From NCBI GenBank assembly GCA_029269125.1, contig JARHXX010000008.1:62001-126000 (forward strand): 64,000 bases of DNA, read 5' to 3'. This document shows, one piece after another, positions 1-64,000 of the stretch. Source of the DNA: Kiritimatiellaeota bacterium B1221. Lineage in GTDB: Bacteria; Verrucomicrobiota; Kiritimatiellia; SS1-B-03-39; UBA6053. The translations under genes and the position numbers were made by a program. The stretch's first letter is position 1, and each line of letters begins with the position of its first letter. The notes under the pieces were generated by a model. It saw nothing but the letters and a program-made list of their open reading frames with translations. It did not search any database and was not told where the DNA came from.

Positions 1-80
1 TGCAAAGAAAACCCGTTTGTCAGCCCAATTCAGAGCTGGAAAGTCAGGAAAGTGTTTATCCTATCACTTTTCCTATAAAA

Positions 81-128
81 AACCTAGACAGCGGACAAAT
101 AACCCCTTATAGGTTTCCGCCCTTGTCC
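81..128 (+). promoter_or_regulatory. Structured leader upstream of rpmI, possible L20-type autoregulatory site
   Basis: The 90 bases before rpmI hold overlapping inverted repeats. AACCTA at 81-86 can pair with TAGGTT at 110-115. GCGGA at 91-95 can pair with TCCGC at 116-120, and GGACAA at 93-98 with TTGTCC at 123-128. The first pairing crosses the other two, so they are either alternatives or a pseudoknot. In other bacteria L20 represses rpmI-rplT through a structured leader, in Escherichia coli through a pseudoknot. The pairings are seen in the sequence. The regulatory role is inferred. Confidence 0.4.
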
Positions 129-170
129 CAGATAAAGGACTCCTCTTTTAACCAATTAACCCTTTTCGTC

Positions 171-359
171 ATGGCTAAATCAGCAAAAACCAGAAAATCC
201 GTCGCTAAAAAATTCAAACGAACCGGCACGGGCAAACTCGTGTTCCGCTCACCCGGTGGACGCCACTTGTTGACCAGCAAAACCCGCAAACGCAAACGCA
301 ACCTTAATCAGGATAAGGTCATGTTTGACGGCGACGCAAAACGTTATACATCCATTTGA
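171..359 (+). CDS. rpmI: 50S ribosomal protein L35
   Basis: This 62-residue, strongly basic protein is a component of the large ribosomal subunit. It starts MAKSAKTRKSVAKKFKRT and contains the GRHLLTSKTRKRKRNL stretch typical of L35. The ATG at 171 gives the normal family length; an in-frame TTG at 123 would add 16 residues unlike L35 and is rejected. No good Shine-Dalgarno sequence lies just upstream, and the leader is structured. rplT follows 25 bases downstream, the classic rpmI-rplT order. No infC is visible in the 170 bases before it. Confidence 0.97.
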   Translation: MAKSAKTRKSVAKKFKRTGTGKLVFRSPGGRHLLTSKTRKRKRNLNQDKVMFDGDAKRYTSI

Positions 360-384
360 TTCTATTTTTTAAGGAGAAACTCTC

Positions 385-741
385 ATGCCACGTTCTACCA
401 ATGCCCCCGCTTCCCGCAAACGCCGCAGCAACCGCCTGAAAAAGGCCCGTGGTTTCCGCGGTGGACGCAGTAAACTTTTCCGTACCGCGACTGAAGCGGT
501 TGACCGCGCCGAATGCATGGCCACAGATCATCGCCGGACTCGCAAACGTGATTTCCGTCGCCTGTGGATCACCCGTATTTCTGCGGCCGTGAAACCCTTC
601 GACATGAACTACAGCACCTTCATGAACGGCCTGAATAAAGCCGGAATTGAATTGAACCGCAAAATGCTGTCAGAAATTGCCATTCACGATCCCGCTGGAT
701 TTGAAGGCATTGTAAATCAAGCCAAAGCGGCACTGAACTAA
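385..741 (+). CDS. rplT: 50S ribosomal protein L20
   Basis: L20 is a 118-residue basic protein that binds 23S rRNA early in large-subunit assembly and in many bacteria represses its own operon. The N-terminal third is rich in Arg and Lys (SRKRRSNRLKKARGFRGGRS), followed by the conserved globular part with RRTRKRDFRRLWITRI and a C-terminal helix region. A strong Shine-Dalgarno AAGGAG at 371-376 precedes the ATG. It is the second gene of the rpmI-rplT pair, and a strong intrinsic terminator follows 25 bases after the stop. Confidence 0.97.
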   Translation: MPRSTNAPASRKRRSNRLKKARGFRGGRSKLFRTATEAVDRAECMATDHRRTRKRDFRRLWITRISAAVKPFDMNYSTFMNGLNKAGIELNRKMLSEIAIHDPAGFEGIVNQAKAALN

Positions 742-766
742 ACTTTTCAAAGTTATGGTTTCTTTC

Positions 767-794
767 ACACCCTGCCTCGGCAGGGTGTTTTTTT
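767..794 (+). terminator. Intrinsic terminator of the rpmI-rplT operon
   Basis: A perfect 10-bp stem (ACACCCTGCC with GGCAGGGTGT, two-base loop) is followed directly by a run of seven T. It lies just after the rplT stop. The opposite strand has no T run after the hairpin, so it is unlikely to end the convergent minus-strand operon. Confidence 0.92.
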
Positions 795-877
795 ATGGAT
801 GACGGGTGGAGACTGCGTCACGGAGGGGGACCCTTGCGGTGGCTTTTTCCTTACCAATCACGATCAGACTGCCGCCA

Positions 878-1648
878 TTAAACCTCTATTTCCAATCCGT
901 CCCAGGCCATCTCTACCCCTGCAGGCAGGGAATCGTTGTGGACATGGTAATCAATCGGGCAGCCCATGTGCGTAAGATACGACTGAGGCGCACCCACCTC
1001 TTCCAGCCATTCCAGACTTTGCATCAAACTCAGATGTGAAGGATGGGGCTCGATTCGCAGGGCATTCAAAATCATCACATCCACTCCTTCCAGAACGGAA
1101 AGGGCCTGTTCGGGAAGCCCCGAACAGTCCGGCACATATCCGATACTGCCCTGCAAGGTATCAATCCGCATTCCCACACAGGGAATATTTCCATGCGGTA
1201 CCGGAAAGGATCTGAAAGTCATGCTGCCCAGGGGCACCGCATGCTGCCAATCACAAAATTTCAACAAAGGCACCGCCGTTCCCGGCTTCCGCTTTTGGGT
1301 GACATAAGGATAGAGCTCAGCCAAGCGGTCCAAAACCGACGCCTCACTCCAGATCGGCAGAGCCTCCCCCTGCATCCAGCTGAAGCGTCTGACATCATCC
1401 AAACCCATTACATGATCTGCGTGCTGATGGGTGATAAATACCGCATCAATTCTTTTCAGCGCGGCAGCCAATGCCTGCATCCGAAAGTCCGGCCCCACAT
1501 CCACCACCACGGAAACCTGATCATCCCAGAGGGAGACGCTCGATCGGGTTCGCATATTTTTCGGTTGTCTCCCCCTGCAAACCGGGCAATCGCACCCCAA
1601 AGCAGGGACGCCGTGTGACCATCCTGTTCCCAGAAACCGGAGTTTCAT
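878..1648 (-). CDS. MBL-fold metallo-hydrolase, PhnP-like
   Basis: This is a 256-residue cytoplasmic metallo-beta-lactamase-fold protein. It shows the metal-binding THQHADH motif near residues 92-98 (HxHxDH). It begins MKLRFLGTGWSHGVPALGC and keeps the DCPVCR segment and the late GC/H region seen in PhnP-type phosphodiesterases. PhnP hydrolyses cyclic ribose phosphodiesters, but related proteins act on other phosphodiesters, so the substrate is unknown. Its ATG overlaps the stop of the upstream TPR gene by one base (TAATG), so the two are probably translationally coupled. It is the last gene of the ftsH-folP-cdaA-cdaR operon. Nearness to a c-di-AMP synthase makes a nucleotide-phosphodiester role possible, but that is a guess. 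Confidence 0.82.
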   Translation of the reverse strand: MKLRFLGTGWSHGVPALGCDCPVCRGRQPKNMRTRSSVSLWDDQVSVVVDVGPDFRMQALAAALKRIDAVFITHQHADHVMGLDDVRRFSWMQGEALPIWSEASVLDRLAELYPYVTQKRKPGTAVPLLKFCDWQHAVPLGSMTFRSFPVPHGNIPCVGMRIDTLQGSIGYVPDCSGLPEQALSVLEGVDVMILNALRIEPHPSHLSLMQSLEWLEEVGAPQSYLTHMGCPIDYHVHNDSLPAGVEMAWDGLEIEV

Positions 1649-2406
1649 TATTCCAGTAAAGACGTGGCCTGCAATGCCAAAATGCAGCGGTCACGTTGAA
1701 TGAGATAGCTGACCATTACCTCAAGGTTCACCTGCGTCTGCTGCGCGATAAGCAGGGCATTGCCAATCGCCTGCTCTGCTTCACCATATTCTCCATTTTC
1801 AAAATGAATCTGAGAAAGCGTACTCCAAAGATGATGACTTCGCGGTTGCACCACTTTCGCAATTTCGGCCAAACGTGCAGCACGATCAAGATCCCTCAAT
1901 CCCGGCTCCTCAGTAGTGGCAAACAACCAAGCCAAATTGTTCAGACACTGAAAGTGCAACGGAATCTTTTCCAGTACCGCCTGATACTCCTGAACGGCCT
2001 GTTCGTGATCCCCCATCGCATAAAGGGAGTCCGCCAGCGCCACGCGAATCCCCAACTCATCGGGCCATTTCTCCAATGCCTCCTTAAAAATCGTCACCGC
2101 CTCTTCCGGCTTACCTTCCATCAGAAAGCGGTTCGCCTCCTGAGACTTCTGCATTAAAACCCGTCCCAAATCCGTAAGGATAAATTCATTGGGCAGTTGC
2201 CGGGGGATCTGAAAATCCGGCAAAGGCTCCAGCCCCTCCAGTATTCCCGAAATATTCAAAAATGCTGCCGGGGCGTCACCTTCCACCTCTGCAATATACG
2301 GGACCTGGGCGATTAAGCTGGCGGGAGCCGATTGCGCCTGCAACCGGCAGAACATCGTTAAAACAAGAAGAGACAGAATAGTTTTCATAACACGGAAGCA
2401 GATCAT
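1648..2406 (-). CDS. Secreted TPR-repeat protein, function unknown
   Basis: This 252-residue protein has an N-terminal hydrophobic signal sequence (MKTILSLLVLTMFCRLQAQS) and about three tetratricopeptide repeats between residues 85 and 245. TPRs usually mediate protein-protein contacts, so it is probably a periplasmic scaffold. The ATG at 2404-2406 overlaps the stop of cdaR as ATGA and is preferred for coupling. An ATG at 2388 gives a more conventional signal peptide and is a real alternative. It sits between cdaR and the MBL hydrolase in one operon. The partner protein cannot be named from the sequence. Confidence 0.72.
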   Translation of the reverse strand: MICFRVMKTILSLLVLTMFCRLQAQSAPASLIAQVPYIAEVEGDAPAAFLNISGILEGLEPLPDFQIPRQLPNEFILTDLGRVLMQKSQEANRFLMEGKPEEAVTIFKEALEKWPDELGIRVALADSLYAMGDHEQAVQEYQAVLEKIPLHFQCLNNLAWLFATTEEPGLRDLDRAARLAEIAKVVQPRSHHLWSTLSQIHFENGEYGEAEQAIGNALLIAQQTQVNLEVMVSYLIQRDRCILALQATSLLE

Positions 2407-3452
2407 TTTTCAGGGGGGGACTGGGCCGGAACAGCCGTGGGATCCGGTGCAGGAACCGGGGTGGATGCCGGTTGCGGAACGGGCGTGGCAGCAGGCTTTG
2501 GTGTCGCGGTCGGTGCCGCCAAGGTTCGTACATTCACAAATTCAGGCTGGGTCGCCAAGACTTCAATTCCCGCCGGAACCAACACCAACACCTTATGCTC
2601 CTTTTTACCGCCCTTCTCCAGGGCCTCTGCGGAAACGAAGGCCTGGATACGGCGGTTGTCCAAAGACGCTAACCGTTGAGGACTCCCTTTGAGAAAAACA
2701 TCAACCTGTCGCGGTTCCACAACCTGCCGCAGAGGAGAGTCCTGGCCCGCGGGGTATGTCAGCATCAGCGGGATATCTGAAAATTTCTCCTCCACAGTTT
2801 CTCCCGCCAAGGTCACCTTCACCTGCACCCGGGAAGGCTCCACCCGTCCAATCCACTCGGAAGTGGGAAGCAGGATATCCAGTTTTTGCTCAAAACTCTG
2901 ACTCTTCTCGGACAAATTCAAGGGTGCCGTCTGCAAGCCATTGATCCCCGCCAACAGGTCTGCCGCCCCCACCAACGTTGCTAAAGGCGGTTCGATTTCA
3001 ACCGCTTCCAACTTGATCCCCTCCGGCGGTTGACCGATTTGGTTGATTTTAACCAACAACTCTTTTTGACCTTCACGTCCCAATTGCACTTCAATCCGGT
3101 CCGGCTGAATAGAGGCGATACGAAGATTTCCCGCGGCCACAGAAACATGCTTCGGAAGAATTTGAATCACTTTCTCCGGCTCATACTCTTCTTTCCGCAA
3201 ATCGATATCCACCTCTACGGTATGCCGGTTCAAACTATCAATATCTTTGTTGGTTCCCAGAAAACGGATCTTCACTTCACTAAAATCTTTTTCGCGGATT
3301 GCCCACCCTTCGGGAAGGGTGAAAGTGACCGGAACATTTGACACCAGCAGATCATTGTTGGTAATCTGTTTTACAATGAGCCAGGATACCGTCGCCAAAA
3401 CCAGGGACATGGCTTTCAGTTTATAATTGTGCAGGAGGCGTCCTTTCTTCAT
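2403..3452 (-). CDS. cdaR: YbbR/CdaR-like domain protein, putative regulator of diadenylate cyclase
   Basis: This 349-residue protein has one N-terminal membrane segment (residues about 12-30, AMSLVLATVSWLIVKQI) followed by several YbbR-type beta-rich repeats to about residue 310. A Pro/Ala/Thr/Val-rich tail (PTATPKPAATPVPQPAS) ends the protein. In Firmicutes CdaR binds and modulates the membrane cyclase CdaA, with the YbbR domains outside the cytoplasmic membrane. Here its ATG overlaps the cdaA stop as ATGA, so coupling and stoichiometric production are likely. The proline-rich tail is unusual and may cross or contact the cell wall. Confidence 0.83.
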   Translation of the reverse strand: MKKGRLLHNYKLKAMSLVLATVSWLIVKQITNNDLLVSNVPVTFTLPEGWAIREKDFSEVKIRFLGTNKDIDSLNRHTVEVDIDLRKEEYEPEKVIQILPKHVSVAAGNLRIASIQPDRIEVQLGREGQKELLVKINQIGQPPEGIKLEAVEIEPPLATLVGAADLLAGINGLQTAPLNLSEKSQSFEQKLDILLPTSEWIGRVEPSRVQVKVTLAGETVEEKFSDIPLMLTYPAGQDSPLRQVVEPRQVDVFLKGSPQRLASLDNRRIQAFVSAEALEKGGKKEHKVLVLVPAGIEVLATQPEFVNVRTLAAPTATPKPAATPVPQPASTPVPAPDPTAVPAQSPPEK

Positions 3453-4300
3453 GCGCTGCGGCTCCCGTGTTCAGAATCGTTTAAACCGAGGGCCTGCATA
3501 TTGCCACTATCGCTCCGTGGACTGGTCCGCGCCAGCACCGCATTGATCATTCGTTCCAGACGCTCTTCATCCAGTCCCCGGCTTAACCGCCCCTTAAAGG
3601 CCAGAGAAATATTTCCGGTTTCTTCAGAAACCACCACCACCAATGCATCCGTCTCTTCCGTAATCCCAATCGCCGCCCGGTGCCGGGTGCCCAGCGAACG
3701 GTGCAACTCCTCCCGCTGACTCAGCGGAAAAACACAACCGGCAGCCTGCACCCTCCCTTCACGAATAATCACCCCGCCATCATGCAAAGGGCTCCGGGGA
3801 AAAAAGATACTGGTGATCAGCTCCGGCCGCACTTTTCCGTCAATCATCACCCCCGTTTCCACCACCGACTTCAAGCCAATCGCGCGCTCCAAAGCAATCA
3901 GCGCTCCAATTTTCTGTCGACTTAAAGAACTCACCGCTTTCACCAACGGGGCCACCATATCATTGCTCTTATTTCCATTACGGCCGGAGGAGGATCCCAA
4001 CATGCCCGGACGCCCCAGCTCGGCGAGCGCAATCCGAATTTCCTGTTGAAAAATAATCACAAAAGCCAAAACCAAATTCACCGAAAAGGTCCGAAAGATC
4101 CAATTCAGGGTATGGAGATTTAAAAAGTATGTCAGCGATAAAACCGCGACAAAAGTTAAGGCCAGTCCGCTGAGGACCTGCGCCCCCCGGGTCCCCCGCA
4201 AAAGCTTTAAGAGATGATAAAAAATAATCCAGAGCAACAGGATTTCGAACAACTCGGTGGGAGTTGGCATACTGATTGCACTGAAATCAAAATTATTCAT
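3449..4300 (-). CDS. cdaA: Membrane diadenylate cyclase (c-di-AMP synthase)
   Basis: CdaA makes cyclic di-AMP from two ATP. This 283-residue protein has three N-terminal membrane helices (about residues 15-90) and a cytoplasmic DisA_N/DAC domain (about 95-250). The catalytic RHR motif is clear in GTRHRAAIG. The usual DGA motif reads DGG (SPLHDGGVII), a conservative change of a residue near the ATP site. The length fits the family. Its start overlaps the end of folP by 8 bases and its stop overlaps cdaR. Neighbours folP and ftsH suggest constitutive housekeeping expression. c-di-AMP typically controls potassium, osmotic and cell-wall balance. Confidence 0.9.
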   Translation of the reverse strand: MNNFDFSAISMPTPTELFEILLLWIIFYHLLKLLRGTRGAQVLSGLALTFVAVLSLTYFLNLHTLNWIFRTFSVNLVLAFVIIFQQEIRIALAELGRPGMLGSSSGRNGNKSNDMVAPLVKAVSSLSRQKIGALIALERAIGLKSVVETGVMIDGKVRPELITSIFFPRSPLHDGGVIIREGRVQAAGCVFPLSQREELHRSLGTRHRAAIGITEETDALVVVVSEETGNISLAFKGRLSRGLDEERLERMINAVLARTSPRSDSGNMQALGLNDSEHGSRSA

Positions 4301-5165
4301 GAGTGGTACGAAGGCGGGTTTGCTTTACCTTATCAAGAATTCTCACTAAATCGCAAGATTCGATCACGTCATGTACCCTTAAAATATTTGCCCCTCCTGA
4401 AACGCAGGCCGCCGCCCCGCCCAAACTTGCCGCCAAACGGTTATCGACTTCCCTGCCGGTGATTTCACCCAGCCACCGCTTCCGGGATACCCCGAGCAAC
4501 AAAGGGCATCCAAACACCTGGAAACGATTCAGATGCGCGATCAATTCCAGATTATGATCCAGGGTTTTGCCAAATCCAATCCCCGGATCCAACGCGATTT
4601 GTGCGGTCTGCACCCCCGCCGCCTCCGCAGCCGCGATGCGTTCCCTGAAGAAACCTTCCACTTCCTGTATCACATTCCGATATGTCGGATTGGCCTGCAT
4701 GGTTTGCGGTTTCCCCTGCATATGCATCAATACCAAACCCGCACCCGATGACGCCGCCAACGGAAACATCTCAGCATCTCCCAAACCTGCGGTCACGTCA
4801 TTTAAAATATCCGCCCCCGCATCCAATGCCGCCGCCGCCACTGCCACCTTGGATGTATCGACCGAAAGTAAAAGTTCCGGAAACCGTTCCCGCAATCCGC
4901 GAATCACCGGCACCACCCGCCTGACCTCCTCATCAGCAGACACCGCCATCGCCCCGGGACGGGTCGATTCCCCCCCGATATCCAATATGTCGGCCCCCTG
5001 CTCAACCAGCTGACACCCCTGCGCCATCGCTTTTGCGGGATCCAGAAAGTTGCCCCCGTCAGAAAATGAATCGGGGGTCACATTCACCACCCCCATAATC
5101 AAGGTACGGGAGGAGACCCCGTTTTCCCGGTTTCCGGTTTTCCACGCAAGCACACTTTGCTTCAT
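4293..5165 (-). CDS. folP: Dihydropteroate synthase
   Basis: FolP joins p-aminobenzoate to the pterin pyrophosphate to make dihydropteroate, the sulfonamide-sensitive step of folate synthesis. The 290-residue TIM barrel shows the signature motifs GVVNVTPDSFSDGG (residues about 26-39), DIGGESTRPGA, VDTSK, LDPGIGFGKT and GVSRKRW. The length is normal. It lies 6 bases after ftsH and overlaps cdaA, so it is inside one operon. folC, a later folate gene, is about 33 kb away at 37199-38509. Confidence 0.96.
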   Translation of the reverse strand: MKQSVLAWKTGNRENGVSSRTLIMGVVNVTPDSFSDGGNFLDPAKAMAQGCQLVEQGADILDIGGESTRPGAMAVSADEEVRRVVPVIRGLRERFPELLLSVDTSKVAVAAAALDAGADILNDVTAGLGDAEMFPLAASSGAGLVLMHMQGKPQTMQANPTYRNVIQEVEGFFRERIAAAEAAGVQTAQIALDPGIGFGKTLDHNLELIAHLNRFQVFGCPLLLGVSRKRWLGEITGREVDNRLAASLGGAAACVSGGANILRVHDVIESCDLVRILDKVKQTRLRTTHE

Positions 5166-5171
5166 AAAGGA

Positions 5172-7262
5172 TCAGGCAGATGCCGATGGGTCTTTCGCAG
5201 AACCGGCATCTCCCTCGTTGGAAGGTTCTTCGTTTTTCACTTCACTGTCAGGATTTTCAGACGATGATTCAACCACCGGATCCGCCGGTGACGCATCCTT
5301 TGCCGGCGCTTCCTCAACTGCTGTAGAGACCGCAGGTACATCCCCACGCTCTTCCGGAGTGCGAATCCGGTTAAAGTCCACGATATCCTTCACGTCGCGG
5401 CCATCAATCGTCTCCTGCGAGATCAGAATATGGGCCATGGTATCCAACTCAGCCCGTTTTTCGGTAAGAATCCGTAACGCCTCCTCATGGGAGAATTTCA
5501 AGATCTTGGTCACTTCCGCATCAATTTTTCGTGCCGTCTCTTCGCTGAAACTTTGGGTGCGGCTCACTTCACGTCCCATCCACATGGTTTCTTCGTTGTT
5601 GCCGAAAGCCTGGGGACCCAGTTCATCGTTCATCCCGAATTTACACACCATGGCCCGGGCAATCTGGGTGGCGCGCTCAATGTCGTTCGATGCACCGGTT
5701 CCGATATCATCCAGGGCCAGCTCTTCCGCCGCCCGTCCGCCCATAAAACTGACCAACATGGCCTGCAGTTTCTTTTTCCCATGGGTGTAAGCATCTTTTT
5801 CCGGCAATTGCATGGTGGATCCCAAAGAATTTCCACGGGGAATAATGGTTACTTTGTGTACCGGTTCCGCGTGCTCCAGCTCTTGCATCACAATCGCATG
5901 CCCCGCTTCATGATAGGCGGTGGCCAGGTTTTCCTCATCATCCATCATCAGGCCACGACGCTCCCGGCCAAAGCGCACCTTGTCACGCGCCTCTTCGAAA
6001 TCTTCGCCCTGCACGGTCTGTCCACCCCGGCGTGCCGCAGTCAATGCGGCTTCATTCACCAGGTTGGCCAAATCCGCACCACTGAACCCGGGGGTTCCCT
6101 TTGCCACCACCCGCAAATCCACATCCGCATCCAGTTTGATGGTCTTGGTGTGAATCTTCAACACTTGCTCCCGTCCATCCAAACTGGGCAAATCGACCAT
6201 AATTTGACGGTCAAAACGGCCCGGACGCATCAACGCGTTGTCCAGTACATCCGGACGGTTGGTGGCGGCCACAATGATCACCCCTTCCTGGGTATCAAAT
6301 CCGTCCATTTCCACCAGCAATGCATTCAAAGTCTGCTCGCGCTCGTCATGCCCGCCGCCCATGCCACTGAAACGGCTGCGGCCCACGGCATCAATTTCGT
6401 CGATAAACAAAATACAAGGCGCATTTTTTCGTCCCTGTTCAAACATATCCCGCACCCGGCTGGCGCCAACCCCGACAAACATCTCCACAAAGTCGGAACC
6501 GCTGATACTGAAAAACGGCACGTCCGCCTCGCCGGCAATCGCCTTGGCCAACAGGGTTTTACCCGTTCCGGGAGGTCCGGAAAGCATCACTCCCTTGGGA
6601 ATGCGTCCGCCCAATTTCTGAAATTTTTTGGGATCACTCAAAAATTCAATGATCTCTTCCACTTCTTCTTTGGCCTCGTCGATCCCCGCCACATCTTTAA
6701 AGGTAATCTTGTTGGTATCACGGGTAAGCATTTTCGCCCGGCTTTTACCAAAACTCATCGCGCCCTTGCCAGCCGATTTCATCTGGCGGAGGAAAAGGAA
6801 ATAAATCAGGATCATCACAAAGATGAACGGTCCAATGGTCACCAGAATATCACGCAAAAAGGTGTTTTTCTGTTTAAAACTGTAGCCCGGCACATTTTCC
6901 TCAAGGAAATCGAGCACATTCTCAGACAGAGCCACCGGAACCCGATAGGTTTCAGGCTCATTGTTCTCATTGGTTCTATCCAGCTGAACCAGTAACTCAT
7001 CCAGCCCCGCTCCATTATCAAAAACCGTAACATTGAGCACCAGCCCCTCATTTACGTAACTCAGAAACTCAGGTTTGTACGTAATCTCCTCCACGGGTTT
7101 GTTGCTCATTCCCAACAAATGCATCAGCATCAAAAACAGCAGGATAAAAATCATCACTGCGGCAAAGTTTTTCGCCGGCATCTTGGGTGCCTGCGGAGAA
7201 CCGGGCTTTTGTGCGGGTTTTTTGGGAGAAGGAGAAGAAGGAGGAGGGGTTTCAGTGCTCAT
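5172..7262 (-). CDS. ftsH: ATP-dependent zinc metalloprotease FtsH
   Basis: FtsH is a hexameric membrane AAA protease that degrades misfolded membrane proteins and some regulators. The 696 residues show an N-terminal Pro-rich cytosolic stretch, a first membrane segment (about 31-51), a short periplasmic domain, a second membrane segment (about 142-160), the AAA domain with Walker A GPPGTGKT (about 229-236), Walker B ILFIDEID, the SRH region, and the zinc-protease motif HEAGH (about 450-454). The C-terminal tail of about 60 residues is Glu/Ala/Ser-rich and likely disordered. It is the first gene of the minus-strand operon, 6 bases upstream of folP. Confidence 0.97.
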
Positions 7263-7409
7263 AAGAAAATGGGGCGTTAAAAAGGATCATGCAACCTAAC
7301 AGCGCTTCACCTAAAATCAACCGCAATCAGGTTAAAGTCCGGACAATGGCGTCTTCCTCTATCACTCCGGGGAGACCTCACCACAGGCGGGACCGCAACA
7401 AATGAGCAA

Positions 7410-7741
7410 CTAGTACCCTGTAAACCTTAAATCTTCGCATAGGACCGTGAGATTCCGAGTGGATTTGTGCTCCGAAAAAGATAAAGTGATACATCGTATC
7501 GTTGTTCTTTTTTGGGGCGCAAAGCCGCCGGAAGATCATGGCCCGCAGGGTTGGATTCCATGAAGAACCCTTATGAAAACAGATATGCAGATCGACTCTT
7601 CCAAGGCTTTGGCCTCTTTTGGCGCGGGAAATGGGATGAGGATCGTGCACAACCTTCCAGGTTGCACAAACCCCTCCTCCCATCCCCAGCATCCAAAATA
7701 GACCAATCCTATGCGAAGATTTAAGGTTTACAGAGTACTAG
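7410..7741. mobile_element. MITE-like element with 34-bp terminal inverted repeats
   Basis: Bases 7410-7443 and 7708-7741 are inverted repeats matching at all but one position (a C/T difference at 7417 and its partner). Both ends carry CTAG as a direct 4-base repeat (7410-7413 and 7738-7741). That would fit either a CTAG target duplication, as made by IS5-type transposases, or a TA duplication as made by IS630/Tc1-type ones. The 332-bp unit carries no convincing gene; two short frames inside it lack any recognisable motif. It also holds a long internal imperfect hairpin. It lies between the ftsH promoter region and the 3' end of the FAD oxidoreductase gene. Confidence 0.75.
7464..7524. repeat. 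Internal imperfect hairpin of the MITE-like element
   Basis: Arm 7464-7492 pairs imperfectly with arm 7496-7524 around a three-base loop. Most of the roughly 29 positions match, including GATAC/GTATC next to the loop and TTTG/CAAAG at the base. The structure could form in DNA or RNA. Its asymmetric position inside the element suggests a nested older repeat. Confidence 0.6.
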
Positions 7742-7748
7742 GCTCCAC

Positions 7749-7775
7749 ATCCTCCCCTAAATAAAAGGGAGAGGA
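7749..7775 (-). terminator. Possible terminator hairpin after the FAD oxidoreductase gene
   Basis: CCTCCCCT and AGGGAGAGG flank an A-rich loop and can form a short imperfect stem. It lies about 100 bases beyond the stop of the minus-strand oxidoreductase gene. There is no clear T run, so this is only a candidate. The rest of 7742-7871 shows nothing recognisable. Confidence 0.3.
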
Positions 7776-7871
7776 CCCGGAGAGAATCAGGGCGCGGCCT
7801 CAAACCGAAACCCTTTGAACACCACCGCCCGCCCACACAAAACCGGCAAATCATGCGGCGGGCATGACCCC

Positions 7872-9758
7872 TCAGGCACTGTGGGTGCCGTGCGACCTTC
7901 CTTTGGCTTGGGTATCCGGCGGCAAGAGTTCTTTAGCGGGAATGTCGGCGATCATCTCTTTCCAAGCTTTGCCTTGCGTAAATTGCACGGTGTCATCTTT
8001 CCCTTTTTGCAAGAGATCGACCGAAAAGAGTCGGGGATCCGCATCGCCCCAGGTGTTCTCCAGGGTGATCCGAACACCTTTTCCTTTGCAGTGCAGGGGG
8101 ATTTCCACCAGACGTTTGCGGTTGCCTTTGATTTCGGAAACACATTGCCAGCTTCCATCCTCATGCTCCACTTCTATGCGTAAATCTTTGACCAGTTCTC
8201 CGGGCATCGCGTGCGGGCGCGATTTCAAGGGATATTCACAAGCCATCTTTTTGCCGTTCGACAAGTTGCTGTCCAACACTAAACGCAGACCCGGGATTTC
8301 CCGTTCCACAGACCATTTCATCGCAAGACTTCCACCCGCTTGGCATTCCCATGCGTGCCCCTCCTCTTTCCGGTCACGCTCCCAACCGTCGAGCACCCGT
8401 TCGGCGTATTGCCCATCCGCCGACAAGCGGGCATCAAACAGGGACACATCGGGCTGACGCAGTTTGCCCGGCAACCAGCAATCATCATCCATCAAGGTTT
8501 GCTGCAGCTCTGCGAGATGTTTCTCATAGATACCGCGCGGAGAGGTCCCGTGTTTCACACAAAGCGCGGCTGCAGTTCCGGCCGCCTGCCCCATCACCGC
8601 ACAGGTCGCCATCACCCGGGTGGAGGACATCGCAGAATGGGTGGCGGAGATATTCCGTCCCGCACACAGCAAATTCGGCACATTTTTGGAATACAAAGAC
8701 CGGTAGGGAATCCCGTAGGGACTCGGCGCAGGATGATAAATTGTGGGCGGCCCCGGATACAGCAGTCCCGCCGGGTGATGATCGTCCATGGTCCATCCGC
8801 CAAAAGCCACCACATCTTCAAATTCCCCGCCACCTTCCAAATCATGCTGGGTCAGCATGTGATCCCCGACATACCGCCGGTTTTCCCGTTTCCCGGGCAG
8901 ACTGCCCACAAAATGCAGCGCCCAATGAGATGCTTTCTCTTTTTCCGGCGAATAATTTTTAATATAATCCCAGACCCCGTAGGCGGTTCGGTACAAGTCA
9001 TCCCGAATCGCTTCCGCATCTTTGATGGTATCCTGAATTCCCCCCAGCTCCATCCACCAGAAATTGGTCGCATTCACCCCGCGAATGCGGTTGGGCAGAT
9101 CCTCGGGACTGCGGATTTTATAGGCCCAGTCCGGCGCGGTATAAAACTGTTCCTCCTCGCAGCGGTGCAACTGAATCAACAGACTGTTGCCCATGGTGCG
9201 GTCATCCCCGATCTGAGGTGCCACCCCTTCTCCGAATTCCTCCCGGGCTTCGCGGCCGATCCGGTGCAGAGCACCGGTGAGCGCGGCGAGGATACTGTCC
9301 CCGGAACAATCAATAAATTGACGCGCTTCAATCACCATCCGGGTCTGGGAGGTCAGTTGCCAGGCTTCAACCGTGGTCAACACCCCGTCTTCCATGCTGG
9401 CATTGGTGCAGGTGGTGTTCAACAACAAGGTCAGGTTTTTCTGATGCGCGGCATGTCCCCACAGCACCGTGTCCCAAATCGAAAAGTCTTTGCCCGGGTT
9501 GCGGTAGAGGTTTTCCAACTGCATCTCTTCCAGAATGCCGGTCTCTTTATTGTGCTCCCCATGTGCACCACAAATCCACATCCGCACTTCCGAAGATGCA
9601 TTGCCTCCCAAAACCGGACGGTCATGCACCAGCACCGTTTTTGCGCCGCCCCGGGCCGATGCAATTGCCGCACACAGGCCGGACATGCCTCCCCCCACCA
9701 CACACACGTCGGCTTGAAGTTGGTCTCCGAATACATCTGGTTTGCTTATTTCTCTCAT
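7872..9758 (-). CDS. FAD-dependent oxidoreductase of the FAD_oxidored family
   Basis: The 628-residue protein has an N-terminal dinucleotide-binding site (DVCVVGGGMSGLCAA, residues about 17-31) with a GGNASSEVRMW segment after it, and a late FAD motif (NLLCAGRNISATHSAMSSTRVM). This is the FAD-dependent family common in Planctomycetes and Verrucomicrobia, often beside sugar-degradation genes and usually of unknown substrate. The last 200 residues form a second, beta-rich region that could bind carbohydrate. There is no evident signal peptide. It is divergent from an AraC regulator 190 bases away, which probably controls it. galM just beyond supports a link with sugar use. Confidence 0.82.
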   Translation of the reverse strand: MREISKPDVFGDQLQADVCVVGGGMSGLCAAIASARGGAKTVLVHDRPVLGGNASSEVRMWICGAHGEHNKETGILEEMQLENLYRNPGKDFSIWDTVLWGHAAHQKNLTLLLNTTCTNASMEDGVLTTVEAWQLTSQTRMVIEARQFIDCSGDSILAALTGALHRIGREAREEFGEGVAPQIGDDRTMGNSLLIQLHRCEEEQFYTAPDWAYKIRSPEDLPNRIRGVNATNFWWMELGGIQDTIKDAEAIRDDLYRTAYGVWDYIKNYSPEKEKASHWALHFVGSLPGKRENRRYVGDHMLTQHDLEGGGEFEDVVAFGGWTMDDHHPAGLLYPGPPTIYHPAPSPYGIPYRSLYSKNVPNLLCAGRNISATHSAMSSTRVMATCAVMGQAAGTAAALCVKHGTSPRGIYEKHLAELQQTLMDDDCWLPGKLRQPDVSLFDARLSADGQYAERVLDGWERDRKEEGHAWECQAGGSLAMKWSVEREIPGLRLVLDSNLSNGKKMACEYPLKSRPHAMPGELVKDLRIEVEHEDGSWQCVSEIKGNRKRLVEIPLHCKGKGVRITLENTWGDADPRLFSVDLLQKGKDDTVQFTQGKAWKEMIADIPAKELLPPDTQAKGRSHGTHSA

Positions 9759-9849
9759 GAAAAATCCTATCGTCTTTTACTGGTTGTTTTGTCCCCAAGC
9801 CCGCCGCCAATGGCCGAATATTGACCGACTGTAAACGCAAGCCCCCTTA

Positions 9850-9886
9850 CATGAAAAGCGGAATCATTTATCATTATTCATGAAAA
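9850..9886. promoter_or_regulatory. Direct repeats in the araC-oxidoreductase divergent region
   Basis: CATGAAAA occurs at 9850-9857 and again at 9879-9886, 29 bases apart, on the same strand. AraC-type regulators often bind direct repeats, though usually about 21 bases apart. The repeats are seen; the binding role is only a guess. Confidence 0.25.
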
Positions 9887-9948
9887 AGTTGTCATCTCTA
9901 CTCATTTAGATTGTGAAAACCGAACCACTGCACTATCACTAAAGGAAG

Positions 9949-10797
9949 ATGAGATACCAAGATTGCACCCAGCTTCGCTGCAGCCTTTACGCCTGTTATC
10001 AAGGAAACCCGGGCACCTTGGGCAGAGAAATGAACGTCCAATACACGAGTGCCTGGCTGCTGTATGCCGGCAAGGCCGAGCTCACAACGAATGGCCATAC
10101 CGTCTCCGCTTCCGCAGGCCAGTGGCTGATTGGTGGCCAGGGCCCCCGCATTCAGAGGCTGTCCAAAGATCTTCGGATGCTCTCCGTGCTGTTCCTGGCC
10201 AATTGGCCATCTGGCGACGCCCTGATCACACAGGGGCTCCCGGTTGTATTCGACCAGCAGACCTGCCCCGCACTCGAAAAAACGGGCCTGCAAATCAACC
10301 GGACGATTGGCCGACACCTTCCCGAACACAACTACCTGAAGCTCTTGAAAAGTAACCTGCCCATCGAAGCCTACTTAAGCATCCAGGAACATCTTCCCGC
10401 ATTTCTCAGAGAATTAATTGCGGTACTGCGTGAACACCGGGTCGTCATTTCGGGTGAGCGCTCACTGGATCCGCGGATTGCGGATGTATTAAAAATTTTA
10501 AGTGAAACCCCACTCGACCGCAGACCGGTTTTCTCTGATTTCGCACAGCATACCGGTTTGAGCCCCGCTCACCTCGATCGACTCTTTCTCGCCCAAATCG
10601 GTCAAACCATGAAGCAGTTTTTTGATCAGAGGAAGCTGCATTATGCCGAAAACGCTTTGCGCATCCCCGATACGCGGGTCAAAGAAGTCGCAAGTGATCT
10701 GGGCTACGCCTCCCTCGCAAATTTCACCCGGTGGTTTCGTCGTTTTCACCCCATGTCTCCCCGAAACTTCCAGCAGGAGGCCTTCTCTATCCGATAA
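9949..10797 (+). CDS. AraC-family transcriptional regulator
   Basis: This 282-residue regulator has an N-terminal cupin-like sensing region (about 1-150) and a C-terminal double helix-turn-helix (about 180-278). The latter contains the typical VKEVASDLGYASLANFTRWFRRFHPMSPRNF stretch seen as its key segments (DLGYASLANFTRWF and HPMSPRNF). AAAGGA lies close before the ATG at 9949. It faces away from the FAD oxidoreductase gene and is followed by galM after 54 bases, so it may control both. Sugar-linked AraC regulators of this size usually activate in response to a ligand; the ligand is unknown. Confidence 0.88.
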   Translation: MRYQDCTQLRCSLYACYQGNPGTLGREMNVQYTSAWLLYAGKAELTTNGHTVSASAGQWLIGGQGPRIQRLSKDLRMLSVLFLANWPSGDALITQGLPVVFDQQTCPALEKTGLQINRTIGRHLPEHNYLKLLKSNLPIEAYLSIQEHLPAFLRELIAVLREHRVVISGERSLDPRIADVLKILSETPLDRRPVFSDFAQHTGLSPAHLDRLFLAQIGQTMKQFFDQRKLHYAENALRIPDTRVKEVASDLGYASLANFTRWFRRFHPMSPRNFQQEAFSIR

Positions 10798-10851
10798 GGT
10801 TATCCAACTGTGATCTTGCCAAAGGGATGGGTTTTCAGTTACGGGAGTGCC

Positions 10852-11898
10852 ATGTCTATCACAAAAACTTCTTTCGGTACTCATCCTGACGGTTCCGCCG
10901 TCGAACTTTTTAATCTCGATAACGGAAAGGGCCTTCGCTGCGCCATTATGACCATGGGCGGTATCATCACCGAACTCCATGTACCCGACCGGGACGGAAA
11001 GACTGCAGATATCGCATTGGGATTATCCACTTTCCGGGAATATGTCGACGGACACCCCCATTTTGGCGCCCTCACCGGACGCGTGGCCGGCCGGATCAAC
11101 GGTGCCAGATTCACCCTGGATGGCAAAGAAATCATCTTGGCCGCCAATGATGAACCCAATCACCTGCATGGGGGACCCGAGGGCATCGACAAACGGAACT
11201 GGAAGGCCACCGCTGATGACAGTGATCCCCACTCTCCCGCGCTCACCTTAACTTACCACAGCCCCGACGGAGAAATGGGCTACCCGGGCAATGTTGATTT
11301 TACCGTAACCTACCGCTTGACGGCGGAAAACGCGGTGGAAATTCAGTATCAGGCCGTCACCGATGCGCCCACCCCCGTCAGCCTCACCAATCACTCCTAT
11401 TTTAATTTGCGTGGTGAAGGCAGTCCCGATCTTTCCGGACACGAGTTGCAAATCTTCACCGACACCATTGTCCCCAAATTAGACGATGGCACCCTCACCG
11501 ACAAACCCGCACCGGTAGAAGGCACCCCCCACGACTTTAGAAAGGCCAAAAGCCTCAAAGCGTTTGCCGATTTAGGTCAGCACGGTGAACACTACGTCTT
11601 GCGGGCTGAAGACATTGCCGAACCCGAACTGGCTGCCATCGTCACCGAACAGGAGAGCGGACGCAAAATGGAGGTTTTCACCACCACCACTGCGGTACAA
11701 CTCTATACCTCCCAAACCTTGGCGGAAGCCGAAGCCACCGGAAAAAGCGGAAAACTCTATTCCGACTACGCGGCTTTTTGCCTGGAATGCCAGGGCTACC
11801 CCAACGGGGTAAATGCCCCCGAAATTGATGATATCATCCTCAACCCGGGCGAAACCTACCGTCAGACCACCCGTTATAAATTCAGCACCCTTGCGTAA
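10852..11898 (+). CDS. galM: Aldose 1-epimerase (galactose mutarotase)
   Basis: This enzyme interconverts alpha and beta anomers of aldoses. The 348-residue beta-sandwich keeps the GRVAGRING motif, the PNHLHGG histidine, the catalytic base region LTNHSYFNL (His near 182) and the catalytic Glu in CLECQGYPN (near 311). ATG at 10852 gives the normal MSITKTSFG start; an in-frame GTG at 10810 adds 14 residues and is less likely. GGGAG at 10843-10847 may be its ribosome site. No signal peptide is seen, so it is cytoplasmic. It may be co-transcribed with the upstream AraC gene. Confidence 0.94.
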   Translation: MSITKTSFGTHPDGSAVELFNLDNGKGLRCAIMTMGGIITELHVPDRDGKTADIALGLSTFREYVDGHPHFGALTGRVAGRINGARFTLDGKEIILAANDEPNHLHGGPEGIDKRNWKATADDSDPHSPALTLTYHSPDGEMGYPGNVDFTVTYRLTAENAVEIQYQAVTDAPTPVSLTNHSYFNLRGEGSPDLSGHELQIFTDTIVPKLDDGTLTDKPAPVEGTPHDFRKAKSLKAFADLGQHGEHYVLRAEDIAEPELAAIVTEQESGRKMEVFTTTTAVQLYTSQTLAEAEATGKSGKLYSDYAAFCLECQGYPNGVNAPEIDDIILNPGETYRQTTRYKFSTLA

Positions 11899-12263
11899 AG
11901 GAGAAGGAATTCCGCGGCCCCCGCGGTAAACCTGAAGAACAGATTTACCATCGGGGCGATGGAACCACTTCCGTTAGAACCACTAAATCATTCGAACATA
12001 GAGCGTCGAATGGAAGCGCACCGGGGCTGGCGCGATGCCTGCGGGGTTCGGGCGGGGGAAAGCAGGCAGCGTGTCAGCTATGGGAGGGGGGGAATGACGC
12101 GAAGCGGCAGAGGGGGAGCCATGCTTTGCAGCGACTTTGAATCTTCATTTTCTGAATTGAAAAATATTCTGATGCGGGGTCGAGATCTTTTGACAATGGA
12201 TTTGGGGGGCATCCCAAAATCGGGGTATGAAAAATCACGTAAGCGGAATAGGAGATTTTTGCC
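11899..12263. other. 365-base intergenic stretch without a supported gene
   Basis: A short palindromic hairpin, CCGCGG at 11912-11917 and again at 11921-11926 around CCC, lies just after galM and could slow or stop transcription, but no T run follows. The rest contains one G-rich 102-codon plus-strand frame with no recognisable motif. Nothing else stands out. Confidence 0.5.
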
Positions 12264-13751
12264 CTAAAATAATAAGACCATCCCTGCATCCAGACGGTAC
12301 TGGGTTGTCCAGTCATGTTCATCGCTCCATTCCAGTCCCGGCTCGAATTGGATCACCACAAAATCGCGATAGATACTTTTTCGGCAAGTAACCGTGCTGC
12401 GATACTTGTCCATCACCTCATCACTTCCAAAAACAGTTAAATTTAACGAGGCCCCGTCCAGAATATCGTTTACCCCCACGTTTCCCCGCCGACGTTTCTC
12501 ATCTTTCAGTTTAAAAATATAAGCCATGTTCCCGGTTTGCTGCCATTCATAGCCTTTGGTCGATTCGGAATATTTACCCGCGGTCAGGGAGCGGAAGATC
12601 CATCGGTCCTGTTCCCCCAGCCAGTGAAAGGCCTGCAATTGATTATAAATACCGAAACCATCCTCGTTTTCCCAAAACAGCCTGAATTCAAATCCGCAGT
12701 TCCAATCGGAAATCTGCCACTGCGGTTTCCAGGCTGTGCGCGCAAACAGTTCCGGCGGCCATTTGGTGTGAATCCCCACATCGGTTGAAATATTCCACTT
12801 CTCCATTTGACGCCGGGCACCAAAACTCCATCCTTTGTCATCCCGCTGATCAATATCGGTGCCGGGCAGATCTTCGTCATAAGAACTCTGAATAAACACA
12901 CTCAAACTGTTTTCAAAGTTCGGCAATTCCACCCGGATTTTGATATCCGGATCCACCGAAACCGTCGCATCCGGACCGGTAATCGTCTCCACAAACAAAG
13001 ATAAACGCAAGTTTGTGACCGGAGGCTGTTCCTCCACAATCATAGCAGGATCTGTGAGACTCCAGTCCAAATTCCGCATCTGCCCCCTCAACAGCGGAGG
13101 CACATTTTTTTCCAAATAATCCAAGCGGTCATGAATACGGTTAAAACTCTCAGGTTTTTTCTCTACCGGAAATAAAAAATCAGGCGGAAGCGGCCTCAAG
13201 ACCCCTCCCCCGGGGAGCGGCGGAGGTTTTTCCCTGCGGGGGAAATCATCTCCGGAAGCATCGAGTCCAAACCAGCCATCCACAAAATCTTTAAACTCCA
13301 CCAAAGAAACCCCGGCATCCACCCCCACAAACAACAAATGGGCAGACGCGCCAATTTCAGAGAACTCATAGTGGGGAGGGTTCGGCATATCATCACTGGC
13401 ATCCAACCCCAATATCACCAATCCCTTCTTCTGCTCATAGCCCGCGATCCCCGGGAACACCGCTTGCTGACGCGGACCGGGCAACCCCACATAGGCGGTG
13501 TACTGCTCCCCGCCGTAAAACGAAAAGGCATCCGTAAAGCGCGCACCCACCCCCAGGCCCGGCCCCACTTTCACCCGCAACCGAAACACATCCATCAAAT
13601 CCATCACCCGGTTCGGCACATACCACAGCATTTTCGAAATCCACCCCGGTTCTGAATCCGCAACGGGCCGGACATGCGGACCCTCAGCTTCTGCAAATGC
13701 AGAAGTCATCAGCAAGCAACAGAACAGGAGACTTTTCACCCGAAAACACAT
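12264..13751 (-). CDS. Putative outer-membrane protein, function unknown
   Basis: The 495-residue protein starts with a clear signal peptide (VKSLLFCCLLMTSAFAEAE). The first 170 residues are Gly/aromatic-rich, a proline-rich stretch (about 178-200) follows, and the C-terminal half has alternating aromatic strands and ends LDAGMVLLF with a final Phe. That pattern fits a beta-barrel outer-membrane protein. I do not recognise the family. A segment around 55-110 (FRLRVKVGPGLGVGARFTD) resembles small outer-membrane proteins annotated only as hypothetical. It stands alone between galM and the divergent helicase gene. Confidence 0.65.
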   Translation of the reverse strand: MCFRVKSLLFCCLLMTSAFAEAEGPHVRPVADSEPGWISKMLWYVPNRVMDLMDVFRLRVKVGPGLGVGARFTDAFSFYGGEQYTAYVGLPGPRQQAVFPGIAGYEQKKGLVILGLDASDDMPNPPHYEFSEIGASAHLLFVGVDAGVSLVEFKDFVDGWFGLDASGDDFPRREKPPPLPGGGVLRPLPPDFLFPVEKKPESFNRIHDRLDYLEKNVPPLLRGQMRNLDWSLTDPAMIVEEQPPVTNLRLSLFVETITGPDATVSVDPDIKIRVELPNFENSLSVFIQSSYDEDLPGTDIDQRDDKGWSFGARRQMEKWNISTDVGIHTKWPPELFARTAWKPQWQISDWNCGFEFRLFWENEDGFGIYNQLQAFHWLGEQDRWIFRSLTAGKYSESTKGYEWQQTGNMAYIFKLKDEKRRRGNVGVNDILDGASLNLTVFGSDEVMDKYRSTVTCRKSIYRDFVVIQFEPGLEWSDEHDWTTQYRLDAGMVLLF

Positions 13752-13885
13752 AGCCTTCTTCTTAAAGAACTCGATGTAGGATTACGAGAAAGCACATTGC
13801 AAAAATCATCGTCACCAAACAGAGGATACCGAACTTTTCCCCATAAGGCTTGCGAAGCGGATGCTTTCCCTTTAGCCAAGCTTCT

Positions 13886-16800
13886 GTGAACTCAAGTCCC
13901 CTCCCATTTGAAATCAGTTACCCGGAAGAATTGCCGGTCAGCCAACGGCGTGAAGAAATTTTGGAGGCCATACGGGAAAATCAAGTCGTCATCATTTGTG
14001 GCGACACCGGATCAGGCAAGACCACCCAGCTTCCCAAAATGATGGCGGAAGTCATGGGAGAGGCGCCGGGAAGAATCGGCGTCACCCAACCCCGCCGACT
14101 GGCCGCCACCAGCATGGCCTCCCGCGTCGCCGAAGAATGCAAAGTTTCTCTGGGTGGCGCGGTCGGGGTACAGGTCCGCTTTGAAAATCGCACTTCCCCC
14201 CAGACCAAAATTCAATTTATGACCGACGGCCTGCTGCTGGCACAACTCCCCACCGACCGGGATTGGAATGCCTATTCAGCCTTCATCATCGACGAAGCCC
14301 ATGAGCGCAGTCTGAATATTGATTTTATCCTGGGTTGCCTGAAAAACATTCTCCCCCGGCGTCCGGATTTAAAAATCGTCATTTCTTCCGCTACTCTGGA
14401 TGCGGAACGCTTCTCTACCTTTTTCCATGACGCACCCGTCCTGCAGGTGGAGGGACGGCTCTATCCCATTCAGGACGAATCCCTGCCCCCCGAACCGGAG
14501 AGGGATCTCTCTATTCAGGATCGCGTATGGGAATCTCTCCAACACCTCGAACGCGAACACGGCGATCTGGACACCCTGATCTTTCTGCCGGGGGAAAGGG
14601 AAATCCGGGACTGTACCCAAAAGCTCAGCGGACGCTATCAGGGCAAAGCCGAAATCCTCCCCCTGTTTGCCCGTCTGGGTGCCAAGGAGCAGCAGAAAGT
14701 TTTTAAAGGCAGTAATCGAAGACGAATCATTCTTGCCACCAATGTGGCAGAGACCTCTCTCACCATTCCCGGCATCCGCGCGGTGATTGACACCGGACAG
14801 GTGCGCATTCAACGTTTCCACCCCCAAAGCCGCATTCAACGCCTGATGACCGAGCAGGTTTCCCGCGCCTCCGCCCGTCAACGCCGCGGACGTTGCGGTC
14901 GAACCGGTCCCGGTGTTTGCTTGCGCCTTTACTCCGATGAAGACCTGGATCGGGCCGGTGAATTTCAGGATCCCGAAATCCGTCGCAGTTCTCTGGCCGA
15001 AGTCATTTTGCGTATGACGGTGCTGGGTCTCCCCCCCATTCAGAAATTTCCTTTTATCGACCCACCCAAAGGGGCCGCCGTTTCTGAGGGCTACCGCACC
15101 CTCTTCGATATCGGGGCCATGACCGACAAACGGAAACTCACCCGGCGCGGACGCTTATTGGCCAGTTTCAATTTGGAACCCCGCCTGGCACGCATGCTGG
15201 AAGAAGGCCACGAAGAAAAAGTGCTGCCCGCAGTCATCGTTTGTGCGGCCTTCCTTTCCATTCAGGATCCGCGGGAACGCCCGGCAGACAAAAGTGAAGC
15301 AGCAGACCGTGCACACGGCTTGTGGAAAGATCCAGAATCGGATTTTGCCGGGGTGCTGAACATGTGGAATGCGGTTTGCGAAGCCTCGGTCAGTCGGAGC
15401 CGCCGCAGCAAATTCTGCCGTCAGCATTTTTTGCATCCCCGCCGCACCGAAGAGTGGCTGAACCTGGTGGATGATCTGCGGGAAACCTGTCATAAACATC
15501 ACTGGCAAGTGCCCAAATCCATTGGTGAACTGGAATTGTTGGATACGGAAGGTCTCCACCGGTCCATCCTCGCCGGTATTCCCCGATCGGTGGGCGAACG
15601 GGAGGAAAATCAGCAGTTCCGAAGTCCCGGCGGGCAAATCTTCCGGGTGTTTCCGGCCAGTGCCACCGCAAAAAAACCGCCCCGCTGGATCATGACTTTT
15701 ACTTTGATGGAAACCTCCCAACTGTGGGCGCGTGAATGTGCGAAGCTCGATCCGCAATGGATCGAAGATGTCGCCAGCCATCTTTGCAAATACAATTACG
15801 AACGGCCGGTGTGGAATGCGAAACGCGGCTTTGTGGAGGCGGAAGAACGGGTGAGCCTGGGTCAACTGACCTTGCGCGCAGGCAAACGAATTCATTATGG
15901 GCGAATCGACCCCGCGGCCGCCCGCGAAATCTTTATCCGGGATGGGTTGATCCCCGGAAAAATACAGATGCAACACCCCTCCTGCAAAAAATATCTCAAG
16001 CTACTGGGGTCTTTGGAAAATTGGGAAAAGAAACTTCGTCGGCCGGGCTTATTCTTGGGGACGGAAACCTTTTACCACTACTTTAACCGCATCTTACCGG
16101 AAACCATTTGCACCCAAAAAGATTTCCAGAACTGGGCTGCCGGGGAAAGATGGGTCCCCGGGATAGACGATTTATTGGAAGGAGAATCTTTAGACACTCA
16201 GGCCTACCCCGACCGGATTGTGGTCAATGGGTGTAAAGTGAAACTCAACTATCACTACTGCCCTGAAGACCCCGATCGGGATGGTATCCACTTGACGGTC
16301 CGGGAACACGACCTCGCCTCCCTCCCCAATGAACTTCTGGAATGGACCATACCCGCTTGGCTCCCCGAAAAGGTGATGGCCTTAATTCGAAGTTTGGAAA
16401 AACCCCTTCGCATCCAATGCAATCCGGTCAAAAAATGCAGTGAAGATGCGATCACCTGGTTTCATCAACAAAACTTTGTTTACAGCCACTCCCTCCATCA
16501 GGCACTCGCCTCGTTCTTGGCCGCCCGACTCAACTGTATCTTGGCAGCACCGGATCTCCATCCGGATAGCCTTGCCCCATATCTGAAAAATACTTTGGTG
16601 GTTTTGAATGAAGACGGAAAAAAGGTATATCAAGGAAACAGCTTTCCCGGTCAACAGGAACTGAGCACCCAGCGAGGTCCCGTTCGCTCCAAAGCGACGG
16701 ACGAGTGGATGGTCGATTCATGTACGTCCTGGCCTGAAATCCCCATTCCCCAAACCCATGAGATCAGGGGCCGAACCTATTGGCCCGCACTTTGTGATCA

Positions 16801-17542
16801 GGGTGATTCGTGTGCCGTGAAACTTTTTTCAAATGCGAATGAGGCCGAAGCCGCCTGGCAGGATGCCGTTTTACGCTTATATAAAATTCAAGAGCGGGAC
16901 CGCATCCGCTATCTGCAAAAACAACTTCCGCTGTCAACTCACCTTCAACTTGAGTTGTCTCTCCTCCCCTCCGTGGGCGAAAACGCGCTGGAGGATTTGG
17001 TGGATGCGGTATGCCGTGAAGCCCTTCAATTACATCATTCCTGCCCCCGGGACGCACAGGACTTTGCCCGCAGAATTGAGAAAGCCCGAGGGGAACTGTT
17101 TGAGATTGCAGGAAAAATCACCGGAAAACTTCAACAGATCTTACAAGACAGAAGCGAAGTGCAAGCACACATAGACCGTCTTCCCGATGGACCTCTCCGC
17201 AGCGATTTGGAACTGCAGGCGGTAACCTTATGGTCACCCGGCTGGTGTGCGGACCCGGTTTGTCTGGAGCGGTACCCTAAATATATCAAAGGAATCGCAC
17301 TGCGCATTTCGCGGGCAAACCAGGGACCGGACAAAGACCGAAAAAAACAGGAGAGTTTGGAACCCGTCCTTGCACGGTTTGCCAAACACTCTCCCGCCTT
17401 GACTTCCGGTCAAGTCCGACAGGCTTTTCTCAAACTCGAAGAACTCCGGCTTTCCTTATTCGCACCCGAATGCAGACCCCATGAAAAAATGAGTCCCCAA
17501 CGGTTCGAGCGCTGGTTGGCAGAAGCGGTGTCTTTAAAATAG
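13886..17542 (+). CDS. hrpA: ATP-dependent RNA helicase, HrpA family (DEAH)
   Basis: HrpA-type helicases unwind RNA and rescue stalled ribosomes. The protein of about 1218 residues has Walker A GDTGSGKTT (about 38-46), motif Ia TQPRRLAA, DEAH in IIDEAHERS, SAT, and motif VI with SARQRRGRCGRTGPG, then the helicase-associated domains and a long DUF3418-type C-terminal region as in E. coli HrpA (1300 residues). No ATG precedes Walker A, so the start is a GTG at 13886 or a TTG at 13850; GTG is preferred. Its end overlaps the convergent exopolysaccharide gene by 9 bases with no terminator between them. Confidence 0.93.
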   Translation: MNSSPLPFEISYPEELPVSQRREEILEAIRENQVVIICGDTGSGKTTQLPKMMAEVMGEAPGRIGVTQPRRLAATSMASRVAEECKVSLGGAVGVQVRFENRTSPQTKIQFMTDGLLLAQLPTDRDWNAYSAFIIDEAHERSLNIDFILGCLKNILPRRPDLKIVISSATLDAERFSTFFHDAPVLQVEGRLYPIQDESLPPEPERDLSIQDRVWESLQHLEREHGDLDTLIFLPGEREIRDCTQKLSGRYQGKAEILPLFARLGAKEQQKVFKGSNRRRIILATNVAETSLTIPGIRAVIDTGQVRIQRFHPQSRIQRLMTEQVSRASARQRRGRCGRTGPGVCLRLYSDEDLDRAGEFQDPEIRRSSLAEVILRMTVLGLPPIQKFPFIDPPKGAAVSEGYRTLFDIGAMTDKRKLTRRGRLLASFNLEPRLARMLEEGHEEKVLPAVIVCAAFLSIQDPRERPADKSEAADRAHGLWKDPESDFAGVLNMWNAVCEASVSRSRRSKFCRQHFLHPRRTEEWLNLVDDLRETCHKHHWQVPKSIGELELLDTEGLHRSILAGIPRSVGEREENQQFRSPGGQIFRVFPASATAKKPPRWIMTFTLMETSQLWARECAKLDPQWIEDVASHLCKYNYERPVWNAKRGFVEAEERVSLGQLTLRAGKRIHYGRIDPAAAREIFIRDGLIPGKIQMQHPSCKKYLKLLGSLENWEKKLRRPGLFLGTETFYHYFNRILPETICTQKDFQNWAAGERWVPGIDDLLEGESLDTQAYPDRIVVNGCKVKLNYHYCPEDPDRDGIHLTVREHDLASLPNELLEWTIPAWLPEKVMALIRSLEKPLRIQCNPVKKCSEDAITWFHQQNFVYSHSLHQALASFLAARLNCILAAPDLHPDSLAPYLKNTLVVLNEDGKKVYQGNSFPGQQELSTQRGPVRSKATDEWMVDSCTSWPEIPIPQTHEIRGRTYWPALCDQGDSCAVKLFSNANEAEAAWQDAVLRLYKIQERDRIRYLQKQLPLSTHLQLELSLLPSVGENALEDLVDAVCREALQLHHSCPRDAQDFARRIEKARGELFEIAGKITGKLQQILQDRSEVQAHIDRLPDGPLRSDLELQAVTLWSPGWCADPVCLERYPKYIKGIALRISRANQGPDKDRKKQESLEPVLARFAKHSPALTSGQVRQAFLKLEELRLSLFAPECRPHEKMSPQRFERWLAEAVSLK

Positions 17543-20500
17543 ATAAACCTTTGAGGGGACTTTCGGACGCGTAACCGAAGGCATTTGCGGTTGAGCTGCT
17601 TCCGTGGTTTCGGGTGCGGGATCAACCACGCCTTCGGCGATCGCCGTCACTTCTTCAGCAGAAGCCGCGGGATCTCCCTCCGTCGTCACCTCAAGTGCGG
17701 CTTCAGATGCCTCTCCCGTTTTCGGGTTCACCACCTCCACCTTTTTCACCCGTGCAGGTGGAGGCGGCGCCAGGCTTTCCAAACTTGGAATAATCGGGGT
17801 TTCAATGTTCGTGAAGTCTACCATTTCAAACGTTTTGGTCTCCCGTTTTCCTGCGGTTAAACTGAGGATACTCCCCAATTCACGCACTTCAGCAATGCCC
17901 CCGTGAGAATCCACCCGGATAACCAAAAGTCCGATTCCTGTACCCACAAGGTCATCCTCCATTTGAGCGAACCATTCTTCATCCGGCATTCGGGGAAAGT
18001 CGAGGGTGAACCCCTCCACTTTACTCGCCTTGGCCAACTCAACCAATTGCTCCACTTTGAGCGTTTTTACCGAACTTGAGCGGATCAGGGGGTAGAGACG
18101 GATTTTATAATACCGGGTCAACAGCCGGACACCGGGTAAGTCAAAATCGATTTCTGATCGAAGATCGCCCTTCACATCCTGGAAAAACCAATTCGGAGAA
18201 AATACCGTTAGTTCGGTACTGTTTCCTTTAAGTTTGTCGACCAGAACTTCATCCACGCCTTCTTCCATAAATCCACGGTATAATCCGATGTTTATCGGCA
18301 AGGGGCCACCTGCCACTTCCCGAACCAACGCTTGGGCCATCCCGAATTGCGGAGACCAGGGTGCCAGACCCCACCAACCCAAATTCATATCTTTGGGGAT
18401 GAGAATCGGCGCGCCGAAAGCCGGACGTCCATCCAGATAACCATAGACCGCTTCCCCCCGCACTTCCAATCGTAATTTAACCCGTTCCAGGGGACGTTCC
18501 CATTTCCGGGTTTCATTGGTAACCACGACATTGTTATGCCAAATTTGCAGGTACAATTGACCGTCCGATTCAAATCCGAAACGAATCATATTCCCTTCAG
18601 AACGACGGGCGTAGAGCCAAAAGAAGCCACGCGCCTGTTCCAGCTCCACTTCCATGAAACCGCTCCCCATGGTATCCGATCCTTTGAGAACCAGAGCCGC
18701 TTCAGTAGTGGTCGGGCTCGCACCAAGGAACAAAGATCCTATTTCTTCCTGACGTGTCGGTCCGTTGGCATTCCACCAGTTGTCCGAGGCACCGCCACGT
18801 TTGAAATTTTCACGCACCACGGTTTCGCGGGGGACCAATAATCTGTACAATTCGCTTTTAGGTCCTTCCTCCATCGCCCGTTCCGTAATCAAATCCATCA
18901 GGTACCAGGATTCAGGCCATTTCAAAAGATCGTAAGATTTAACGGTCCGGGCAAAATGCTCATACATGCCCAAACGCCGGCCTAACCGGTTAATGGTATG
19001 GATATTGTCCATCCGTTCCCGGGAAGTGGAAAGCAGGGGATGCATCAATGCCAACGCCGTGAGGTCATCAGGATTTTGAGTCGCCACTTCCTGAATGCGC
19101 TCTCCGGCCGCCTTGGATTGACCCTGCCGTAAATACAGGCCCGCCTGGGCCAGGCTAATATCGGAATTCTCCGGGAACAGTCGATGATACAGACCCAGTA
19201 ACTGGGCCGCCTCATCCTGTTTGTTCAGGAATTTTTCCAATATAATTGCGGTGTTGAGTACCAAGTCCACCTGACCGGGGTCCAGCTCCAAACTTTTCTT
19301 GTAGTAACTCACTGCCGTAAAGTATTCCTGATTGCGTAAGTACACATCCCCTACCAGTCGCAAAGGCTTTTCATTGTAAGGCTCGACCTCACTCCACCGG
19401 GACCAAACCGAAATCGCATCGTCAAATTCGCCTTCGTTGTAGGCATCAAAACCTTCTTCCCACAAAATGCGACTCCGAACTTCAGTATCCCAAATTTCCT
19501 GGCTGGCATCTCCGCCGGTCAGTTGGAAATATAGCGGATACTCTTCACGGGGGAAATTCGTGGAATCCCACACAACCAACCGGTCATTGGTTTCCTTAAA
19601 ATCCGGGTTGCTTTCCAGAGTCTCATCCGGTGAAGCAATCTTCAAATTTTTCAATCCCTGAAGCAAAGAATTGATGGAATTCGTACTGGCCAGTCCACGG
19701 GGCAAAGAAACAATGAGCTCCAGACCCTGACGTTCCAGCGCTTTACTGGTGTTCTGAATCCAGGTGGTCACCCGGGAGAGGTTGCCCGCCCCCTTCAGCA
19801 ACGAAAGATTGCAGTGCACACCGTCCACGCCCGCATTTTTGGCCCGAAGCGAAAGTTTTTCCGCCGTGGCCATGTCCGTGGCATCAATGCGTTCTACGAT
19901 GATCTCCGGCATCAGCTTCATGTTGTACACATTTGCAAGTTCACGGTAAAAGCCCGGATTCCAGGCCGTCTGTTCGGCCCGTCCCTGATCTCCAAGCTGC
20001 ATCCAGGGAGGAGACAAATGGGTGTAACGGTACCCATTCCGTCCTAACCAGGCAGCCAAATCCGGTAAGCGTGAGGGAATCGGCACCCAAGTCAGCATCC
20101 GATTATAGAAAGGCAACACATCCAACTCCAGCAGGTCAAAGGAGGCATCCCCCATCTGAGGATCCCAAACACTGATACCGAGAATCCCCGGATCCGCTTC
20201 CCCCCGCGTCTGGATAATTTCATCGAAAACGGGTTCACCACCCGTCGTCGCAAAAAACTGATTCCCGCGGAGATACACTTCTAAATGAATGGAGCCATCG
20301 GGTTCCCGACGGTAGCGGGAAGTCCCCAAAGTAAACGGCTCAAGACCTTCATGCTTTTGCCGCAACCAGACTTCCCCTTTGTCACCCAGTCCCAGATAGA
20401 GGAATGACTCCCCATCTTTAGACGCACGTAACAGAAAGCCGACCTGCCCCTTTTCGATTTTGAGTTTAAATTTTCCACGGAAGTCGCGGTATAAATCGGT

Positions 20501-21685
20501 ACCATTCAACCAGACTTTTGAGCCGGTATTGTCCTCAAGCGCATGCAGAGTGGCTGAATCCCCGTTTAATTCGAATCCGCCCCAGTCCACCTGCCATGCC
20601 AAAGGATCCGACATCGCTTCCGCATTGGTGACACCGGATTCACGCGGCCATGCGGATTCCAGCTGTTTTAATAACTCATCAGCGGACCACTCCGGGTTCA
20701 CCAACAGCCGGTTCAACCGCATGGGATCGGATTCATTGGTATTCAATGCCGCATTCCCATGGATGAACGCCATATCATAAAATTCATTTACCAGCGACAT
20801 ATTCAATCGGCGGGTCAACTGGGCGCGTTCGTCATATTGACCGAAGTCCCCATAAGGAAACGCAAAAGCAATGGGGGGCTCTTTGGTTTCTTTGAGAATT
20901 TGTTCATACACAAATTCATGGTCCTCATGAAGCCGTTCCTGATATTCCAAGGGGGTTTCATAACGATTTTCGGACGTGATCCACCGCGGTGAAGTTAAAT
21001 AATTTTTCAGACGACCTTCACGGTCTGCCACGATACGTTCGAACCCGAGATGGCTTTGCGCACCGGCCTCCCAGGCACCGGTACCGATCATGGCACGGAT
21101 ATACGGCCAGCGGAGTGCCGAGGGATCTTCATCCAAAATAGGTTTGGTCCAAACAAACATCACCGCGTGCCACCCTAATTTTTGCAAAATTCTTCGCGCA
21201 TCAAAATAAGAGGATTTACGGGAATGGTCAAAGGTGAGTAGAATTGCGTTTTCAGGCAGAGGCGTGCCTTCCTCGTAAAAGGCTTTGATCTCCTCCAGGG
21301 TGATCGCGTTGTAGCCCTTCTCTTTTAAAAGCTTCATCTGCTCTTCGAAACGCTCAGGTGAAACCTCGGTGGGAATATCAGAAATACCCTCGTAGGAAAT
21401 TGCCACAAATTCCATCGAGTTCCGTTCCCCCACATCTGCGGGCCGGAAAGCCAACATCCGTATCAAAGCATAACGAATCGGAATCCCCCACGCGACAATC
21501 AGACAAACCACCAACAAGAAATACAACCAGGCCTGTTTGTAGTTGGCCTTCATCACCGCGACACGTTCCGGCACCACCGGAGGCTCGCGGCGGAAGGAAC
21601 CCCGACCGTGACTTTCCGTAACGTGGTCGTCATGTGACTCTTCGAAGGAAGATGAATATAAATGTGGATCTTTTTCTGAACTCAT
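17534..21685 (-). CDS. Membrane-anchored PgaB-like protein: NodB-type deacetylase, glycosidase-like, TPR and beta-sandwich regions
   Basis: The 1383 residues run: cytoplasmic tail, one membrane helix (about 50-72), a polysaccharide-deacetylase-like domain (about 90-330), a LamG-like beta-sandwich (about 370-505), a PgaB C-terminal glycosidase-like region (about 530-700, with GVDGVHCNLSLL), TPRs (about 750-900), a second beta-sandwich (about 980-1110) and a Pro/Glu/Ala-rich tail. Motif 1 of the deacetylase reads TFDHS instead of TFDDG, and motif 2 (QSHLGFER) lacks the second histidine, so activity is doubtful; FPYGD is kept. It follows the glycosyltransferase gene with an ATGA overlap. A periplasmic scaffold, polymer-binding or hydrolytic role in exopolysaccharide export is the best inference. 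Confidence 0.75.
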   Translation of the reverse strand: MSSEKDPHLYSSSFEESHDDHVTESHGRGSFRREPPVVPERVAVMKANYKQAWLYFLLVVCLIVAWGIPIRYALIRMLAFRPADVGERNSMEFVAISYEGISDIPTEVSPERFEEQMKLLKEKGYNAITLEEIKAFYEEGTPLPENAILLTFDHSRKSSYFDARRILQKLGWHAVMFVWTKPILDEDPSALRWPYIRAMIGTGAWEAGAQSHLGFERIVADREGRLKNYLTSPRWITSENRYETPLEYQERLHEDHEFVYEQILKETKEPPIAFAFPYGDFGQYDERAQLTRRLNMSLVNEFYDMAFIHGNAALNTNESDPMRLNRLLVNPEWSADELLKQLESAWPRESGVTNAEAMSDPLAWQVDWGGFELNGDSATLHALEDNTGSKVWLNGTDLYRDFRGKFKLKIEKGQVGFLLRASKDGESFLYLGLGDKGEVWLRQKHEGLEPFTLGTSRYRREPDGSIHLEVYLRGNQFFATTGGEPVFDEIIQTRGEADPGILGISVWDPQMGDASFDLLELDVLPFYNRMLTWVPIPSRLPDLAAWLGRNGYRYTHLSPPWMQLGDQGRAEQTAWNPGFYRELANVYNMKLMPEIIVERIDATDMATAEKLSLRAKNAGVDGVHCNLSLLKGAGNLSRVTTWIQNTSKALERQGLELIVSLPRGLASTNSINSLLQGLKNLKIASPDETLESNPDFKETNDRLVVWDSTNFPREEYPLYFQLTGGDASQEIWDTEVRSRILWEEGFDAYNEGEFDDAISVWSRWSEVEPYNEKPLRLVGDVYLRNQEYFTAVSYYKKSLELDPGQVDLVLNTAIILEKFLNKQDEAAQLLGLYHRLFPENSDISLAQAGLYLRQGQSKAAGERIQEVATQNPDDLTALALMHPLLSTSRERMDNIHTINRLGRRLGMYEHFARTVKSYDLLKWPESWYLMDLITERAMEEGPKSELYRLLVPRETVVRENFKRGGASDNWWNANGPTRQEEIGSLFLGASPTTTEAALVLKGSDTMGSGFMEVELEQARGFFWLYARRSEGNMIRFGFESDGQLYLQIWHNNVVVTNETRKWERPLERVKLRLEVRGEAVYGYLDGRPAFGAPILIPKDMNLGWWGLAPWSPQFGMAQALVREVAGGPLPINIGLYRGFMEEGVDEVLVDKLKGNSTELTVFSPNWFFQDVKGDLRSEIDFDLPGVRLLTRYYKIRLYPLIRSSSVKTLKVEQLVELAKASKVEGFTLDFPRMPDEEWFAQMEDDLVGTGIGLLVIRVDSHGGIAEVRELGSILSLTAGKRETKTFEMVDFTNIETPIIPSLESLAPPPPARVKKVEVVNPKTGEASEAALEVTTEGDPAASAEEVTAIAEGVVDPAPETTEAAQPQMPSVTRPKVPSKVYLF

Positions 21686-23139
21686 GATTGTGCTCCCCGG
21701 GTACCCCAGCTACGGGTGGCCAATGTAATTAGCGCGTAATAAATCTGCCAACTGAAGAAAAGAATATAAGTGGCGGTAAACACAAATCCTGCCCACCAAT
21801 GGGTACGACCTGTTTTTTGCAAATGGTAAAGAGACCAGATCAAGGTTACCGCAAATACACCGAAAATGTAGGACCCGGTAATTGCGCCTTGTTTAATGGG
21901 ATTCAAAATCAACGCCTGAATCATAATCAAGGGTTCCACAATAGGTAAAATCATCATCAGGTACCACGACAGGGCCGGCACCGGGTGCTTCTTCCAAAGA
22001 AATTTTGAACCGGCAATAATCCCCCGAATCGAAGAACGCATCCAACGGGCCTGCTGACGGATATACACCCGCCAGCTTTCCGGAGCAATCGTGGTGGCAA
22101 GCGCTTCATCATCATAAAGAATCTGATAATCCTGCAACACCAGGTTGGTGAGACTCCGGTCATCTCCGTAGTTTCCTTCCTGGCCAAACACTTTTTCATG
22201 CATCCACTCATTCAATACATGCAATACGCAGGCACGCCGGTAGGCGGAAAAACAGCCCGGTAGACAACTCACCGTCCCGTGCACACTCTCCGCCGCTTTC
22301 ATAATCTTGTATGAAAAGAAATATCGAACGTCCTGCATTTTGGTCAGTACATTCGCTTTGGCATTGTCCACGTCAGTATGACCGGCAATTCCCCCTACCG
22401 TGGGATCCACAAATCCCTGCACCAATTTTTCTACCGCACCCGGCATAAGAAAGGTATCGGAATCCACAAACACCATGATTTCACCATGTGCCAACAGAGA
22501 GGAAACCGCCATTCCATAACAGAGACCACGGTTCTCTTCGAAATCCACCACCACCAAACGCGGAAAGGCGGCCTGGGCACGATACATTTCCAACAGCGTA
22601 TTGTCCGTAGACCCGTCATTCACACAAATAACTTCCCGCAAGTGATCCGGATAACCTTCGGAATAAATTCGGGCAATCGACCGTGCAATCGACTCCTCCT
22701 CGTTCATGCAGGGAACCAACACACTCACCTGCGGGGTGAATCCTACCCGGGGCGGCGGTGTATAAAAAGAAGCCAGAATAAAACGGGATACAATGAACAA
22801 CCCTACAATGAAGGAATAAATATTCACCACAGGCGAATAATAATAATGTTCAATATTGATGATCTGAAAGTAAACCGCAAATGCGAGAATCATGGTACCA
22901 ATCAGCCCCAGCCCCAAAACCAGCCACCGGGGGGGACGACGGTACAGCGACTTGATATGCGCCTCCACATCTTCTTCGACCTCCACCTTTTCCGGTTCGG
23001 GCATTTGAATGGGCGTATGACGCAACGCGTCGTGGCAAAAGGGACACACCACAGGTGAAGAGGATTCTAAAACCTGCACGCTAATTTTACATTTGGCACA
23101 GCGTGAACGTGTACCGGTCTTGGGGGGGGAGGCAGTCAT
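21682..23139 (-). CDS. Family 2 glycosyltransferase (PgaC/hyaluronan-synthase type) with N-terminal zinc ribbon
   Basis: This 485-residue membrane enzyme is the probable polymerase of the locus, making and secreting a beta-linked polysaccharide. It shows membrane helices at about 72-92 and 105-125, a GT-A domain with SVLVPCMNEEESI, VNDGSTDNT, DSDT (about 228-231), a GDDRSLTN acceptor motif and QQARWMRSS (QxxRW, about 360), then four more helices. This order matches PgaC/IcaA/NodC. Unusual is the N-terminal four-cysteine ribbon (CAKC and CPFC, residues about 14-35), not typical of PgaC. Substrate sugar is probably UDP-GlcNAc by analogy only. ATGA overlaps join it to both neighbours. Confidence 0.88.
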   Translation of the reverse strand: MTASPPKTGTRSRCAKCKISVQVLESSSPVVCPFCHDALRHTPIQMPEPEKVEVEEDVEAHIKSLYRRPPRWLVLGLGLIGTMILAFAVYFQIINIEHYYYSPVVNIYSFIVGLFIVSRFILASFYTPPPRVGFTPQVSVLVPCMNEEESIARSIARIYSEGYPDHLREVICVNDGSTDNTLLEMYRAQAAFPRLVVVDFEENRGLCYGMAVSSLLAHGEIMVFVDSDTFLMPGAVEKLVQGFVDPTVGGIAGHTDVDNAKANVLTKMQDVRYFFSYKIMKAAESVHGTVSCLPGCFSAYRRACVLHVLNEWMHEKVFGQEGNYGDDRSLTNLVLQDYQILYDDEALATTIAPESWRVYIRQQARWMRSSIRGIIAGSKFLWKKHPVPALSWYLMMILPIVEPLIMIQALILNPIKQGAITGSYIFGVFAVTLIWSLYHLQKTGRTHWWAGFVFTATYILFFSWQIYYALITLATRSWGTRGAQS

Positions 23140-25529
23140 CGCTTTTCCATTTCCGGGGTGTTATCAAGATAAATCACAGTGTCGGGTCCTGCGTCTTCAA
23201 AAAGGGTTGGAGAGAGGCGGCTCGCATATTCCAGGGACAAAGTTTTCACCCGCCGGGGACCGGCAAAGACGCCGATATTTCCACAAAGCTCGCGAAAGGA
23301 GGCTTTTCCTGTTTTGTTGTCCAATAAAATAAAATGCAGGGTGATACCGGATTTCATCACCATCCTTTGCGCTTGTTCCAGCCATTCAGGTTCAGGCATC
23401 CGTTCCACCAGTAAAGTAAATCCGTCCAGGCGCTGCTCCAATGCAATTTTTCCCAGCGCCTCTAGATCGAGTGCCCGGTAAGAACGTACCCGGAGCATGG
23501 GCAAAAGCCGCATCCGATAATATCGGGACATTAAACGCAATTCCTCATCTTCTTCAAACTTCAGACGGGTCAAATCTCCGCGGTCATCCTGCGTGAACCA
23601 CTCGGGGGCAAGCGTGGATAGCTCCGAGGCCAATCCTGTTAATTTTTGGGACAGGCCCCCGACCTTGTTCTCGGAGGGTCTGCTTAATTCCTCATGGGGA
23701 ATCAGCCCCAAACGAACCGGTAACGGGCCGCCGGACACTTTACTCACGGTTACACTCGCCGTTCCCAGTTTTGCCGACCAGGGCGCAATCCCCCACCAGC
23801 CCAAGCCCATACTTTCGGGAATGGTTACCGGCGAACTGAAAGCTTTTTCCCCATTGATGTACCCCATGGCGCCATCACCCTGTAATTCCAAACGAAGCAC
23901 CGCATCCCCGGGTAAACGGGACCAAATGCGGGTTTGATTATTGATCAGGCGGTCATTCATCCACACCTGCAAATACAGCTGTCCATTGTCCGCAAATCCG
24001 AATCGAACCATATTCCCCTGTCCACGACGGGCATACATCCAAAAGTAACCCTGGGAATCATCGATCCACGCCTCCACAAATCCGTTGTGCATGGAATCAG
24101 AGCGTTTTAAGCGAAGGAAGGCTTCGGCCTGTGTCGCATCCGCACTCAGGACCATGCTCCCCCCTTCCTCGAAAACTTCCTGGTGTGAAGAAATCCAATT
24201 GCTCGACAAACGGCCAATACGGAAGTCTTCCACCGTAATAGTATCCCGCGGCAAGAGGCTCTCAAACAGGATCCGCTGCTCGGCGGAAGGCGACTCGCCC
24301 GCCATGCGGTAAATGAAATCCATCAGCACCCAGGATTCCGGACGGGTCAATAAACCATCATCCTTGATCGTATATCCCAAACTCGCTTCCCGCCCCGGCA
24401 GCTGCCCCACTTCAAGCATTCTGAGCATATTCGCATATCTCTCATCCTGATCCCGTAACAGGGGATGCATAATACTCATCGCCTTCAGGTTTTCAGGATC
24501 CATTTCCACCACGGTCTCAATAATTTCCACCGCTTCTTCATAACGGTTTCGGCGGATCAACCATTCGGCTTGAGTCAGCGCCACCCCGCTTGAGGTCGGA
24601 AAAAGCCGCGCAAAATGATTCAGCATTTCTTTGGCCGCTTCCGAATCACCCATCTTCACATCCAGCAAACTGGAAAGACGGGACATCAGCCCAATTTGAC
24701 CCGGCTGCAATTCCAAACTTTTCCGATAGTAGGAAACCGCATTCTCTAAATCTTCCGTGCGTAAATAAAGGTCACCCACCAATGCCACGGGCCGGGGATT
24801 CCGGGGCTCTAAATTGACCCACTGATTCCATGCCTCCAAAGCTTCATCATACTGCCCGGCATCAAATGCATCCCGCCCCTGTTTATTCAAAAGCTGACTT
24901 TGCAATGCCGTATTCCGCACTTCGTTGGTCGTTTGTTGCAGGGACAACTCATAATAAAGTGCCAGCTCAATATCCTGATCCGGGGTGAATTCCGTATTGA
25001 GAACTTCTTCCCGGGACTCCACACAATTTAACGCAATCGAAACCCCGCTAAAAGCCCGGTACGCATGCACCATCAAAAACCAACGACCCGCCCCGGGATC
25101 TTCCAACTGTATCTCTTCAATGTTTCCATTCACATACGGACGGTACTGATACGAGTGAAGTCCGGGAACCTCTCCCTGACTTAAATACATATCCGCATCC
25201 CCCTGCCCCCCCGACATGGCAAGCCCCAGCCGAATCAGTTTGTCCCCCACTTCCAGCGGAATGACGATGCGGGCTCCTGCAGGCGCAGACAAATTTTCCA
25301 GTTGTTGACCGCATTCGAGAATATCCGGATAGGTGAAAATTTCCGTTCCCTGAATTTTATACTGGCGGGCCTCGTCTTGGTCCATCCAGCTTTTAACCTT
25401 CACCGGCTCGGATGGAGGCTCCAAAATCCGCCCCGTGTCTCCCGCTCCGGGAGGGGGGGACTGCGCCAATAAAGAAGTTCCCGCTGCAATTAACAAGCCT
25501 GCAGACATCCGTTGTACATATTTGTTCAT
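23136..25529 (-). CDS. Secreted TPR and beta-sandwich protein of the exopolysaccharide locus
   Basis: The 797-residue protein has a signal peptide (about 1-22), a PPC-like beta domain (about 50-165), TPRs (about 195-375), a LamG-like beta-sandwich (about 440-590) and a C-terminal domain. From the TPRs to the end it is a clear paralogue of the C-terminal half of the 1383-residue PgaB-like protein: both have FW(L/M)YARR, GNM(I/V)RFGF, GQLYLQ(I/V)W, LGWWG(L/I)APWS and GGPLP in the same order. No catalytic motif is recognised. It probably binds polysaccharide or scaffolds the export complex in the periplasm. Overlapping ATGA junctions join it to the GT2 and GHL10 genes. Confidence 0.72.
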   Translation of the reverse strand: MNKYVQRMSAGLLIAAGTSLLAQSPPPGAGDTGRILEPPSEPVKVKSWMDQDEARQYKIQGTEIFTYPDILECGQQLENLSAPAGARIVIPLEVGDKLIRLGLAMSGGQGDADMYLSQGEVPGLHSYQYRPYVNGNIEEIQLEDPGAGRWFLMVHAYRAFSGVSIALNCVESREEVLNTEFTPDQDIELALYYELSLQQTTNEVRNTALQSQLLNKQGRDAFDAGQYDEALEAWNQWVNLEPRNPRPVALVGDLYLRTEDLENAVSYYRKSLELQPGQIGLMSRLSSLLDVKMGDSEAAKEMLNHFARLFPTSSGVALTQAEWLIRRNRYEEAVEIIETVVEMDPENLKAMSIMHPLLRDQDERYANMLRMLEVGQLPGREASLGYTIKDDGLLTRPESWVLMDFIYRMAGESPSAEQRILFESLLPRDTITVEDFRIGRLSSNWISSHQEVFEEGGSMVLSADATQAEAFLRLKRSDSMHNGFVEAWIDDSQGYFWMYARRGQGNMVRFGFADNGQLYLQVWMNDRLINNQTRIWSRLPGDAVLRLELQGDGAMGYINGEKAFSSPVTIPESMGLGWWGIAPWSAKLGTASVTVSKVSGGPLPVRLGLIPHEELSRPSENKVGGLSQKLTGLASELSTLAPEWFTQDDRGDLTRLKFEEDEELRLMSRYYRMRLLPMLRVRSYRALDLEALGKIALEQRLDGFTLLVERMPEPEWLEQAQRMVMKSGITLHFILLDNKTGKASFRELCGNIGVFAGPRRVKTLSLEYASRLSPTLFEDAGPDTVIYLDNTPEMEKR

Positions 25530-27799
25530 TTCTTTTCCCGGGGGCTGTATGCCTTACTTAAAACTGGAGCCAACTCACTCGCAAAAGAGGGGTTCAACTG
25601 AAAGAGGACAAAACCGTTTGCCCCCAATTCCGACGCCGCAGAGATTTGGGTTAAAACCTGTCTGGGACTTAAGCGGCTTTCCGATGAATCCACACCAATA
25701 CCCACCATAAGCTTTGCTGAATGGCCAACAAGCTTTCGTTGCGTCACGATCCATTTTTTAAAATTTTTCACGTTTTCGGTATAGTTCATAACTACAATAA
25801 AGTCGAGTAAACCTTTTTGATTCCAATGCGTCCAATTTTGTCCAATACGTTTTTGTGACACCTCAAGCGAAGGCCAAACCGCCGCCGATAAGTAAATATC
25901 AGGAAAAACATCCTTCATTACAGTTGATACCTTTTCTACAAACAGATCAATTTGCAAGGCCTGCCACTCTAAAAATGCCGGGTGTTGCGGCCCTCCCCGC
26001 AGGGCTGCGGGCCAATCGACCTTTTTTCCCAGGCTCTTTTGAAAGGCATCTTTACACGCCGCACAGGCACAGGGCTTGCTGTCCTGCCAGCGGACATAAT
26101 CCAAATGAACCCCCCGAATACCATCGGTCTCTGCCAATACGAGAATTCTCCGGATTTCGGATTCCACGTTTTCCGGACGCGAAGGACACAGCCAGGGCAT
26201 CGCCTCTCCTGTTTCTGAGATTTGCAACAAATCTTCCCGCGCATATCGGCGCAGGGTGGCAGGAGAATGTTCAGGCAATGACCAGCAGATATGCCAGGCA
26301 TGCACCGCAACCCGCCCTTCGGCCGCCCGCAGGACCCGAATCGGATTGCCACGGTTTCTCGGCACATACACAAACAAGTCCGTTATACCTGCATTTTCCA
26401 AAATCTCCACAGTCGTCTCCCAGTTTTCCGACGCCAGCCCCTGACCACTCGCATCCCATATCCCCCGCATCTCAAATGCCGGTGCCTCAAAATTTTCCGC
26501 GTTAGCCACATCCGCCTGACGGTTCATCTCAATAAACTGATCCCAGGCCAGAAAAGGATGCCCCGCATCTAAAGCGGTTTCAATTTCGGACAGCTGCCTT
26601 GCCGTTTGGGGGTTCACCTCCCCCGGAGAAACCGTCAAACGAAAACGGGATACCCGACGTTTTACCGCCGTCTCCGCGACATGCATTTCGGGCAGCAATT
26701 CATCCAGCAGGCCCGCAAGCAGTTGACGTTGCTCAGGGCTGTCATCCTGAGGCAGCACCGTCGAAACCCAGAGGGCCCGGTCAGAACGGACAATTGCGGA
26801 CTCTTTTTGGCGACGGCCGGAACGGTCCACCCATTCCGCTAAAACCGCAGCCCGATCTCCGGGCGAAACCGGTAGAATATTTCGGGTGGGCATCCGTACC
26901 CGGGCCGGCCCCTGCCAGGATGCATCCGTAAATTTCACTGCATTCCACTTCTGCTCCGAATTCGAACTTAAATACCGGCGAAGTGAAAATCCGCAACTTT
27001 CCGCCAGTTCCGGGGATGCGGAATAAAAGACCATGACCTTTCCTCCATCCTCCATGTATCTGGCCAGGGATTGTAACAGGGCCGGAGAAGGATACGCATT
27101 ATAAGGAAGAATCACACAATCAAATGCTTGTAAATCCGCAGAGGAAGCCTTGGCATCACTCAACCTCCGGGTCGCAATCCCCATTTCACTTAACTGCCGG
27201 GCCATCCAGGCGGCACGTTCAACTCCAAAGGCCTGCTCCGAAGGATTTAAAGAACTTGCGGCATCCGGGTCCACCACCAAAATGGGACTCTTCACCGCCG
27301 CAAGGCCATACCATTGAAATGCGCCCTCTCCCGCCTCACCTTTCCAGGGGGAAAGCCGAACACCATCCACCGCTTCCCAACCTTGCGGCTGATCAATTTC
27401 CTCAAAATTTTCAAACGGGAGAAATACAGATTGCAGACCTTCTTTCACGGGAAGATAGCTCGCATACCATCCCGCACCGCTTTTGAGATACAAAGTCACG
27501 GCGCGCATGGACTGCAGATTTTCCAGGCGGTAGGTGATCCACAACCCATCCCGCTCCGTCCAATTCTCAGACAGGGATAAATCCCAGTAAACACGATCCG
27601 TGTTGCCATCAAAGACACAGGGAAAGCGCAATCCAATCCCCGTCTGAACCGCTAACGGACTTTCCGGAGAAGCTTTCCAGACGGAAGCATCAAGGGTCAA
27701 ATCATCCGCGAAGAGGAAAAAACCCAGAAAAAATGTGAGGAAGACCGTCGAAATGAATTCGAACCGCTTATTCCCACATGTATTTTTCTTGATCTTCAT
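25526..27799 (-). CDS. GHL10-like secreted glycoside hydrolase
   Basis: This protein of about 757 residues starts at MKIKKNTCG with a signal peptide (FISTVFLTFFLGFFLFA). An N-terminal beta-rich, carbohydrate-binding-like region (about 25-155) is followed by a ThuA/GATase-like segment (about 160-260: ILVVDPDAA, VILPYNAY, DGGKVMVFY). The C-terminal 320 residues match the GHL10 hydrolase-like TIM barrel, with MRGIWDASGQG, GIRGVHLDYVRW and VVMNYTEN. Families of this type are thought to act on polysaccharides and PgaB carries a relative. It may trim or process the polymer. An upstream in-frame ATG at 27832 is possible. The start overlaps the small membrane protein gene. Confidence 0.74.
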   Translation of the reverse strand: MKIKKNTCGNKRFEFISTVFLTFFLGFFLFADDLTLDASVWKASPESPLAVQTGIGLRFPCVFDGNTDRVYWDLSLSENWTERDGLWITYRLENLQSMRAVTLYLKSGAGWYASYLPVKEGLQSVFLPFENFEEIDQPQGWEAVDGVRLSPWKGEAGEGAFQWYGLAAVKSPILVVDPDAASSLNPSEQAFGVERAAWMARQLSEMGIATRRLSDAKASSADLQAFDCVILPYNAYPSPALLQSLARYMEDGGKVMVFYSASPELAESCGFSLRRYLSSNSEQKWNAVKFTDASWQGPARVRMPTRNILPVSPGDRAAVLAEWVDRSGRRQKESAIVRSDRALWVSTVLPQDDSPEQRQLLAGLLDELLPEMHVAETAVKRRVSRFRLTVSPGEVNPQTARQLSEIETALDAGHPFLAWDQFIEMNRQADVANAENFEAPAFEMRGIWDASGQGLASENWETTVEILENAGITDLFVYVPRNRGNPIRVLRAAEGRVAVHAWHICWSLPEHSPATLRRYAREDLLQISETGEAMPWLCPSRPENVESEIRRILVLAETDGIRGVHLDYVRWQDSKPCACAACKDAFQKSLGKKVDWPAALRGGPQHPAFLEWQALQIDLFVEKVSTVMKDVFPDIYLSAAVWPSLEVSQKRIGQNWTHWNQKGLLDFIVVMNYTENVKNFKKWIVTQRKLVGHSAKLMVGIGVDSSESRLSPRQVLTQISAASELGANGFVLFQLNPSFASELAPVLSKAYSPREKK

Positions 27800-28244
27800 C
27801 CGAAGATACATCCACCTGCTGATCCAAACCATCGGGTCTCACCTTTCGGAAGAGAACCGGCTGATCAGACTTCTTCGGATTCACAAGATCTTCAGGAGGG
27901 GTAGAAGATTTTGCCACCGGAGCCGGACGGGGAGTCGAGCTGCTTCTGCTGGAGCTCTTCGGCGAAGTGGAAGCCCGGGGAGAAGAAGCACGTGGAGAAG
28001 ATTTATGCGGCGGAACCGAGGACCGGGCAGGATGCGTAGAGCGGCCCGGGCGGTGAGACTTGGCCGGACGAAACTGCATGGACTGATCTTGACGCTGGGA
28101 TTTTTCAAGCTCCTGCATGTGCCGCTTCCGCGTACGGGAATTGGTGTAGGCACCCAAGCCAAAAATTAAAGCGAGCACCGTGGCAATGACACCGGTTACA
28201 CCAAGGAAGTCTGTATTAATTATTTGTGCGAGTGAAAGATACAT
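27768..28244 (-). CDS. Small membrane protein with disordered basic tail, function unknown
   Basis: The 158-residue protein has one N-terminal membrane helix (about 14-33, VTGVIATVLALIFGLGAY), then a basic Ser/Pro/Arg-rich tail (about 35-130) that is surely disordered. The composition of the tail resembles that of the KaiC-like ATPase encoded divergently. AAAGGGA just before the ATG is a good ribosome site. It is the first gene of the exopolysaccharide operon and overlaps the GHL10 gene. I do not recognise it; an assembly or regulatory subunit is possible. Confidence 0.6.
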   Translation of the reverse strand: MYLSLAQIINTDFLGVTGVIATVLALIFGLGAYTNSRTRKRHMQELEKSQRQDQSMQFRPAKSHRPGRSTHPARSSVPPHKSSPRASSPRASTSPKSSSRSSSTPRPAPVAKSSTPPEDLVNPKKSDQPVLFRKVRPDGLDQQVDVSSDEDQEKYMWE

Positions 28245-28427
28245 GGTCCCTTTAAATGAGTTGTTATTTTATTAGGTCAAAACGAAATCGTAAAAAAGTT
28301 TGAGCTTGATGGACATATAGTACGAGCATTACAAATGATTCAAACAAAATCTATGTTTATCATTGCGTAGCCAATGAGTAACAGTAGTACTTATAAGTGT
28401 TGTCACAAGCTAAAAACCAAAACATCC

Positions 28428-28811
28428 ATGAAAAAAATTCTAGTTATCGATGATGAAGAACCTATCCTTCGCCACTTCCGCGATTTGCTTCGCCTTCTGC
28501 AATACGAGCCGGTAACGGCGAACAACAGTGATGAAGGCTGCAAGATTGCAAAGGAAATGGACATTTCCTTAATTATATCGGACCTCTGCATGCCCGGAAA
28601 ATTAAGCGACATTGAACACATTCAGGAGTTACGTAAAATTGCACCTGAACTCCCCATTGTCGTCATTTCAGGTTATCCCACACCGGATGTGCTGCAAAAA
28701 TGTGAAGAACTGGGTGTCGCGGATTTTTTAACCAAACCTTTTGAACTTTCTTTTGTTTCTTCGGTCTTGGAGAAACTACTCCCTAACGACCCTGAGGACG
28801 TGCCGGTATGA
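28428..28811 (+). CDS. Stand-alone response-regulator receiver domain
   Basis: The 127-residue protein is a single CheY-like receiver. It shows the acidic DDEE pocket (about 7-10), the phosphorylatable Asp in IISDLCMPG (about 50), the Ser/Thr region VVISGYP and the Lys in LTKPF. No output domain follows. ATG at 28428 gives a canonical MKKILVIDDEEP start. It is the first gene of a three-gene operon with two ATPases (ATGA overlap with the next gene) and diverges from the exopolysaccharide operon, so a phospho-switch controlling polymer synthesis through protein contact is plausible. No histidine kinase is encoded nearby. Confidence 0.92.
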   Translation: MKKILVIDDEEPILRHFRDLLRLLQYEPVTANNSDEGCKIAKEMDISLIISDLCMPGKLSDIEHIQELRKIAPELPIVVISGYPTPDVLQKCEELGVADFLTKPFELSFVSSVLEKLLPNDPEDVPV

Positions 28812-29845
28812 TTGCAAAAACATTAAGTGGCTTCCCTATCATCGATGATTCGTTTGGAGGCATTTTCAGCAACCGCAGCTTTTTAGTTTGCGGCCCCTCT
28901 TCCTCAGGGAAGACCGTATTCGGATTGCGCTTTACCCAACAGGGCTTGCAGCAAAACGAACGCTGCCTGTATCTCTCCACCATTATGGCCAATGACTTAA
29001 GCATCTGCGCAGAGTCTTTGGGTATCGAATTGGGACCCTCCATTGATTCTGGGGATTTAACACTTCTCGAGTATGAATCCTTTATTCATGGCAATGGCGC
29101 CCCAGGGTTGGACATGCTCCCCCCCGAAGGCTTTGACCAGCTCCGGGATATCATTCATGCCAACTCCATTGAACGCGTGGTTCTCGATACCGTATTACCG
29201 TGGGTCTCAGTGAAACAACCCGACCGGATGGCGGAACAAATTTTCTCTTTCACACGTTCCTTTGACCGCTTGGGCGTTACCACCATGTTAACCCTGCCCA
29301 AACCGGTTTCAAACATGTCATTCCGACTGAAGAAATCCATCGAAGATGTGGTTCCCATCTCCGTTCTCCTGGGTGCGGAAAGCCCTGGACATCCGGCAAC
29401 GGTCCAAGTGGTAAAATACCTGGGAGAGAAAAAGCTCGGAGGAAAAACAGCTTACGACCTCGGCAATGGAAAAGAAATTGACGAGGAGGCTTTCGCGGCA
29501 GAGATGGAAAAGGCCGAAAGTGAGAAAGAGTTATCGGAGGAGCTTAAAGAAATCCCCGCTTCCTCAAAAAGCTCATTCCGCTCACGTCCCAGCTTCTCCC
29601 CCATTCAAAGGGAAGCCGCCAGAATGGAAAAGAGCCAGTCCTCCCCCCCTCCATCCCCTCAAAACTTGGGCGACAAGAAATATGAGGACTATGATGGGGA
29701 AGTAAAACGCTCCCCTCAACGTTTTTCGACCAGAACACCTGAAAAGGAAGAAACCGTAACCACCGGCGCTCCGAAAGGCGCCCGGCTTTCTTCCATTTGG
29801 AAACCCCATCCTTCAAACGATGAACCCAGATCTTCTAACGACTAA
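28808..29845 (+). CDS. KaiC/RecA-superfamily ATPase with disordered tail
   Basis: The 345-residue protein has a RecA-like domain (about 1-230) with Walker A GPSSSGKT (about 29-36) and a Walker-B-like strand RVVLDTVLPW (about 122-131). It aligns in layout with single-domain KaiC-like ATPases. The last 110 residues are Ser/Pro/Lys/Glu-rich and probably disordered. The start codon overlaps the stop of the receiver gene (ATGA). KaiC-like ATPases of this kind often sit with response regulators in signalling modules. Here the neighbours suggest regulation of exopolysaccharide production. The target is unknown. Confidence 0.75.
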   Translation: MIAKTLSGFPIIDDSFGGIFSNRSFLVCGPSSSGKTVFGLRFTQQGLQQNERCLYLSTIMANDLSICAESLGIELGPSIDSGDLTLLEYESFIHGNGAPGLDMLPPEGFDQLRDIIHANSIERVVLDTVLPWVSVKQPDRMAEQIFSFTRSFDRLGVTTMLTLPKPVSNMSFRLKKSIEDVVPISVLLGAESPGHPATVQVVKYLGEKKLGGKTAYDLGNGKEIDEEAFAAEMEKAESEKELSEELKEIPASSKSSFRSRPSFSPIQREAARMEKSQSSPPPSPQNLGDKKYEDYDGEVKRSPQRFSTRTPEKEETVTTGAPKGARLSSIWKPHPSNDEPRSSND

Positions 29846-29865
29846 ACCTTTCGCACGGAAAACTT

Positions 29866-30711
29866 ATGTATCTTGATTATTGGAATTTAAGGGAAGCACC
29901 GTTTCAGAACGTTGCCGATGCGCGTTATGCATACCTTTGCTCTCAGCACCACGAAGGACTGGCCCGCTTGGTCTACCTCGTGCAAAACCGTAAACTCGGT
30001 GGCATTCTTACCGGTCCTTATGGGGTCGGGAAAACCATGGTCCTGGAATTACTGGATCAGGAAATGCAAAAAGACCGGACCACCCGCTACATCCATGTAG
30101 ACTATCACCCCGGTTCCCCCTTGGGGCTCGCGAGACAAATTGCCACCCAAATGGGTATCCGCGACCGAATCTCCCCGCTCGAAGAACCCGGCGATCTGTT
30201 GACCTACCTCAAAATGGAAGGGGGGAAACTTGGACACACCACGCTGGTCATCGATGAAGCACAAATCATTGAAAACAGCGATGTATACCACTTCCTGCAT
30301 TTGCTCATGAACCTGACCATTAAAAACAAAATGGGCTTTAAAGTTGAACCGGCTTTCACCTTAATCCTTGCAGGCTATAGCGATATGACCCTGCTGCTGA
30401 AGAAAGATGAATCCATGTGCCAGCGCCTGCAAATGGTTTGGAATCTGGACCCCCTGGATGATCAACAGATCCTTGAATATATCCAACACCGCATCCGGGT
30501 CGCCGGAGGGGATATCTGGATTTTCGAACGTGATGCGGTATACGAGCTGGCCAAGTACCACCACATTCCGCGCCGCATTAACAATATCTGTGATGTTGCT
30601 CTGATGCTCGGCTACGCATCTAACCAGAAAAGTATTACCGTGGATCTGATCCAACAGGCGATTGAAGAGGCCGATTCTCTTCAAACGCATATCCATGAAG
30701 TTGAAGAATAA
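29866..30711 (+). CDS. ExeA/MSHA-type AAA ATPase
   Basis: The 281-residue ATPase starts with the family hallmark MYLDYWNLREAPFQN, has Walker A GPYGVGKT (about 47-54), Walker B TLVIDEAQII (about 126-135), and the arginine-rich sensor region PRRINNICDVAL near 240. This family includes GspA/ExeA and the ATPase found in exosortase-linked exopolysaccharide loci; ours lacks the C-terminal peptidoglycan-binding domain of ExeA. It lies 20 bases after the KaiC-like gene and before a strong terminator. A role in assembling or positioning the export machine is inferred. Confidence 0.86.
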   Translation: MYLDYWNLREAPFQNVADARYAYLCSQHHEGLARLVYLVQNRKLGGILTGPYGVGKTMVLELLDQEMQKDRTTRYIHVDYHPGSPLGLARQIATQMGIRDRISPLEEPGDLLTYLKMEGGKLGHTTLVIDEAQIIENSDVYHFLHLLMNLTIKNKMGFKVEPAFTLILAGYSDMTLLLKKDESMCQRLQMVWNLDPLDDQQILEYIQHRIRVAGGDIWIFERDAVYELAKYHHIPRRINNICDVALMLGYASNQKSITVDLIQQAIEEADSLQTHIHEVEE

Positions 30712-30726
30712 CCCCTTCTTCTCCAC

Positions 30727-30760
30727 AAAAAAGGCAGCTCATCTGAGCTGCCTTTTTTTG
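30727..30760. terminator. Bidirectional intrinsic terminator
   Basis: GGCAGCTCA and TGAGCTGCC form a perfect 9-bp stem extended by an A tract before and a T tract after (AAAAAA and TTTTTTT). It follows the ExeA-like gene and can serve both that operon and the convergent exopolysaccharide operon ending at 30833. Confidence 0.92.
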
Positions 30761-30832
30761 TGCGCTATTTTTTAAAATCCGGGGCGGAACACTAAAACAT
30801 CTGCCTTCGCCTCCCCCGTTTCCTTTATCAGA

Positions 30833-33800
30833 TCAGAAACGATACAGAATACTTCCGATCACATTGTGTTCGGTGTAAGCCTTGGTTGCATTCACCAGGA
30901 AAGAACCATTGACCTCAAGTCCCCAATCGAAAGTCTTGCTGATATTCGCTGAGAAACCAAGCAATTTGTTCCAGCCCTCATCCGGGCCTTCACCCGCGGA
31001 AAATCCGCCTTGTTCCGCCGCAGTCACCTGAAGATTTAAATACTGCTGCACATCTTCATCACGCGCCTTTTCTTTCTGAAACCCGAGGTGACCCCGCAAA
31101 GAGGTGGTGAGCCCCGGATAACTCCGGCGAATTTCCATAATCGCAAAATGCCGTTGTTCCCAATAGGGCGTCCAATATAAATCAGAAGCCTCATCCGTGG
31201 TACTGATTGAATGATGCAGTCCGGCCCAGAAATCCAACTTTTCAGAAATCATCCAAAGATTTTCCAGTTCCCCGTTCACGAAAGAGTTATTGTCATCGTA
31301 AAACGAGAAGGAACCCACTGCGGTCGCCTGCCAATAATCCGTAACCCGCCATATCGGACGGAAAGCCAACTGATCATAAGACACCAACTCAATTGCGGAG
31401 GGGACCACGCCGTGGTTAAACGCAGCGGTAAAATCCATATTAGGGAAAGGGCGCCACTGATGCTCCACCCCGTAGGTGACCTCCTCCTCCTTTTCCGCAC
31501 CATTGCGTTTCGGATCCAACGTGAATAATCCTCCACGGAAGATGGTGAAAGCGCCGGTATCATGAATGTAACTAATCAACCCTTCCTGACGTGAGAAGTC
31601 TGCTTCATAATCCAGAGTGTTCACAACATTGGATTGGAAACTGACATTGTTTGAAAAAGAGCTGCTTTCCTTAATTTGGAAATTTTGACCGTTGATCACC
31701 TGGTTAAAGGTCCGGCTGGCAGAACCCACCTGTGTCGTGGAAAGTTCGATCACCTGGTTTGTGGGACTGTTAAAGCTCTGCTCAATCTTACCTTCGGATG
31801 CCCGGATTTGTAAGGTGATTCTCCGATTCAGATTGATCCCTGCAAACACCCCGATTTCCTCTTCGTCAATCAGTTCATTGGAACGGACCGTCCGGCCGTC
31901 TGCACCAATATAGAGATCTTCGAGCTCAATGTAATCCGATTTTTCACGTCGCTTGTCACCCGCGGCCGTATCCTCTACCGCATCCGGCAAACGAACCAGA
32001 CTGGCCAAGTGACGGTCCACATATTTTGTCAGTTCCCGCAGATCCTCTTCAGGATATCCGTCGCGGCGCAAGAGTTCCACATTTTCCATGGCCATTTCAT
32101 AACGTCCATGCAATGCGGCAATCTCCGCACGCATTCTGCGTGCCACAAACACCGGATGCTGCAAATAGGCCTGACGTAATACATAGCGGCCGGAGGCATG
32201 CCGATAAGGCTCAAAACGTTTGTACATTAAAGGATTGTCTCCTTTCACCGCATATCCGAACCGATTCTGTAAAAATCCTTGATCATAGGCAATTTCAGAT
32301 TCATTCAAAATCACATTGGTCACATCAAACAAATCAATATTCGTGGTGTTCTCCTGACCAATTTCACCGTAGGGATAAGCCACAGAATTGATTTCCTTCA
32401 ACGGAATATCCAGTTCCATCGCCAATACTCTCCGGGATTCGGAAAATTCTTTGCGCAGGCGATCCTGATATTCCTTCAGGGTTTCCATTCTTTCCTTTTC
32501 CTTTAACCAAATCCGGTTCGGAAGCGGTAGACGCATTTTCTTTTCGTCTTCATCAATCGCAGCCAACTGGCCGGCATCCCACAGATGACTTTGAATTTCC
32601 CAGCGTCCGGTTGCGAAATATTCCCGGATTTCAGGGAAGTGTGCCACATAACGCTGCATACGGGACAATACATCCCCCACTCCGACAAACATGGTGAATT
32701 GAGTGTCAATTTCATCCGCAACCATGGTGCCGTAACGGAAAGAGTTCCGGAGACCGTCATCAAAAGTTACAATCACTTTCTTTTCCGGTGAAAAATCACT
32801 CAGTACTTCCGTATCCTCTTCTTTTTCCGCAGTCCACGAATACTTCACAGACTGCACCATGCGGTTTAACCAGGGCCGGTCCAGCTCCGCGGGAGGCGGC
32901 TCTTCACTTTCATCAAAATAGGCGGGCAGTTCGGAAACCGTCATGAACTCAAATCCGTCACGACGCAAGGCCATCACATGCTCACGCAATTGGCGGACCG
33001 AAGGCATGTCTGAAAACTCACTGGGAGAAATACCATGATACAACAAGGTAAATACGGCACCGCGCGCCCCTTCCCGTTCTAATCGTTCCAGCGCCTTCAT
33101 GGCCAATTGGAAATCACCGCGGGCAAAATGGATCCGTGCCCAATACACATGCCGGAAAGGATTCTCTCCGTTAAACAAACGAAGATTTTCCACCAACTGA
33201 TCTTCCGCCTCATCCACCATGGAACGTCCCAAAAAGGTTTCCATTTTTCCGTAACGGGCACGATCATTATGCGGATTTAAATTTTCGAGAATGAAATCAA
33301 ATACATCCGCAGCCGCGGCAAATTCTTTTCCGCCCACCAAAGCTTCGGCATAAAACAATGCGGACCCCACATTGTTTCGATCCAAATCCCAAGTGTCTTT
33401 CCCCGCGGCAATCACTTGATCACGACTGAACACAGCCGGATTTTCAGCAAAAACCGCATTCATGAAGACCGCGATTTGCTGCGACACCTGAATTTTATTT
33501 TCGATATCCTCAACGTTATTCTGCAATTCTCTCAAGCGGGAAATGGTTTCACGCGGACGGTTATTGCGAACCGATAATGCGATCAAAATATTCATCGCCT
33601 GCAAATTTTTCGGCTCCACTTCCAACGCGGCATAAGCATCCGCTTCCGCTTCCGGCAACATCCCCATCAACAGATACACATTCGCCCGGGCAATCAAAAA
33701 TCCGGCATGGCCGGGGATGACTTCCAAAATTTCATTCCAATGTTCGAGACTTTCCTCGTACTGCTCATTGCCGTACAAACTCCACGCCAAATCAATCTGA

Positions 33801-34678
33801 ATATCTGTACGTTCCGGATCTTCCGCAAACAGTCTGGAGAAATGTGTGATCGCTTTTTCACGCTCGCCCCCCCACAACAATACCTGCGCCAAGCTCACCC
33901 GAATTTCAAACTGAGAGGGGTTCAGCTCCAAACTTTTCTTATACAGTTCACGCGCTTTTTCGAATTCCGCATCCCGGGTCGCCACCTGCCCCATCAAATT
34001 GTAGCCCATGGGCTCGTTGGGAGCGATTTCAACCAGACGGGTCCATAATTCAATCGCTTCATCTTCACGATCCGTCAGCCAATACGCCCAACCCAAGGTT
34101 TCCCAGGCACCCAGCAAAGCCGGATCCTGCTCTAATACCCACTCTAATTTCGGAATGGCTTCCTCATATTTTTCATCCTGCACATTCACCATGGCTTCAT
34201 ACATGGTTTTCCGGGCAGTCGAAACATTAATGGCATCCTCCACCACTGAAGGCTCTTCTTTCTCCACAACTTCTTCAAGCGCTTCTTCCGCCTCCACCAC
34301 TTCCCCGTCCACCACCTTGATTTCTTCAATCACAGGTTCTTCTGCCACGGGTACTTCAACCACGGGTTCCTCAATGACCGTCTCCACAGCCTCTTCAACC
34401 ACAACCTCTTTTTCCGCCTTCTTTTCATCGGCCGCTTTCACGGGTTTTTCTTCAACCACAATCTCTTGCACCCCGATCGCAACCGGTTCAGGCTCTTCTT
34501 CGACGGCTACCAACTGTAAATCAACAGACTCCAAGATCGCAACTTTCTCTTCCCTGTCCTCAATCGGCTTGCTGACGTTTCCGTTTCCAACCTCAACAAT
34601 TTGTGCGGTCAGCGGAAGCATCCATCCTACACCCGAAAGACATAGGAGACGAAAGAGAAAATGTGATTTGGATTTCAT
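30833..34678 (-). CDS. Fusion of TPR, NodB-type deacetylase and C-terminal outer-membrane barrel (PgaA/PgaB-like)
   Basis: The 1281 residues run: signal peptide (about 1-26), a Glu/Val-rich low-complexity stretch (about 30-150), a long TPR region (about 155-490), a polysaccharide deacetylase domain (about 630-860) and a strand-rich C-terminus (about 920-1281) ending SILYRF, as outer-membrane barrels do. Deacetylase motif 1 is intact (VTFDDG, about 636-641) and YPYGE is present, but motif 2 reads SHLWDAG with no second histidine five residues on. In E. coli TPR-barrel PgaA and deacetylase PgaB are separate proteins. Here export and modification appear joined. It closes the MBOAT/SGNH operon. 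Confidence 0.82.
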   Translation of the reverse strand: MKSKSHFLFRLLCLSGVGWMLPLTAQIVEVGNGNVSKPIEDREEKVAILESVDLQLVAVEEEPEPVAIGVQEIVVEEKPVKAADEKKAEKEVVVEEAVETVIEEPVVEVPVAEEPVIEEIKVVDGEVVEAEEALEEVVEKEEPSVVEDAINVSTARKTMYEAMVNVQDEKYEEAIPKLEWVLEQDPALLGAWETLGWAYWLTDREDEAIELWTRLVEIAPNEPMGYNLMGQVATRDAEFEKARELYKKSLELNPSQFEIRVSLAQVLLWGGEREKAITHFSRLFAEDPERTDIQIDLAWSLYGNEQYEESLEHWNEILEVIPGHAGFLIARANVYLLMGMLPEAEADAYAALEVEPKNLQAMNILIALSVRNNRPRETISRLRELQNNVEDIENKIQVSQQIAVFMNAVFAENPAVFSRDQVIAAGKDTWDLDRNNVGSALFYAEALVGGKEFAAAADVFDFILENLNPHNDRARYGKMETFLGRSMVDEAEDQLVENLRLFNGENPFRHVYWARIHFARGDFQLAMKALERLEREGARGAVFTLLYHGISPSEFSDMPSVRQLREHVMALRRDGFEFMTVSELPAYFDESEEPPPAELDRPWLNRMVQSVKYSWTAEKEEDTEVLSDFSPEKKVIVTFDDGLRNSFRYGTMVADEIDTQFTMFVGVGDVLSRMQRYVAHFPEIREYFATGRWEIQSHLWDAGQLAAIDEDEKKMRLPLPNRIWLKEKERMETLKEYQDRLRKEFSESRRVLAMELDIPLKEINSVAYPYGEIGQENTTNIDLFDVTNVILNESEIAYDQGFLQNRFGYAVKGDNPLMYKRFEPYRHASGRYVLRQAYLQHPVFVARRMRAEIAALHGRYEMAMENVELLRRDGYPEEDLRELTKYVDRHLASLVRLPDAVEDTAAGDKRREKSDYIELEDLYIGADGRTVRSNELIDEEEIGVFAGINLNRRITLQIRASEGKIEQSFNSPTNQVIELSTTQVGSASRTFNQVINGQNFQIKESSSFSNNVSFQSNVVNTLDYEADFSRQEGLISYIHDTGAFTIFRGGLFTLDPKRNGAEKEEEVTYGVEHQWRPFPNMDFTAAFNHGVVPSAIELVSYDQLAFRPIWRVTDYWQATAVGSFSFYDDNNSFVNGELENLWMISEKLDFWAGLHHSISTTDEASDLYWTPYWEQRHFAIMEIRRSYPGLTTSLRGHLGFQKEKARDEDVQQYLNLQVTAAEQGGFSAGEGPDEGWNKLLGFSANISKTFDWGLEVNGSFLVNATKAYTEHNVIGSILYRF

Positions 34679-34696
34679 AAGATCATTCCAAGTGGA

Positions 34697-35383
34697 TTAT
34701 TTATACAGGGCCTTATCGACGGCTTCCGCCACCCGATCAGCTCCTGCACGGCTTAAATGTACACCATCACTGGCACGCAATTGAATCATTTTTCCCTGCG
34801 GGCTGATAATATTGGCGGAATACGTATCTTTTTTACGTCCGAGAAGATTCCTTGTGGGGAAAAATGTGACCGCATCGCGTTTATCGGCTTCAATTTTAGC
34901 CAAGCGGTTCACAATATCGACATTGGCAGTAATGTCACTGTCTCTCATCACAGGCAGCTCCAACCAAATCACCTTCCCGCCTTTGCTTGAAAGTTTGTCC
35001 AGTACCTCACCAATGCGGCGGGCATACTCGTCTTCCCAGTTGGGGTCCGCAATGTTCACAATTCCCGTTGCCGTTTTCATTGCCTGACGGTCGTTGGTGC
35101 CAAACCATACAACAGACATATCCGGATTAAATTCCGCAACCAATCCGTCGATTTTTTCCATCCAGTCATATGCATCTAGACGCGCAAGCCCTGAACCCAA
35201 AGAGGTTTGAGATTTGGTGGTCACTTCAGGATGCTTGTCCAAAGCCAATGTCAAAGCATGTGCCGTCACCCGCATCATGGAATCGCCCACAATAAGCACA
35301 CGCTCAGGTTTGTCCGCTGCACCGGCATGAAGACCCAGACCGATAAGACCGCTCAGTAATACAATTTTAAAATAATTCTTCAT
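34697..35383 (-). CDS. Secreted SGNH-hydrolase-like protein, putative polysaccharide O-acetyl transfer or esterase
   Basis: The 228-residue protein has a signal peptide (LSGLIGLGLHAGAA) and the SGNH blocks GDSMMR (about 32-37), FGTND (about 93-97) and the catalytic DGVHLS near the C-terminus. This layout resembles DUF459-type and AlgJ/AlgX-like partners of MBOAT O-acyltransferases. It lies 8 bases after a small membrane protein gene and near an MBOAT gene, which supports a role in O-acetylation of the locus polysaccharide in the periplasm. It could instead be a deacetylating esterase. Confidence 0.83.
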   Translation of the reverse strand: MKNYFKIVLLSGLIGLGLHAGAADKPERVLIVGDSMMRVTAHALTLALDKHPEVTTKSQTSLGSGLARLDAYDWMEKIDGLVAEFNPDMSVVWFGTNDRQAMKTATGIVNIADPNWEDEYARRIGEVLDKLSSKGGKVIWLELPVMRDSDITANVDIVNRLAKIEADKRDAVTFFPTRNLLGRKKDTYSANIISPQGKMIQLRASDGVHLSRAGADRVAEAVDKALYK

Positions 35384-35391
35384 AAATTTTC

Positions 35392-35661
35392 CTATTCTTT
35401 TCTGACTTTTTCCACCTGATCCCTAAAGAGATGCAACTTTAATACATTTGAAACTTCCGCCAAAGGCTGGGTAAGCGCCATCCAAAAAGTCCGGGACCTG
35501 CCATATTCCCTTTTGGACGCGTCCTCATATAAATAAGTCCCATTTAAGAAACCCGCTGTCACGTAAAAAACCGCCAGCGCAATAAACACAGAACGCAACG
35601 AACGGCCAGCCCCCTGGGCGGCCCTTCTCTCCCCAACATCAAGTTTCTGATTAGATGACAT
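35392..35661 (-). CDS. Small membrane protein of the O-acetylation pair
   Basis: The 89-residue protein has one membrane helix (about 25-42, VFIALAVFYVTAGFLNG) and a charged C-terminus (LKLHLFRDQVEKVRKE). It resembles the N-terminal membrane anchor that larger DUF459 SGNH proteins carry, so the anchor and the SGNH domain may be split into two genes here. Its stop is 8 bases before the SGNH gene. It may tether or couple the SGNH protein to the MBOAT. Confidence 0.6.
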   Translation of the reverse strand: MSSNQKLDVGERRAAQGAGRSLRSVFIALAVFYVTAGFLNGTYLYEDASKREYGRSRTFWMALTQPLAEVSNVLKLHLFRDQVEKVRKE

Positions 35662-35708
35662 AATGTACGTATAGTGCGTGTGACTCAGGCAAAAAGAAAA
35701 AAATCGTG

Positions 35709-37157
35709 TTAAAACTGGAAATATATGAATGGTGCGACGCCTTTAGGGCCCAATCCTAACACCGCGACAAACAATACTGCAGCCAACACCCCCTGCGCGA
35801 CAGGATGCATCCGCTCAAATTTGTTCCAAAGCTTTTCACAGCGGGATCCATCCAGTAATTGCGCCAAATACCCCACCCCTATCACAAAAACCACACTCCA
35901 GGTGAGCAACTCCACCGGCATGTCCCAGTTCCCCAGGGTCTTTAACATCCCCCAGGCATGCCCGAAACTCTGTCCCCGGAAAAACAGCCAGGAAAGACAA
36001 ACCAAGTGCCAAACCGCCACCCGGCGGAGCACCCCCGCCACCGGCCCGTCCCATTGTATATTCCGGGCAGCCAAAAATTTTCCTCCCCACCTTTCAACCG
36101 TCAAATAGATACCATGCAGAGCCCCCCAGGCAATAAACGTCCAGCCCGCCCCGTGCCAAAGCCCTCCCAATAGAAATGTAATCATCAAATTCCGGGCCAC
36201 CGTTCCCTCGCCTTTTCCCCGTGAGCCCCCCAACGGAATATACAGATAATCCCGCAAAAACGATGACAATGAAATGTGCCAGCGGCGCCAAAACTTCTGA
36301 ATGGAATCCGCCAGGTAGGGTGCATCAAAATTAATCGGGATATGGAACCCCATCAATAAACAAAAACCGATCGCCATGTCAGAATATGCAGAAAAATCAC
36401 AATAAATCTGAATGGCATATCCGTAAATAGCAAACAGAGTATCTGCGGCCCCGTAGAATTCGGGATTGGCAAACACCGGATCGACAATCCGCTCGGAAAG
36501 AAAATTCGCGATCACGACTTTCTTAAACAATCCACCCAAAATCAGCGCGGTCGCCCGCCCCACATCCAGGGTTGCAGGAACCCTGGGTTTCGCCAGCTGC
36601 CCGACCAAATCGATCGCTCTCACAATCGGTCCCGCCACCAACTGCGGAAAAAAGGCCAGATATAAGGCAAAATCCAATAACGAATCCGCCGTTTTCATCC
36701 GTCCCCGATAAACATCGAATACGTAACTCATGGCCTGAAAAGTGAAAAAGGAAATCCCCACCGGCAATACAATCAAACTGACAAAATCAGATCCGTCCAT
36801 CCAGAAATTGTAATTGGAAATCGCTCCTAACTTATTTCCCACCCAAAAAACCTGATCAAACAGGAAATTTGCATATTTAAAGAACGCGATACTCCCGATA
36901 TTCAAAATGACCGCAATTACCAGTAACGCTTTTCGGGTATGCGGATTTTTTGATCGTTCAATCCCCACCGCACTAAAATGGTTCAATAAACTCGATCCCC
37001 CCAATAATCCCAAAAAACGCCAGTCCCAATATCCGTAAAAAAACCAGCTCGCTGACAACATGACCCATTTCCATACCGTCACCTGCTTGCGCAACGCCCA
37101 GCAAAGCGAAAAAACGAGCAGAAAAAAGAGTGCAAAATCAATGGAGGTGAAATTCAT
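35709..37157 (-). CDS. MBOAT-family O-acyltransferase (AlgI-like)
   Basis: The 482-residue polytopic membrane protein has about ten hydrophobic helices. It keeps the PIVRA and QIYCDFSAYSDMAIG segments and the catalytic-histidine motif LGGLWHGAGW (about 330-340), all typical of AlgI/DltB/PatA enzymes that move acyl groups across the membrane to polysaccharides. The ATG at 37157 is preferred over a TTG two codons upstream. It is followed by the small membrane and SGNH genes, the usual partners for alginate or cellulose acetylation. Probable donor is acetyl-CoA; the acceptor is the exopolysaccharide of this locus. It lies 41 bases after folC. Confidence 0.93.
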   Translation of the reverse strand: MNFTSIDFALFFLLVFSLCWALRKQVTVWKWVMLSASWFFYGYWDWRFLGLLGGSSLLNHFSAVGIERSKNPHTRKALLVIAVILNIGSIAFFKYANFLFDQVFWVGNKLGAISNYNFWMDGSDFVSLIVLPVGISFFTFQAMSYVFDVYRGRMKTADSLLDFALYLAFFPQLVAGPIVRAIDLVGQLAKPRVPATLDVGRATALILGGLFKKVVIANFLSERIVDPVFANPEFYGAADTLFAIYGYAIQIYCDFSAYSDMAIGFCLLMGFHIPINFDAPYLADSIQKFWRRWHISLSSFLRDYLYIPLGGSRGKGEGTVARNLMITFLLGGLWHGAGWTFIAWGALHGIYLTVERWGGKFLAARNIQWDGPVAGVLRRVAVWHLVCLSWLFFRGQSFGHAWGMLKTLGNWDMPVELLTWSVVFVIGVGYLAQLLDGSRCEKLWNKFERMHPVAQGVLAAVLFVAVLGLGPKGVAPFIYFQF

Positions 37158-37198
37158 AGGCAACTCTTATAGATACCCTGCAAGACTTGTCAATCCTA

Positions 37199-38509
37199 CT
37201 ATTCCTGTAGGCGCTCACCAAGGTCGGGAGTCCCGGCACTTAACCATTCCCCCCCCAGATAAACCGACCCCGCCACACAGCCAAAATCAGCATCCCCCAC
37301 CAGCGCACCGGCCTGTGCACGGGCCTCGTCCAAAGGAAGAATTATCGCCTCAAGCCCCTGTTTTCCCGCAAGCTTTTGAAGTTGCTCAGCCGAAACAGCC
37401 CGCTCTGAATGTAAATTCAGACACACGCATGACAAAATGTGGGGGCGGAGTGTTTCCAGAAACCCTTGCAAATCCTTATCCGCCAGACCCGCAAAAAACA
37501 GGACCCCTTTCGCTTTTTTTCCAAAGAGCTCCTGCAGCAGCTCCCGTAATGCTTTTGCCCCTCCCGGATTATGCGCCACATCCAAAATCAACGGAGGCGA
37601 AACCGACAACACCTGCCCCCGCCCGCGCCAATCCACATTTTCCACCGCCGTTTTCACCCAATTCGCTTCCGGTTCCACCCCCAATAACTCCTGCAACAAT
37701 TCCATCGCAGCCACCGCCGTACATAAATTCTCCAACTGGAATTTTCCCAGCAGCGGGCAACAGATACCTCCATAATCCGCATTCGATCCCGATACGGTCA
37801 CAAATTGCCCCTGCAAAGTCTGCTTGCGACCCGAAAGGGAAACCGCATCGCCCGATGGACGTACCGGACTTTGCATTTTTTCTGCCATTTTCAACAAAAC
37901 CTCTTCAGCTTCAACAGGTTGTGCGCCTATCACCACCGGGCGGCCTGATTTGATAATGCCCGCTTTCTCTCCGGCAATTTCCGCCAGTGTCTCCCCCAGA
38001 AATCCGGTATGATCCAGATCGATTCGGGTAATGACCGACAGCAAAGGCTCCACCACATTGGTGCAATCCAGGCGCCCTCCCATGCCCGTCTCCAAAACCG
38101 CCACCTGCACGCCCGCCCGGGCAAAAGCCAGAAAACTCATCGCAGTCAAGGTCTCAAAAAATGTCGGATGACGCGAAAGCCCGTCTTCAACCGACTGAAC
38201 CTGATTCAACAAATCATAAAACACCTCATCCGACACCTCCATCCCGTTGATGCGAATCCGCTCATTCACCCGAACCAGATGCGGAGAGGTGAACAAACCG
38301 GAAGTCAGACCCAGTGCCTGAACCGCAGATTCCAACAGTGCACACGTACTCCCTTTGCCATTGGTTCCCGCGACGTGCACCGATAAAAACTGCTTCTGCG
38401 GATGCCCTAAAGCCTCGACCAGCTCCCACATGAAGTCCAAACCAGGCTTAATCCCCGCATGGGTCCGGGAAAATAAAGCAGCCAGCCGTTGATCACGTTC
38501 AAAATTCAT
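37199..38509 (-). CDS. folC: Folylpolyglutamate synthase / dihydrofolate synthase
   Basis: FolC adds glutamate to dihydropteroate or folates with ATP. The 436-residue protein has the P-loop GTNGKGST (about 48-55), the TSPHL and RIRING segments, ETGMGGRLDCTN and the DVAHNPGG motif in the C-terminal domain. The ATG at 38509 gives the usual MNFERDQR start; a GTG at 38518 is possible. It is probably the first gene of the run that continues into the MBOAT operon (41-base gap), which would link folate and polysaccharide genes only by position. Confidence 0.95.
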   Translation of the reverse strand: MNFERDQRLAALFSRTHAGIKPGLDFMWELVEALGHPQKQFLSVHVAGTNGKGSTCALLESAVQALGLTSGLFTSPHLVRVNERIRINGMEVSDEVFYDLLNQVQSVEDGLSRHPTFFETLTAMSFLAFARAGVQVAVLETGMGGRLDCTNVVEPLLSVITRIDLDHTGFLGETLAEIAGEKAGIIKSGRPVVIGAQPVEAEEVLLKMAEKMQSPVRPSGDAVSLSGRKQTLQGQFVTVSGSNADYGGICCPLLGKFQLENLCTAVAAMELLQELLGVEPEANWVKTAVENVDWRGRGQVLSVSPPLILDVAHNPGGAKALRELLQELFGKKAKGVLFFAGLADKDLQGFLETLRPHILSCVCLNLHSERAVSAEQLQKLAGKQGLEAIILPLDEARAQAGALVGDADFGCVAGSVYLGGEWLSAGTPDLGERLQE

Positions 38510-38640
38510 AAAAAACACCTACCCCTCCCAATCAAAAATCTCAAATCCCAAATTTCAAATCTCAGACGACAAAGTCGAAACCCTTTTCCCATTCTCATTT
38601 TCCAGGGCTGTGAACTTCAAAATCTAATGTGCCTCCATGC

Positions 38641-38668
38641 TTGATTAAAACAAATCAACGCGTATACG
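38641..38668 (+). promoter_or_regulatory. Promoter of the tRNA-Pro gene
   Basis: TTGATT at 38641-38646 and TATACG at 38663-38668 are separated by 16 bases and lie 9 bases before the tRNA. The match to a sigma-70 promoter is fair and the position is right. Confidence 0.55.
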
Positions 38669-38677
38669 GGTCCCGTT

Positions 38678-38754
38678 CGGAGAGTAACTCAGTCTGGTAG
38701 AGTGCCTGCTTTGGGAGCAGGACGTCGCAGGTTCGAATCCTGTCTCTCCGACCA
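38678..38754 (+). tRNA. tRNA-Pro (anticodon TGG)
   Basis: The 77-base gene folds as a cloverleaf: acceptor CGGAGAG (38678-38684) pairs with CTCTCCG (38744-38750), discriminator A, encoded CCA at the end. The anticodon arm CCTGC/GCAGG holds the loop TTTGGGA with anticodon TGG, and the T arm is GCAGG TTCGAAT CCTGT. The 3' part overlaps, on the other strand, the last codons of the von Willebrand factor A gene. Confidence 0.96.
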
Positions 38755-39273
38755 ACTTTTTCCTCCCGGGTAAAAGAAAGGCTCCCCCTCATATAGCGCG
38801 GCAACCGGATCGACATCGAAGTCGGCTCCGAGAAAGAAAAACTCCCAGCCACATTTGGACTTTTGGTCTTCGATCATCTCTGCAACCTGATCACCACCAA
38901 ACACCTGACTGGCATTTTCCATGCCGTCAGTGAAAACAGTAAAAACCACTTGTCCGGGCCGGTCAGCTGGCGGGGTGGTTTCCAGAATTGTATCGAGATC
39001 CAAAATGCATGATCCCAACGCATCGTAGAGGGCCGTTCCCCCCCGGGGAACAAAATCATCCAACTTCATCACCGGTACCTGCCCCAGCCGCAACCGGTCA
39101 TAGGTGCTGAACACCCCGTCACCGAATTGCCGAAGCGTAAAAATCACATCCCCTTGTTCTTTTTTCAGATTTTGAATAAAACGATTCACCGCCTCAACAG
39201 TTCCCCTGCGTATACACGCCATACTGCCGGAACAGTCCATAATCATCCAAATTTCGATAAGATCATTCTTCAT
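38689..39273 (-). CDS. von Willebrand factor A domain protein running into tRNA-Pro, probably truncated
   Basis: The 194-residue protein has a clear vWA fold with MIDAS motif MDCSGSMAC (about 12-20), a TALYDALG segment and TDGMENAS. It resembles single-domain vWA proteins of about 210-230 residues that end in a helix after the WEFLFLGA strand; here that strand is WEFFFLGA and the remaining 30 residues diverge. The last 20 (SERQDSNLRRPAPKAGTLPD) are simply the antisense of tRNA-Pro. So the natural end has probably been lost, perhaps by integration or deletion at the tRNA. A WYL regulator gene is divergent from it. Confidence 0.78.
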   Translation of the reverse strand: MKNDLIEIWMIMDCSGSMACIRRGTVEAVNRFIQNLKKEQGDVIFTLRQFGDGVFSTYDRLRLGQVPVMKLDDFVPRGGTALYDALGSCILDLDTILETTPPADRPGQVVFTVFTDGMENASQVFGGDQVAEMIEDQKSKCGWEFFFLGADFDVDPVAALYEGEPFFYPGGKSWSERQDSNLRRPAPKAGTLPD

Positions 39274-39522
39274 ACTTTCCTCTTGAGTTGATTCAGATTT
39301 TCACAAGCTAACACAGAGGGTAGGACAACGACGGTACGAGCAGGGCATCGAACCTGAAAGCGACAAAAGGGAAGAGAATAAACTGTGAACACCTTCAGAA
39401 TTGGAGAGAGCCTCATATCCAGACTGATTAAAATCCCCTCCACTAATTGCGAAATGGATTTAGGAAGCGCGGCGCTTAATTTGCTATTGACGCCCACTGC
39501 AATTTGCTTGAATACCTTTGGT

Positions 39523-40515
39523 ATGAGCACACCCCGCACCGGTCAAACCCGCCGTCCCCTCGCCCGTATCCACTTAATTCATGAGGAACTTTCGGCCGAT
39601 CGTTTTCCGAACTGCAGCACCCTGGCCAACAAGCTGGAAGTATCCACCAAAACCATTCAGCGCGATTTGGATTTTATGCGGGATGAATTTGGTATGCCCC
39701 TGGAATACGATCCTGTACAAAACGGGTTTCATTACACCGCGTCCGTAGAGGCCTTTCCGCCCCTGCAAATCGGTGTCGAAGAATTGATGTCTTTGTTTGT
39801 GGCCCGGAAGGTAATGGCGTCCATGGCAGGGACGGCGGTTGAATCCGCTCTGCGCAGCGGTTTTGACCGGTTGGCCCAACATGCCAGCGGATCGGTGAAA
39901 ATCAGCTGGCAGGACCTCGACCGTGCTTTCAGTGTGCATGACAGTGGTTGCATGAATCCGGATCTGGGCCAGATCGAAGTGCTGTCCACCGCCCTGGTGA
40001 AACGCCGTAAACTTTTCTTCCGCTACACCAACGCCAAAAACAACCGGACCAAAGCCCGCACGGTGCGCCCTCTTCATCTTTCCCAGATGAAAGGCGGCTG
40101 GTACCTCTTTGCCTGGGATGAAGGCGCCAAAGATATCCGCATCTTCGCCCTCCCCCGCATTCAGGAATTGGAAATTCTTCGCGACCACTTTCAGGATCCT
40201 GTCGATTTTAATTTGGACGAATACCTCAAAGGCAGCATGGGACTCATCACTTCTCCGGAGGCACCCGAGCAAAAAGTAGTGATTCGCTTTACCGGCTATG
40301 CCGCCACCCTGGTTGCGGAACGAAGCTGGCATGAGAGTCAGCAGGTAAAACGAAACACCGACGGCAGCCTGCACCTGACCCTCCACCTCCAACACACGGA
40401 CAACATTCCGGGCTGGGTGCTGAGCTGGGGCGGAAAAGCCGAGGTGTTATCCCCGGCAGATCTCCGCAAAGAAGTCGCAAAGCAGGCCCGGCAAATCAGC
40501 GGGCTGCACCGCTAA
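39523..40515 (+). CDS. HTH-WYL domain transcriptional regulator (YafY-like)
   Basis: The 330-residue protein has an N-terminal helix-turn-helix (about 15-60, CSTLANKLEVSTKTIQRDLDFM) and a central WYL domain (about 150-235) with the GGWYLFAWDE motif, then a WCX-like C-terminal part. Such regulators sense nucleic-acid or nucleotide ligands. ATG at 39523 (MSTPRTGQ) gives the usual length; an in-frame upstream ATG at 39385 would add 46 unrelated residues. It diverges from the vWA gene across about 250 bases and may control it. It is convergent with the gingipain-like gene. Confidence 0.88.
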   Translation: MSTPRTGQTRRPLARIHLIHEELSADRFPNCSTLANKLEVSTKTIQRDLDFMRDEFGMPLEYDPVQNGFHYTASVEAFPPLQIGVEELMSLFVARKVMASMAGTAVESALRSGFDRLAQHASGSVKISWQDLDRAFSVHDSGCMNPDLGQIEVLSTALVKRRKLFFRYTNAKNNRTKARTVRPLHLSQMKGGWYLFAWDEGAKDIRIFALPRIQELEILRDHFQDPVDFNLDEYLKGSMGLITSPEAPEQKVVIRFTGYAATLVAERSWHESQQVKRNTDGSLHLTLHLQHTDNIPGWVLSWGGKAEVLSPADLRKEVAKQARQISGLHR

Positions 40516-40542
40516 AACCAAATATCCAAATCCGGCAGGGCG

Positions 40543-43500
40543 CTACTCCGCTTCCGTAACTTTGACCTGAATAAAGCCCGTTTCAATTCCCGGAATGGCC
40601 GGGGTCACCCGAAAACTTCGGTACTCCCAATCCGGTCCCTCGGTCTCATCATAATCACCCAGCGCTGGCATGGAGGTACTTGCTGACGCCGGCAGCTCTT
40701 CCAGGGTGAGGTCTCCGGATAAATTCGACAGATCACTGCCGGCAATAATTTGATATACCAGACCGTCGATGGGTGCAGAGGTCGGCGGATTTCCACTGAA
40801 CACCGCCCCGGCCCGAACCGGGAGGGTCAGAGTGAAATATGGAAGATCATTTTCAGAATCTATTTCCATGGAGCCACGCTGTTTGCCCTCAGTACTTCCG
40901 TCACCCATGGGATGGGTGTCGAAGGCGAAATGATACAGGTTGGGTTTTCCGTCACCATTCGCATCATCCGTCAGACCATAATTTCCCAAAGGATCCAAAC
41001 CGCGGCGTTTCGCCCACGCGTTGGCCGCAGAAGCATCATAGATGTGAATATTGGAAAACGTACCGTTCCCGGTGGGAGCTTCGTCATCGTCATTCACAAA
41101 AAACAAGTATCGGAAAGTACCGGTGTAAAATTCCCCCACATGGATCACGTAACGCTTGGTATTGGGAGCACGGGTTCCGTAGCTTTCAAGCTGCTCACTG
41201 GTACTCCACACATCCTCTCCATACACTTGAAAAGTGTTGTCCGCACTTATCTCGGTATCGTCGTCAAAACCGATACCATGAATTTCGCCTTCAAACGAAC
41301 TGCTGAAATCAAATTCCAACACTGTATCAGCGGTGATCTCAATGCTGGTAAGATCCACCATTTGCCAACCGTTCCCGTCGATGGTGACCGTTCGCCCGCC
41401 GAGAATCGTCACTTCCGGATCTTCGTTTTGACTACCGCCATAGGGCCCGACAGGAAACGACCTGATTTCATTAAAAATCCGGACCTTAAGATTCGTGGAC
41501 AGCAATCCCAGTGTCACCGTGGTCACATCGGATTGCAATAACCCGTCATCCGCTTTATAGGTGAACGAATCCACTCCGTCAAAACCGCTTTCAGGCTGAT
41601 AACTGAATGAACCGTCTGCATGGAGCGTTAACGTTCCATGTGACACATCCTCCACCAGCACCGCGGTAAGCGCCTCCCCATTGGCATCCGTATCATTTGC
41701 CAATACCCCGCCGGCGGCATCCACGTTCAGCACCGTGTCCAGGGTCACGATATAAGAATCCAAACTTCCCACCGGGGCTTGTGCGGTGTCAATTTCCGTC
41801 ACCGTCAATGAGACCGTATCCAATCCGGGACCGGTGATCTGAAAGAGAGCCGTCCCCGAACTCAGATCCGCATCATAGGCAGCGTCAAAAGTAATCGTCT
41901 GAAGTCGGCTCCAATTGCCTGAATCAAACTGGAGCGCAGAAGGACTGCCCAGGGTCAGATCCGCATCACCCGACACTTTGGCAAGGGTCAGAGTGAGCGG
42001 TGCATCAGGGGCGGCACTTAAACGTACCCCTATATTCGCGCCCCCCTCTTCATTCACCAGAACATCCGTTTCAGTGACATCAATGAGCGGGTTGCCAGCG
42101 AGGGTGGTGACCGACCCCCGAAAAGAAATATCTTCGATTGCGTCATAATAAACCGGATCGGTAATCTTTCCAACTCCGATCGATTTTGAACTGGCGCCGG
42201 TATGCCAAAAATGCAGCCGGAAATCGACGGATTGACTTTGATTCTGAAGCAATTCTATTCCCGAAAGGTCGCCATGCACCAGCGTTCCGGCATTTCCGCC
42301 GTACCCTTTTCCGGGCACGGAACTCAAATTGAGCGGCACAGTTTCATAGGTGGAAAAACCATCCGTGCTCACCCGCAGTTCAAAAAAGATTTCGCTGCCT
42401 GAATCTCCGCAGATCCCCATGGTGACCTGATCAAGATTTATCATGAAACCCGATTCCGGCGTGACCGTCCATTTGAAATAGTCGTTATTCGGATCCAAGC
42501 TGGAACCAATATATCTTGAAGTATAGGTATCCGTTCCCGGCCAGGCGGATATGATATTGGTTCCGGGCCCACCGGAAATGGCGCTGCTGCCCACATGAGG
42601 CGCGCTGAAAGTTGGCGACTGAGCCGCCGTGGTGCCATCCGGAAATTCCCAGCCCAGCAGACTGTCACCCAATTCATCTGTGGTAAAAGTGACCGTGGAC
42701 GGCTCACTAACGGTCACTCCGTCAAAAAACACGAAAGTAGCCGTATCCGTTCCGGAGGTATCGCGTTTGGAAATATAGTAGGGCTGTCCCTCATACCAGC
42801 GGATCTGACCGTTGTCCGGATTGTCGATCACGATCGGCGTCAGGGTGTCCCCATCCACATCACTTCCGGGAAAATTGAATTTAAGCGGTGTGTTGATCTT
42901 GCCGTTCACCGCAAGATCTTCCGTCACCGGTGGCGTATTTACACTTCCATCATCATAGGCCAACGCGAAGCGCCCCTGGCTTTGGTCTTGATACACACCG
43001 GTCGGAACCGTCACATCCGCCACCGCCCGAACCTGAAACCAGGTTTCAACATCATCCACCGCAACCGCCTCAAAAGTCGTGGTGGTGAGTGGCGTTGTGG
43101 TCAGACGGGTGTACGCACCCAGCCGGTCTTGAGATGCATAAACATGATACCCCACCAGATCCGCCGCAGGTGACGCATTCCAGTTAAGCTGAACATGGTC
43201 GCTGTCGCTGCGGGTAATCGTTAATGAACTGACAGGATCCACGTGTGCGATACGCAAAGTGGGGTCGCCCATTAAATTTGCAGTGACCACAGGATAGGGA
43301 TACTCATCACTGAAGTAATAATAGTCCCGGCTCTGCGTATAAAATGACTGACCGAGATCTGAATTATAGGTAAATGTATACCGCGATTTCAGCAAATCGT
43401 TTTGTGTACTGACCACCGATTCACCAATCGGACGTCCCGCGGCCATCTTATGCAGGTACCACGCGGGCCGTCCGCCCCACAACGCAGTCAACCCCCAGTC

Positions 43501-44691
43501 CGGTTGTGCGAGCATGCCCCGCATATGATTGTTTGAATCCCAAAATTGCAGAATATGACTCCGGAAACAGGCCGTGAAAATAGCCTTCTGAAAGGTATCC
43601 CGGGCCGGTGCCCAGTCAGAAGTACGGTTACCGAAAGCAAACAGATAAGACTCGTCACCGATAATCGTATTCAAGTTTCCGCTGTCGGTCCAGTTCCCAT
43701 CCCCCACCATCGCCTTCAAAACCGTATTGGAAGCATACAGGTAGTGATCATCGCCCACATAATTTTGGTAAGACACATCCCGGTGAAGATTCCGGTACGC
43801 ATGCTCTTTGTGGATGTAATCACGCAGATACTCGACTTCATTCTTTTTGTACGCACTCATGTTGTGAAAGGTGACCCGGCCAGTGGCCAGCTCGATGGAA
43901 GAAGGATAATTACTCGGATCATAGATTCCATCTCCTGCCGTGTAATTGCCGGTGTCGTAGCTGTCATTCCACGCATCCAAATCCGCATAGAACAAATCCG
44001 TCTCATGCGGATGCGAACCGTGTCCATCCGGTCCCAACCATCCTGATTTCACCATCCCCACCGCACCGAAAAGAAACAGACTGTTAATCTCAGGCTTGGC
44101 CTGCACCGCAGCTTGAATCGCTGCCTTTAAGGCCGCCTCATCCCCCGTACCCTCACGTCCCCAATCCAGCCGAATCACTTCCCAGCCATCCCCCACCAGA
44201 CTTAACTCCAGATTTTTGATTTCCTCTTGAAGTTCTGTCGCCCAAGTATCTTCCACCACCAGCAAAACCGCGCCCCGCGTATCCACCAGAGGTTGTCCTA
44301 TGGTCGCCACAAACAGGGCGATCCGGTTACTGGTTCCGCTGGTGACTGTATTAATAAGATCCACACTATACTCATAGGTTTCACCCGCCACCACCGTGGT
44401 ATCGATAAATGGAGGAGATCCGGCCGTGGGATACTCGGCTAAAAGATTCCAGGTCTCAACTCCCGTTTCATCGATTAACCGACGCTTCACCCGAACCGGC
44501 GTGTTGCCTTGGGAATTCCAGTCAATCGTAACCTGGGGAGCAGGTGTCGTCACCACCTCCACATCCACATTGAGGTCAGCAAAAACCCAGAGGGGGCTGA
44601 ACCATGCCAATGAAAGAATGGAGACTAAAAGATTGTGTCGGGGGGAGAGAACGCGCAGTGGGAAGTGCTTATTTTTCATATAATTATTCAT
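40543..44691 (-). CDS. Large secreted gingipain-like (C25) protein with adhesive repeat regions
   Basis: The protein of about 1382 residues has a signal sequence ending near LWVFA, a beta-rich N-terminus, a C25-like caspase/gingipain domain (about 130-480) and FNIII-like, Calx-beta-like and cadherin-like regions (about 490-1100, including a GFDGVDSFTYKADDG repeat). The C25 region keeps the IFTACFRSH cysteine and the terminal MGDPTLRI motif, but the GHG histidine motif is replaced by FGNRTS, so catalysis is doubtful. It has no PEP-CTERM signal. Start candidates are ATG at 44691 and 44679. It is probably a cell-surface adhesin or inactive protease homologue. Confidence 0.68.
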   Translation of the reverse strand: MNNYMKNKHFPLRVLSPRHNLLVSILSLAWFSPLWVFADLNVDVEVVTTPAPQVTIDWNSQGNTPVRVKRRLIDETGVETWNLLAEYPTAGSPPFIDTTVVAGETYEYSVDLINTVTSGTSNRIALFVATIGQPLVDTRGAVLLVVEDTWATELQEEIKNLELSLVGDGWEVIRLDWGREGTGDEAALKAAIQAAVQAKPEINSLFLFGAVGMVKSGWLGPDGHGSHPHETDLFYADLDAWNDSYDTGNYTAGDGIYDPSNYPSSIELATGRVTFHNMSAYKKNEVEYLRDYIHKEHAYRNLHRDVSYQNYVGDDHYLYASNTVLKAMVGDGNWTDSGNLNTIIGDESYLFAFGNRTSDWAPARDTFQKAIFTACFRSHILQFWDSNNHMRGMLAQPDWGLTALWGGRPAWYLHKMAAGRPIGESVVSTQNDLLKSRYTFTYNSDLGQSFYTQSRDYYYFSDEYPYPVVTANLMGDPTLRIAHVDPVSSLTITRSDSDHVQLNWNASPAADLVGYHVYASQDRLGAYTRLTTTPLTTTTFEAVAVDDVETWFQVRAVADVTVPTGVYQDQSQGRFALAYDDGSVNTPPVTEDLAVNGKINTPLKFNFPGSDVDGDTLTPIVIDNPDNGQIRWYEGQPYYISKRDTSGTDTATFVFFDGVTVSEPSTVTFTTDELGDSLLGWEFPDGTTAAQSPTFSAPHVGSSAISGGPGTNIISAWPGTDTYTSRYIGSSLDPNNDYFKWTVTPESGFMINLDQVTMGICGDSGSEIFFELRVSTDGFSTYETVPLNLSSVPGKGYGGNAGTLVHGDLSGIELLQNQSQSVDFRLHFWHTGASSKSIGVGKITDPVYYDAIEDISFRGSVTTLAGNPLIDVTETDVLVNEEGGANIGVRLSAAPDAPLTLTLAKVSGDADLTLGSPSALQFDSGNWSRLQTITFDAAYDADLSSGTALFQITGPGLDTVSLTVTEIDTAQAPVGSLDSYIVTLDTVLNVDAAGGVLANDTDANGEALTAVLVEDVSHGTLTLHADGSFSYQPESGFDGVDSFTYKADDGLLQSDVTTVTLGLLSTNLKVRIFNEIRSFPVGPYGGSQNEDPEVTILGGRTVTIDGNGWQMVDLTSIEITADTVLEFDFSSSFEGEIHGIGFDDDTEISADNTFQVYGEDVWSTSEQLESYGTRAPNTKRYVIHVGEFYTGTFRYLFFVNDDDEAPTGNGTFSNIHIYDASAANAWAKRRGLDPLGNYGLTDDANGDGKPNLYHFAFDTHPMGDGSTEGKQRGSMEIDSENDLPYFTLTLPVRAGAVFSGNPPTSAPIDGLVYQIIAGSDLSNLSGDLTLEELPASASTSMPALGDYDETEGPDWEYRSFRVTPAIPGIETGFIQVKVTEAE

Positions 44692-45030
44692 AATACGCAC
44701 AGTCTTCAAAAACAATCAAAGGTTAAATCATGGCAATCCCTGACTTTTTTCTCCGTCCATTCCATTTAAAAAATCTCAGGGAAAACTTGTAAAATAACGC
44801 ATCGAAACAGCTAAACCGTAGTCTTTGCCCCCCCCCATCGGGAACCCCCAAGTTATAAACCAGTCCCTCTCCCGGAGATTTTGGACATTATCCGGCGATC
44901 CCCGTTTATTTTCACCAAAAATAATTGACTGACTAGTCAGTCTTATGTAACAGTACTTGCAGATGGCAGCGGAACAGTTCGCAAGGGACCCGGATCCCAC
45001 ATACAACCACCGCAGAAATTTAAGGAACAC
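44692..45030. other. Divergent intergenic region holding a TetR operator
   Basis: This 339-base stretch separates the gingipain-like gene from the reductase operon. It contains the palindrome listed separately and no supported gene; a long minus-strand frame here is only antisense to the reductase gene. Confidence 0.7.
44927..44942. promoter_or_regulatory. TetR-type operator palindrome
   Basis: GACTGACTAGTCAGTC is a perfect 16-bp palindrome of the form bound by many TetR-family repressors. It lies 88 bases before the reductase gene start, and the third feature of that operon is a TetR regulator. Autoregulation of the 45031-47668 operon is the natural reading. Confidence 0.78.
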
Positions 45031-46098
45031 ATGAAACAAATCGATAAAGCAGCCCCGGTCATGATCACCGGCGCTACCGGATACGTTGCCGGATGGATTG
45101 TCAAAAAACTGCTCGACGAAGGCTTCACCGTGCATGCACCTGTCCGGGATCTTGAAAATCCGGACAAAGTAAAATATTTGAATCAACTCGCAGAAGCCGC
45201 TCCGGGCACAATCAAATATTTTAAAGCCGATCTGCTGGATGAAGGGTCTTATACGGAGGCCATGCAGGGATGCGAATGGGTTTTTCACACCGCCTCCCCT
45301 TTCACCATCGAGGTCAGGGATCCCCAAAAAGAACTGGTGGATCCCGCCAAACTGGGAACCCTCAACATTCTGAACCAGGCCAACCAAATCTCCAGCGTCA
45401 AACGGGTGGTGCTCACCAGCAGCTGCGCCGCCATTTACGGAGACAATGCGGATCTCAAAGAAACGCCCAGCGGCATCTTTACCGAAGCCATGTGGAACCA
45501 CAGCTCCTCGTTGACCCATCAGCCTTATTCATATTCCAAACGGGTGGCCGAAATGGAAGCCTGGGAAGTGGCCGACAAACAGGATCGCTGGGACTTGATC
45601 ACCATCAATCCTTCTCTCGTCATCGGACCCGGGATTCATCCCTTTGCCAGCTCGGAAAGTTTTAACATTGTGAAACAATTCGGAGACGGCCGCATGAAAG
45701 CGGGCGCACCCCGTTTGGGTTTGGGGGCCGTCGATGTCCGTGATGTGGCCGACGCTCATATTCAAGCGGCTTTTAGCCCGGAAGCCGAGGGTCGGTACAT
45801 CGTCTCGGCCCACAACACAGACCTGCTCGAATTGGGACGGAGCCTGCTGGATAAATATGGAAACGATTATCCTCTGCCACGCAAAGCCCTGCCCAAGTGG
45901 CTGGTCTGGCTGGTCGGACCCTTGGTAAATAAAACCCTGACCCGCAAAGTGATCAAACTGAATATCGACCTGCCCTGGAAAGCCGATAATTCCAAAGGAA
46001 TCAACGCGCTCGGCCTCAGCTATCGACCGCTAAAAACATCCATGGAAGAAATGTTCCAACAACTCATCGACCACAACCTTATCACGCGTGCTCAATAA
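45031..46098 (+). CDS. NAD(P)-dependent epimerase/dihydroflavonol-4-reductase-like protein
   Basis: The 355-residue extended SDR has the Rossmann motif TGATGYVAGWIVK (about 13-25) and the catalytic YSYSK (Tyr and Lys in SYSKRVAEME) with the upstream SSCAA serine region. It matches the DFR-like reductases that act on aldehydes, ketones or flavonoid-like substrates. No substrate can be assigned. It is the first gene of a three-gene operon with a TetR regulator and a second SDR, behind a TetR-type palindrome, so it is probably induced by a reactive or xenobiotic compound. Confidence 0.87.
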   Translation: MKQIDKAAPVMITGATGYVAGWIVKKLLDEGFTVHAPVRDLENPDKVKYLNQLAEAAPGTIKYFKADLLDEGSYTEAMQGCEWVFHTASPFTIEVRDPQKELVDPAKLGTLNILNQANQISSVKRVVLTSSCAAIYGDNADLKETPSGIFTEAMWNHSSSLTHQPYSYSKRVAEMEAWEVADKQDRWDLITINPSLVIGPGIHPFASSESFNIVKQFGDGRMKAGAPRLGLGAVDVRDVADAHIQAAFSPEAEGRYIVSAHNTDLLELGRSLLDKYGNDYPLPRKALPKWLVWLVGPLVNKTLTRKVIKLNIDLPWKADNSKGINALGLSYRPLKTSMEEMFQQLIDHNLITRAQ

Positions 46099-46111
46099 GA
46101 GGGAGATGCAC

Positions 46112-46696
46112 ATGACCACAAAAGCCCGGGACAAAAAAAACCAACTCATCGAGGCAACCATTGATCTGTTTGCCAAAGAGGGATTCTGGAACACCTCCAC
46201 CGCCCGTATTTCCAAACACGCCGGAGTGGCGACCGGAACCCTGTTCAATTATTTTCCCTCCAAGGAAGCCTTAATCGATGCGGTTTACCTCCATCTCAAA
46301 TTGGAAATGAAAGCATTCATTACCCCCGGCTATCCGGCGGACGAAGGCACCGGTGCCTGCATTGCACATGTTTGGCGACGCTATGCCGAATGGGGCGTCC
46401 ACTCCCCCGTGCACTACCAATTGCTGGAACAGCTTCGCCTCTCCAATCTGGTCAGTCAACAGATCGAGGATCGTTTGATGGAGGAAATTGGCTTCATGCA
46501 CGAACTCATCGAAACCGCCCGGCAACAGGGCCTCTTCGGTGAAGTTTCCCTCGAATTTGCCGGCGCCCTGATTCATGCCACGGTTACAGCCACCATTAAT
46601 GTCGCACTGGCCCATCAGCTCACAGGCCCCGCACTTCAAAAACATATCGCCCAGGGACTCTCCGTCCTGTGGACAGGCATCCAGCCTTCTAAATAA
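46112..46696 (+). CDS. TetR-family transcriptional regulator
   Basis: The 194-residue repressor has the N-terminal helix-turn-helix (about 1-50: ARISKHAGVATGTLFNYFPSKEAL) followed by an all-helical ligand-binding domain. ATG at 46112 with AAGAGGGA 7 bases before is preferred; a GTG at 46088 or ATG at 46106 in frame are alternatives. It follows the reductase gene after 13 bases and precedes a second SDR. It probably binds the palindrome at 44927-44942 and represses this operon. Confidence 0.92.
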   Translation: MTTKARDKKNQLIEATIDLFAKEGFWNTSTARISKHAGVATGTLFNYFPSKEALIDAVYLHLKLEMKAFITPGYPADEGTGACIAHVWRRYAEWGVHSPVHYQLLEQLRLSNLVSQQIEDRLMEEIGFMHELIETARQQGLFGEVSLEFAGALIHATVTATINVALAHQLTGPALQKHIAQGLSVLWTGIQPSK

Positions 46697-46711
46697 AAAG
46701 GAATAAAGAAC

Positions 46712-47668
46712 ATGAACCCATCGAAAGTATTCGGACCCGGGGGCTGGACCCCCGGAAATCTCAAGTCCCTCACCGGGAAAACCTTTGTCATCACCGGCGC
46801 CAACGCCGGCGCAGGATTTGAAGCCACCCGCACACTGCTGTCCAAAGGCGCAGGCGTGGTGATGATGAATCGCAACCGCGATAAATCCCAAACCGCCATT
46901 GAGAACTTAAAACAGGAATTCGGCTCTGAGGCAAACATCTCTTTTGTGCGCTGTGATCTGGCCGTTCTTGATTCCGTGCGGGAAGCCGCCACGGAAATTT
47001 TGACACAGGTTCCCCGTATCGACGCACTGATCTGTAATGCCGCCATTGCCCAAGTTGCCAAACAGGAAATCACCGTTGACGGATTTGAAAGTCAACTCGG
47101 TGTAAATCACTTTGCCCATTTTCTGTTGTGCGGATTACTCTTCGATCGGATCGATGCATCCGGCGGACGGATTGTGGTCGTGGGCAGTAACGCCTACAAA
47201 ATGGGCAAAAAACGTATTCAATTCGCAGACCTGAACTTTGATAAAAACTATACCGCCTGGAATTCCTACGCGCAAAGCAAACTGGCACAGATGATGTTCG
47301 CCTACGAATCACAACGCCGGATAAAAACCGCGGGCAAGCGGGTGCAAGTTTACGTCTGCCATCCCGGCGCCTCCCGAACCAACTTGCTGCAGGATACCGC
47401 CAGCCGCTTCAACAGAATCCTTTGGTCTGTGCTCTCACGTTTCATCGCCCAATCCGCAGAAAAAGGCGCCTGGCCCGAAGTGATGTGCGCAACGGAAGAA
47501 GGGCTGAAATCAGAAAGATTGTATGGCCCCACCCGCCGGTCACAGACCGTTGGACCCATCGATGAATGTCCGCTTGCTCCCCTCGCCCTGAATGAACAGG
47601 AAGCAAACAAACTCTGGACACTCTCCGAACAGAAAACCTCTTTCACTTGGTCCCTGCAGCCCGTATAA
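46712..47668 (+). CDS. Short-chain dehydrogenase, retinol-dehydrogenase-like
   Basis: The 318-residue SDR has the TGANAGAGFEATR coenzyme motif (about 28-40), ICNAAIA and the catalytic YAQSK (NSYAQSKLAQMM). It resembles the retinol-dehydrogenase-like/oxidoreductase group with the CHPGASRTNL segment. The substrate is unknown. It closes the TetR operon, and its TAA stop merges with the first base of a palindromic repeat. Confidence 0.9.
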   Translation: MNPSKVFGPGGWTPGNLKSLTGKTFVITGANAGAGFEATRTLLSKGAGVVMMNRNRDKSQTAIENLKQEFGSEANISFVRCDLAVLDSVREAATEILTQVPRIDALICNAAIAQVAKQEITVDGFESQLGVNHFAHFLLCGLLFDRIDASGGRIVVVGSNAYKMGKKRIQFADLNFDKNYTAWNSYAQSKLAQMMFAYESQRRIKTAGKRVQVYVCHPGASRTNLLQDTASRFNRILWSVLSRFIAQSAEKGAWPEVMCATEEGLKSERLYGPTRRSQTVGPIDECPLAPLALNEQEANKLWTLSEQKTSFTWSLQPV

Positions 47669-47798
47669 ACTTCCCGGTTCTCCGTTTAGGGAGTTTCCGC
47701 CAGGGCCTTCAGGCCAAGGCTACCCGGAACCCGGGTTCCGCGTTACCTTTCGCGTAAACGCTTCAGGGCAACCCTCGTAAACGAGGAACTCAGAAGTT
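47668..47798. repeat. Palindromic intergenic repeat, copy 1
   Basis: The unit begins AACTTCC and ends GAAGTT and encloses inner inverted repeats: GGCC-TTCA-GGCC at 47704-47715 and the perfect GGAACCCGGGTTCC at 47726-47739. Copies 2 and 3 share the core CCAGGGCCTTCAGGCCAAGG-type and GAACCCGGGTTCC segments. It folds on paper into a multi-branched, cruciform-like structure and sits straight after a gene. Confidence 0.8.
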
Positions 47799-47827
47799 AT
47801 CCTTTTCTCCCCCTCCGCCTGAGTATT

Positions 47828-47935
47828 AACTTCCCAGTCCTCCGTTTACGGAGTTTCCGCCAGGGCCTTCAGGCCAAGGCTAACCGGAACCCGGGTTCCG
47901 CGTTACCTTTCGCGTAACCGGGGAACCCGGAAGTT
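47828..47935. repeat. Palindromic intergenic repeat, copy 2
   Basis: This 108-base copy lies 29 bases after copy 1 in the same orientation and is nearly identical to it up to the GCGTAA segment, after which it lacks about 23 bases. It is bounded by AACTTCC and GGAAGTT and lies just downstream of the convergent LacI gene. Confidence 0.8.
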
Positions 47936-47943
47936 ATCTCCTC

Positions 47944-48990
47944 CTAACGGTCTCCTTCCATCACCCCGAATCCGTCGCGCCAGGCGGACCCCACCCGGAT
48001 ATCGTACTGCTCCAGTTCAGACGGAACTCCCCGGAATCCGTGGTGCAACAGATTCTGCAACAACCGAACCGCCGCGGTCCCCATCTGCCGATGATTCATG
48101 ACACTTCCGGCGAACTTTTCCGTGTAGGGATCCCCAGCATGCGCCATACTAAATCCCGCCAAACCCAAATTTTCCGGCACGCGAAAGCGACTCCCTGCCA
48201 GTCGCTTTAAAAATTCATGCGGAATCGAGCACATCACCGCGTCCGGCCGCTCCCGTTCTAACCATGCCAGCGGAGACCAGTCCTCCTCATCGAAAAAAAA
48301 CGGAGACACATGGTGTTGATCCTCATCATTCAGCTGCGTACATTTATAGTAAGTTCCCGCAAATCGATAATGCTTCCGTTCCTCAGACACCCGAAGGTTA
48401 CAATAGCCGATGCGACGATATCCGAGATCCCAAAGTCTGCGGTACACCTTCTCCAAAACCTCCTCATGGTTTTGGCTGACCCGATGCAGGTTCGGACGGT
48501 TAAAATACTCCCCGATCGACACACAGGCAAAATTTTTCCAATCCATGACAAGATGAGATTGTCGAACCGATACCAACAGGATGCCCCGCACCCCACGATA
48601 AAACAAATTTCGGTTCAAAGTCCGCAGACCTGCAGCATCTGTCGGCAGCCGAATCAATTCTACCTGAAACCCCTCCATCTTTGCCTGCTCACGAATCCCC
48701 TGAATAGTTTCAAATAGCGCGGGTGGCAGACACTCTTCCCGACGGTCCCAGTCATGCAGCACCGCCAATACCCCATAATTCCCGGTGGGTTGCGTCCGGC
48801 CCCGATAAGCCACCAGCGCCGAGAGCGCCGGATCCCGCTGATACCCCAATGCATCCGCAAGCTTCTGAATCTCCTCACAAGTTACAGCTTTCAGGCGGGG
48901 ATCATTGCGCAGGGCCAGTGAAACCGTGGACACACTCACCCCCGCCTCCCGGGCGATGTCTTTCATGGTGATGCGAAGATTTTCAGACAT
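47944..48990 (-). CDS. LacI-family transcriptional regulator
   Basis: The 348-residue protein has the LacI helix-turn-helix (about 8-30, MKDIAREAGVSVSTVSLALRND) and a periplasmic-binding-protein-like sensing domain. The end GDR is normal. It diverges from a PEP-CTERM gene with inverted repeats between, so it probably controls that gene and the following beta-propeller gene. The inducer is likely a sugar or derivative. Its 3' end faces the two palindromic repeat copies. Confidence 0.9.
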   Translation of the reverse strand: MSENLRITMKDIAREAGVSVSTVSLALRNDPRLKAVTCEEIQKLADALGYQRDPALSALVAYRGRTQPTGNYGVLAVLHDWDRREECLPPALFETIQGIREQAKMEGFQVELIRLPTDAAGLRTLNRNLFYRGVRGILLVSVRQSHLVMDWKNFACVSIGEYFNRPNLHRVSQNHEEVLEKVYRRLWDLGYRRIGYCNLRVSEERKHYRFAGTYYKCTQLNDEDQHHVSPFFFDEEDWSPLAWLERERPDAVMCSIPHEFLKRLAGSRFRVPENLGLAGFSMAHAGDPYTEKFAGSVMNHRQMGTAAVRLLQNLLHHGFRGVPSELEQYDIRVGSAWRDGFGVMEGDR

Positions 48991-49032
48991 GGTCCTGAAA
49001 ACTTATCAGTTTCCGGGGTAAATCACAACCGT

Positions 49033-49066
49033 AATTCAATAGTGTGAATTAGCTTTAAATTGCTAA
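49033..49066. promoter_or_regulatory. Inverted repeats in the lacI-PEP-CTERM divergent region
   Basis: AATTCA at 49033-49038 with TGAATT at 49045-49050, and TTAGC at 49049-49053 with GCTAA at 49062-49066, form two overlapping palindromes between divergent genes. A half-site-like TGTAAATA lies at 49095-49102. These may be regulator sites. No perfect LacI consensus is seen. Confidence 0.3.
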
Positions 49067-49133
49067 AATTCATCCCACCCTATAGGATTTCATTTGTAAA
49101 TATTTCTTTCTCCCACTCCACTGGAGCTCTCCC

Positions 49134-49955
49134 ATGAAAACATTTCTCTTCCCCCTCCTGCTGCTTCCTTTCGGGAACCCCTGCTTTGCAGCGGTTCTGT
49201 TTGACTTAAACGATGTCGCCCTTGACGGCACAGCCGGAGAAAACACTTATATCACCCGCAATAGCGCAACCACGGGCGGGTTAACTTATAACAGCGGCAC
49301 CCCCTCGCTGACTTACAACCTCAATGCGGCCAATAGCTACAGCTATTTTGTTTCCTACTTTGATGCTCAGACTTTGTCGGTCGGAGACGCCATCGAGCTC
49401 AGCTATTCGTTTACCCCCTCCAGCACTTCCTCCTTTCGAGATACCGCTGGCGCTTTTCGGGTCGGCCTGTACAATTCCAAAACCGACCAGGCCTCGGAGG
49501 ACAGCAATGACACCGGACTGTCTGAATACAATGATGATCGTGGCTACATGGGCGTATATTCGCCCCGGGGCACCAGTGACACTTTTTTTCAGCGCACTGG
49601 CAACAACAATCTTCTATGGTCAAGCAGCACCCGCACAGCCGTAACCGGTTCACCTACGCTGGACACCCCCGGAACTGACGCTGTAACGGGTCTCCTCCGT
49701 CTGACCCTGCAAACTCCCACCTCCCTCCTGCTGGAGTCGCAACTCAACGGATCCACAGTTCAGAGTGTCCTCGACACATCCGGTTTGGAAACCACCTTCG
49801 ATGCCCTTTCGTTTTTTGCCATGAGCGGATCAAACACTTCAAACAGCCTGACCTTTACCGAGATGACGGTCACGCTTATCCCCGAACCCTCCTCTTTGTT
49901 GCTGGTGACCATGGCCGGCCTGATCTTTATGATCGCCCGAAAACGGAGTGCATGA
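49134..49955 (+). CDS. PEP-CTERM sorted surface protein
   Basis: The 273-residue protein has an N-terminal signal peptide (about 1-19), a Ser/Thr/Asn-rich beta-sandwich-like body with no catalytic motif, and a C-terminal PEP-CTERM signal: PEPSSLLLVTMAG, a membrane stretch and ARKRSA. Such tails are cut by an exosortase in organisms that make exopolysaccharide; no exosortase is in the window. GGAG lies shortly before the ATG. It overlaps the next gene by 8 bases. A polysaccharide-binding or secreted structural role is possible. Confidence 0.85.
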   Translation: MKTFLFPLLLLPFGNPCFAAVLFDLNDVALDGTAGENTYITRNSATTGGLTYNSGTPSLTYNLNAANSYSYFVSYFDAQTLSVGDAIELSYSFTPSSTSSFRDTAGAFRVGLYNSKTDQASEDSNDTGLSEYNDDRGYMGVYSPRGTSDTFFQRTGNNNLLWSSSTRTAVTGSPTLDTPGTDAVTGLLRLTLQTPTSLLLESQLNGSTVQSVLDTSGLETTFDALSFFAMSGSNTSNSLTFTEMTVTLIPEPSSLLLVTMAGLIFMIARKRSA

Positions 49956-51072
49956 CGTGTGCAACCGGGCGGGATCCATAACCGGAGATTGGGAGCATGC
50001 CCGCATTGAACCCGTAGGCACCATCCTAAACCGGCATACCCTGCACAGTTATTTTGTCACCGCTCCCGAAAGCCCAAATGGCAAATGGGTAGTGTTTTTT
50101 GCTTCGACCGACCCCACCGCCGAACGGGGAGATCTGATCCTGCTGGAAAGGTCATCCGGTAAAGAAAAAGTACTGGCCTCTGGAATTCAGGCCGAAGACG
50201 CGCATCGCGGGGCCTGTCAGCAGTGGATCACCAACCGTTACGTCGTCTATCACGACGGCAGCGGAAATGAATGGATTGTCTATGCCGTGGAAATTGCGAC
50301 CGGCGAACGGCACATCCTGGCCCGGGACCGGCAGCTGGGATTCGGCGCCCCGCAACATCCCTGGGTGCCGGTGTACGGCAAACACTGGAATCCTGGCCCC
50401 CACCGGAATCTGGAACTCATTCAGGTGGAAACCGGAGAAGTCCACACCCCCGTGACCGCCGATGATGTGATCAACCACTACCCGGAATGGATCGACGCCC
50501 GCTTCGGATCCCGCGACCTTTCCATTTTCTTTCCCGTGCTCAGTCCCGACGCGAAAAAAGTGTTTTTCAAAATGGCCAAACCGGGCAATGGACCCAGCTG
50601 CCGGGGCAACGCCGTCAGCGACCGGGAAGGCAAAGTGGTCTTTAATTTGGAAACCAACACCTTCATCCGCCTGTTTGAATTTTGGGGGCACCCCTCCTGG
50701 CAACCTGATGGCAGCGGCATTTTAGAGAAAGGCAACTTTCGGGAAGACCTCGACAGCGGACACACACACACTTACTCCGAAAGAGCTCCCAGTAATCATC
50801 CCTCTTATCATCCTTCCGGCCAACTCTATGTCAGCGATGCCGACGTCAGCTGGCGCGAATACGGTCAATCCGGTGAATGGGCCATCATCGTGGGCAGTTG
50901 CAGTGAAGACCGTTGGCTAATCGTCGATCAATTCAATCAACAGGGTGGCGCCAGCTCCTGGCGGAGAAATCATCCCCACCCCATCTTCAACGCCGCCGGC
51001 AACCGACTTTATTATAATGTCAGCCGCGGTGACTGGACCCGCCTCATGGTCGCCACCCCGGCGGTTCCATAA
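49948..51072 (+). CDS. Beta-propeller protein, oligogalacturonate-lyase/TolB-like
   Basis: The protein of 374 residues has repeated blades typical of WD40/TolB-like propellers, for example SPNGKWVVFFAS, SPDAKKVFFKMAKPG, HPSWQPDGSGIL and NAAGNRLYYNVSRGD. The layout resembles oligogalacturonate lyase-like propellers, but catalytic residues cannot be confirmed. No ATG is in place; the start is a GTG at 49948 or 49957, giving overlap with the PEP-CTERM stop. No signal peptide is visible, so it is probably cytoplasmic. The function is likely linked to acidic or plant/algal sugar use, by family analogy only. Confidence 0.7.
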   Translation: MHDVCNRAGSITGDWEHARIEPVGTILNRHTLHSYFVTAPESPNGKWVVFFASTDPTAERGDLILLERSSGKEKVLASGIQAEDAHRGACQQWITNRYVVYHDGSGNEWIVYAVEIATGERHILARDRQLGFGAPQHPWVPVYGKHWNPGPHRNLELIQVETGEVHTPVTADDVINHYPEWIDARFGSRDLSIFFPVLSPDAKKVFFKMAKPGNGPSCRGNAVSDREGKVVFNLETNTFIRLFEFWGHPSWQPDGSGILEKGNFREDLDSGHTHTYSERAPSNHPSYHPSGQLYVSDADVSWREYGQSGEWAIIVGSCSEDRWLIVDQFNQQGGASSWRRNHPHPIFNAAGNRLYYNVSRGDWTRLMVATPAVP

Positions 51073-51095
51073 TTCAGTGCTCAGGGAGAAGTGAA

Positions 51096-51226
51096 AACGT
51101 CCCAGTCCTTCGTTTACGAAGATTCTGCCGAGGCATTTATGCCAAGGCTACGCAGAACCCGGGTTCCACGTCACCTATCGCGTAAACGATTAAGGACAAC
51201 CCTCGTAAACGAGGAACTGGGAAGTT
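51096..51226. repeat. Palindromic intergenic repeat, copy 3
   Basis: This divergent copy of the repeat at 47668 and 47828 shares CCCAGTCC, the GAACCCGGGTTCC core, CGTAAACGA and the GAGGAACTGGGAAGTT end, and again lies after a gene stop. The rest of 51227-51393 holds only a small CAACGC/GCGTTG hairpin at 51361-51377, a possible weak end for the next minus-strand gene. Confidence 0.78.
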
Positions 51227-51393
51227 ATTTTTCCGCCCTCCTCCTCTCATAAAATATCAACCTACCCCCCACAACCATACGCCACCGGTGTTAAGGCTGT
51301 CAGCCAGGGGGTTGGCCGAGGAACGGGGCCTACCCCGGATCTTGTACATCCACATCCTCTCAACGCTGAAGGCGTTGCGTCCAATTTCCCAAC

Positions 51394-53058
51394 TCAGGCC
51401 TGTTTGCGTGAACGGGATACCACCAACGCAAACATAAATGCGCCGACCAAGGCAAATGTGGAGGGCTCGGGAATCGCGAAAACCACAAAACCATCGGTAT
51501 CCAACCCCGCCGAGTAGCCCGGCAAAGAAAGCTGATCCAGTTGGCCGGCTGTCAGACTCGAACCGGTGGTCCCGAATCGCAGCGTATCTGTTCCAATATC
51601 GAAATTCACCAGCGCCAGCGTGCCCGTCCAGGAAAGGGCCGAACTGTCCGAGAAGACAAGCGCGGAAGTGCCGGCACCGAAATCGAGGGTCGAGTTATCG
51701 TTGAGCATGAGGGTGTCAAAGGTTTCGTTAAAACCCCCACTGTCAAAAGTACCGCCGCCGAGAACCAGATCACTGGAATCATCGAGAAGCTCTGAAGCAT
51801 CAATTGCCAGCGTACCGTCATTAATGGTGGTGGCGCCGGTATAGGTATTAACTTCCGATAAAGTCATGGTGCCGGTGCCGACTTTGGTCAATCCGCCGGT
51901 GCCGGAAATGATACTGGCATAGTTGGTTGACAGATCATTGCCACCGGTGGTGAGAGTCGCCGAGCCTAGCTTCACCAGTCCCTGTATGGCGGTTCCCCCG
52001 GAGAGCGAACCTATCGTATTGTCGAAATTATTCAGATCCAGCACAGCATTCTTGTCATAGGTACCCGTTACCATTACCACTTCCGAATTCACCCCAAAAG
52101 CAGTGTTGGATCCCGCTTGGAGGGTTCCGTCTCTTATGAGCGTCTGTCCCGTATAAGTGTTATTTCCGGAGAGGCGAATGTAAGGAGAATTGCCTTTATC
52201 TTCCGTACGGGTAATCCCACCTGCTCCGCTGATATCCCCCTCAATGGTCACATACGTATTCCATGCGGTGACCGCCAGTCCGAGGGACCCACTGTTCACC
52301 AGAATATCCCGATTGGCATTTATAGTATACGTACCGGGGGTAAACTCCATGGTGTTGTTACTGTTCACAATAATATTGTTTGTCGAAGATACGGGCACTG
52401 CCCCTAAATTATTATCCGAATTAATCCGGAAATAACTGGTTGAAACACCCCCATCGAGAATCCAGCTGCCTGTGAAAGCACTGTTGTCCCCGGTCACCGT
52501 AAGCCTGCCTTTCGAGCCGTCTTTGGTGATCGAACCGGAACCACTCAAATTTCCGCTCAAAAGGATCTGCTTACTGGTGCTGCCACTGTTTGTGGTATCA
52601 ATAACCGTATCACTGTTCACCGCAATATCGGCAGAAATCGTGATTGTAGGTCGCCGTGAGGAGGAAGGTGCCACCACGGAAATCGAGGCGTTTCCGCTGG
52701 AAGTCTGCAGGATAAGACTCCCACTGGTTCCGGCAGCCAAATTAAAAGTACTGGCACCGGTCGTTGCGCCATTATCGGTAAAACTCAAAGAACCCACCGT
52801 GATCGCCTGATTCAGATTAACGGTCTGCGGATTGGCATAATCAACCGAGAAATCCGCCACTGCATCCACTGCATTCGGAAAAGGACTCGCACTCCAATTC
52901 GCATTGTTGTCCCAGTCATAAGTACCTGTGCCCGTCGGCGTCCAGGTTTGCGCCTGTGCCAGAGGAATGGATAAAAAACTCAAACAGGCAACCACCATGA
53001 TTTTTCCGGAGAGCCCCCGCAGGAGGGAGAGAGTCTGTGCACTTGTAATTTGATTCAT
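51394..53058 (-). CDS. PEP-CTERM protein with autotransporter-like passenger repeats
   Basis: The 554-residue protein has a signal peptide (about 1-36), a WD-rich N-terminus (WDNNANWSASPFPN), repeated beta-helix motifs with the autotransporter-associated pattern GG(L/I)TKVGTGTMTLSEVNTYTGATTI, and a C-terminal PEP-CTERM tail IPEPSTFALVGAFMFALVVSRSRKQA. It is closely related to the genes at 61135 and 63114. An AT-rich conserved segment lies about 65 bases upstream. It is probably a secreted beta-helical adhesive or polymer-binding surface protein. Confidence 0.88.
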   Translation of the reverse strand: MNQITSAQTLSLLRGLSGKIMVVACLSFLSIPLAQAQTWTPTGTGTYDWDNNANWSASPFPNAVDAVADFSVDYANPQTVNLNQAITVGSLSFTDNGATTGASTFNLAAGTSGSLILQTSSGNASISVVAPSSSRRPTITISADIAVNSDTVIDTTNSGSTSKQILLSGNLSGSGSITKDGSKGRLTVTGDNSAFTGSWILDGGVSTSYFRINSDNNLGAVPVSSTNNIIVNSNNTMEFTPGTYTINANRDILVNSGSLGLAVTAWNTYVTIEGDISGAGGITRTEDKGNSPYIRLSGNNTYTGQTLIRDGTLQAGSNTAFGVNSEVVMVTGTYDKNAVLDLNNFDNTIGSLSGGTAIQGLVKLGSATLTTGGNDLSTNYASIISGTGGLTKVGTGTMTLSEVNTYTGATTINDGTLAIDASELLDDSSDLVLGGGTFDSGGFNETFDTLMLNDNSTLDFGAGTSALVFSDSSALSWTGTLALVNFDIGTDTLRFGTTGSSLTAGQLDQLSLPGYSAGLDTDGFVVFAIPEPSTFALVGAFMFALVVSRSRKQA

Positions 53059-53123
53059 AAGTGTTCCTTTTATCTTAAAGATTACCCTTAAAGAATTTTC
53101 ACTATCTCAGAACTTTGTTAACC

Positions 53124-53158
53124 TGTACATGGTATATTTGGCCACCAGATTTTAAAGG
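53124..53158 (-). promoter_or_regulatory. Conserved upstream element of the PEP-CTERM autotransporter-like genes, copy 1
   Basis: TGTACATG..ATATTTGGCCACCAGATTTTAAAGGT in plus orientation recurs at 62896-62930 with few changes. It lies 65-100 bases upstream of the gene at 53058. It contains TGTACA and TGGCCA palindromes and may be an activator site or promoter upstream element. Confidence 0.5.
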
Positions 53159-53208
53159 TCGACCCAAATCGTTCACGGCAAAACACAGTGCGCGTTCAAT
53201 CCAACAGC

Positions 53209-54162
53209 TCAGCGGTGTACACTTTCGCGTTCAATCAATTGATAGTCGAGTACCGTATCCCGGACAACCGGTTCTCCGCGCAGCGAGGCGTCAATCGCGT
53301 CCACCGCGATCGATGCCATTTGTCCATAATCCTGGGTGATCGTGGTTTGGGGCGGCTGACAGTACCGGGAGACCACCGCCCGCTCGGAGGCCATCAGGGA
53401 AACATCTTCGGGTACCCGGCGGCCCAGCAGGTTGAGCGCATAAGCGGTGATCATGCCCCCCATGCCGCCCGGCGCAAATATCGCGTCCACCTTTTGCCGG
53501 AGCAACTTGGCCGTTTCCTCCAAATATTCTTCTTCCCGCACCAAACGGACAAAGGGTTCATCCGCAGGCAACCCGCGTCGACGCAGCGCCGCCTGCAACC
53601 GACTCATCCGTTTTTCAGGATTCCCCATTTTGGTATTGCTCACCAGACACCCAATGCGCTCACACCCCCGCTGCACCAGATGTTCAATCGCCAAAGCCAT
53701 CCCCTGCTCTTCATTCGATCGCACCGATATCACCTTCGACTGATGCTTCGGCCCTTCCCGGTCGATCAGGATCAAAGGCACATGAAAATTTTTACTCCAG
53801 CTTTCCAAAGGAAAACGACCGACCCCAATCAGCACTGCCGCACAAAAGGGCGTGTTTTCTAAATGATCCAAACTGTCCTCCGGCAAAATCTCAATCCGGT
53901 ACCCCCGTTGACCCGCGGCGTCCGTGAGCTTCGCAAGCACCATGTCCACGTAGCTTTGAATCGGATGCTCCGCACGCGAAGGGGTGATCAGCATCACCGT
54001 ACGCCGCCGACTGGACACCCGCGGCACATAGTTATGCCTGCGGGCAACCAACAACACCTGCTCCCGCAGTCCCGGTTTGACGTTGGGATGGTTGCTGAAA
54101 ACCCGGGAAACGGTAGCGGTCGAGACCCCGGCTTCTCTGGCAATATCCTGAATCGTGGGCAT
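53209..54162 (-). CDS. LacI-family transcriptional regulator
   Basis: The 317-residue regulator begins MPTIQDIAREAGVSTATVSRVF, the canonical LacI helix-turn-helix, and has the effector-binding domain after it. A perfect 9-9 palindrome lies 18 bases upstream, probably its own operator. It is co-directional with and 150 bases upstream of the autotransporter-like PEP-CTERM gene, and divergent from another PEP-CTERM gene at 54338, so it may control both. Confidence 0.93.
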   Translation of the reverse strand: MPTIQDIAREAGVSTATVSRVFSNHPNVKPGLREQVLLVARRHNYVPRVSSRRRTVMLITPSRAEHPIQSYVDMVLAKLTDAAGQRGYRIEILPEDSLDHLENTPFCAAVLIGVGRFPLESWSKNFHVPLILIDREGPKHQSKVISVRSNEEQGMALAIEHLVQRGCERIGCLVSNTKMGNPEKRMSRLQAALRRRGLPADEPFVRLVREEEYLEETAKLLRQKVDAIFAPGGMGGMITAYALNLLGRRVPEDVSLMASERAVVSRYCQPPQTTITQDYGQMASIAVDAIDASLRGEPVVRDTVLDYQLIERESVHR

Positions 54163-54180
54163 ATAATTTTGTAAACAGAT

Positions 54181-54201
54181 TGTAAATAAGAGTTATTTAC
54201 A
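54181..54201. promoter_or_regulatory. Putative LacI operator
   Basis: TGTAAATAA, three bases, TTATTTACA form a perfect 21-base inverted repeat just upstream of the LacI start and before the divergent PEP-CTERM gene. Size and symmetry fit a LacI-family operator. The half-site TGTAAATA also occurs at 49095. Confidence 0.7.
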
Positions 54202-54337
54202 TGTATTATTTCAGACATCTTACAAGTTTATTCTTGTCATCAAAACGAAAAAAGGGACAGACTCACACCATCAAACAGACCGGATAGCATGCGCAATTCA
54301 ATCAATAATTTGAAAGAGTAACCCCAAGGAGTCTCAC

Positions 54338-55231
54338 ATGAAAACACTACCCCATATCGGAACCTTGCTCGCAGGATTTGTAGCGGCCTCCCTGCAGGCA
54401 GATCTTCTCATCTATGAAGGCTGGGATTATGCTTTGCCCGACTACACCGTTATCAGCGGCACCTCGATCACCGCAACCGGATTGACCGGAAATTATTCAA
54501 ATGACTTTTCTGGCGGAACCGCTCGCTACAGGACTGCGGGACTGAGCTTTGGCACGAATTATCTTCCGACAACCGGTGGCTCTTTGTATCAGAGCGCAAG
54601 CGGATCTGGTAGTTATACCGTCCTTCGGGCCAGCACAAACTTTGGCGGCCATACGGGTAACCTTTGGAGCAGCTATCTGGTTCAATTCGAGGCCTTCTCG
54701 ACTGAGGGTGCGCAGTATATAAGGGCCCGCAATGGCAGTGACAGAAAGTTCATATCTGCTGTGGATGTAACAGGTGCGGACAGCTTACCCGGGGTGGGCT
54801 ATGATTCCGGGGTGACGACGACCTCTGATTCTGGAAGTTTGAGTGCCGGTACAACCTATCTGGCTTTATCCAGCTTTACCAATGTCGGTAATGCCGGAGG
54901 CGGCACCGCAAAACAATATATATTCACCCTCTCCGGTTACGATGCCTGGTTGTCAGCCGGCGCTTCGGAAGCCGGTTTGGCGAGTCACGCAATCTTCTAT
55001 ACAGAGGATACCGCCACGAACGCAGAGTATCTGTCTAATGAGATTAATTTCGTGTTGGGCGGATCAGGTACCGGTACAGAATCGGCCTTTATCGACGAAG
55101 TGCGCTACGGCACGACGCTGAGTGACGTGATTGCCGTTCCCGAACCTTCTTCCTTTCTGCTCATGGCTGGCGGAATGCTCTTGGTGACTTTGGGCACTTT
55201 GAAAAGTCGACGTTCTTCGTTTAAACTTTAG
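54338..55231 (+). CDS. PEP-CTERM sorted surface protein
   Basis: The 297-residue protein has a signal peptide (about 1-22, ending LQADLLIYEG), a Gly/Ser/Thr-rich body of predicted beta structure, and the C-terminal signal VPEPSSFLLMAGGMLLVTLGTLKSRRSS. A clear Shine-Dalgarno AAGGAG precedes the ATG. Its segment LIYEGWDY with the later GTTLSDV end is typical of this family of secreted proteins in Verrucomicrobia. It lies first before a dehydrogenase operon and is divergent from a LacI gene, so it may be co-regulated with sugar metabolism. Confidence 0.86.
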   Translation: MKTLPHIGTLLAGFVAASLQADLLIYEGWDYALPDYTVISGTSITATGLTGNYSNDFSGGTARYRTAGLSFGTNYLPTTGGSLYQSASGSGSYTVLRASTNFGGHTGNLWSSYLVQFEAFSTEGAQYIRARNGSDRKFISAVDVTGADSLPGVGYDSGVTTTSDSGSLSAGTTYLALSSFTNVGNAGGGTAKQYIFTLSGYDAWLSAGASEAGLASHAIFYTEDTATNAEYLSNEINFVLGGSGTGTESAFIDEVRYGTTLSDVIAVPEPSSFLLMAGGMLLVTLGTLKSRRSSFKL

Positions 55232-55281
55232 CCTGCGCTGAAGAACTCCAGTCAGTGATGCATCCCTTCCCAAATAAAACC

Positions 55282-56025
55282 ATGAGATTTAAACAGAAAG
55301 TCGTCCTCATCACTGGAGCCGGATCCGGACTGGGCCTGCTCAGTGCCCAGCAATACGCCGCCGAAGGCGCCACCGTGGTGCTGGTGGATGTGAATGCCGA
55401 AGCCATCGAATCCGCAGCCGGGGAAATCCGTCAATCCGGTGCGGAAGCCCTCGCCCTCCCCGCCGACATCCGCTCCTACGAAGCGGTCGCCCGGGTCGTC
55501 TCCCGCAGCGTGGAAACCTTTGGCCGTATCGACATCCTCGCAAACATTGCCGGGGGAAATCCGCATCGCGTCTGCAACTGTCCGGGTGGCTTCGAAGAGA
55601 TGACCCAGGAAGCGATCGACTGGGGGATCGACGTGAACTTTACCGCGCCCATTTATTTCAGTCGGCTGGTGATGCCCATCATGATCCAACAACAAAGCGG
55701 GGTCATCCTCAATCTCGCATCCGTCGGCGGCGTGGTGGGTGGTGCGGGGGCCGTGGTCTATGGCGCCGCCAAAAGCGGTTTGATCGGCCTTACCCAATCC
55801 CTCGCCCTGGCCGGTGCCCCCCACGGCATCCGTGCGGTTTGCGTTTCACCCGGGCCGGTGCTCACCCGCGAGGCCATGGCCAACATTAAAACGCCTCTCG
55901 GCCGGGCCGCCACCCCGGAAGAAGTCACCAAATTTATTCTCTACCTGAGCTGTGAAGACGCCGCCATGATCAGTGGCAGCAACCATCTCATCGACGGCGC
56001 CCGCGCCTGTGGCGGATATCGATAA
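55282..56025 (+). CDS. Short-chain dehydrogenase/reductase
   Basis: The 247-residue SDR has TGAGSGLGLLSAQ (about 12-24), NIAGG, the catalytic YGAAKSG and the PGPVLTREAM segment. ATG at 55282 gives the usual MRFKQKVVLITGAG start; ATG or GTG at 55258/55255 are possible. It is first in a dehydrogenase operon followed 21 bases later by an oxidoreductase. The substrate is likely a sugar, sugar acid or polyol. Confidence 0.92.
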   Translation: MRFKQKVVLITGAGSGLGLLSAQQYAAEGATVVLVDVNAEAIESAAGEIRQSGAEALALPADIRSYEAVARVVSRSVETFGRIDILANIAGGNPHRVCNCPGGFEEMTQEAIDWGIDVNFTAPIYFSRLVMPIMIQQQSGVILNLASVGGVVGGAGAVVYGAAKSGLIGLTQSLALAGAPHGIRAVCVSPGPVLTREAMANIKTPLGRAATPEEVTKFILYLSCEDAAMISGSNHLIDGARACGGYR

Positions 56026-56046
56026 GTCGCATAAGGAATTAGGGAT

Positions 56047-57189
56047 ATGACCTCAGCTGATAAACATTGGCGCGTAGCCATTTATTATGACACCAGCAAA
56101 CCCGGCCTCGGGGGACACCTCACCCACCTCGCATTTAAAGGACTGCCCCGTTGCGAGATTGTCGCACTTGTAGATTCAAACCTGGACAACATCGATGCGC
56201 GCCGACAGGAAGTCGGGGCCTCCCAGCATTTCCTGCACCTCCGGGAGCTCCTGGATGCGGAGCGAATCGACATCCTCGCCATTTGCTCACGCCTGCCCGG
56301 CGATCACCGTGAACCCATTGCCCTCGCTATCGAACGGGGCATCCATATCTTTTGCGAAAAACCGCTCAGCGCAAGTTTGCAGGAGGCGGATCAGATGATC
56401 GAACAGGCGCGAGAAAAAAATGTCCACATCGCCGTCGCCCACCTCGGCCGCTATGCCAACGTTTTCCAAACCGCCAAACGCATGATCGGGAACGGCGAAA
56501 TCGGCCGGTTGGTTTCTTTCTACGGACGGGGCAAAGAAGACTATAGGGGCGGCGGAGAAGACTTCCTGATTTTAGGCACCCACATCCTCGACCTCGCCTG
56601 TTACTTTTTGGGGAAACCTTCTTCAGTCTTCGCCGATATCAGCATCCAGGGCAAACCCATTCAAGCCGGAGAAACGCTGTCCACCGCCGAGGCGATCGGC
56701 CCGGTCGCCGGTGACGAAGTGGTCGCGCTTTACACTTTTCCGAATGGCGTCCGCGCCTGGTTTGAAAGCCGTCGCGACATGGCCGAATGCGGCCTGCGCA
56801 TGGGTATCACCCTCGTCGGCACCACCGGTTCACTGGCCGTTCGTTTTGATGATGACCGAAAATTGCGCATCAGCCGATCCTCTCTACCTCCCGAAGACAG
56901 CACTGTTTTTGAAGACCTGACCCTTCCTGAAGATGAAGAAATCCCCGGAGCGGCTCCTTTGGACTTCGGACCCCATCAAGGCTACATGCGTTATTTCATT
57001 CGCAATAACCGTCGGGCTGCCTGGGAATTCATCTGTGCACTGGACGAACAAAGAGCACCCCTGGCCAGTGCGGAAGATGCCCGCACCGTTTTGGAAATGA
57101 TTTATGGTGCCTACGCTTCACAACTGAGCGGCACACGAAAAACTTTCCCCTTGGAAAACCGAACCCACCCTCTGGAAAAAACGAAATGA
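56047..57189 (+). CDS. Gfo/Idh/MocA-family oxidoreductase
   Basis: The 380-residue protein has a Rossmann N-terminus (GLGGHLTHLAFKGLPRCEIVALVDSN), the conserved EKPLS segment (CEKPLSASLQEAD, about 102-114) and a second alpha/beta domain with LGTHILDL containing the catalytic-type GxHxxD pattern. Members reduce or oxidise sugars and inositols with NAD(P). AAGGAATTAGGGAT before the ATG provides the ribosome site. It overlaps the quinone oxidoreductase gene by 4 bases (ATGA). Confidence 0.9.
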   Translation: MTSADKHWRVAIYYDTSKPGLGGHLTHLAFKGLPRCEIVALVDSNLDNIDARRQEVGASQHFLHLRELLDAERIDILAICSRLPGDHREPIALAIERGIHIFCEKPLSASLQEADQMIEQAREKNVHIAVAHLGRYANVFQTAKRMIGNGEIGRLVSFYGRGKEDYRGGGEDFLILGTHILDLACYFLGKPSSVFADISIQGKPIQAGETLSTAEAIGPVAGDEVVALYTFPNGVRAWFESRRDMAECGLRMGITLVGTTGSLAVRFDDDRKLRISRSSLPPEDSTVFEDLTLPEDEEIPGAAPLDFGPHQGYMRYFIRNNRRAAWEFICALDEQRAPLASAEDARTVLEMIYGAYASQLSGTRKTFPLENRTHPLEKTK

Positions 57190-58169
57190 AAGTCATTAAA
57201 ATACATCCCGACGAATCCCTGGAATGGATTGAGGTCGCGGACCCCGTCTGCGCCGAGGGCGAAGCCCTCATCGAAATCCACGCTTCAGCCGTAAACCGTG
57301 CCGACCTTTTGCAGCGCGCAGGCAAATACCCCCCGCCTCCCGGCTGGCCCGAATGGCCCGGTCTGGAAGTCGCAGGAATTGTGCTCGAAGCACCCGCAAA
57401 CTCCGGTTGGAAAAAGGGTGACCGGGTTTGTGCCTTACTCGGTGGCGGTGGCTACGCTGAGAAAGTCGCGGTACCCACAGAATTATTAATGCCGGTACCG
57501 GATGGACTCTCTTTTGCAGAAGCCGCATCCCTTCCGGAAGTTTTCGCCACGGCCTGGCTCAATCTGGTGGGCGAAGCCAACACCCAGGCCGGAGAAACTG
57601 TATTTGTCCACGCCGGCGCCAGTGGCGTGGGCACCGCCGCCCTGCAAATCGCGCGCCACCTTGGCGCCCGAACCGTTACCTCCGTGGGCGGGGCCGCCAA
57701 AGCGGAATTGATGCATGACCTAAAAGTAGACCGGGTGATTAACCATCACCAAGAAGATGTGGGAGCCGTACTCGACGAATGTGCCGAAGCCGGCCATCCG
57801 GTCAACGTCGCCCTCGACTGCGTGGGCGGTGCCGGACTGGGCGATCATATTGCCAAGTTGGCGATCGGTGGACGCTGGGTGCTGATTGCCACCCTGGGTG
57901 GCCCAACCACGGAACTGAATCTGCGGTCTGTGCTGACCCGGAAACTTCGTCTGATCGGCAGCACCTTGCGTTCCCGTACCCTGGAAGAAAAAGCACAGAT
58001 TCTTTCTGACCTGGTAAAAAATCTTTGGCCTGAATTTGAATCGGGTGAGATCCGTCCCGTCATTCATCAGGTCGTATCCATTCAGGAAGTCGAAGAGGCC
58101 CACCGCATTCTCCAGTCGAGAGAAAACCTCGGCAAAGTCGTGCTCACCATCCGCGACGGCGCCGCCTAA
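57186..58169 (+). CDS. NAD(P)H quinone oxidoreductase, PIG3/QOR type
   Basis: The 327-residue medium-chain reductase has NRADLLQRAGKYPPP (about 37-51), a Rossmann AGASGVGTAALQIARH motif (about 140-155) and no structural zinc cysteines, the pattern of PIG3-type quinone oxidoreductases. It uses NADPH to reduce quinones or enals. It is inside the dehydrogenase operon, so it may handle reactive intermediates or redox balance. Its start overlaps the previous gene. Confidence 0.93.
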   Translation: MKVIKIHPDESLEWIEVADPVCAEGEALIEIHASAVNRADLLQRAGKYPPPPGWPEWPGLEVAGIVLEAPANSGWKKGDRVCALLGGGGYAEKVAVPTELLMPVPDGLSFAEAASLPEVFATAWLNLVGEANTQAGETVFVHAGASGVGTAALQIARHLGARTVTSVGGAAKAELMHDLKVDRVINHHQEDVGAVLDECAEAGHPVNVALDCVGGAGLGDHIAKLAIGGRWVLIATLGGPTTELNLRSVLTRKLRLIGSTLRSRTLEEKAQILSDLVKNLWPEFESGEIRPVIHQVVSIQEVEEAHRILQSRENLGKVVLTIRDGAA

Positions 58170-58189
58170 GGAAACCCGAAGTCAACGCC

Positions 58190-58894
58190 ATGTCTCCCTA
58201 TCACCTCACGGGAAGTATCAGCGCACTGTTGTCCATTCTGGCTTCGGTCGGATTGGCCACTCAGGTTCGCCTGCTGTGGAAACGTCACCGTGAGGGAATA
58301 GCGGGACAACAGATTTCGGAAGGCCTTTCACTGAATCGTTTTGTCACCAGCTTCATTATGTTTCTGGCGCTGTTCACTTACGGCGGAATGCTCACTCCCT
58401 TTAACCATTATCTGGCCTGGCCCCGGGTGATGGGCATGTCTCTGGTGTTGCTGATTTTATTTCTAATTCATCAGGACAGGAAATGCCGCAATTCGAGAAA
58501 AGCTTTCCTTGGCTGCCTCGCGGCCTGCGTGACTTCTGTGTTGGTGGTGTTGTTTGTCCGTCCCACAGAGAACCCGAATCCCTTGATCCTCCCCCTTTTG
58601 GTTGTGGGAGCCAGCATTCTTTATTTGCAGGGAGGCCTCAACCAAATCCGCATGATCCGAAAGCTTCGCAGCACCGGAGGATTGTCCCGCGGCATGCATC
58701 AGCTCTTCGTGCTGAAAGATCTCTCCCTGGTTACTTTCGCTCTGGTCATGGGATCCGGCACCGGCTGGCCGATTTACTTTATGTGTGCGGTGGGACTAAG
58801 CATCAATTTAGGAAGCCTTTACTGCTTTCGATGGGTACGGCTCGGAAACGTCCATCCACGGAACACGAACCCTGTGTACCAAAAAGCCTCATGA
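58190..58894 (+). CDS. Polytopic membrane protein with two triple-helix halves, PQ-loop/SWEET-like
   Basis: The 234-residue protein has about seven hydrophobic helices in two similar halves: LTGSISALLSILASVGLATQ...QISEGLSLNRF and LPLLVVGASILYLQGG...LSRGMHQLFVLKDL. This two-fold pattern resembles PQ-loop/SWEET transporters, but the PQ dipeptide is not seen (TQ instead). It is the only membrane protein in the dehydrogenase operon and is overlapped by the next gene (ATGA). It might carry a sugar; certainty is low. Confidence 0.62.
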   Translation: MSPYHLTGSISALLSILASVGLATQVRLLWKRHREGIAGQQISEGLSLNRFVTSFIMFLALFTYGGMLTPFNHYLAWPRVMGMSLVLLILFLIHQDRKCRNSRKAFLGCLAACVTSVLVVLFVRPTENPNPLILPLLVVGASILYLQGGLNQIRMIRKLRSTGGLSRGMHQLFVLKDLSLVTFALVMGSGTGWPIYFMCAVGLSINLGSLYCFRWVRLGNVHPRNTNPVYQKAS

Positions 58895-59916
58895 CAACCC
58901 GCCCTCTCAAAATCGCCCAGATCGGTATTGGCCACAATCACGCCTCTGCCAATATGCACGCCTTACGCAAACTGACCGACACCTTTGAAATCATGGGCGT
59001 GGTGGAATCCAATCCTGAATGGAAAATAAAACGTGGGAACGATCCGGCTTATCAGGGTCTGCCATGGCTAACAGCAGAGGAGCTCTTCGCCCTGCCCGAT
59101 CTGGATGCGGTTGCGATTGAAACCGACGGATTCGATCTGGTGCCCACCGCCCAACGTTGCGCCGAACGCGGACTTCATCTGCATATGGACAAACCGGCAG
59201 GGGAATCTCTTCCAGAATTTCGTAAATTAATTTCCACCTGTAAGGAAAAAGATCTCACCCTGCAACTGGCCTACGTTTACCGATACAACCCCGCGATTCG
59301 TTTTGCCATCAACGCCGCCAGACAGGGATGGCTGGGAGATATTTTTGAAGTACATGCCAGCATGAGCCGCTATGATGGGCATAACGATCACTATCGCAAA
59401 TGGCTGCGTCAATTTAAGGGCGGCGCCATGTACATCTTCGCCGGATACTTGGTGGATATTGTGATTCAACTGCTGGGCCGCCCGGAAAAAATCACCCCCT
59501 TTCTCAAGCAAACCCGCAAAGACGGATTATTCGACAACGGACTGGCGGTACTGGAATATCCCATCGCCAGCGCCACCATCCGCGTTTCCGTGGCAGAAGT
59601 GGATGGCATGAAACACCGGCGACTGATCATCTGCGGCACCAAAGGCAGTATCGAAATCTGTCCGCTGGAAATGCCGGCGGAACAATATGACTCCCATCCT
59701 TTAAGCGCCCGGTTAACCCTGAAAGAAGACGTACCCGGTTATAAAGCCGGCACGCATCAGGTGGACTGTGGGCCGTTGGGTGACCGCTACACCGGCCAAC
59801 TGACAGAGTTTGCGCAAATCATCCGCAAAGAAAAACCCAACCCTTTCGATTATGATCATGAATATCTTGTACAGGAAGTCCTCTTGAAAGCTTCAGGATA
59901 CGAGAACTCTGAATGA
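58891..59916 (+). CDS. Gfo/Idh/MocA-family oxidoreductase
   Basis: The 341-residue protein has a Rossmann N-terminus (KIAQIGIGHNHASAN), a DKPAGES segment in place of EKP (about 93-99) and the second-domain GGAMYIFAGYLVDI region. It is distant from the neighbouring paralogue. The ATG overlaps the stop of the membrane protein gene. The substrate is unknown but it is probably a sugar or sugar acid oxidoreductase acting with the SDRs beside it. Confidence 0.9.
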   Translation: MTTRPLKIAQIGIGHNHASANMHALRKLTDTFEIMGVVESNPEWKIKRGNDPAYQGLPWLTAEELFALPDLDAVAIETDGFDLVPTAQRCAERGLHLHMDKPAGESLPEFRKLISTCKEKDLTLQLAYVYRYNPAIRFAINAARQGWLGDIFEVHASMSRYDGHNDHYRKWLRQFKGGAMYIFAGYLVDIVIQLLGRPEKITPFLKQTRKDGLFDNGLAVLEYPIASATIRVSVAEVDGMKHRRLIICGTKGSIEICPLEMPAEQYDSHPLSARLTLKEDVPGYKAGTHQVDCGPLGDRYTGQLTEFAQIIRKEKPNPFDYDHEYLVQEVLLKASGYENSE

Positions 59917-59938
59917 CAATGAATAAGGTAAAAATAGC

Positions 59939-60694
59939 ATGAAATTAAAAGAGAAGGTAGCGATTGTGAGTGGTGGCGGTGGCGCCATCGGTCGCGCTGT
60001 CTGCCTGAAACTGGCGGAAGCCGGTGCCAAGATCGCGGTATTTGATCTTTATCAGGAAAGTGCAGACAAGGTGGCCAAAGAGTTGGAGAGCATAGGATGT
60101 TCCTCCCTGCCCTGTGCCGTCGATATCAGTCAGTACGAAAGTGTTCACGAAACTGTCAAACAGGTGCATCAGCATTTTGGCCGCATCGACATGCTGGTCA
60201 ACTGCGCGGGAGGAAGCGCCCGGGAACGGATGGCGGAATTTCATGAACAGAGCATCGACGTCATTCACGAAATGCTGCAGGTGAATCTGTTTGGGGCCCT
60301 GCACTGTATCCGTGCCGTCAGCCCCTTTATGGTGGAAGCCAAACAAGGGAACATCGTCAATATCACCTCCATCGTCGCCAGGTGCGGCGCCAGAAAATGT
60401 GCGGAATACGGCGCGGCCAAAGGCGGTCTGATCGCAGCCACCAAATCGCTGGCGATTGAACTCGGCCCCCACAACATCAATATCAATTGCGTCTCACCCG
60501 GAAGAGTGGAACGTACCCTGCCCGAAGATGAACTCGCCTTCGCCCAACGGCACTCCGTGCTGAACCGTATTTGCACCCAGGACGATATCGCGGAGACCGT
60601 ACTCTTTATGATGCAACCCGGCGCCAGCTACATCACCGGACAGGATTTGGCTGTGGACGGCGGACGCAGCCTCGGCTTACGTGGCAGTCATTAA
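59939..60694 (+). CDS. Short-chain dehydrogenase/reductase
   Basis: The 251-residue SDR has SGGGGAIGRAVCLK (about 11-24, a variant of TGxxxGxG), NCAGG, a catalytic YGAAKGG and the SPGRVERTL and TGQDLAVDGG segments. It matches classical SDRs such as sugar- or keto-acid reductases. It follows the second Gfo/Idh protein by 22 bases and ends the operon; a broken paralogue follows. Confidence 0.92.
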   Translation: MKLKEKVAIVSGGGGAIGRAVCLKLAEAGAKIAVFDLYQESADKVAKELESIGCSSLPCAVDISQYESVHETVKQVHQHFGRIDMLVNCAGGSARERMAEFHEQSIDVIHEMLQVNLFGALHCIRAVSPFMVEAKQGNIVNITSIVARCGARKCAEYGAAKGGLIAATKSLAIELGPHNININCVSPGRVERTLPEDELAFAQRHSVLNRICTQDDIAETVLFMMQPGASYITGQDLAVDGGRSLGLRGSH

Positions 60695-60743
60695 CCACGG
60701 AAGTTACACATAAACACATCTAAAAAAGATACATTCATCACCG

Positions 60744-61091
60744 GTGGCGAGCGGAAAAGCCAAAGGATACAAAGGGGATGTGCAGAACAGCTCAGAAGTC
60801 AAAACCGTTACCTAAGAAGTGCTGCAGGATTTTGGGCAGATGGACCTGCTGGTAAACAATTCGGGTGGCCGTGCCGGTCTGTTAAATAAATTGAGCAACT
60901 TCAAAAAGACCACCGAAGAATTTTGGAGTTGGGTGCTGGACCTCAATTTCAATGGCACCTGCCGGGGCCGTACTGGAGATCAGACAGAAGTCGCCGCCCT
61001 GGTCGCGTTCCTCGCTTCTTCAGAAGCTGATTTTATTACCGGTGTGAATTACACCAGTGATGGAGGAAGAACTTTGGGACCGAAAAATTGA
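60744..61091 (+). pseudogene. Remnant of an SDR gene
   Basis: The frame from 60744 reads KGYKGDVQNSSEVKTVT, then TAA at 60813-60815, then EVLQDFGQMDLLVNNSGG, an SDR NAG region in the same frame. After DLNFNGT the text jumps straight to an SDR C-terminal piece VAALVAFLASSEADFITGVNYTSDGG, so about 120 residues including the catalytic Tyr-Lys are missing. The N-terminal coenzyme site is also lost. It sits directly after the SDR at 59939 and probably derives from a former paralogue. Confidence 0.82.
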
Positions 61092-61100
61092 GTAAAAGCC

Positions 61101-61587
61101 CCCCCTCTTTCAGGAAGGAACCCCGATACGGCGCTCAGTTACTTTTGCGTGCGCGAGCTGATCCAACCAAGGCGAACATAAATACACCAACCAGCATAAA
61201 GGTGGATGGTTCGGGGATTGCAACCAGATAACCGTCCGTATCCAGCGATGCCGCCCCGCCTGTCCAAGAGATAGAAGACAGTTGTCCTTCGGTAAGCGAG
61301 GAATCAGATGTCCCAAATCGCAATGTGTCGGTTCCAATGTCGAAGTTGGCAAGCGTCAACGTACCGGTCCAACTAATGGCACTGCTGTCGGCAAAGGCCA
61401 GCGCGGAAGCACCGGCGCCGAAATCAAGTATCGAGTTGCTGTTCAGAGTGAGCGTATCAAGTGTTTCACTGAAACCACCAGTATCGAAGGTCCCGCCACC
61501 CAGAATAAGCGCACTGGAATCGTCAATACGATCGGAGGCACCGATTTCCAAGATACCACCCAGGATCGTCGTCGCACCGGTGTAGGT
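61101..61587. repeat. Duplicated PEP-CTERM gene end, copy 1
   Basis: About 487 bases, from the 3' flank CCCCCTCTTTCAGG through the gene end, match 63080-63566 at a constant offset of 1979 with only scattered differences. The match stops inside the gene where the coding repeats diverge (GTAGGTATT versus GTAGGTCTG). Confidence 0.88.
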
Positions 61588-62817
61588 ATTGACCTCTGAT
61601 AAAGTCATGGTGCCAGTGCCGACCTTGGTCAAGCCACCTGTACCGGAAATCACACCCCCATAGGTTGTCGACATATCGTTACTTCCAGTCGTGAGTGTTG
61701 CCGATCCAAGGATGACACTACCGCCTGACGCAGCGCCACCGGAGAGCGAGCCAATCGAGTTATCAAAATCATTTAAATCCAACTTGGCATAAGAATTGGT
61801 TCCCATCACGACCTCCGAATCAGACCCAAAGGCACTGGTGGATCCAGCTTCCAGGATTCCCTTCGTAACGGTGGTCTTTCCGGTATAAGTATTATTTCCG
61901 GAAAGCCGAACGTAGGCACCGGAGTAGGAACCACTATCCGACCGGGTCACCCCGCCGACGCCACTAATATCACCAGCAAGTGTCACCTTCGTGGCATAGC
62001 TGGCTGCTCTGAGCAGCAACACCCCACCATTCACGAGGATATCGCGATTGGCATTGATCGTGTATGTGCCAGTGCCGAACTCCATCGTGTTGTTATTGTT
62101 GACGGTAATGTTGTTAATAGAAGTAACGGGCACAGCTCCCAAATTATTATCGGCGTTGATCCGAAAATAACTTGTGGAAACAGCACCATCCAGAATCCAG
62201 TTGCCCGTAAAAGAACTATTATCGCCCGTCACCATAAGCCTTCCTTTCGATCCATCCTTCCTGATTGTACCGGAACCGCTCAAATTCCCGCTCAGCGTGA
62301 TCCCCTTCACACTAGAACCAGAATTTGTCGTATCAACAGTCGTATCACTGTTCACGACCATATCAGCTGAAATGGTAACAACAGGATCTGATTTAGTGGT
62401 AAGCAAAGCACTGCCCGAGCTAGTTTGAAGAACAAGACTCCCCCCCGTGCCTGAAACCACTGTTAATGCACTGTCACTTGAAGCCCCAGTATCCTCGAAG
62501 GTAACCCTCCCAACCGTAATAATTTGACTAAGGCTGACAGTCTGATCCCCTGCAAAATCAACGGAAAAATCCGCATCAGCATCCACAGCATTTGGAAACG
62601 GACTCGCACTCCAATTAGCGTTGTCATCCCAATTATAAGGTCCGGCGGCCGTCGGCGTCCAGGTTTGTGCGTGAGTAAGCGGAACGGATAAAGCGACCAA
62701 ACAAACGAACGAAATAAGTTTGCCGGAGATAGCTTGAAAGGTGGTGGGACTGTGTGTGTATGAAATCATGTTGAAGGAAGGGATGTAGCTCGATGCAGAG
62801 AGTGTCACTTTTTTCAT
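61135..62817 (-). CDS. PEP-CTERM protein with autotransporter-like passenger repeats
   Basis: The 560-residue protein has a signal peptide (about 30-50), the WDDNANWSASPFPN N-terminus, repeated beta-helix blocks such as GGLTKVGTGTMTLSEVNTYTGATTI, and the tail IPEPSTFMLVGVFMFALVGSARARKSN. It is a close paralogue of the gene at 51394 and shares its C-terminal part almost exactly with 63114. The conserved upstream element lies about 80 bases before it. Function is probably surface adhesion or matrix structure. Confidence 0.88.
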   Translation of the reverse strand: MKKVTLSASSYIPSFNMISYTHSPTTFQAISGKLISFVCLVALSVPLTHAQTWTPTAAGPYNWDDNANWSASPFPNAVDADADFSVDFAGDQTVSLSQIITVGRVTFEDTGASSDSALTVVSGTGGSLVLQTSSGSALLTTKSDPVVTISADMVVNSDTTVDTTNSGSSVKGITLSGNLSGSGTIRKDGSKGRLMVTGDNSSFTGNWILDGAVSTSYFRINADNNLGAVPVTSINNITVNNNNTMEFGTGTYTINANRDILVNGGVLLLRAASYATKVTLAGDISGVGGVTRSDSGSYSGAYVRLSGNNTYTGKTTVTKGILEAGSTSAFGSDSEVVMGTNSYAKLDLNDFDNSIGSLSGGAASGGSVILGSATLTTGSNDMSTTYGGVISGTGGLTKVGTGTMTLSEVNTYTGATTILGGILEIGASDRIDDSSALILGGGTFDTGGFSETLDTLTLNSNSILDFGAGASALAFADSSAISWTGTLTLANFDIGTDTLRFGTSDSSLTEGQLSSISWTGGAASLDTDGYLVAIPEPSTFMLVGVFMFALVGSARARKSN

Positions 62818-62895
62818 GTAAAACTCTTTTACTTGAACCCGTTTCGATGGGTGGGCCTATTAATAGTTACAATATTGTACAGCGATTGATCCAAA

Positions 62896-62930
62896 TGTAC
62901 ATGCAATATTCGGCCACCATATTTAACAGG
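62896..62930 (-). promoter_or_regulatory. Conserved upstream element, copy 2
   Basis: This segment (TGTACATG..ATATTCGGCCACCA) is the counterpart of 53124-53158, at a similar distance before the paralogous gene. Apart from these elements the upstream regions of the two genes differ, which suggests selection on the element. Confidence 0.5.
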
Positions 62931-62940
62931 TGAAAATTAT

Positions 62941-62986
62941 CACGAATATTTCCCCCGAAGCTTTTTCGGAGAAGGGACTATTCGTG
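62941..62986. terminator. Long hairpin after the last PEP-CTERM gene
   Basis: CACGAATA at 62941-62948 pairs with TATTCGTG at 62979-62986, and inside lie TCCC/GGGA and CCGAA/TTCGG. It follows the minus-strand gene at 63114 and may be its terminator, although no strong T run follows in that direction. Confidence 0.45.
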
Positions 62987-63079
62987 GCGGATGAGGACCC
63001 GCTCATGCTTTGGGCCCGCGAGATAAAAATACCTTAAGCTGATTCAAACCTTCTTCAATTTCATAAGACGAAAGACCAA

Positions 63080-63566
63080 CCCCCTCTTTCAGGAAGGAAC
63101 CCCGATACGGCGCTCAGTTACGTTTGCGCGCGCGAGCTGATCCAACCAAGGCGAACATAAATATACCAACCAGCATAAAAGTGGATGGTTCAGGAATGGC
63201 AACCAGGTAACCGTCCGCATCGAGCGATGCCGCGCCGCCTGTCCAGGAAATTGAGGCCAGTTGTCCTCCGGTAAGAGAAGAATCAGATGTCCCGAATCGC
63301 AATGTGTCGGTTCCAATGTCGAAGTTGGCAAGCGTCAACGTACCGGTCCAGCTAATGGCACTGCTGTCGGCAAAGACCAGCGCGGAAGCACCGGCGCCGA
63401 AATCAAGTATCGAGCTGCTGTTCAGAGTGAGCGTATCAAGTGTTTCACTGAAACCACCGGTATCGAAGGTCCCGCCACCCAAAACAAGCGCACTGGAATC
63501 GTCAATACGATCGGAGGCACCAATCTCCAAAGTCCCACCCAGGATCGTCGTCGCACCGGTGTAGGT
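63080..63566. repeat. Duplicated PEP-CTERM gene end, copy 2
   Basis: Counterpart of 61101-61587. It includes the same non-coding flank and the terminal 150 or so codons of the PEP-CTERM gene. Confidence 0.88.
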
Positions 63567-64000
63567 CTGGGCGCCGGTGAGCGTCAGGGAGGTGCCGACA
63601 CCGTCCTTGGTGAGGGCAACCTTGGCGGTGGTGCCGTCAGTGATGAGTCCGTCGAAAGTGGAGTTGACCGTGGTGCTGGAAACCGTGAGGGTCGCGGTAC
63701 CGGAGCCGGAGTCGTTGTTGGTGACGGTGCCTTGGGCAGCACCTGAGCCACCGTTAAGCCCCCCAACAGTTTGATTATAGCTGTTTAAATCTAATGTCCC
63801 CTTGTTCGTGCTGCCGCCATTGATGGTGAGGATTGTCCCGGTCGGCAGACGATCATTGTCAGTGGTGAGACGCAAGGTCGCGTTGGAGGAATTGTAGCCC
63901 GCCGAATATCCTGTAATGGTTGTTGCACCCGTATAAGTGTTAGCTCCTCCCACATTCACGGTAAGTGTACCAAGTTTTCCAGATGAAACATCGAGTGCGA
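63114..64000 (-). CDS. PEP-CTERM autotransporter-like protein, 5' end outside the window
   Basis: The frame is open to the window edge (ALDVSSGKLGTLTVNVGG), so at least 295 residues are present and the start is beyond 64000. The visible part has beta-helix repeats (TYTGATTI, TYNQTVGGLNGG-like), then the IDDSSALVLGGGTFDTGGF block and the tail IPEPSTFMLVGIFMFALVGSARARKRN. The last 150 residues are nearly identical to 61135-62817, while the earlier repeats differ. Confidence 0.87.
   Translation of the reverse strand, partial: ALDVSSGKLGTLTVNVGGANTYTGATTITGYSAGYNSSNATLRLTTDNDRLPTGTILTINGGSTNKGTLDLNSYNQTVGGLNGGSGAAQGTVTNNDSGSGTATLTVSSTTVNSTFDGLITDGTTAKVALTKDGVGTSLTLTGAQTYTGATTILGGTLEIGASDRIDDSSALVLGGGTFDTGGFSETLDTLTLNSSSILDFGAGASALVFADSSAISWTGTLTLANFDIGTDTLRFGTSDSSLTGGQLASISWTGGAASLDADGYLVAIPEPSTFMLVGIFMFALVGSARARKRN

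Follow-up and report, generated by a model that had tools for sequence, protein, structure and literature searches.

On the reverse strand of the window (the whole 64,000-nucleotide stretch of DNA analysed here, from Kiritimatiellaeota bacterium B1221) lies a recurring gene set comprising a GT2 synthase, a pseudo-deacetylase (P0001), a pair of MBOAT and SGNH proteins and a fused exporter (P0002), whose coordinates are given in Table 1 together with those of the domains and motifs discussed below. At its 3' end, P0001 shares nine bases (17534-17542) with the 3' end of an ORF on the opposite strand (13850-17542, +), which encodes an HrpA-like helicase. The two parts of the cluster are separated by genes for a KaiC-like ATPase and an XrtA/PEP-CTERM-type AAA ATPase (28808-30711, +; TIGR03015, 1.2e-28), and a 1390-aa protein with bacterial Ig or cadherin-like repeats is encoded at 40543-44715 (-).

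Table 1. Features of the P0001/P0002 locus, in window coordinates
Feature	Position	Strand	Basis
P0001, pseudo-deacetylase protein, 1383 aa	17534..21685	-	ORF, profile matches, AlphaFold2 model
P0001 hydrophobic membrane anchor, aa 50-80	21446..21538	-	hydropathy only
P0001 PgaB-like deacetylase fold, aa 87-346	20648..21427	-	model and VIA-align to 3vus
P0001 motif 5 region, YEGIS; Glu99 in place of the His	21380..21394	-	
P0001 motif 1, TFDHS, aa 151-155; His154 in place of the metal Asp, Asp153 retained	21221..21235	-	
P0001 motif 2, AQSHLGF; Gln210 and Phe215 in place of the two metal His residues	21041..21061	-	
P0001 CBM66/concanavalin-lectin-like domain, aa 349-530	20096..20641	-	model and VIA-align
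P0001 TIM-like domain, located where PgaB has its hydrolase domain, aa 540-710	19556..20068	-	model
P0001 TPR repeats, aa about 740-880	19046..19468	-	profile matches
GT2 processive synthase (NodC/PgaC/hyaluronan-synthase-like), N-terminal Cys pairs	21682..23139	-	profiles, motifs
PPC + TPR protein, paralogous to P0001 over the C-terminal half of the latter (40% identity)	23136..25529	-	
GHL10-type glycosidase-like protein	25526..27832	-	profile match
P0002, 1281 aa: TPR, PgaB-like domain, PgaA-like beta-barrel	30833..34678	-	
P0002 PgaB-like domain, aa 545-845; YHG, TFDDG and first motif 2 His kept	32144..33046	-	
P0002 outer-membrane beta-barrel, aa 920-1281	30836..31921	-	VIA-align
SGNH (DUF459, PatB-like) O-acetyltransferase-like protein, GDS and DxxH kept	34697..35383	-	
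MBOAT acyltransferase; the SGNH protein is its probable partner	35709..37163	-	

The GT2 protein contains the motifs NDGST, VDSDT, GDDRS and QQARW (QxxRW) as well as membrane helices, and it matches NodC (2.1e-45), PgaC (7e-36) and hyaluronan synthase (3.8e-23); two N-terminal, zinc-ribbon-like CxxC pairs precede the helices. Because of its resemblance to these three enzymes, the polymer is probably HexNAc-containing. Pairs of MBOAT and SGNH proteins are known from O-acetylation systems such as PatA/PatB and AlgI/AlgJ, and the pair in the window resembles them in its arrangement as neighbouring genes of a polymer operon; unlike them, however, it adjoins a pseudo-deacetylase and a fused exporter. 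The SGNH protein matches the NCBIfam PatB family with 4.9e-24, under the family cut-off. The SGNH (DUF459) and MBOAT pair (34697-37163) recurs across the class, SGNH genes being found in 32, MBOAT genes in 29 and both in 26 of the fetched loci examined.

The sequence-only reading had assigned a degenerate deacetylase domain to the P0001 gene, and the ORF, the likeness of the domain to PgaB and the TFDHS motif are all confirmed. From the N terminus, P0001 consists of a membrane anchor, the PgaB-like domain, a lectin-like domain, a TIM-like domain, TPR repeats and a C-terminal stretch, the last being 40% identical to the neighbouring PPC + TPR protein. TIGR03938 matches aa 106-344 (4.3e-26) and PF01522 matches with 4.3e-6, and the protein stays below the NCBIfam equivalog cut-off for PgaB (91.4 versus 321.9 bits). 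An AlphaFold2 model of aa 84-735, computed from 61 aligned relatives, reached a mean pLDDT of 88.2; in it, the deacetylase domain superimposes on the N-domain of E. coli PgaB (3VUS) with Z 29.6 over 244 aa at 2.6 A (VIA-align), the fold being of the NodB2 type, and the second domain superimposes on the CBM66 structure 4azz (Z 18.5, 157 aa, 2.8 A). Alignment of 4f9d to the model over 4-626 gave an rmsd of 17.3 A, so that the placement of the domains relative to each other is loose. In the TIM-like domain, an Asp found in 35 of the 61 rows is replaced by Asn626 in P0001 of the window. The protein thus shares with PgaB of E. coli and Bordetella (CE4, NodB2 type, TIGR03938) the N-terminal fold, a later TIM-like domain and an adjoining PgaC-like GT2 gene, but differs in lacking the metal ligands and the motif 5 His, and in having the lectin-like insert between the two domains, the TPR tail and the N-terminal membrane anchor.

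Alignment register was taken from HMMER against PgaB (3VUS), from hhalign against intact relatives and from a 152-row MAFFT alignment, and all three methods agree that every one of the three metal ligands of PgaB is absent from P0001. The second motif 2 His of PgaB is H189. The CE4 family is characterised by a His-His-Asp triad and motifs 1-5, as described in PMC10967932, and D115 and H184 have been reported as metal-coordinating residues of PgaB (PMC13366581). Motif 2 is aligned without gaps by HMMER, hhalign and MAFFT alike, with Gln210 at the position of His184 and Phe215 at that of the second His. The loss of the second His had been noted from the sequence alone, and this holds; the first metal His had been assumed to be kept in the "SH" of motif 2, a register which we reject, being two residues off by each of the three methods. 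The His concerned, His212, lies two positions downstream of the metal-His position and is not conserved. Room had also been left for another residue completing the triad; at the level of sequence, no Asp, Glu or Cys is newly conserved, and the only newly conserved His, His256, is located on a helix and also occurs in some intact relatives.

P0001-type relatives were found in 85 of the 288 genomes searched within the class, both degenerate groups and genome G037 included, and most of them belong to Kiritimatiellae/Verrucomicrobiota. A search of the phylum gave matches in 44 of 387 genomes, 40 of these in the class, with only weak matches outside it. Among 80 homologous domains, collected because they resemble the window and with near relatives each counted, 78 are devoid of any metal ligand; the metal Asp, the first His, the second His and the motif 5 His are each kept in a single domain. 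The metal-Asp position is occupied by Q, H, N, G, R, L or A (and one D), with His in 21/80, and the motif 5 position varies widely as well. At the catalytic-base position, an acid is conserved in 78/80; the motif 3 Pro (80/80) and the Arg of the RYE type (71/80) are conserved too. Not included in these domain counts are three P0001-type rows that were short or frameshifted (one from L159 and two from L067), two partner rows of less than 250 aa and a single partner-type row from L230. As the cause of the degenerate motif, a local event, be it of sequencing or of decay, was considered and rejected, since the loss is common to nearly all homologous domains. One locus (L107) carries a tandem pair of P0001-type genes.

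A quick tree of 109 rows unites 77 core rows in a single clade (SH-aLRT 96), outside which the intact relatives fall, and a second degenerate group of nine rows, LFEG (support 100), stands beside it. The ligand losses of the two groups may represent one event or two; PgaB_3vus forms a long branch, whose placement is unsure. The intact group consists of eight rows, L239-L245 (among them Anaerolineales, Parcubacteria, Paceibacterota, Colwellbacteria and Elusimicrobia) and L075 from Kiritimatiellae. All eight keep the Asp and the first His; the full triad is present in five of the seven rows L239-L245 and missing in L075. TFDDG is retained in the relatives from other phyla, as is HxxxxH in most of them.

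Purifying selection acts on the P0001 domain. Its dN/dS falls below that of the region following it in all 10 pairs compared, with values of 0.025-0.32 for the domain, some of the synonymous distances being near saturation; between the window and its nearest relative, dN/dS amounts to 0.025 in the domain and 0.049 in the following region.

Of the 65 core genes for which at least 1.5 kb of upstream DNA was available (seven further core genes had too little), 58 are immediately preceded by a GT2 gene, as are 8/8 LFEG and 6/8 intact-type genes. The partner P0002 is matched in 71 of the 74 genomes with a core gene, at a threshold of 1e-20 and with some matches covering the TPR part only. Both types occur together in 71 of the 288 genomes (85 with the P0001 type, 77 with the partner; Fisher p 1.6e-45, related genomes not being independent).

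In P0002, a PgaA-type TPR region and an outer-membrane barrel are both present, and a PgaB-like domain is inserted between them in the same chain. This insertion distinguishes P0002 from PgaA, which it resembles in its combination of TPR and barrel. The PgaB-like domain aligns with 3VUS at Z 26.3, and the barrel with PgaA (4y25) at Z 25.4 (266 aa, 2.7 A), with PelB at Z 23.6 and with BcsC at Z 22.6; the NCBIfam cut-off for PgaA is missed (27.9 versus 366.65 bits). PgaB clades that carry fusions at the N terminus have been reported, as have operons that lack PgaA (PMC7112194); the accessible part of that paper names no fusion of TPR, PgaB-like domain and barrel as in P0002, and the string 'Verrucomicro' has no occurrence in its main text. 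As had been read from the sequence, the domain keeps TFDDG (aa 638-642), and its SHLWDAG (within aa 696-703) is without the second His. The metal triad is thus incomplete, Asp641 and His698 being kept and the second motif 2 His being replaced by Gly703, while the motif 5 His and both motif 1 Asp residues are present. Among 56 partner domains, eight have the full triad and 29 only the Asp and the first His (as P0002); of this pair, six domains retain a single residue and 13 none. Parsimony gives nine changes of the Asp/His pair, at least seven on well supported branches, eight being the safer count because L132_1_2004, scored as lost, is a contig-end fragment. One change, from His to Lys, took place in the window's own genus (L145). 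Several loci (L112, L113, L115, L073, L122, L126, L155) have neither the metal Asp nor the first His in the partner and in the P0001-type domain. Three consecutive genes for TPR-deacetylase-barrel proteins, two of them with dead sites, are found in L134.

Other pseudoenzymes of the CE4 family have been described. Ba0150 (4M1B) has been called a catalytically inert pseudoenzyme, which groups with the MurNAc and not with the PNAG deacetylases, and EcCDA (2VYO), lacking both motif 2 His residues, the catalytic Asp and the motif 3 Arg, is probably inactive (PMC10967932). Both share the deacetylase fold but are described there as single structures, whereas the P0001 family is class-wide and tied to a synthase gene. 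A search of the open-licence literature yielded no report of this family or of a class-wide pseudo-deacetylase with a fused exporter.

We consider it most plausible, with a probability of roughly 0.6, that P0001 is a class-wide conserved pseudo-deacetylase, retained beside the GT2 synthase as a non-catalytic scaffold that is anchored in the membrane and handles polymer. The lectin-like and TPR neighbours of the domain, the GT2 adjacency and the selection on the fold are the reasons for reading it as a handler of polymer. Neutral decay, which would leave the domain a mere relic, might account for ligands lost in P0001 and repeatedly in the partner, yet is scarcely credible in view of the purifying selection in every pair compared and the retention of the domain in 85 of the 288 class genomes. 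The domain could instead mainly activate or gate the GT2 synthase as an allosteric partner and not bind polymer at all, and both the tight adjacency to GT2 (in core, LFEG and intact groups) and the membrane anchor are in line with this; as relatives of the catalytic type are equally GT2-adjacent, however, regulation is not singled out, and the lectin-like domain suggests the handling of sugar, so that we regard this role as unlikely. It should also be noted that an activator role of P0001, be it for GT2 or for the partner, fits the same data as the scaffold reading.

Catalysis might also have been rebuilt. Glu99, Asp153, His154 and His212 of the window lineage might conceivably make up an alternative metal site, TFDH together with Glu99 and His212 providing the new ligands, or the domain might perform other hydrolase or transferase chemistry. 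The frequent His at the metal-Asp position and the nearly invariant catalytic-base acid speak for such a change, but with the metal-Asp and motif 5 positions variable, His212 not conserved and His256 the sole newly conserved residue of ligand type, it appears quite improbable. More weight, even if we doubt it, deserves a division of labour, in which P0001 presents the polymer and P0002 deacetylates it by means of a two-ligand metal site (Asp641, His698). The retained motif 1, motif 2 and motif 5 residues of P0002 and the full triads of some partners argue for it; the Gly at the second His position, the partners devoid of both Asp and His and the repeated changes of the pair argue against it. 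The sequence-only reading had proposed that one copy binds polymer while the other cuts. For P0001, the loss of the metal site and the conservation of the fold are well supported, and the binding we infer. Whether P0002 acts as the cutter is uncertain, because across the class the Asp/His pair of the partner has undergone some nine changes, one of them in the window's genus.

Returning to P0001 as a non-catalytic scaffold, we propose that the whole metal site of a PgaB-type CE4 domain would have been lost in an ancestor of Kiritimatiellae lineages. GT2 would extrude a HexNAc-containing chain, which would be held by the groove of the dead deacetylase, the CBM66-like lectin domain and the TPR region, and would then be passed to the fused exporter P0002 with its TPR, deacetylase fold and PgaA-like barrel, while the MBOAT/SGNH pair may O-acetylate it en route. 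A further-reaching suggestion, which we put forward tentatively and to which we give somewhat less than an even chance, is that the Pga-like machine of Kiritimatiellae gave up N-deacetylation stepwise, on the synthase side class-wide and then repeatedly on the exporter side, with O-acetylation genes in the operon and the fold kept twice as a polymer guide.

P0001-type proteins match deacetylase profiles despite their lost metal site, and caution should be undertaken when annotating them. As judged from sequences and models, the P0001/P0002 system would represent a variant of the Pga-type exopolysaccharide machinery in which the pseudo-deacetylase is class-wide and the exporter fused, and the data suggest that the deacetylase fold now serves the handling of a sugar chain and not its cutting. 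PgaB and PelA couple deacetylation to export, and their chemistry is hard to part from chain handling. In a natural family whose fold is under selection although its metal site is lost, chemistry and chain handling would become directly separable by test.

Follow-up and report, generated by a model that had tools for sequence, protein, structure and literature searches.

Does a single protein in this locus join the export of a polysaccharide to its modification, and if so, is the modifying domain still an enzyme? The window, a 64,000-nucleotide stretch of contig JARHXX010000008.1 from Kiritimatiellaeota bacterium B1221, contains gene A, whose product the initial annotation read as a TPR region, a NodB-type deacetylase and an outer-membrane barrel in one chain. 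Pfam matches, profile searches, AF2 and Foldseek models, and homologues throughout the class all bear this reading out. We propose, with a probability of about 0.72, that the gene A product exports an exopolysaccharide through the outer membrane in a synthase-dependent system, with a PgaB-type domain built in between the TPRs and the barrel; gene A is most likely a covalent PgaA-PgaB-like exporter. The single chain, its three folds, its conservation in the class, the synteny and the states of the active-site residues were obtained by computation. The domain order is signal peptide, Glu/Val-rich linker, TPR, PgaB-type (NodB2) deacetylase domain and outer-membrane beta-barrel, with the following coordinates in the window.

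30833..34678, minus strand: gene A, the exporter gene, 1281 aa from ATG to stop (open reading frame and translation, families, AF2, Foldseek)
34601..34678, minus strand: signal peptide, residues about 1-26 (read from the sequence, without a predictor)
34229..34600, minus strand: Glu/Val-rich linker, residues 27-150, 28% E and 24% V (composition across homologues; dN/dS)
33059..34219, minus strand: TPR superhelix, residues about 154-540 (Pfam TPR models; helices 13-398 of the AF2 model)
32009..33058, minus strand: PgaB-type (NodB2) deacetylase domain, residues about 541-890 (hmmsearch to PgaB/IcaB structures; Foldseek)
32753..32767, minus strand: TFDDG motif, residues 638-642, with D640 the base and D641 a metal ligand (motif reading)
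32570..32590, minus strand: motif 2, SHLWDAG, in which H698 corresponds to PgaB H184 and G703 replaces PgaB H189, so that a metal ligand is lost (alignment to E. coli PgaB)
30836..31921, minus strand: predicted 18-strand outer-membrane beta-barrel, residues 920-1281, final residue Phe (AF2; Foldseek; Pfam OMP_b-brl in homologues)

An assembly or frame artefact is ruled out as the source of the fusion because many independent genomes have the identical single-chain order. The fusion is a class-wide conserved architecture and no local accident. Long homologues are present in four further genomes of the family to which the window's genome belongs, and in a fifth the homologue is interrupted by a stop. 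A query composed of the deacetylase and barrel parts found matches in 79 of 288 sampled Kiritimatiellia genomes, representing 47 of 113 genera. Among 388 sampled genomes of the phylum, 42 had a match and 40 of these were from Kiritimatiellia; the other two had weak matches to the deacetylase part only. Sought in Verrucomicrobiota genomes, as the initial annotation suggested, the domain order is found there, mainly in the class Kiritimatiellia: 66 of the 71 distinct proteins with TPR and deacetylase parts also carry the barrel. A motif-limited scan of 84,980 species gave 52 loci, mostly titled Kiritimatiellae, Lentisphaerae, Verrucomicrobia, PVC group or uncultured bacterium. Several genomes have tandem copies of gene A.

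The two ends of the protein resemble those of known polysaccharide exporters. Numerous Pfam TPR models score above their cut-offs over about residues 154-350, and the AF2 model, made from residues 142-1281 and 44 aligned family members (mean pLDDT 87.8, pTM 0.76), has helical repeats spanning about residues 154-539. The C-terminal part of the same model has 18 strands, with one helix between strands 15 and 16. Foldseek searches with the whole chain were dominated by TPR proteins and uninformative on the barrel, and therefore the barrel was modelled and searched alone. It again had 18 strands (pLDDT 89.4), so that residues 920-1281 are modelled as a barrel and not as some other fold. The proposed strand-rich C terminus ending in Phe also holds, with Phe the last residue in 61 of 70 barrel-bearing rows. 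Pfam OMP_b-brl matched 10 of 44 homologues. Among solved structures, Foldseek ranked BcsC first, fourth and seventh, PgaA third (4y25, TMt 0.70) and PelB tenth. Against these pores the TM-scores reach moderate values (0.54-0.56 when normalised by query length, with rmsd 7.6-12.5), and hits to general porins are close behind in the same E-value range. The barrels of PgaA and BcsC have 16 strands, in contrast to the 18 in our model. We consider it well supported that the C-terminal part forms a beta-barrel, and its probable role as an exopolysaccharide pore rests on the Foldseek rank plus genomic context. The predicted layout, with N-terminal periplasmic TPRs and a C-terminal outer-membrane barrel, is that of PgaA. 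An even number of strands would put both ends of the barrel in the periplasm and, with them, the deacetylase domain.

By profile search, the domain between the TPRs and the barrel is of the PNAG type. Pfam PF01522 matches residues 631-775 barely above its cut-off (24.2 vs 23.1 bits), and the family profile matches the PNAG deacetylases 4wcj, 4u10, 5bu6, 3vus and 4f9d (hmmsearch, E 2e-13 to 5e-9). The fold matches those of 3vus (TMt 0.73) and 4u10 (TMt 0.76). The features of NodB2 enzymes are present: motif 5 at the N terminus, TFDD, and AYPYG, which is motif 3 of PNAG-type NodB2 enzymes (PMC10967932). The profile search led us to reject a generic NodB enzyme, and the domain is PgaB-like by both profile and fold rather than a member of an unrelated family. 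Gene A does not reach the cut-off of the curated PgaB model TIGR03938 (21.9 of 321.9 bits). The genome has 15 PF01522 matches in all. Near the locus, a match besides that in gene A is in a 634-aa open reading frame about 7 kb before the window (G000:C133:54710-55018).

Is this domain an active enzyme? The TFDDG motif that was initially called intact is present, but the active site is not complete. In an alignment with E. coli PgaB, D114, D115 and H184 have counterparts and H189 has become Gly703; the Asp-His-His metal triad is represented by D641 and H698. Close relatives have Gly or Ser at this position. PgaB H189 belongs to the nickel site (PMC7112194), and replacing either metal histidine of PelA by alanine eliminated its esterase activity (PMC12022489). 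Because of the lost histidine, the role of H189 in PgaB and the inactivity of the PelA mutants, the gene A copy is more likely non-catalytic, and its domain more likely binds or guides the polymer than deacetylates it. These considerations make it improbable that here too the fused domain deacetylates as a metal-dependent enzyme, with another residue or a water replacing the histidine and deacetylation coupled to export. In favour of such an enzyme are the retention of D640, D641, H698, the N-terminal motif-5 His (LLYH) and AYPYG, the purifying selection on the domain (dN/dS 0.03) and the existence of fused copies whose site is complete (22 of 74); the Gly or Ser in the window protein and its close relatives speaks against it. 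Hence the idea of a single-chain exporter-modifier that couples deacetylation to export survives as a description of the architecture, and active deacetylation by this protein does not find support as originally stated.

The state of the site varies in the family. The residues D-D-H-H are complete in 32 of 85 rows (22 of 74 barrel-bearing, 8 of 8 barrel-less, and 2 that are cut by contig ends), and the site changes state 13 times on the family tree. The difference between barrel-less and fused rows (8/8 vs 22/74) has a Fisher p of 1.6e-4 with kinship ignored, the barrel-less rows being one clade, which also includes one row truncated at a contig end. Where family members have all four catalytic and metal residues, as the homologue L051:2440-6327 does, the domain probably removes acetyl groups from the polymer as it passes. 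We tentatively speculate that, in this class-wide polysaccharide exporter, the deacetylase was fused ancestrally and that many lineages have retained it as a non-catalytic guide for the polymer, catalysis having passed in some of them to a paralogue without a barrel, although we think this account somewhat doubtful. If it is true, the exporter-bound enzyme domain would exist in two forms within one family, one catalytic and one guiding.

Tandem copies have more than one arrangement. In some arrays (L111:3383-12040, L105:6188-12031 and L133:1136-7481), one or two barrel-less TPR-deacetylase copies are followed by a full exporter copy; D-D-H-H was retained in every barrel-less copy examined. Tandem pairs in L074, L075 and L129 have one copy with a degenerate site (DGLH) and another with D-D-H-H or D-D-H-S. 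A 1676-aa open reading frame (L150:2044-7074, minus strand), a long-branch outlier, has two PgaB-like deacetylase matches and a barrel.

The genes around gene A are those expected of a synthase-dependent export system: a membrane GT2, a TPR-barrel exporter and a modification enzyme are encoded together. The locus consists of two minus-strand blocks in the window (30833-37163 and 17534-27832) with three plus-strand genes between them.

34697..35383, minus strand: SGNH/DUF459 protein, PatB-like O-acetyltransferase (Pfam, NCBIfam PatB, PDB 8gr2/8tlb, motifs, synteny)
35709..37163, minus strand: MBOAT acyltransferase, DltB-like (Pfam, NCBIfam, synteny)
21682..23139, minus strand: membrane GT2 polysaccharide synthase with a QQARW motif (Pfam, NCBIfam, PDB, motif)
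17534..21685, minus strand: D2, with a degenerate PgaB-like domain (TFDHS), a GHL-like middle and TPRs (NCBIfam PgaB, PDB 3vus, synteny)
23136..25529, minus strand: TPR2, a 797-aa TPR protein, paralogue of the C-terminal part of D2 (Pfam; matches overlapping D2_C in homologues)
25526..27832, minus strand: GHL10-like glycoside-hydrolase-type protein (PF02638 above cut-off)

Gene A follows 18 bases after the SGNH gene, whose product has GDS and DGVH motifs. In many genomes gene A occurs together with SGNH/PatB-like, MBOAT, GT2 and D2 genes. Among the 54 gene A copies with at least 3 kb upstream, tandem copies included, 33 have an SGNH gene on the same strand no more than 1 kb away (21 have none so near) and 33 have an MBOAT gene within 4.5 kb; counts for GT2 and D2 are limited by contig ends. 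TPR2, GHL and D2 do not invariably adjoin gene A. D2 is likely an inner-membrane-anchored protein, with 91.4 bits to the PgaB model (again below 321.9) and a match to 3vus. It is unlikely to be the active deacetylase of the locus, its metal site being degenerate in homologues with readable motifs. The sites of both gene A and D2 are incomplete, and therefore the locus as read is without a complete enzyme of the PgaB type. The plus-strand genes between the blocks (28374-30711) encode a response regulator, a KaiC-like ATPase and an ExeA-like AAA ATPase, possible regulators.

Which polymer might be exported? The initial annotation viewed the locus against PNAG systems, and a PNAG system as such is not supported. 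The GT2 scores 155 bits to NodC vs 124 to PgaC in NCBIfam, both under the curated cut-offs (422.3 bits for PgaC, TIGR03937), and no PgaABC model exceeds its cut-off at the locus. The nearest solved structure to the GT2 by phmmer is hyaluronan synthase. Its motif, QQARWMRSS, fits the pattern QQxRWxRS, which is also found in 17 other GT2s examined, whereas E. coli PgaC has QRLRWAQGG. These similarities raise the possibility that a chitin-like or hyaluronan-like polymer is exported and that the resemblance to PgaB reflects the GlcNAc unit only. We put this just short of an even bet: every score is under the curated cut-offs, and two PgaB-like proteins in the locus favour a PNAG-like polymer. With no curated model at its cut-off, we call the product only an amino-sugar polymer and do not name it PNAG.

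We infer export, the nature of the polymer, the order of the steps and activity from these features together. The GT2 synthase would build the amino-sugar polymer and move it over the inner membrane; the polymer may receive O-acetyl groups from the MBOAT/SGNH pair. The TPRs of the gene A protein would then take up the polymer, which would pass the PgaB-type cleft and exit via the barrel. It is far less probable that the exporter carries another cargo (protein or lipid) and that the MBOAT/PatB pair and the deacetylase modify peptidoglycan or the cell wall. As such a role would predict, PatB, which O-acetylates peptidoglycan, is the closest relation of the SGNH protein, and DltB that of the MBOAT; however, the best matches of the barrel are polysaccharide pores, the deacetylase is of the PNAG type and the locus has a processive-type GT2. 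Pairs of MBOAT and PatB/AlgX-type proteins for O-acetylation resemble the pair found here, the same protein types adjoining a polymer exporter.

Known systems bring exporter and modification enzyme together as separate partners. PgaB binds the TPR domain of PgaA (PMC5933820), and PelA binds the TPR domain of PelB; modification enzymes of the Pga, Pel and alginate systems bind exporter TPRs (PMC12022489). According to a citation in PMC13366581, the deacetylase activity of PgaB increases 2.7-fold on binding to PgaA. In these systems the PgaB-type domain is held on the exporter TPRs non-covalently, whereas in the gene A protein the connection would be covalent. Like gene A, PgaA has TPRs and a barrel, PgaB has the same type of deacetylase fold, and the two meet in the periplasm. 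In contrast, they are two proteins, and PgaB, in which the metal site is complete, also contains a hydrolase domain of its own. Gene A scores 27.9 of 366.65 bits against the PgaA model TIGR03939, over the TPR part only, and no PgaD was found in the locus. PelB, one of the best fold matches of the barrel, is likewise a TPR-barrel exporter, and a deacetylase works on its TPRs (PMC12022489), although the chains are separate and PelA is of carbohydrate-esterase family CE21; neither PelC nor other pel genes were recognised in the locus. Among solved structures, the gene A barrel is closest in fold to BcsC. An operon survey describes a fusion of a periplasmic hydrolase to a pore, BcsZC in Zymomonas, and in its available text a PgaA-PgaB fusion is unreported (PMC7112194). 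The BcsZC enzyme is a cellulase and the report concerns Zymomonas, whereas the gene A fusion occurs across much of a class. Our literature search for a PgaA-PgaB-like fusion found no report; a paper on Pontiella exopolymers, in its available text, describes another locus (PMC7356697).

The partners are usually separate proteins; a natural covalent fusion bears on how synthase-dependent systems coordinate exporter and modifier, since it fixes their stoichiometry and order. The fusion also places all parts in one chain for structural work, and comparison of natural variants of the site and of paralogues without a barrel makes it possible to ask whether the domain serves catalysis or polymer guiding. 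Gene A would also provide a handle on exopolysaccharide export in Kiritimatiellia.

Each folded part of the gene A protein is under purifying selection. Compared with a 92%-identical relative (L039), dN/dS is 0.040 for the TPRs, 0.031 for the deacetylase domain and 0.011 for the barrel, vs 0.186 for the linker. The deacetylase domain is thus maintained by selection, whatever its function. The Glu/Val-rich linker of about 120 residues, which had been singled out as unusual, does not merit that attention: it is present only in the window species and its nearest relative, other homologues having short, Ala/Pro-rich or other linkers. We reject it as a functional element since it is unconserved and fast-evolving. 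Elsewhere in the window, translations of 49134-49955, 51394-53058, 54338-55231, 61135-62817 and 63114-63959 have protein ends like PEP-CTERM sorting signals (PEPS...).
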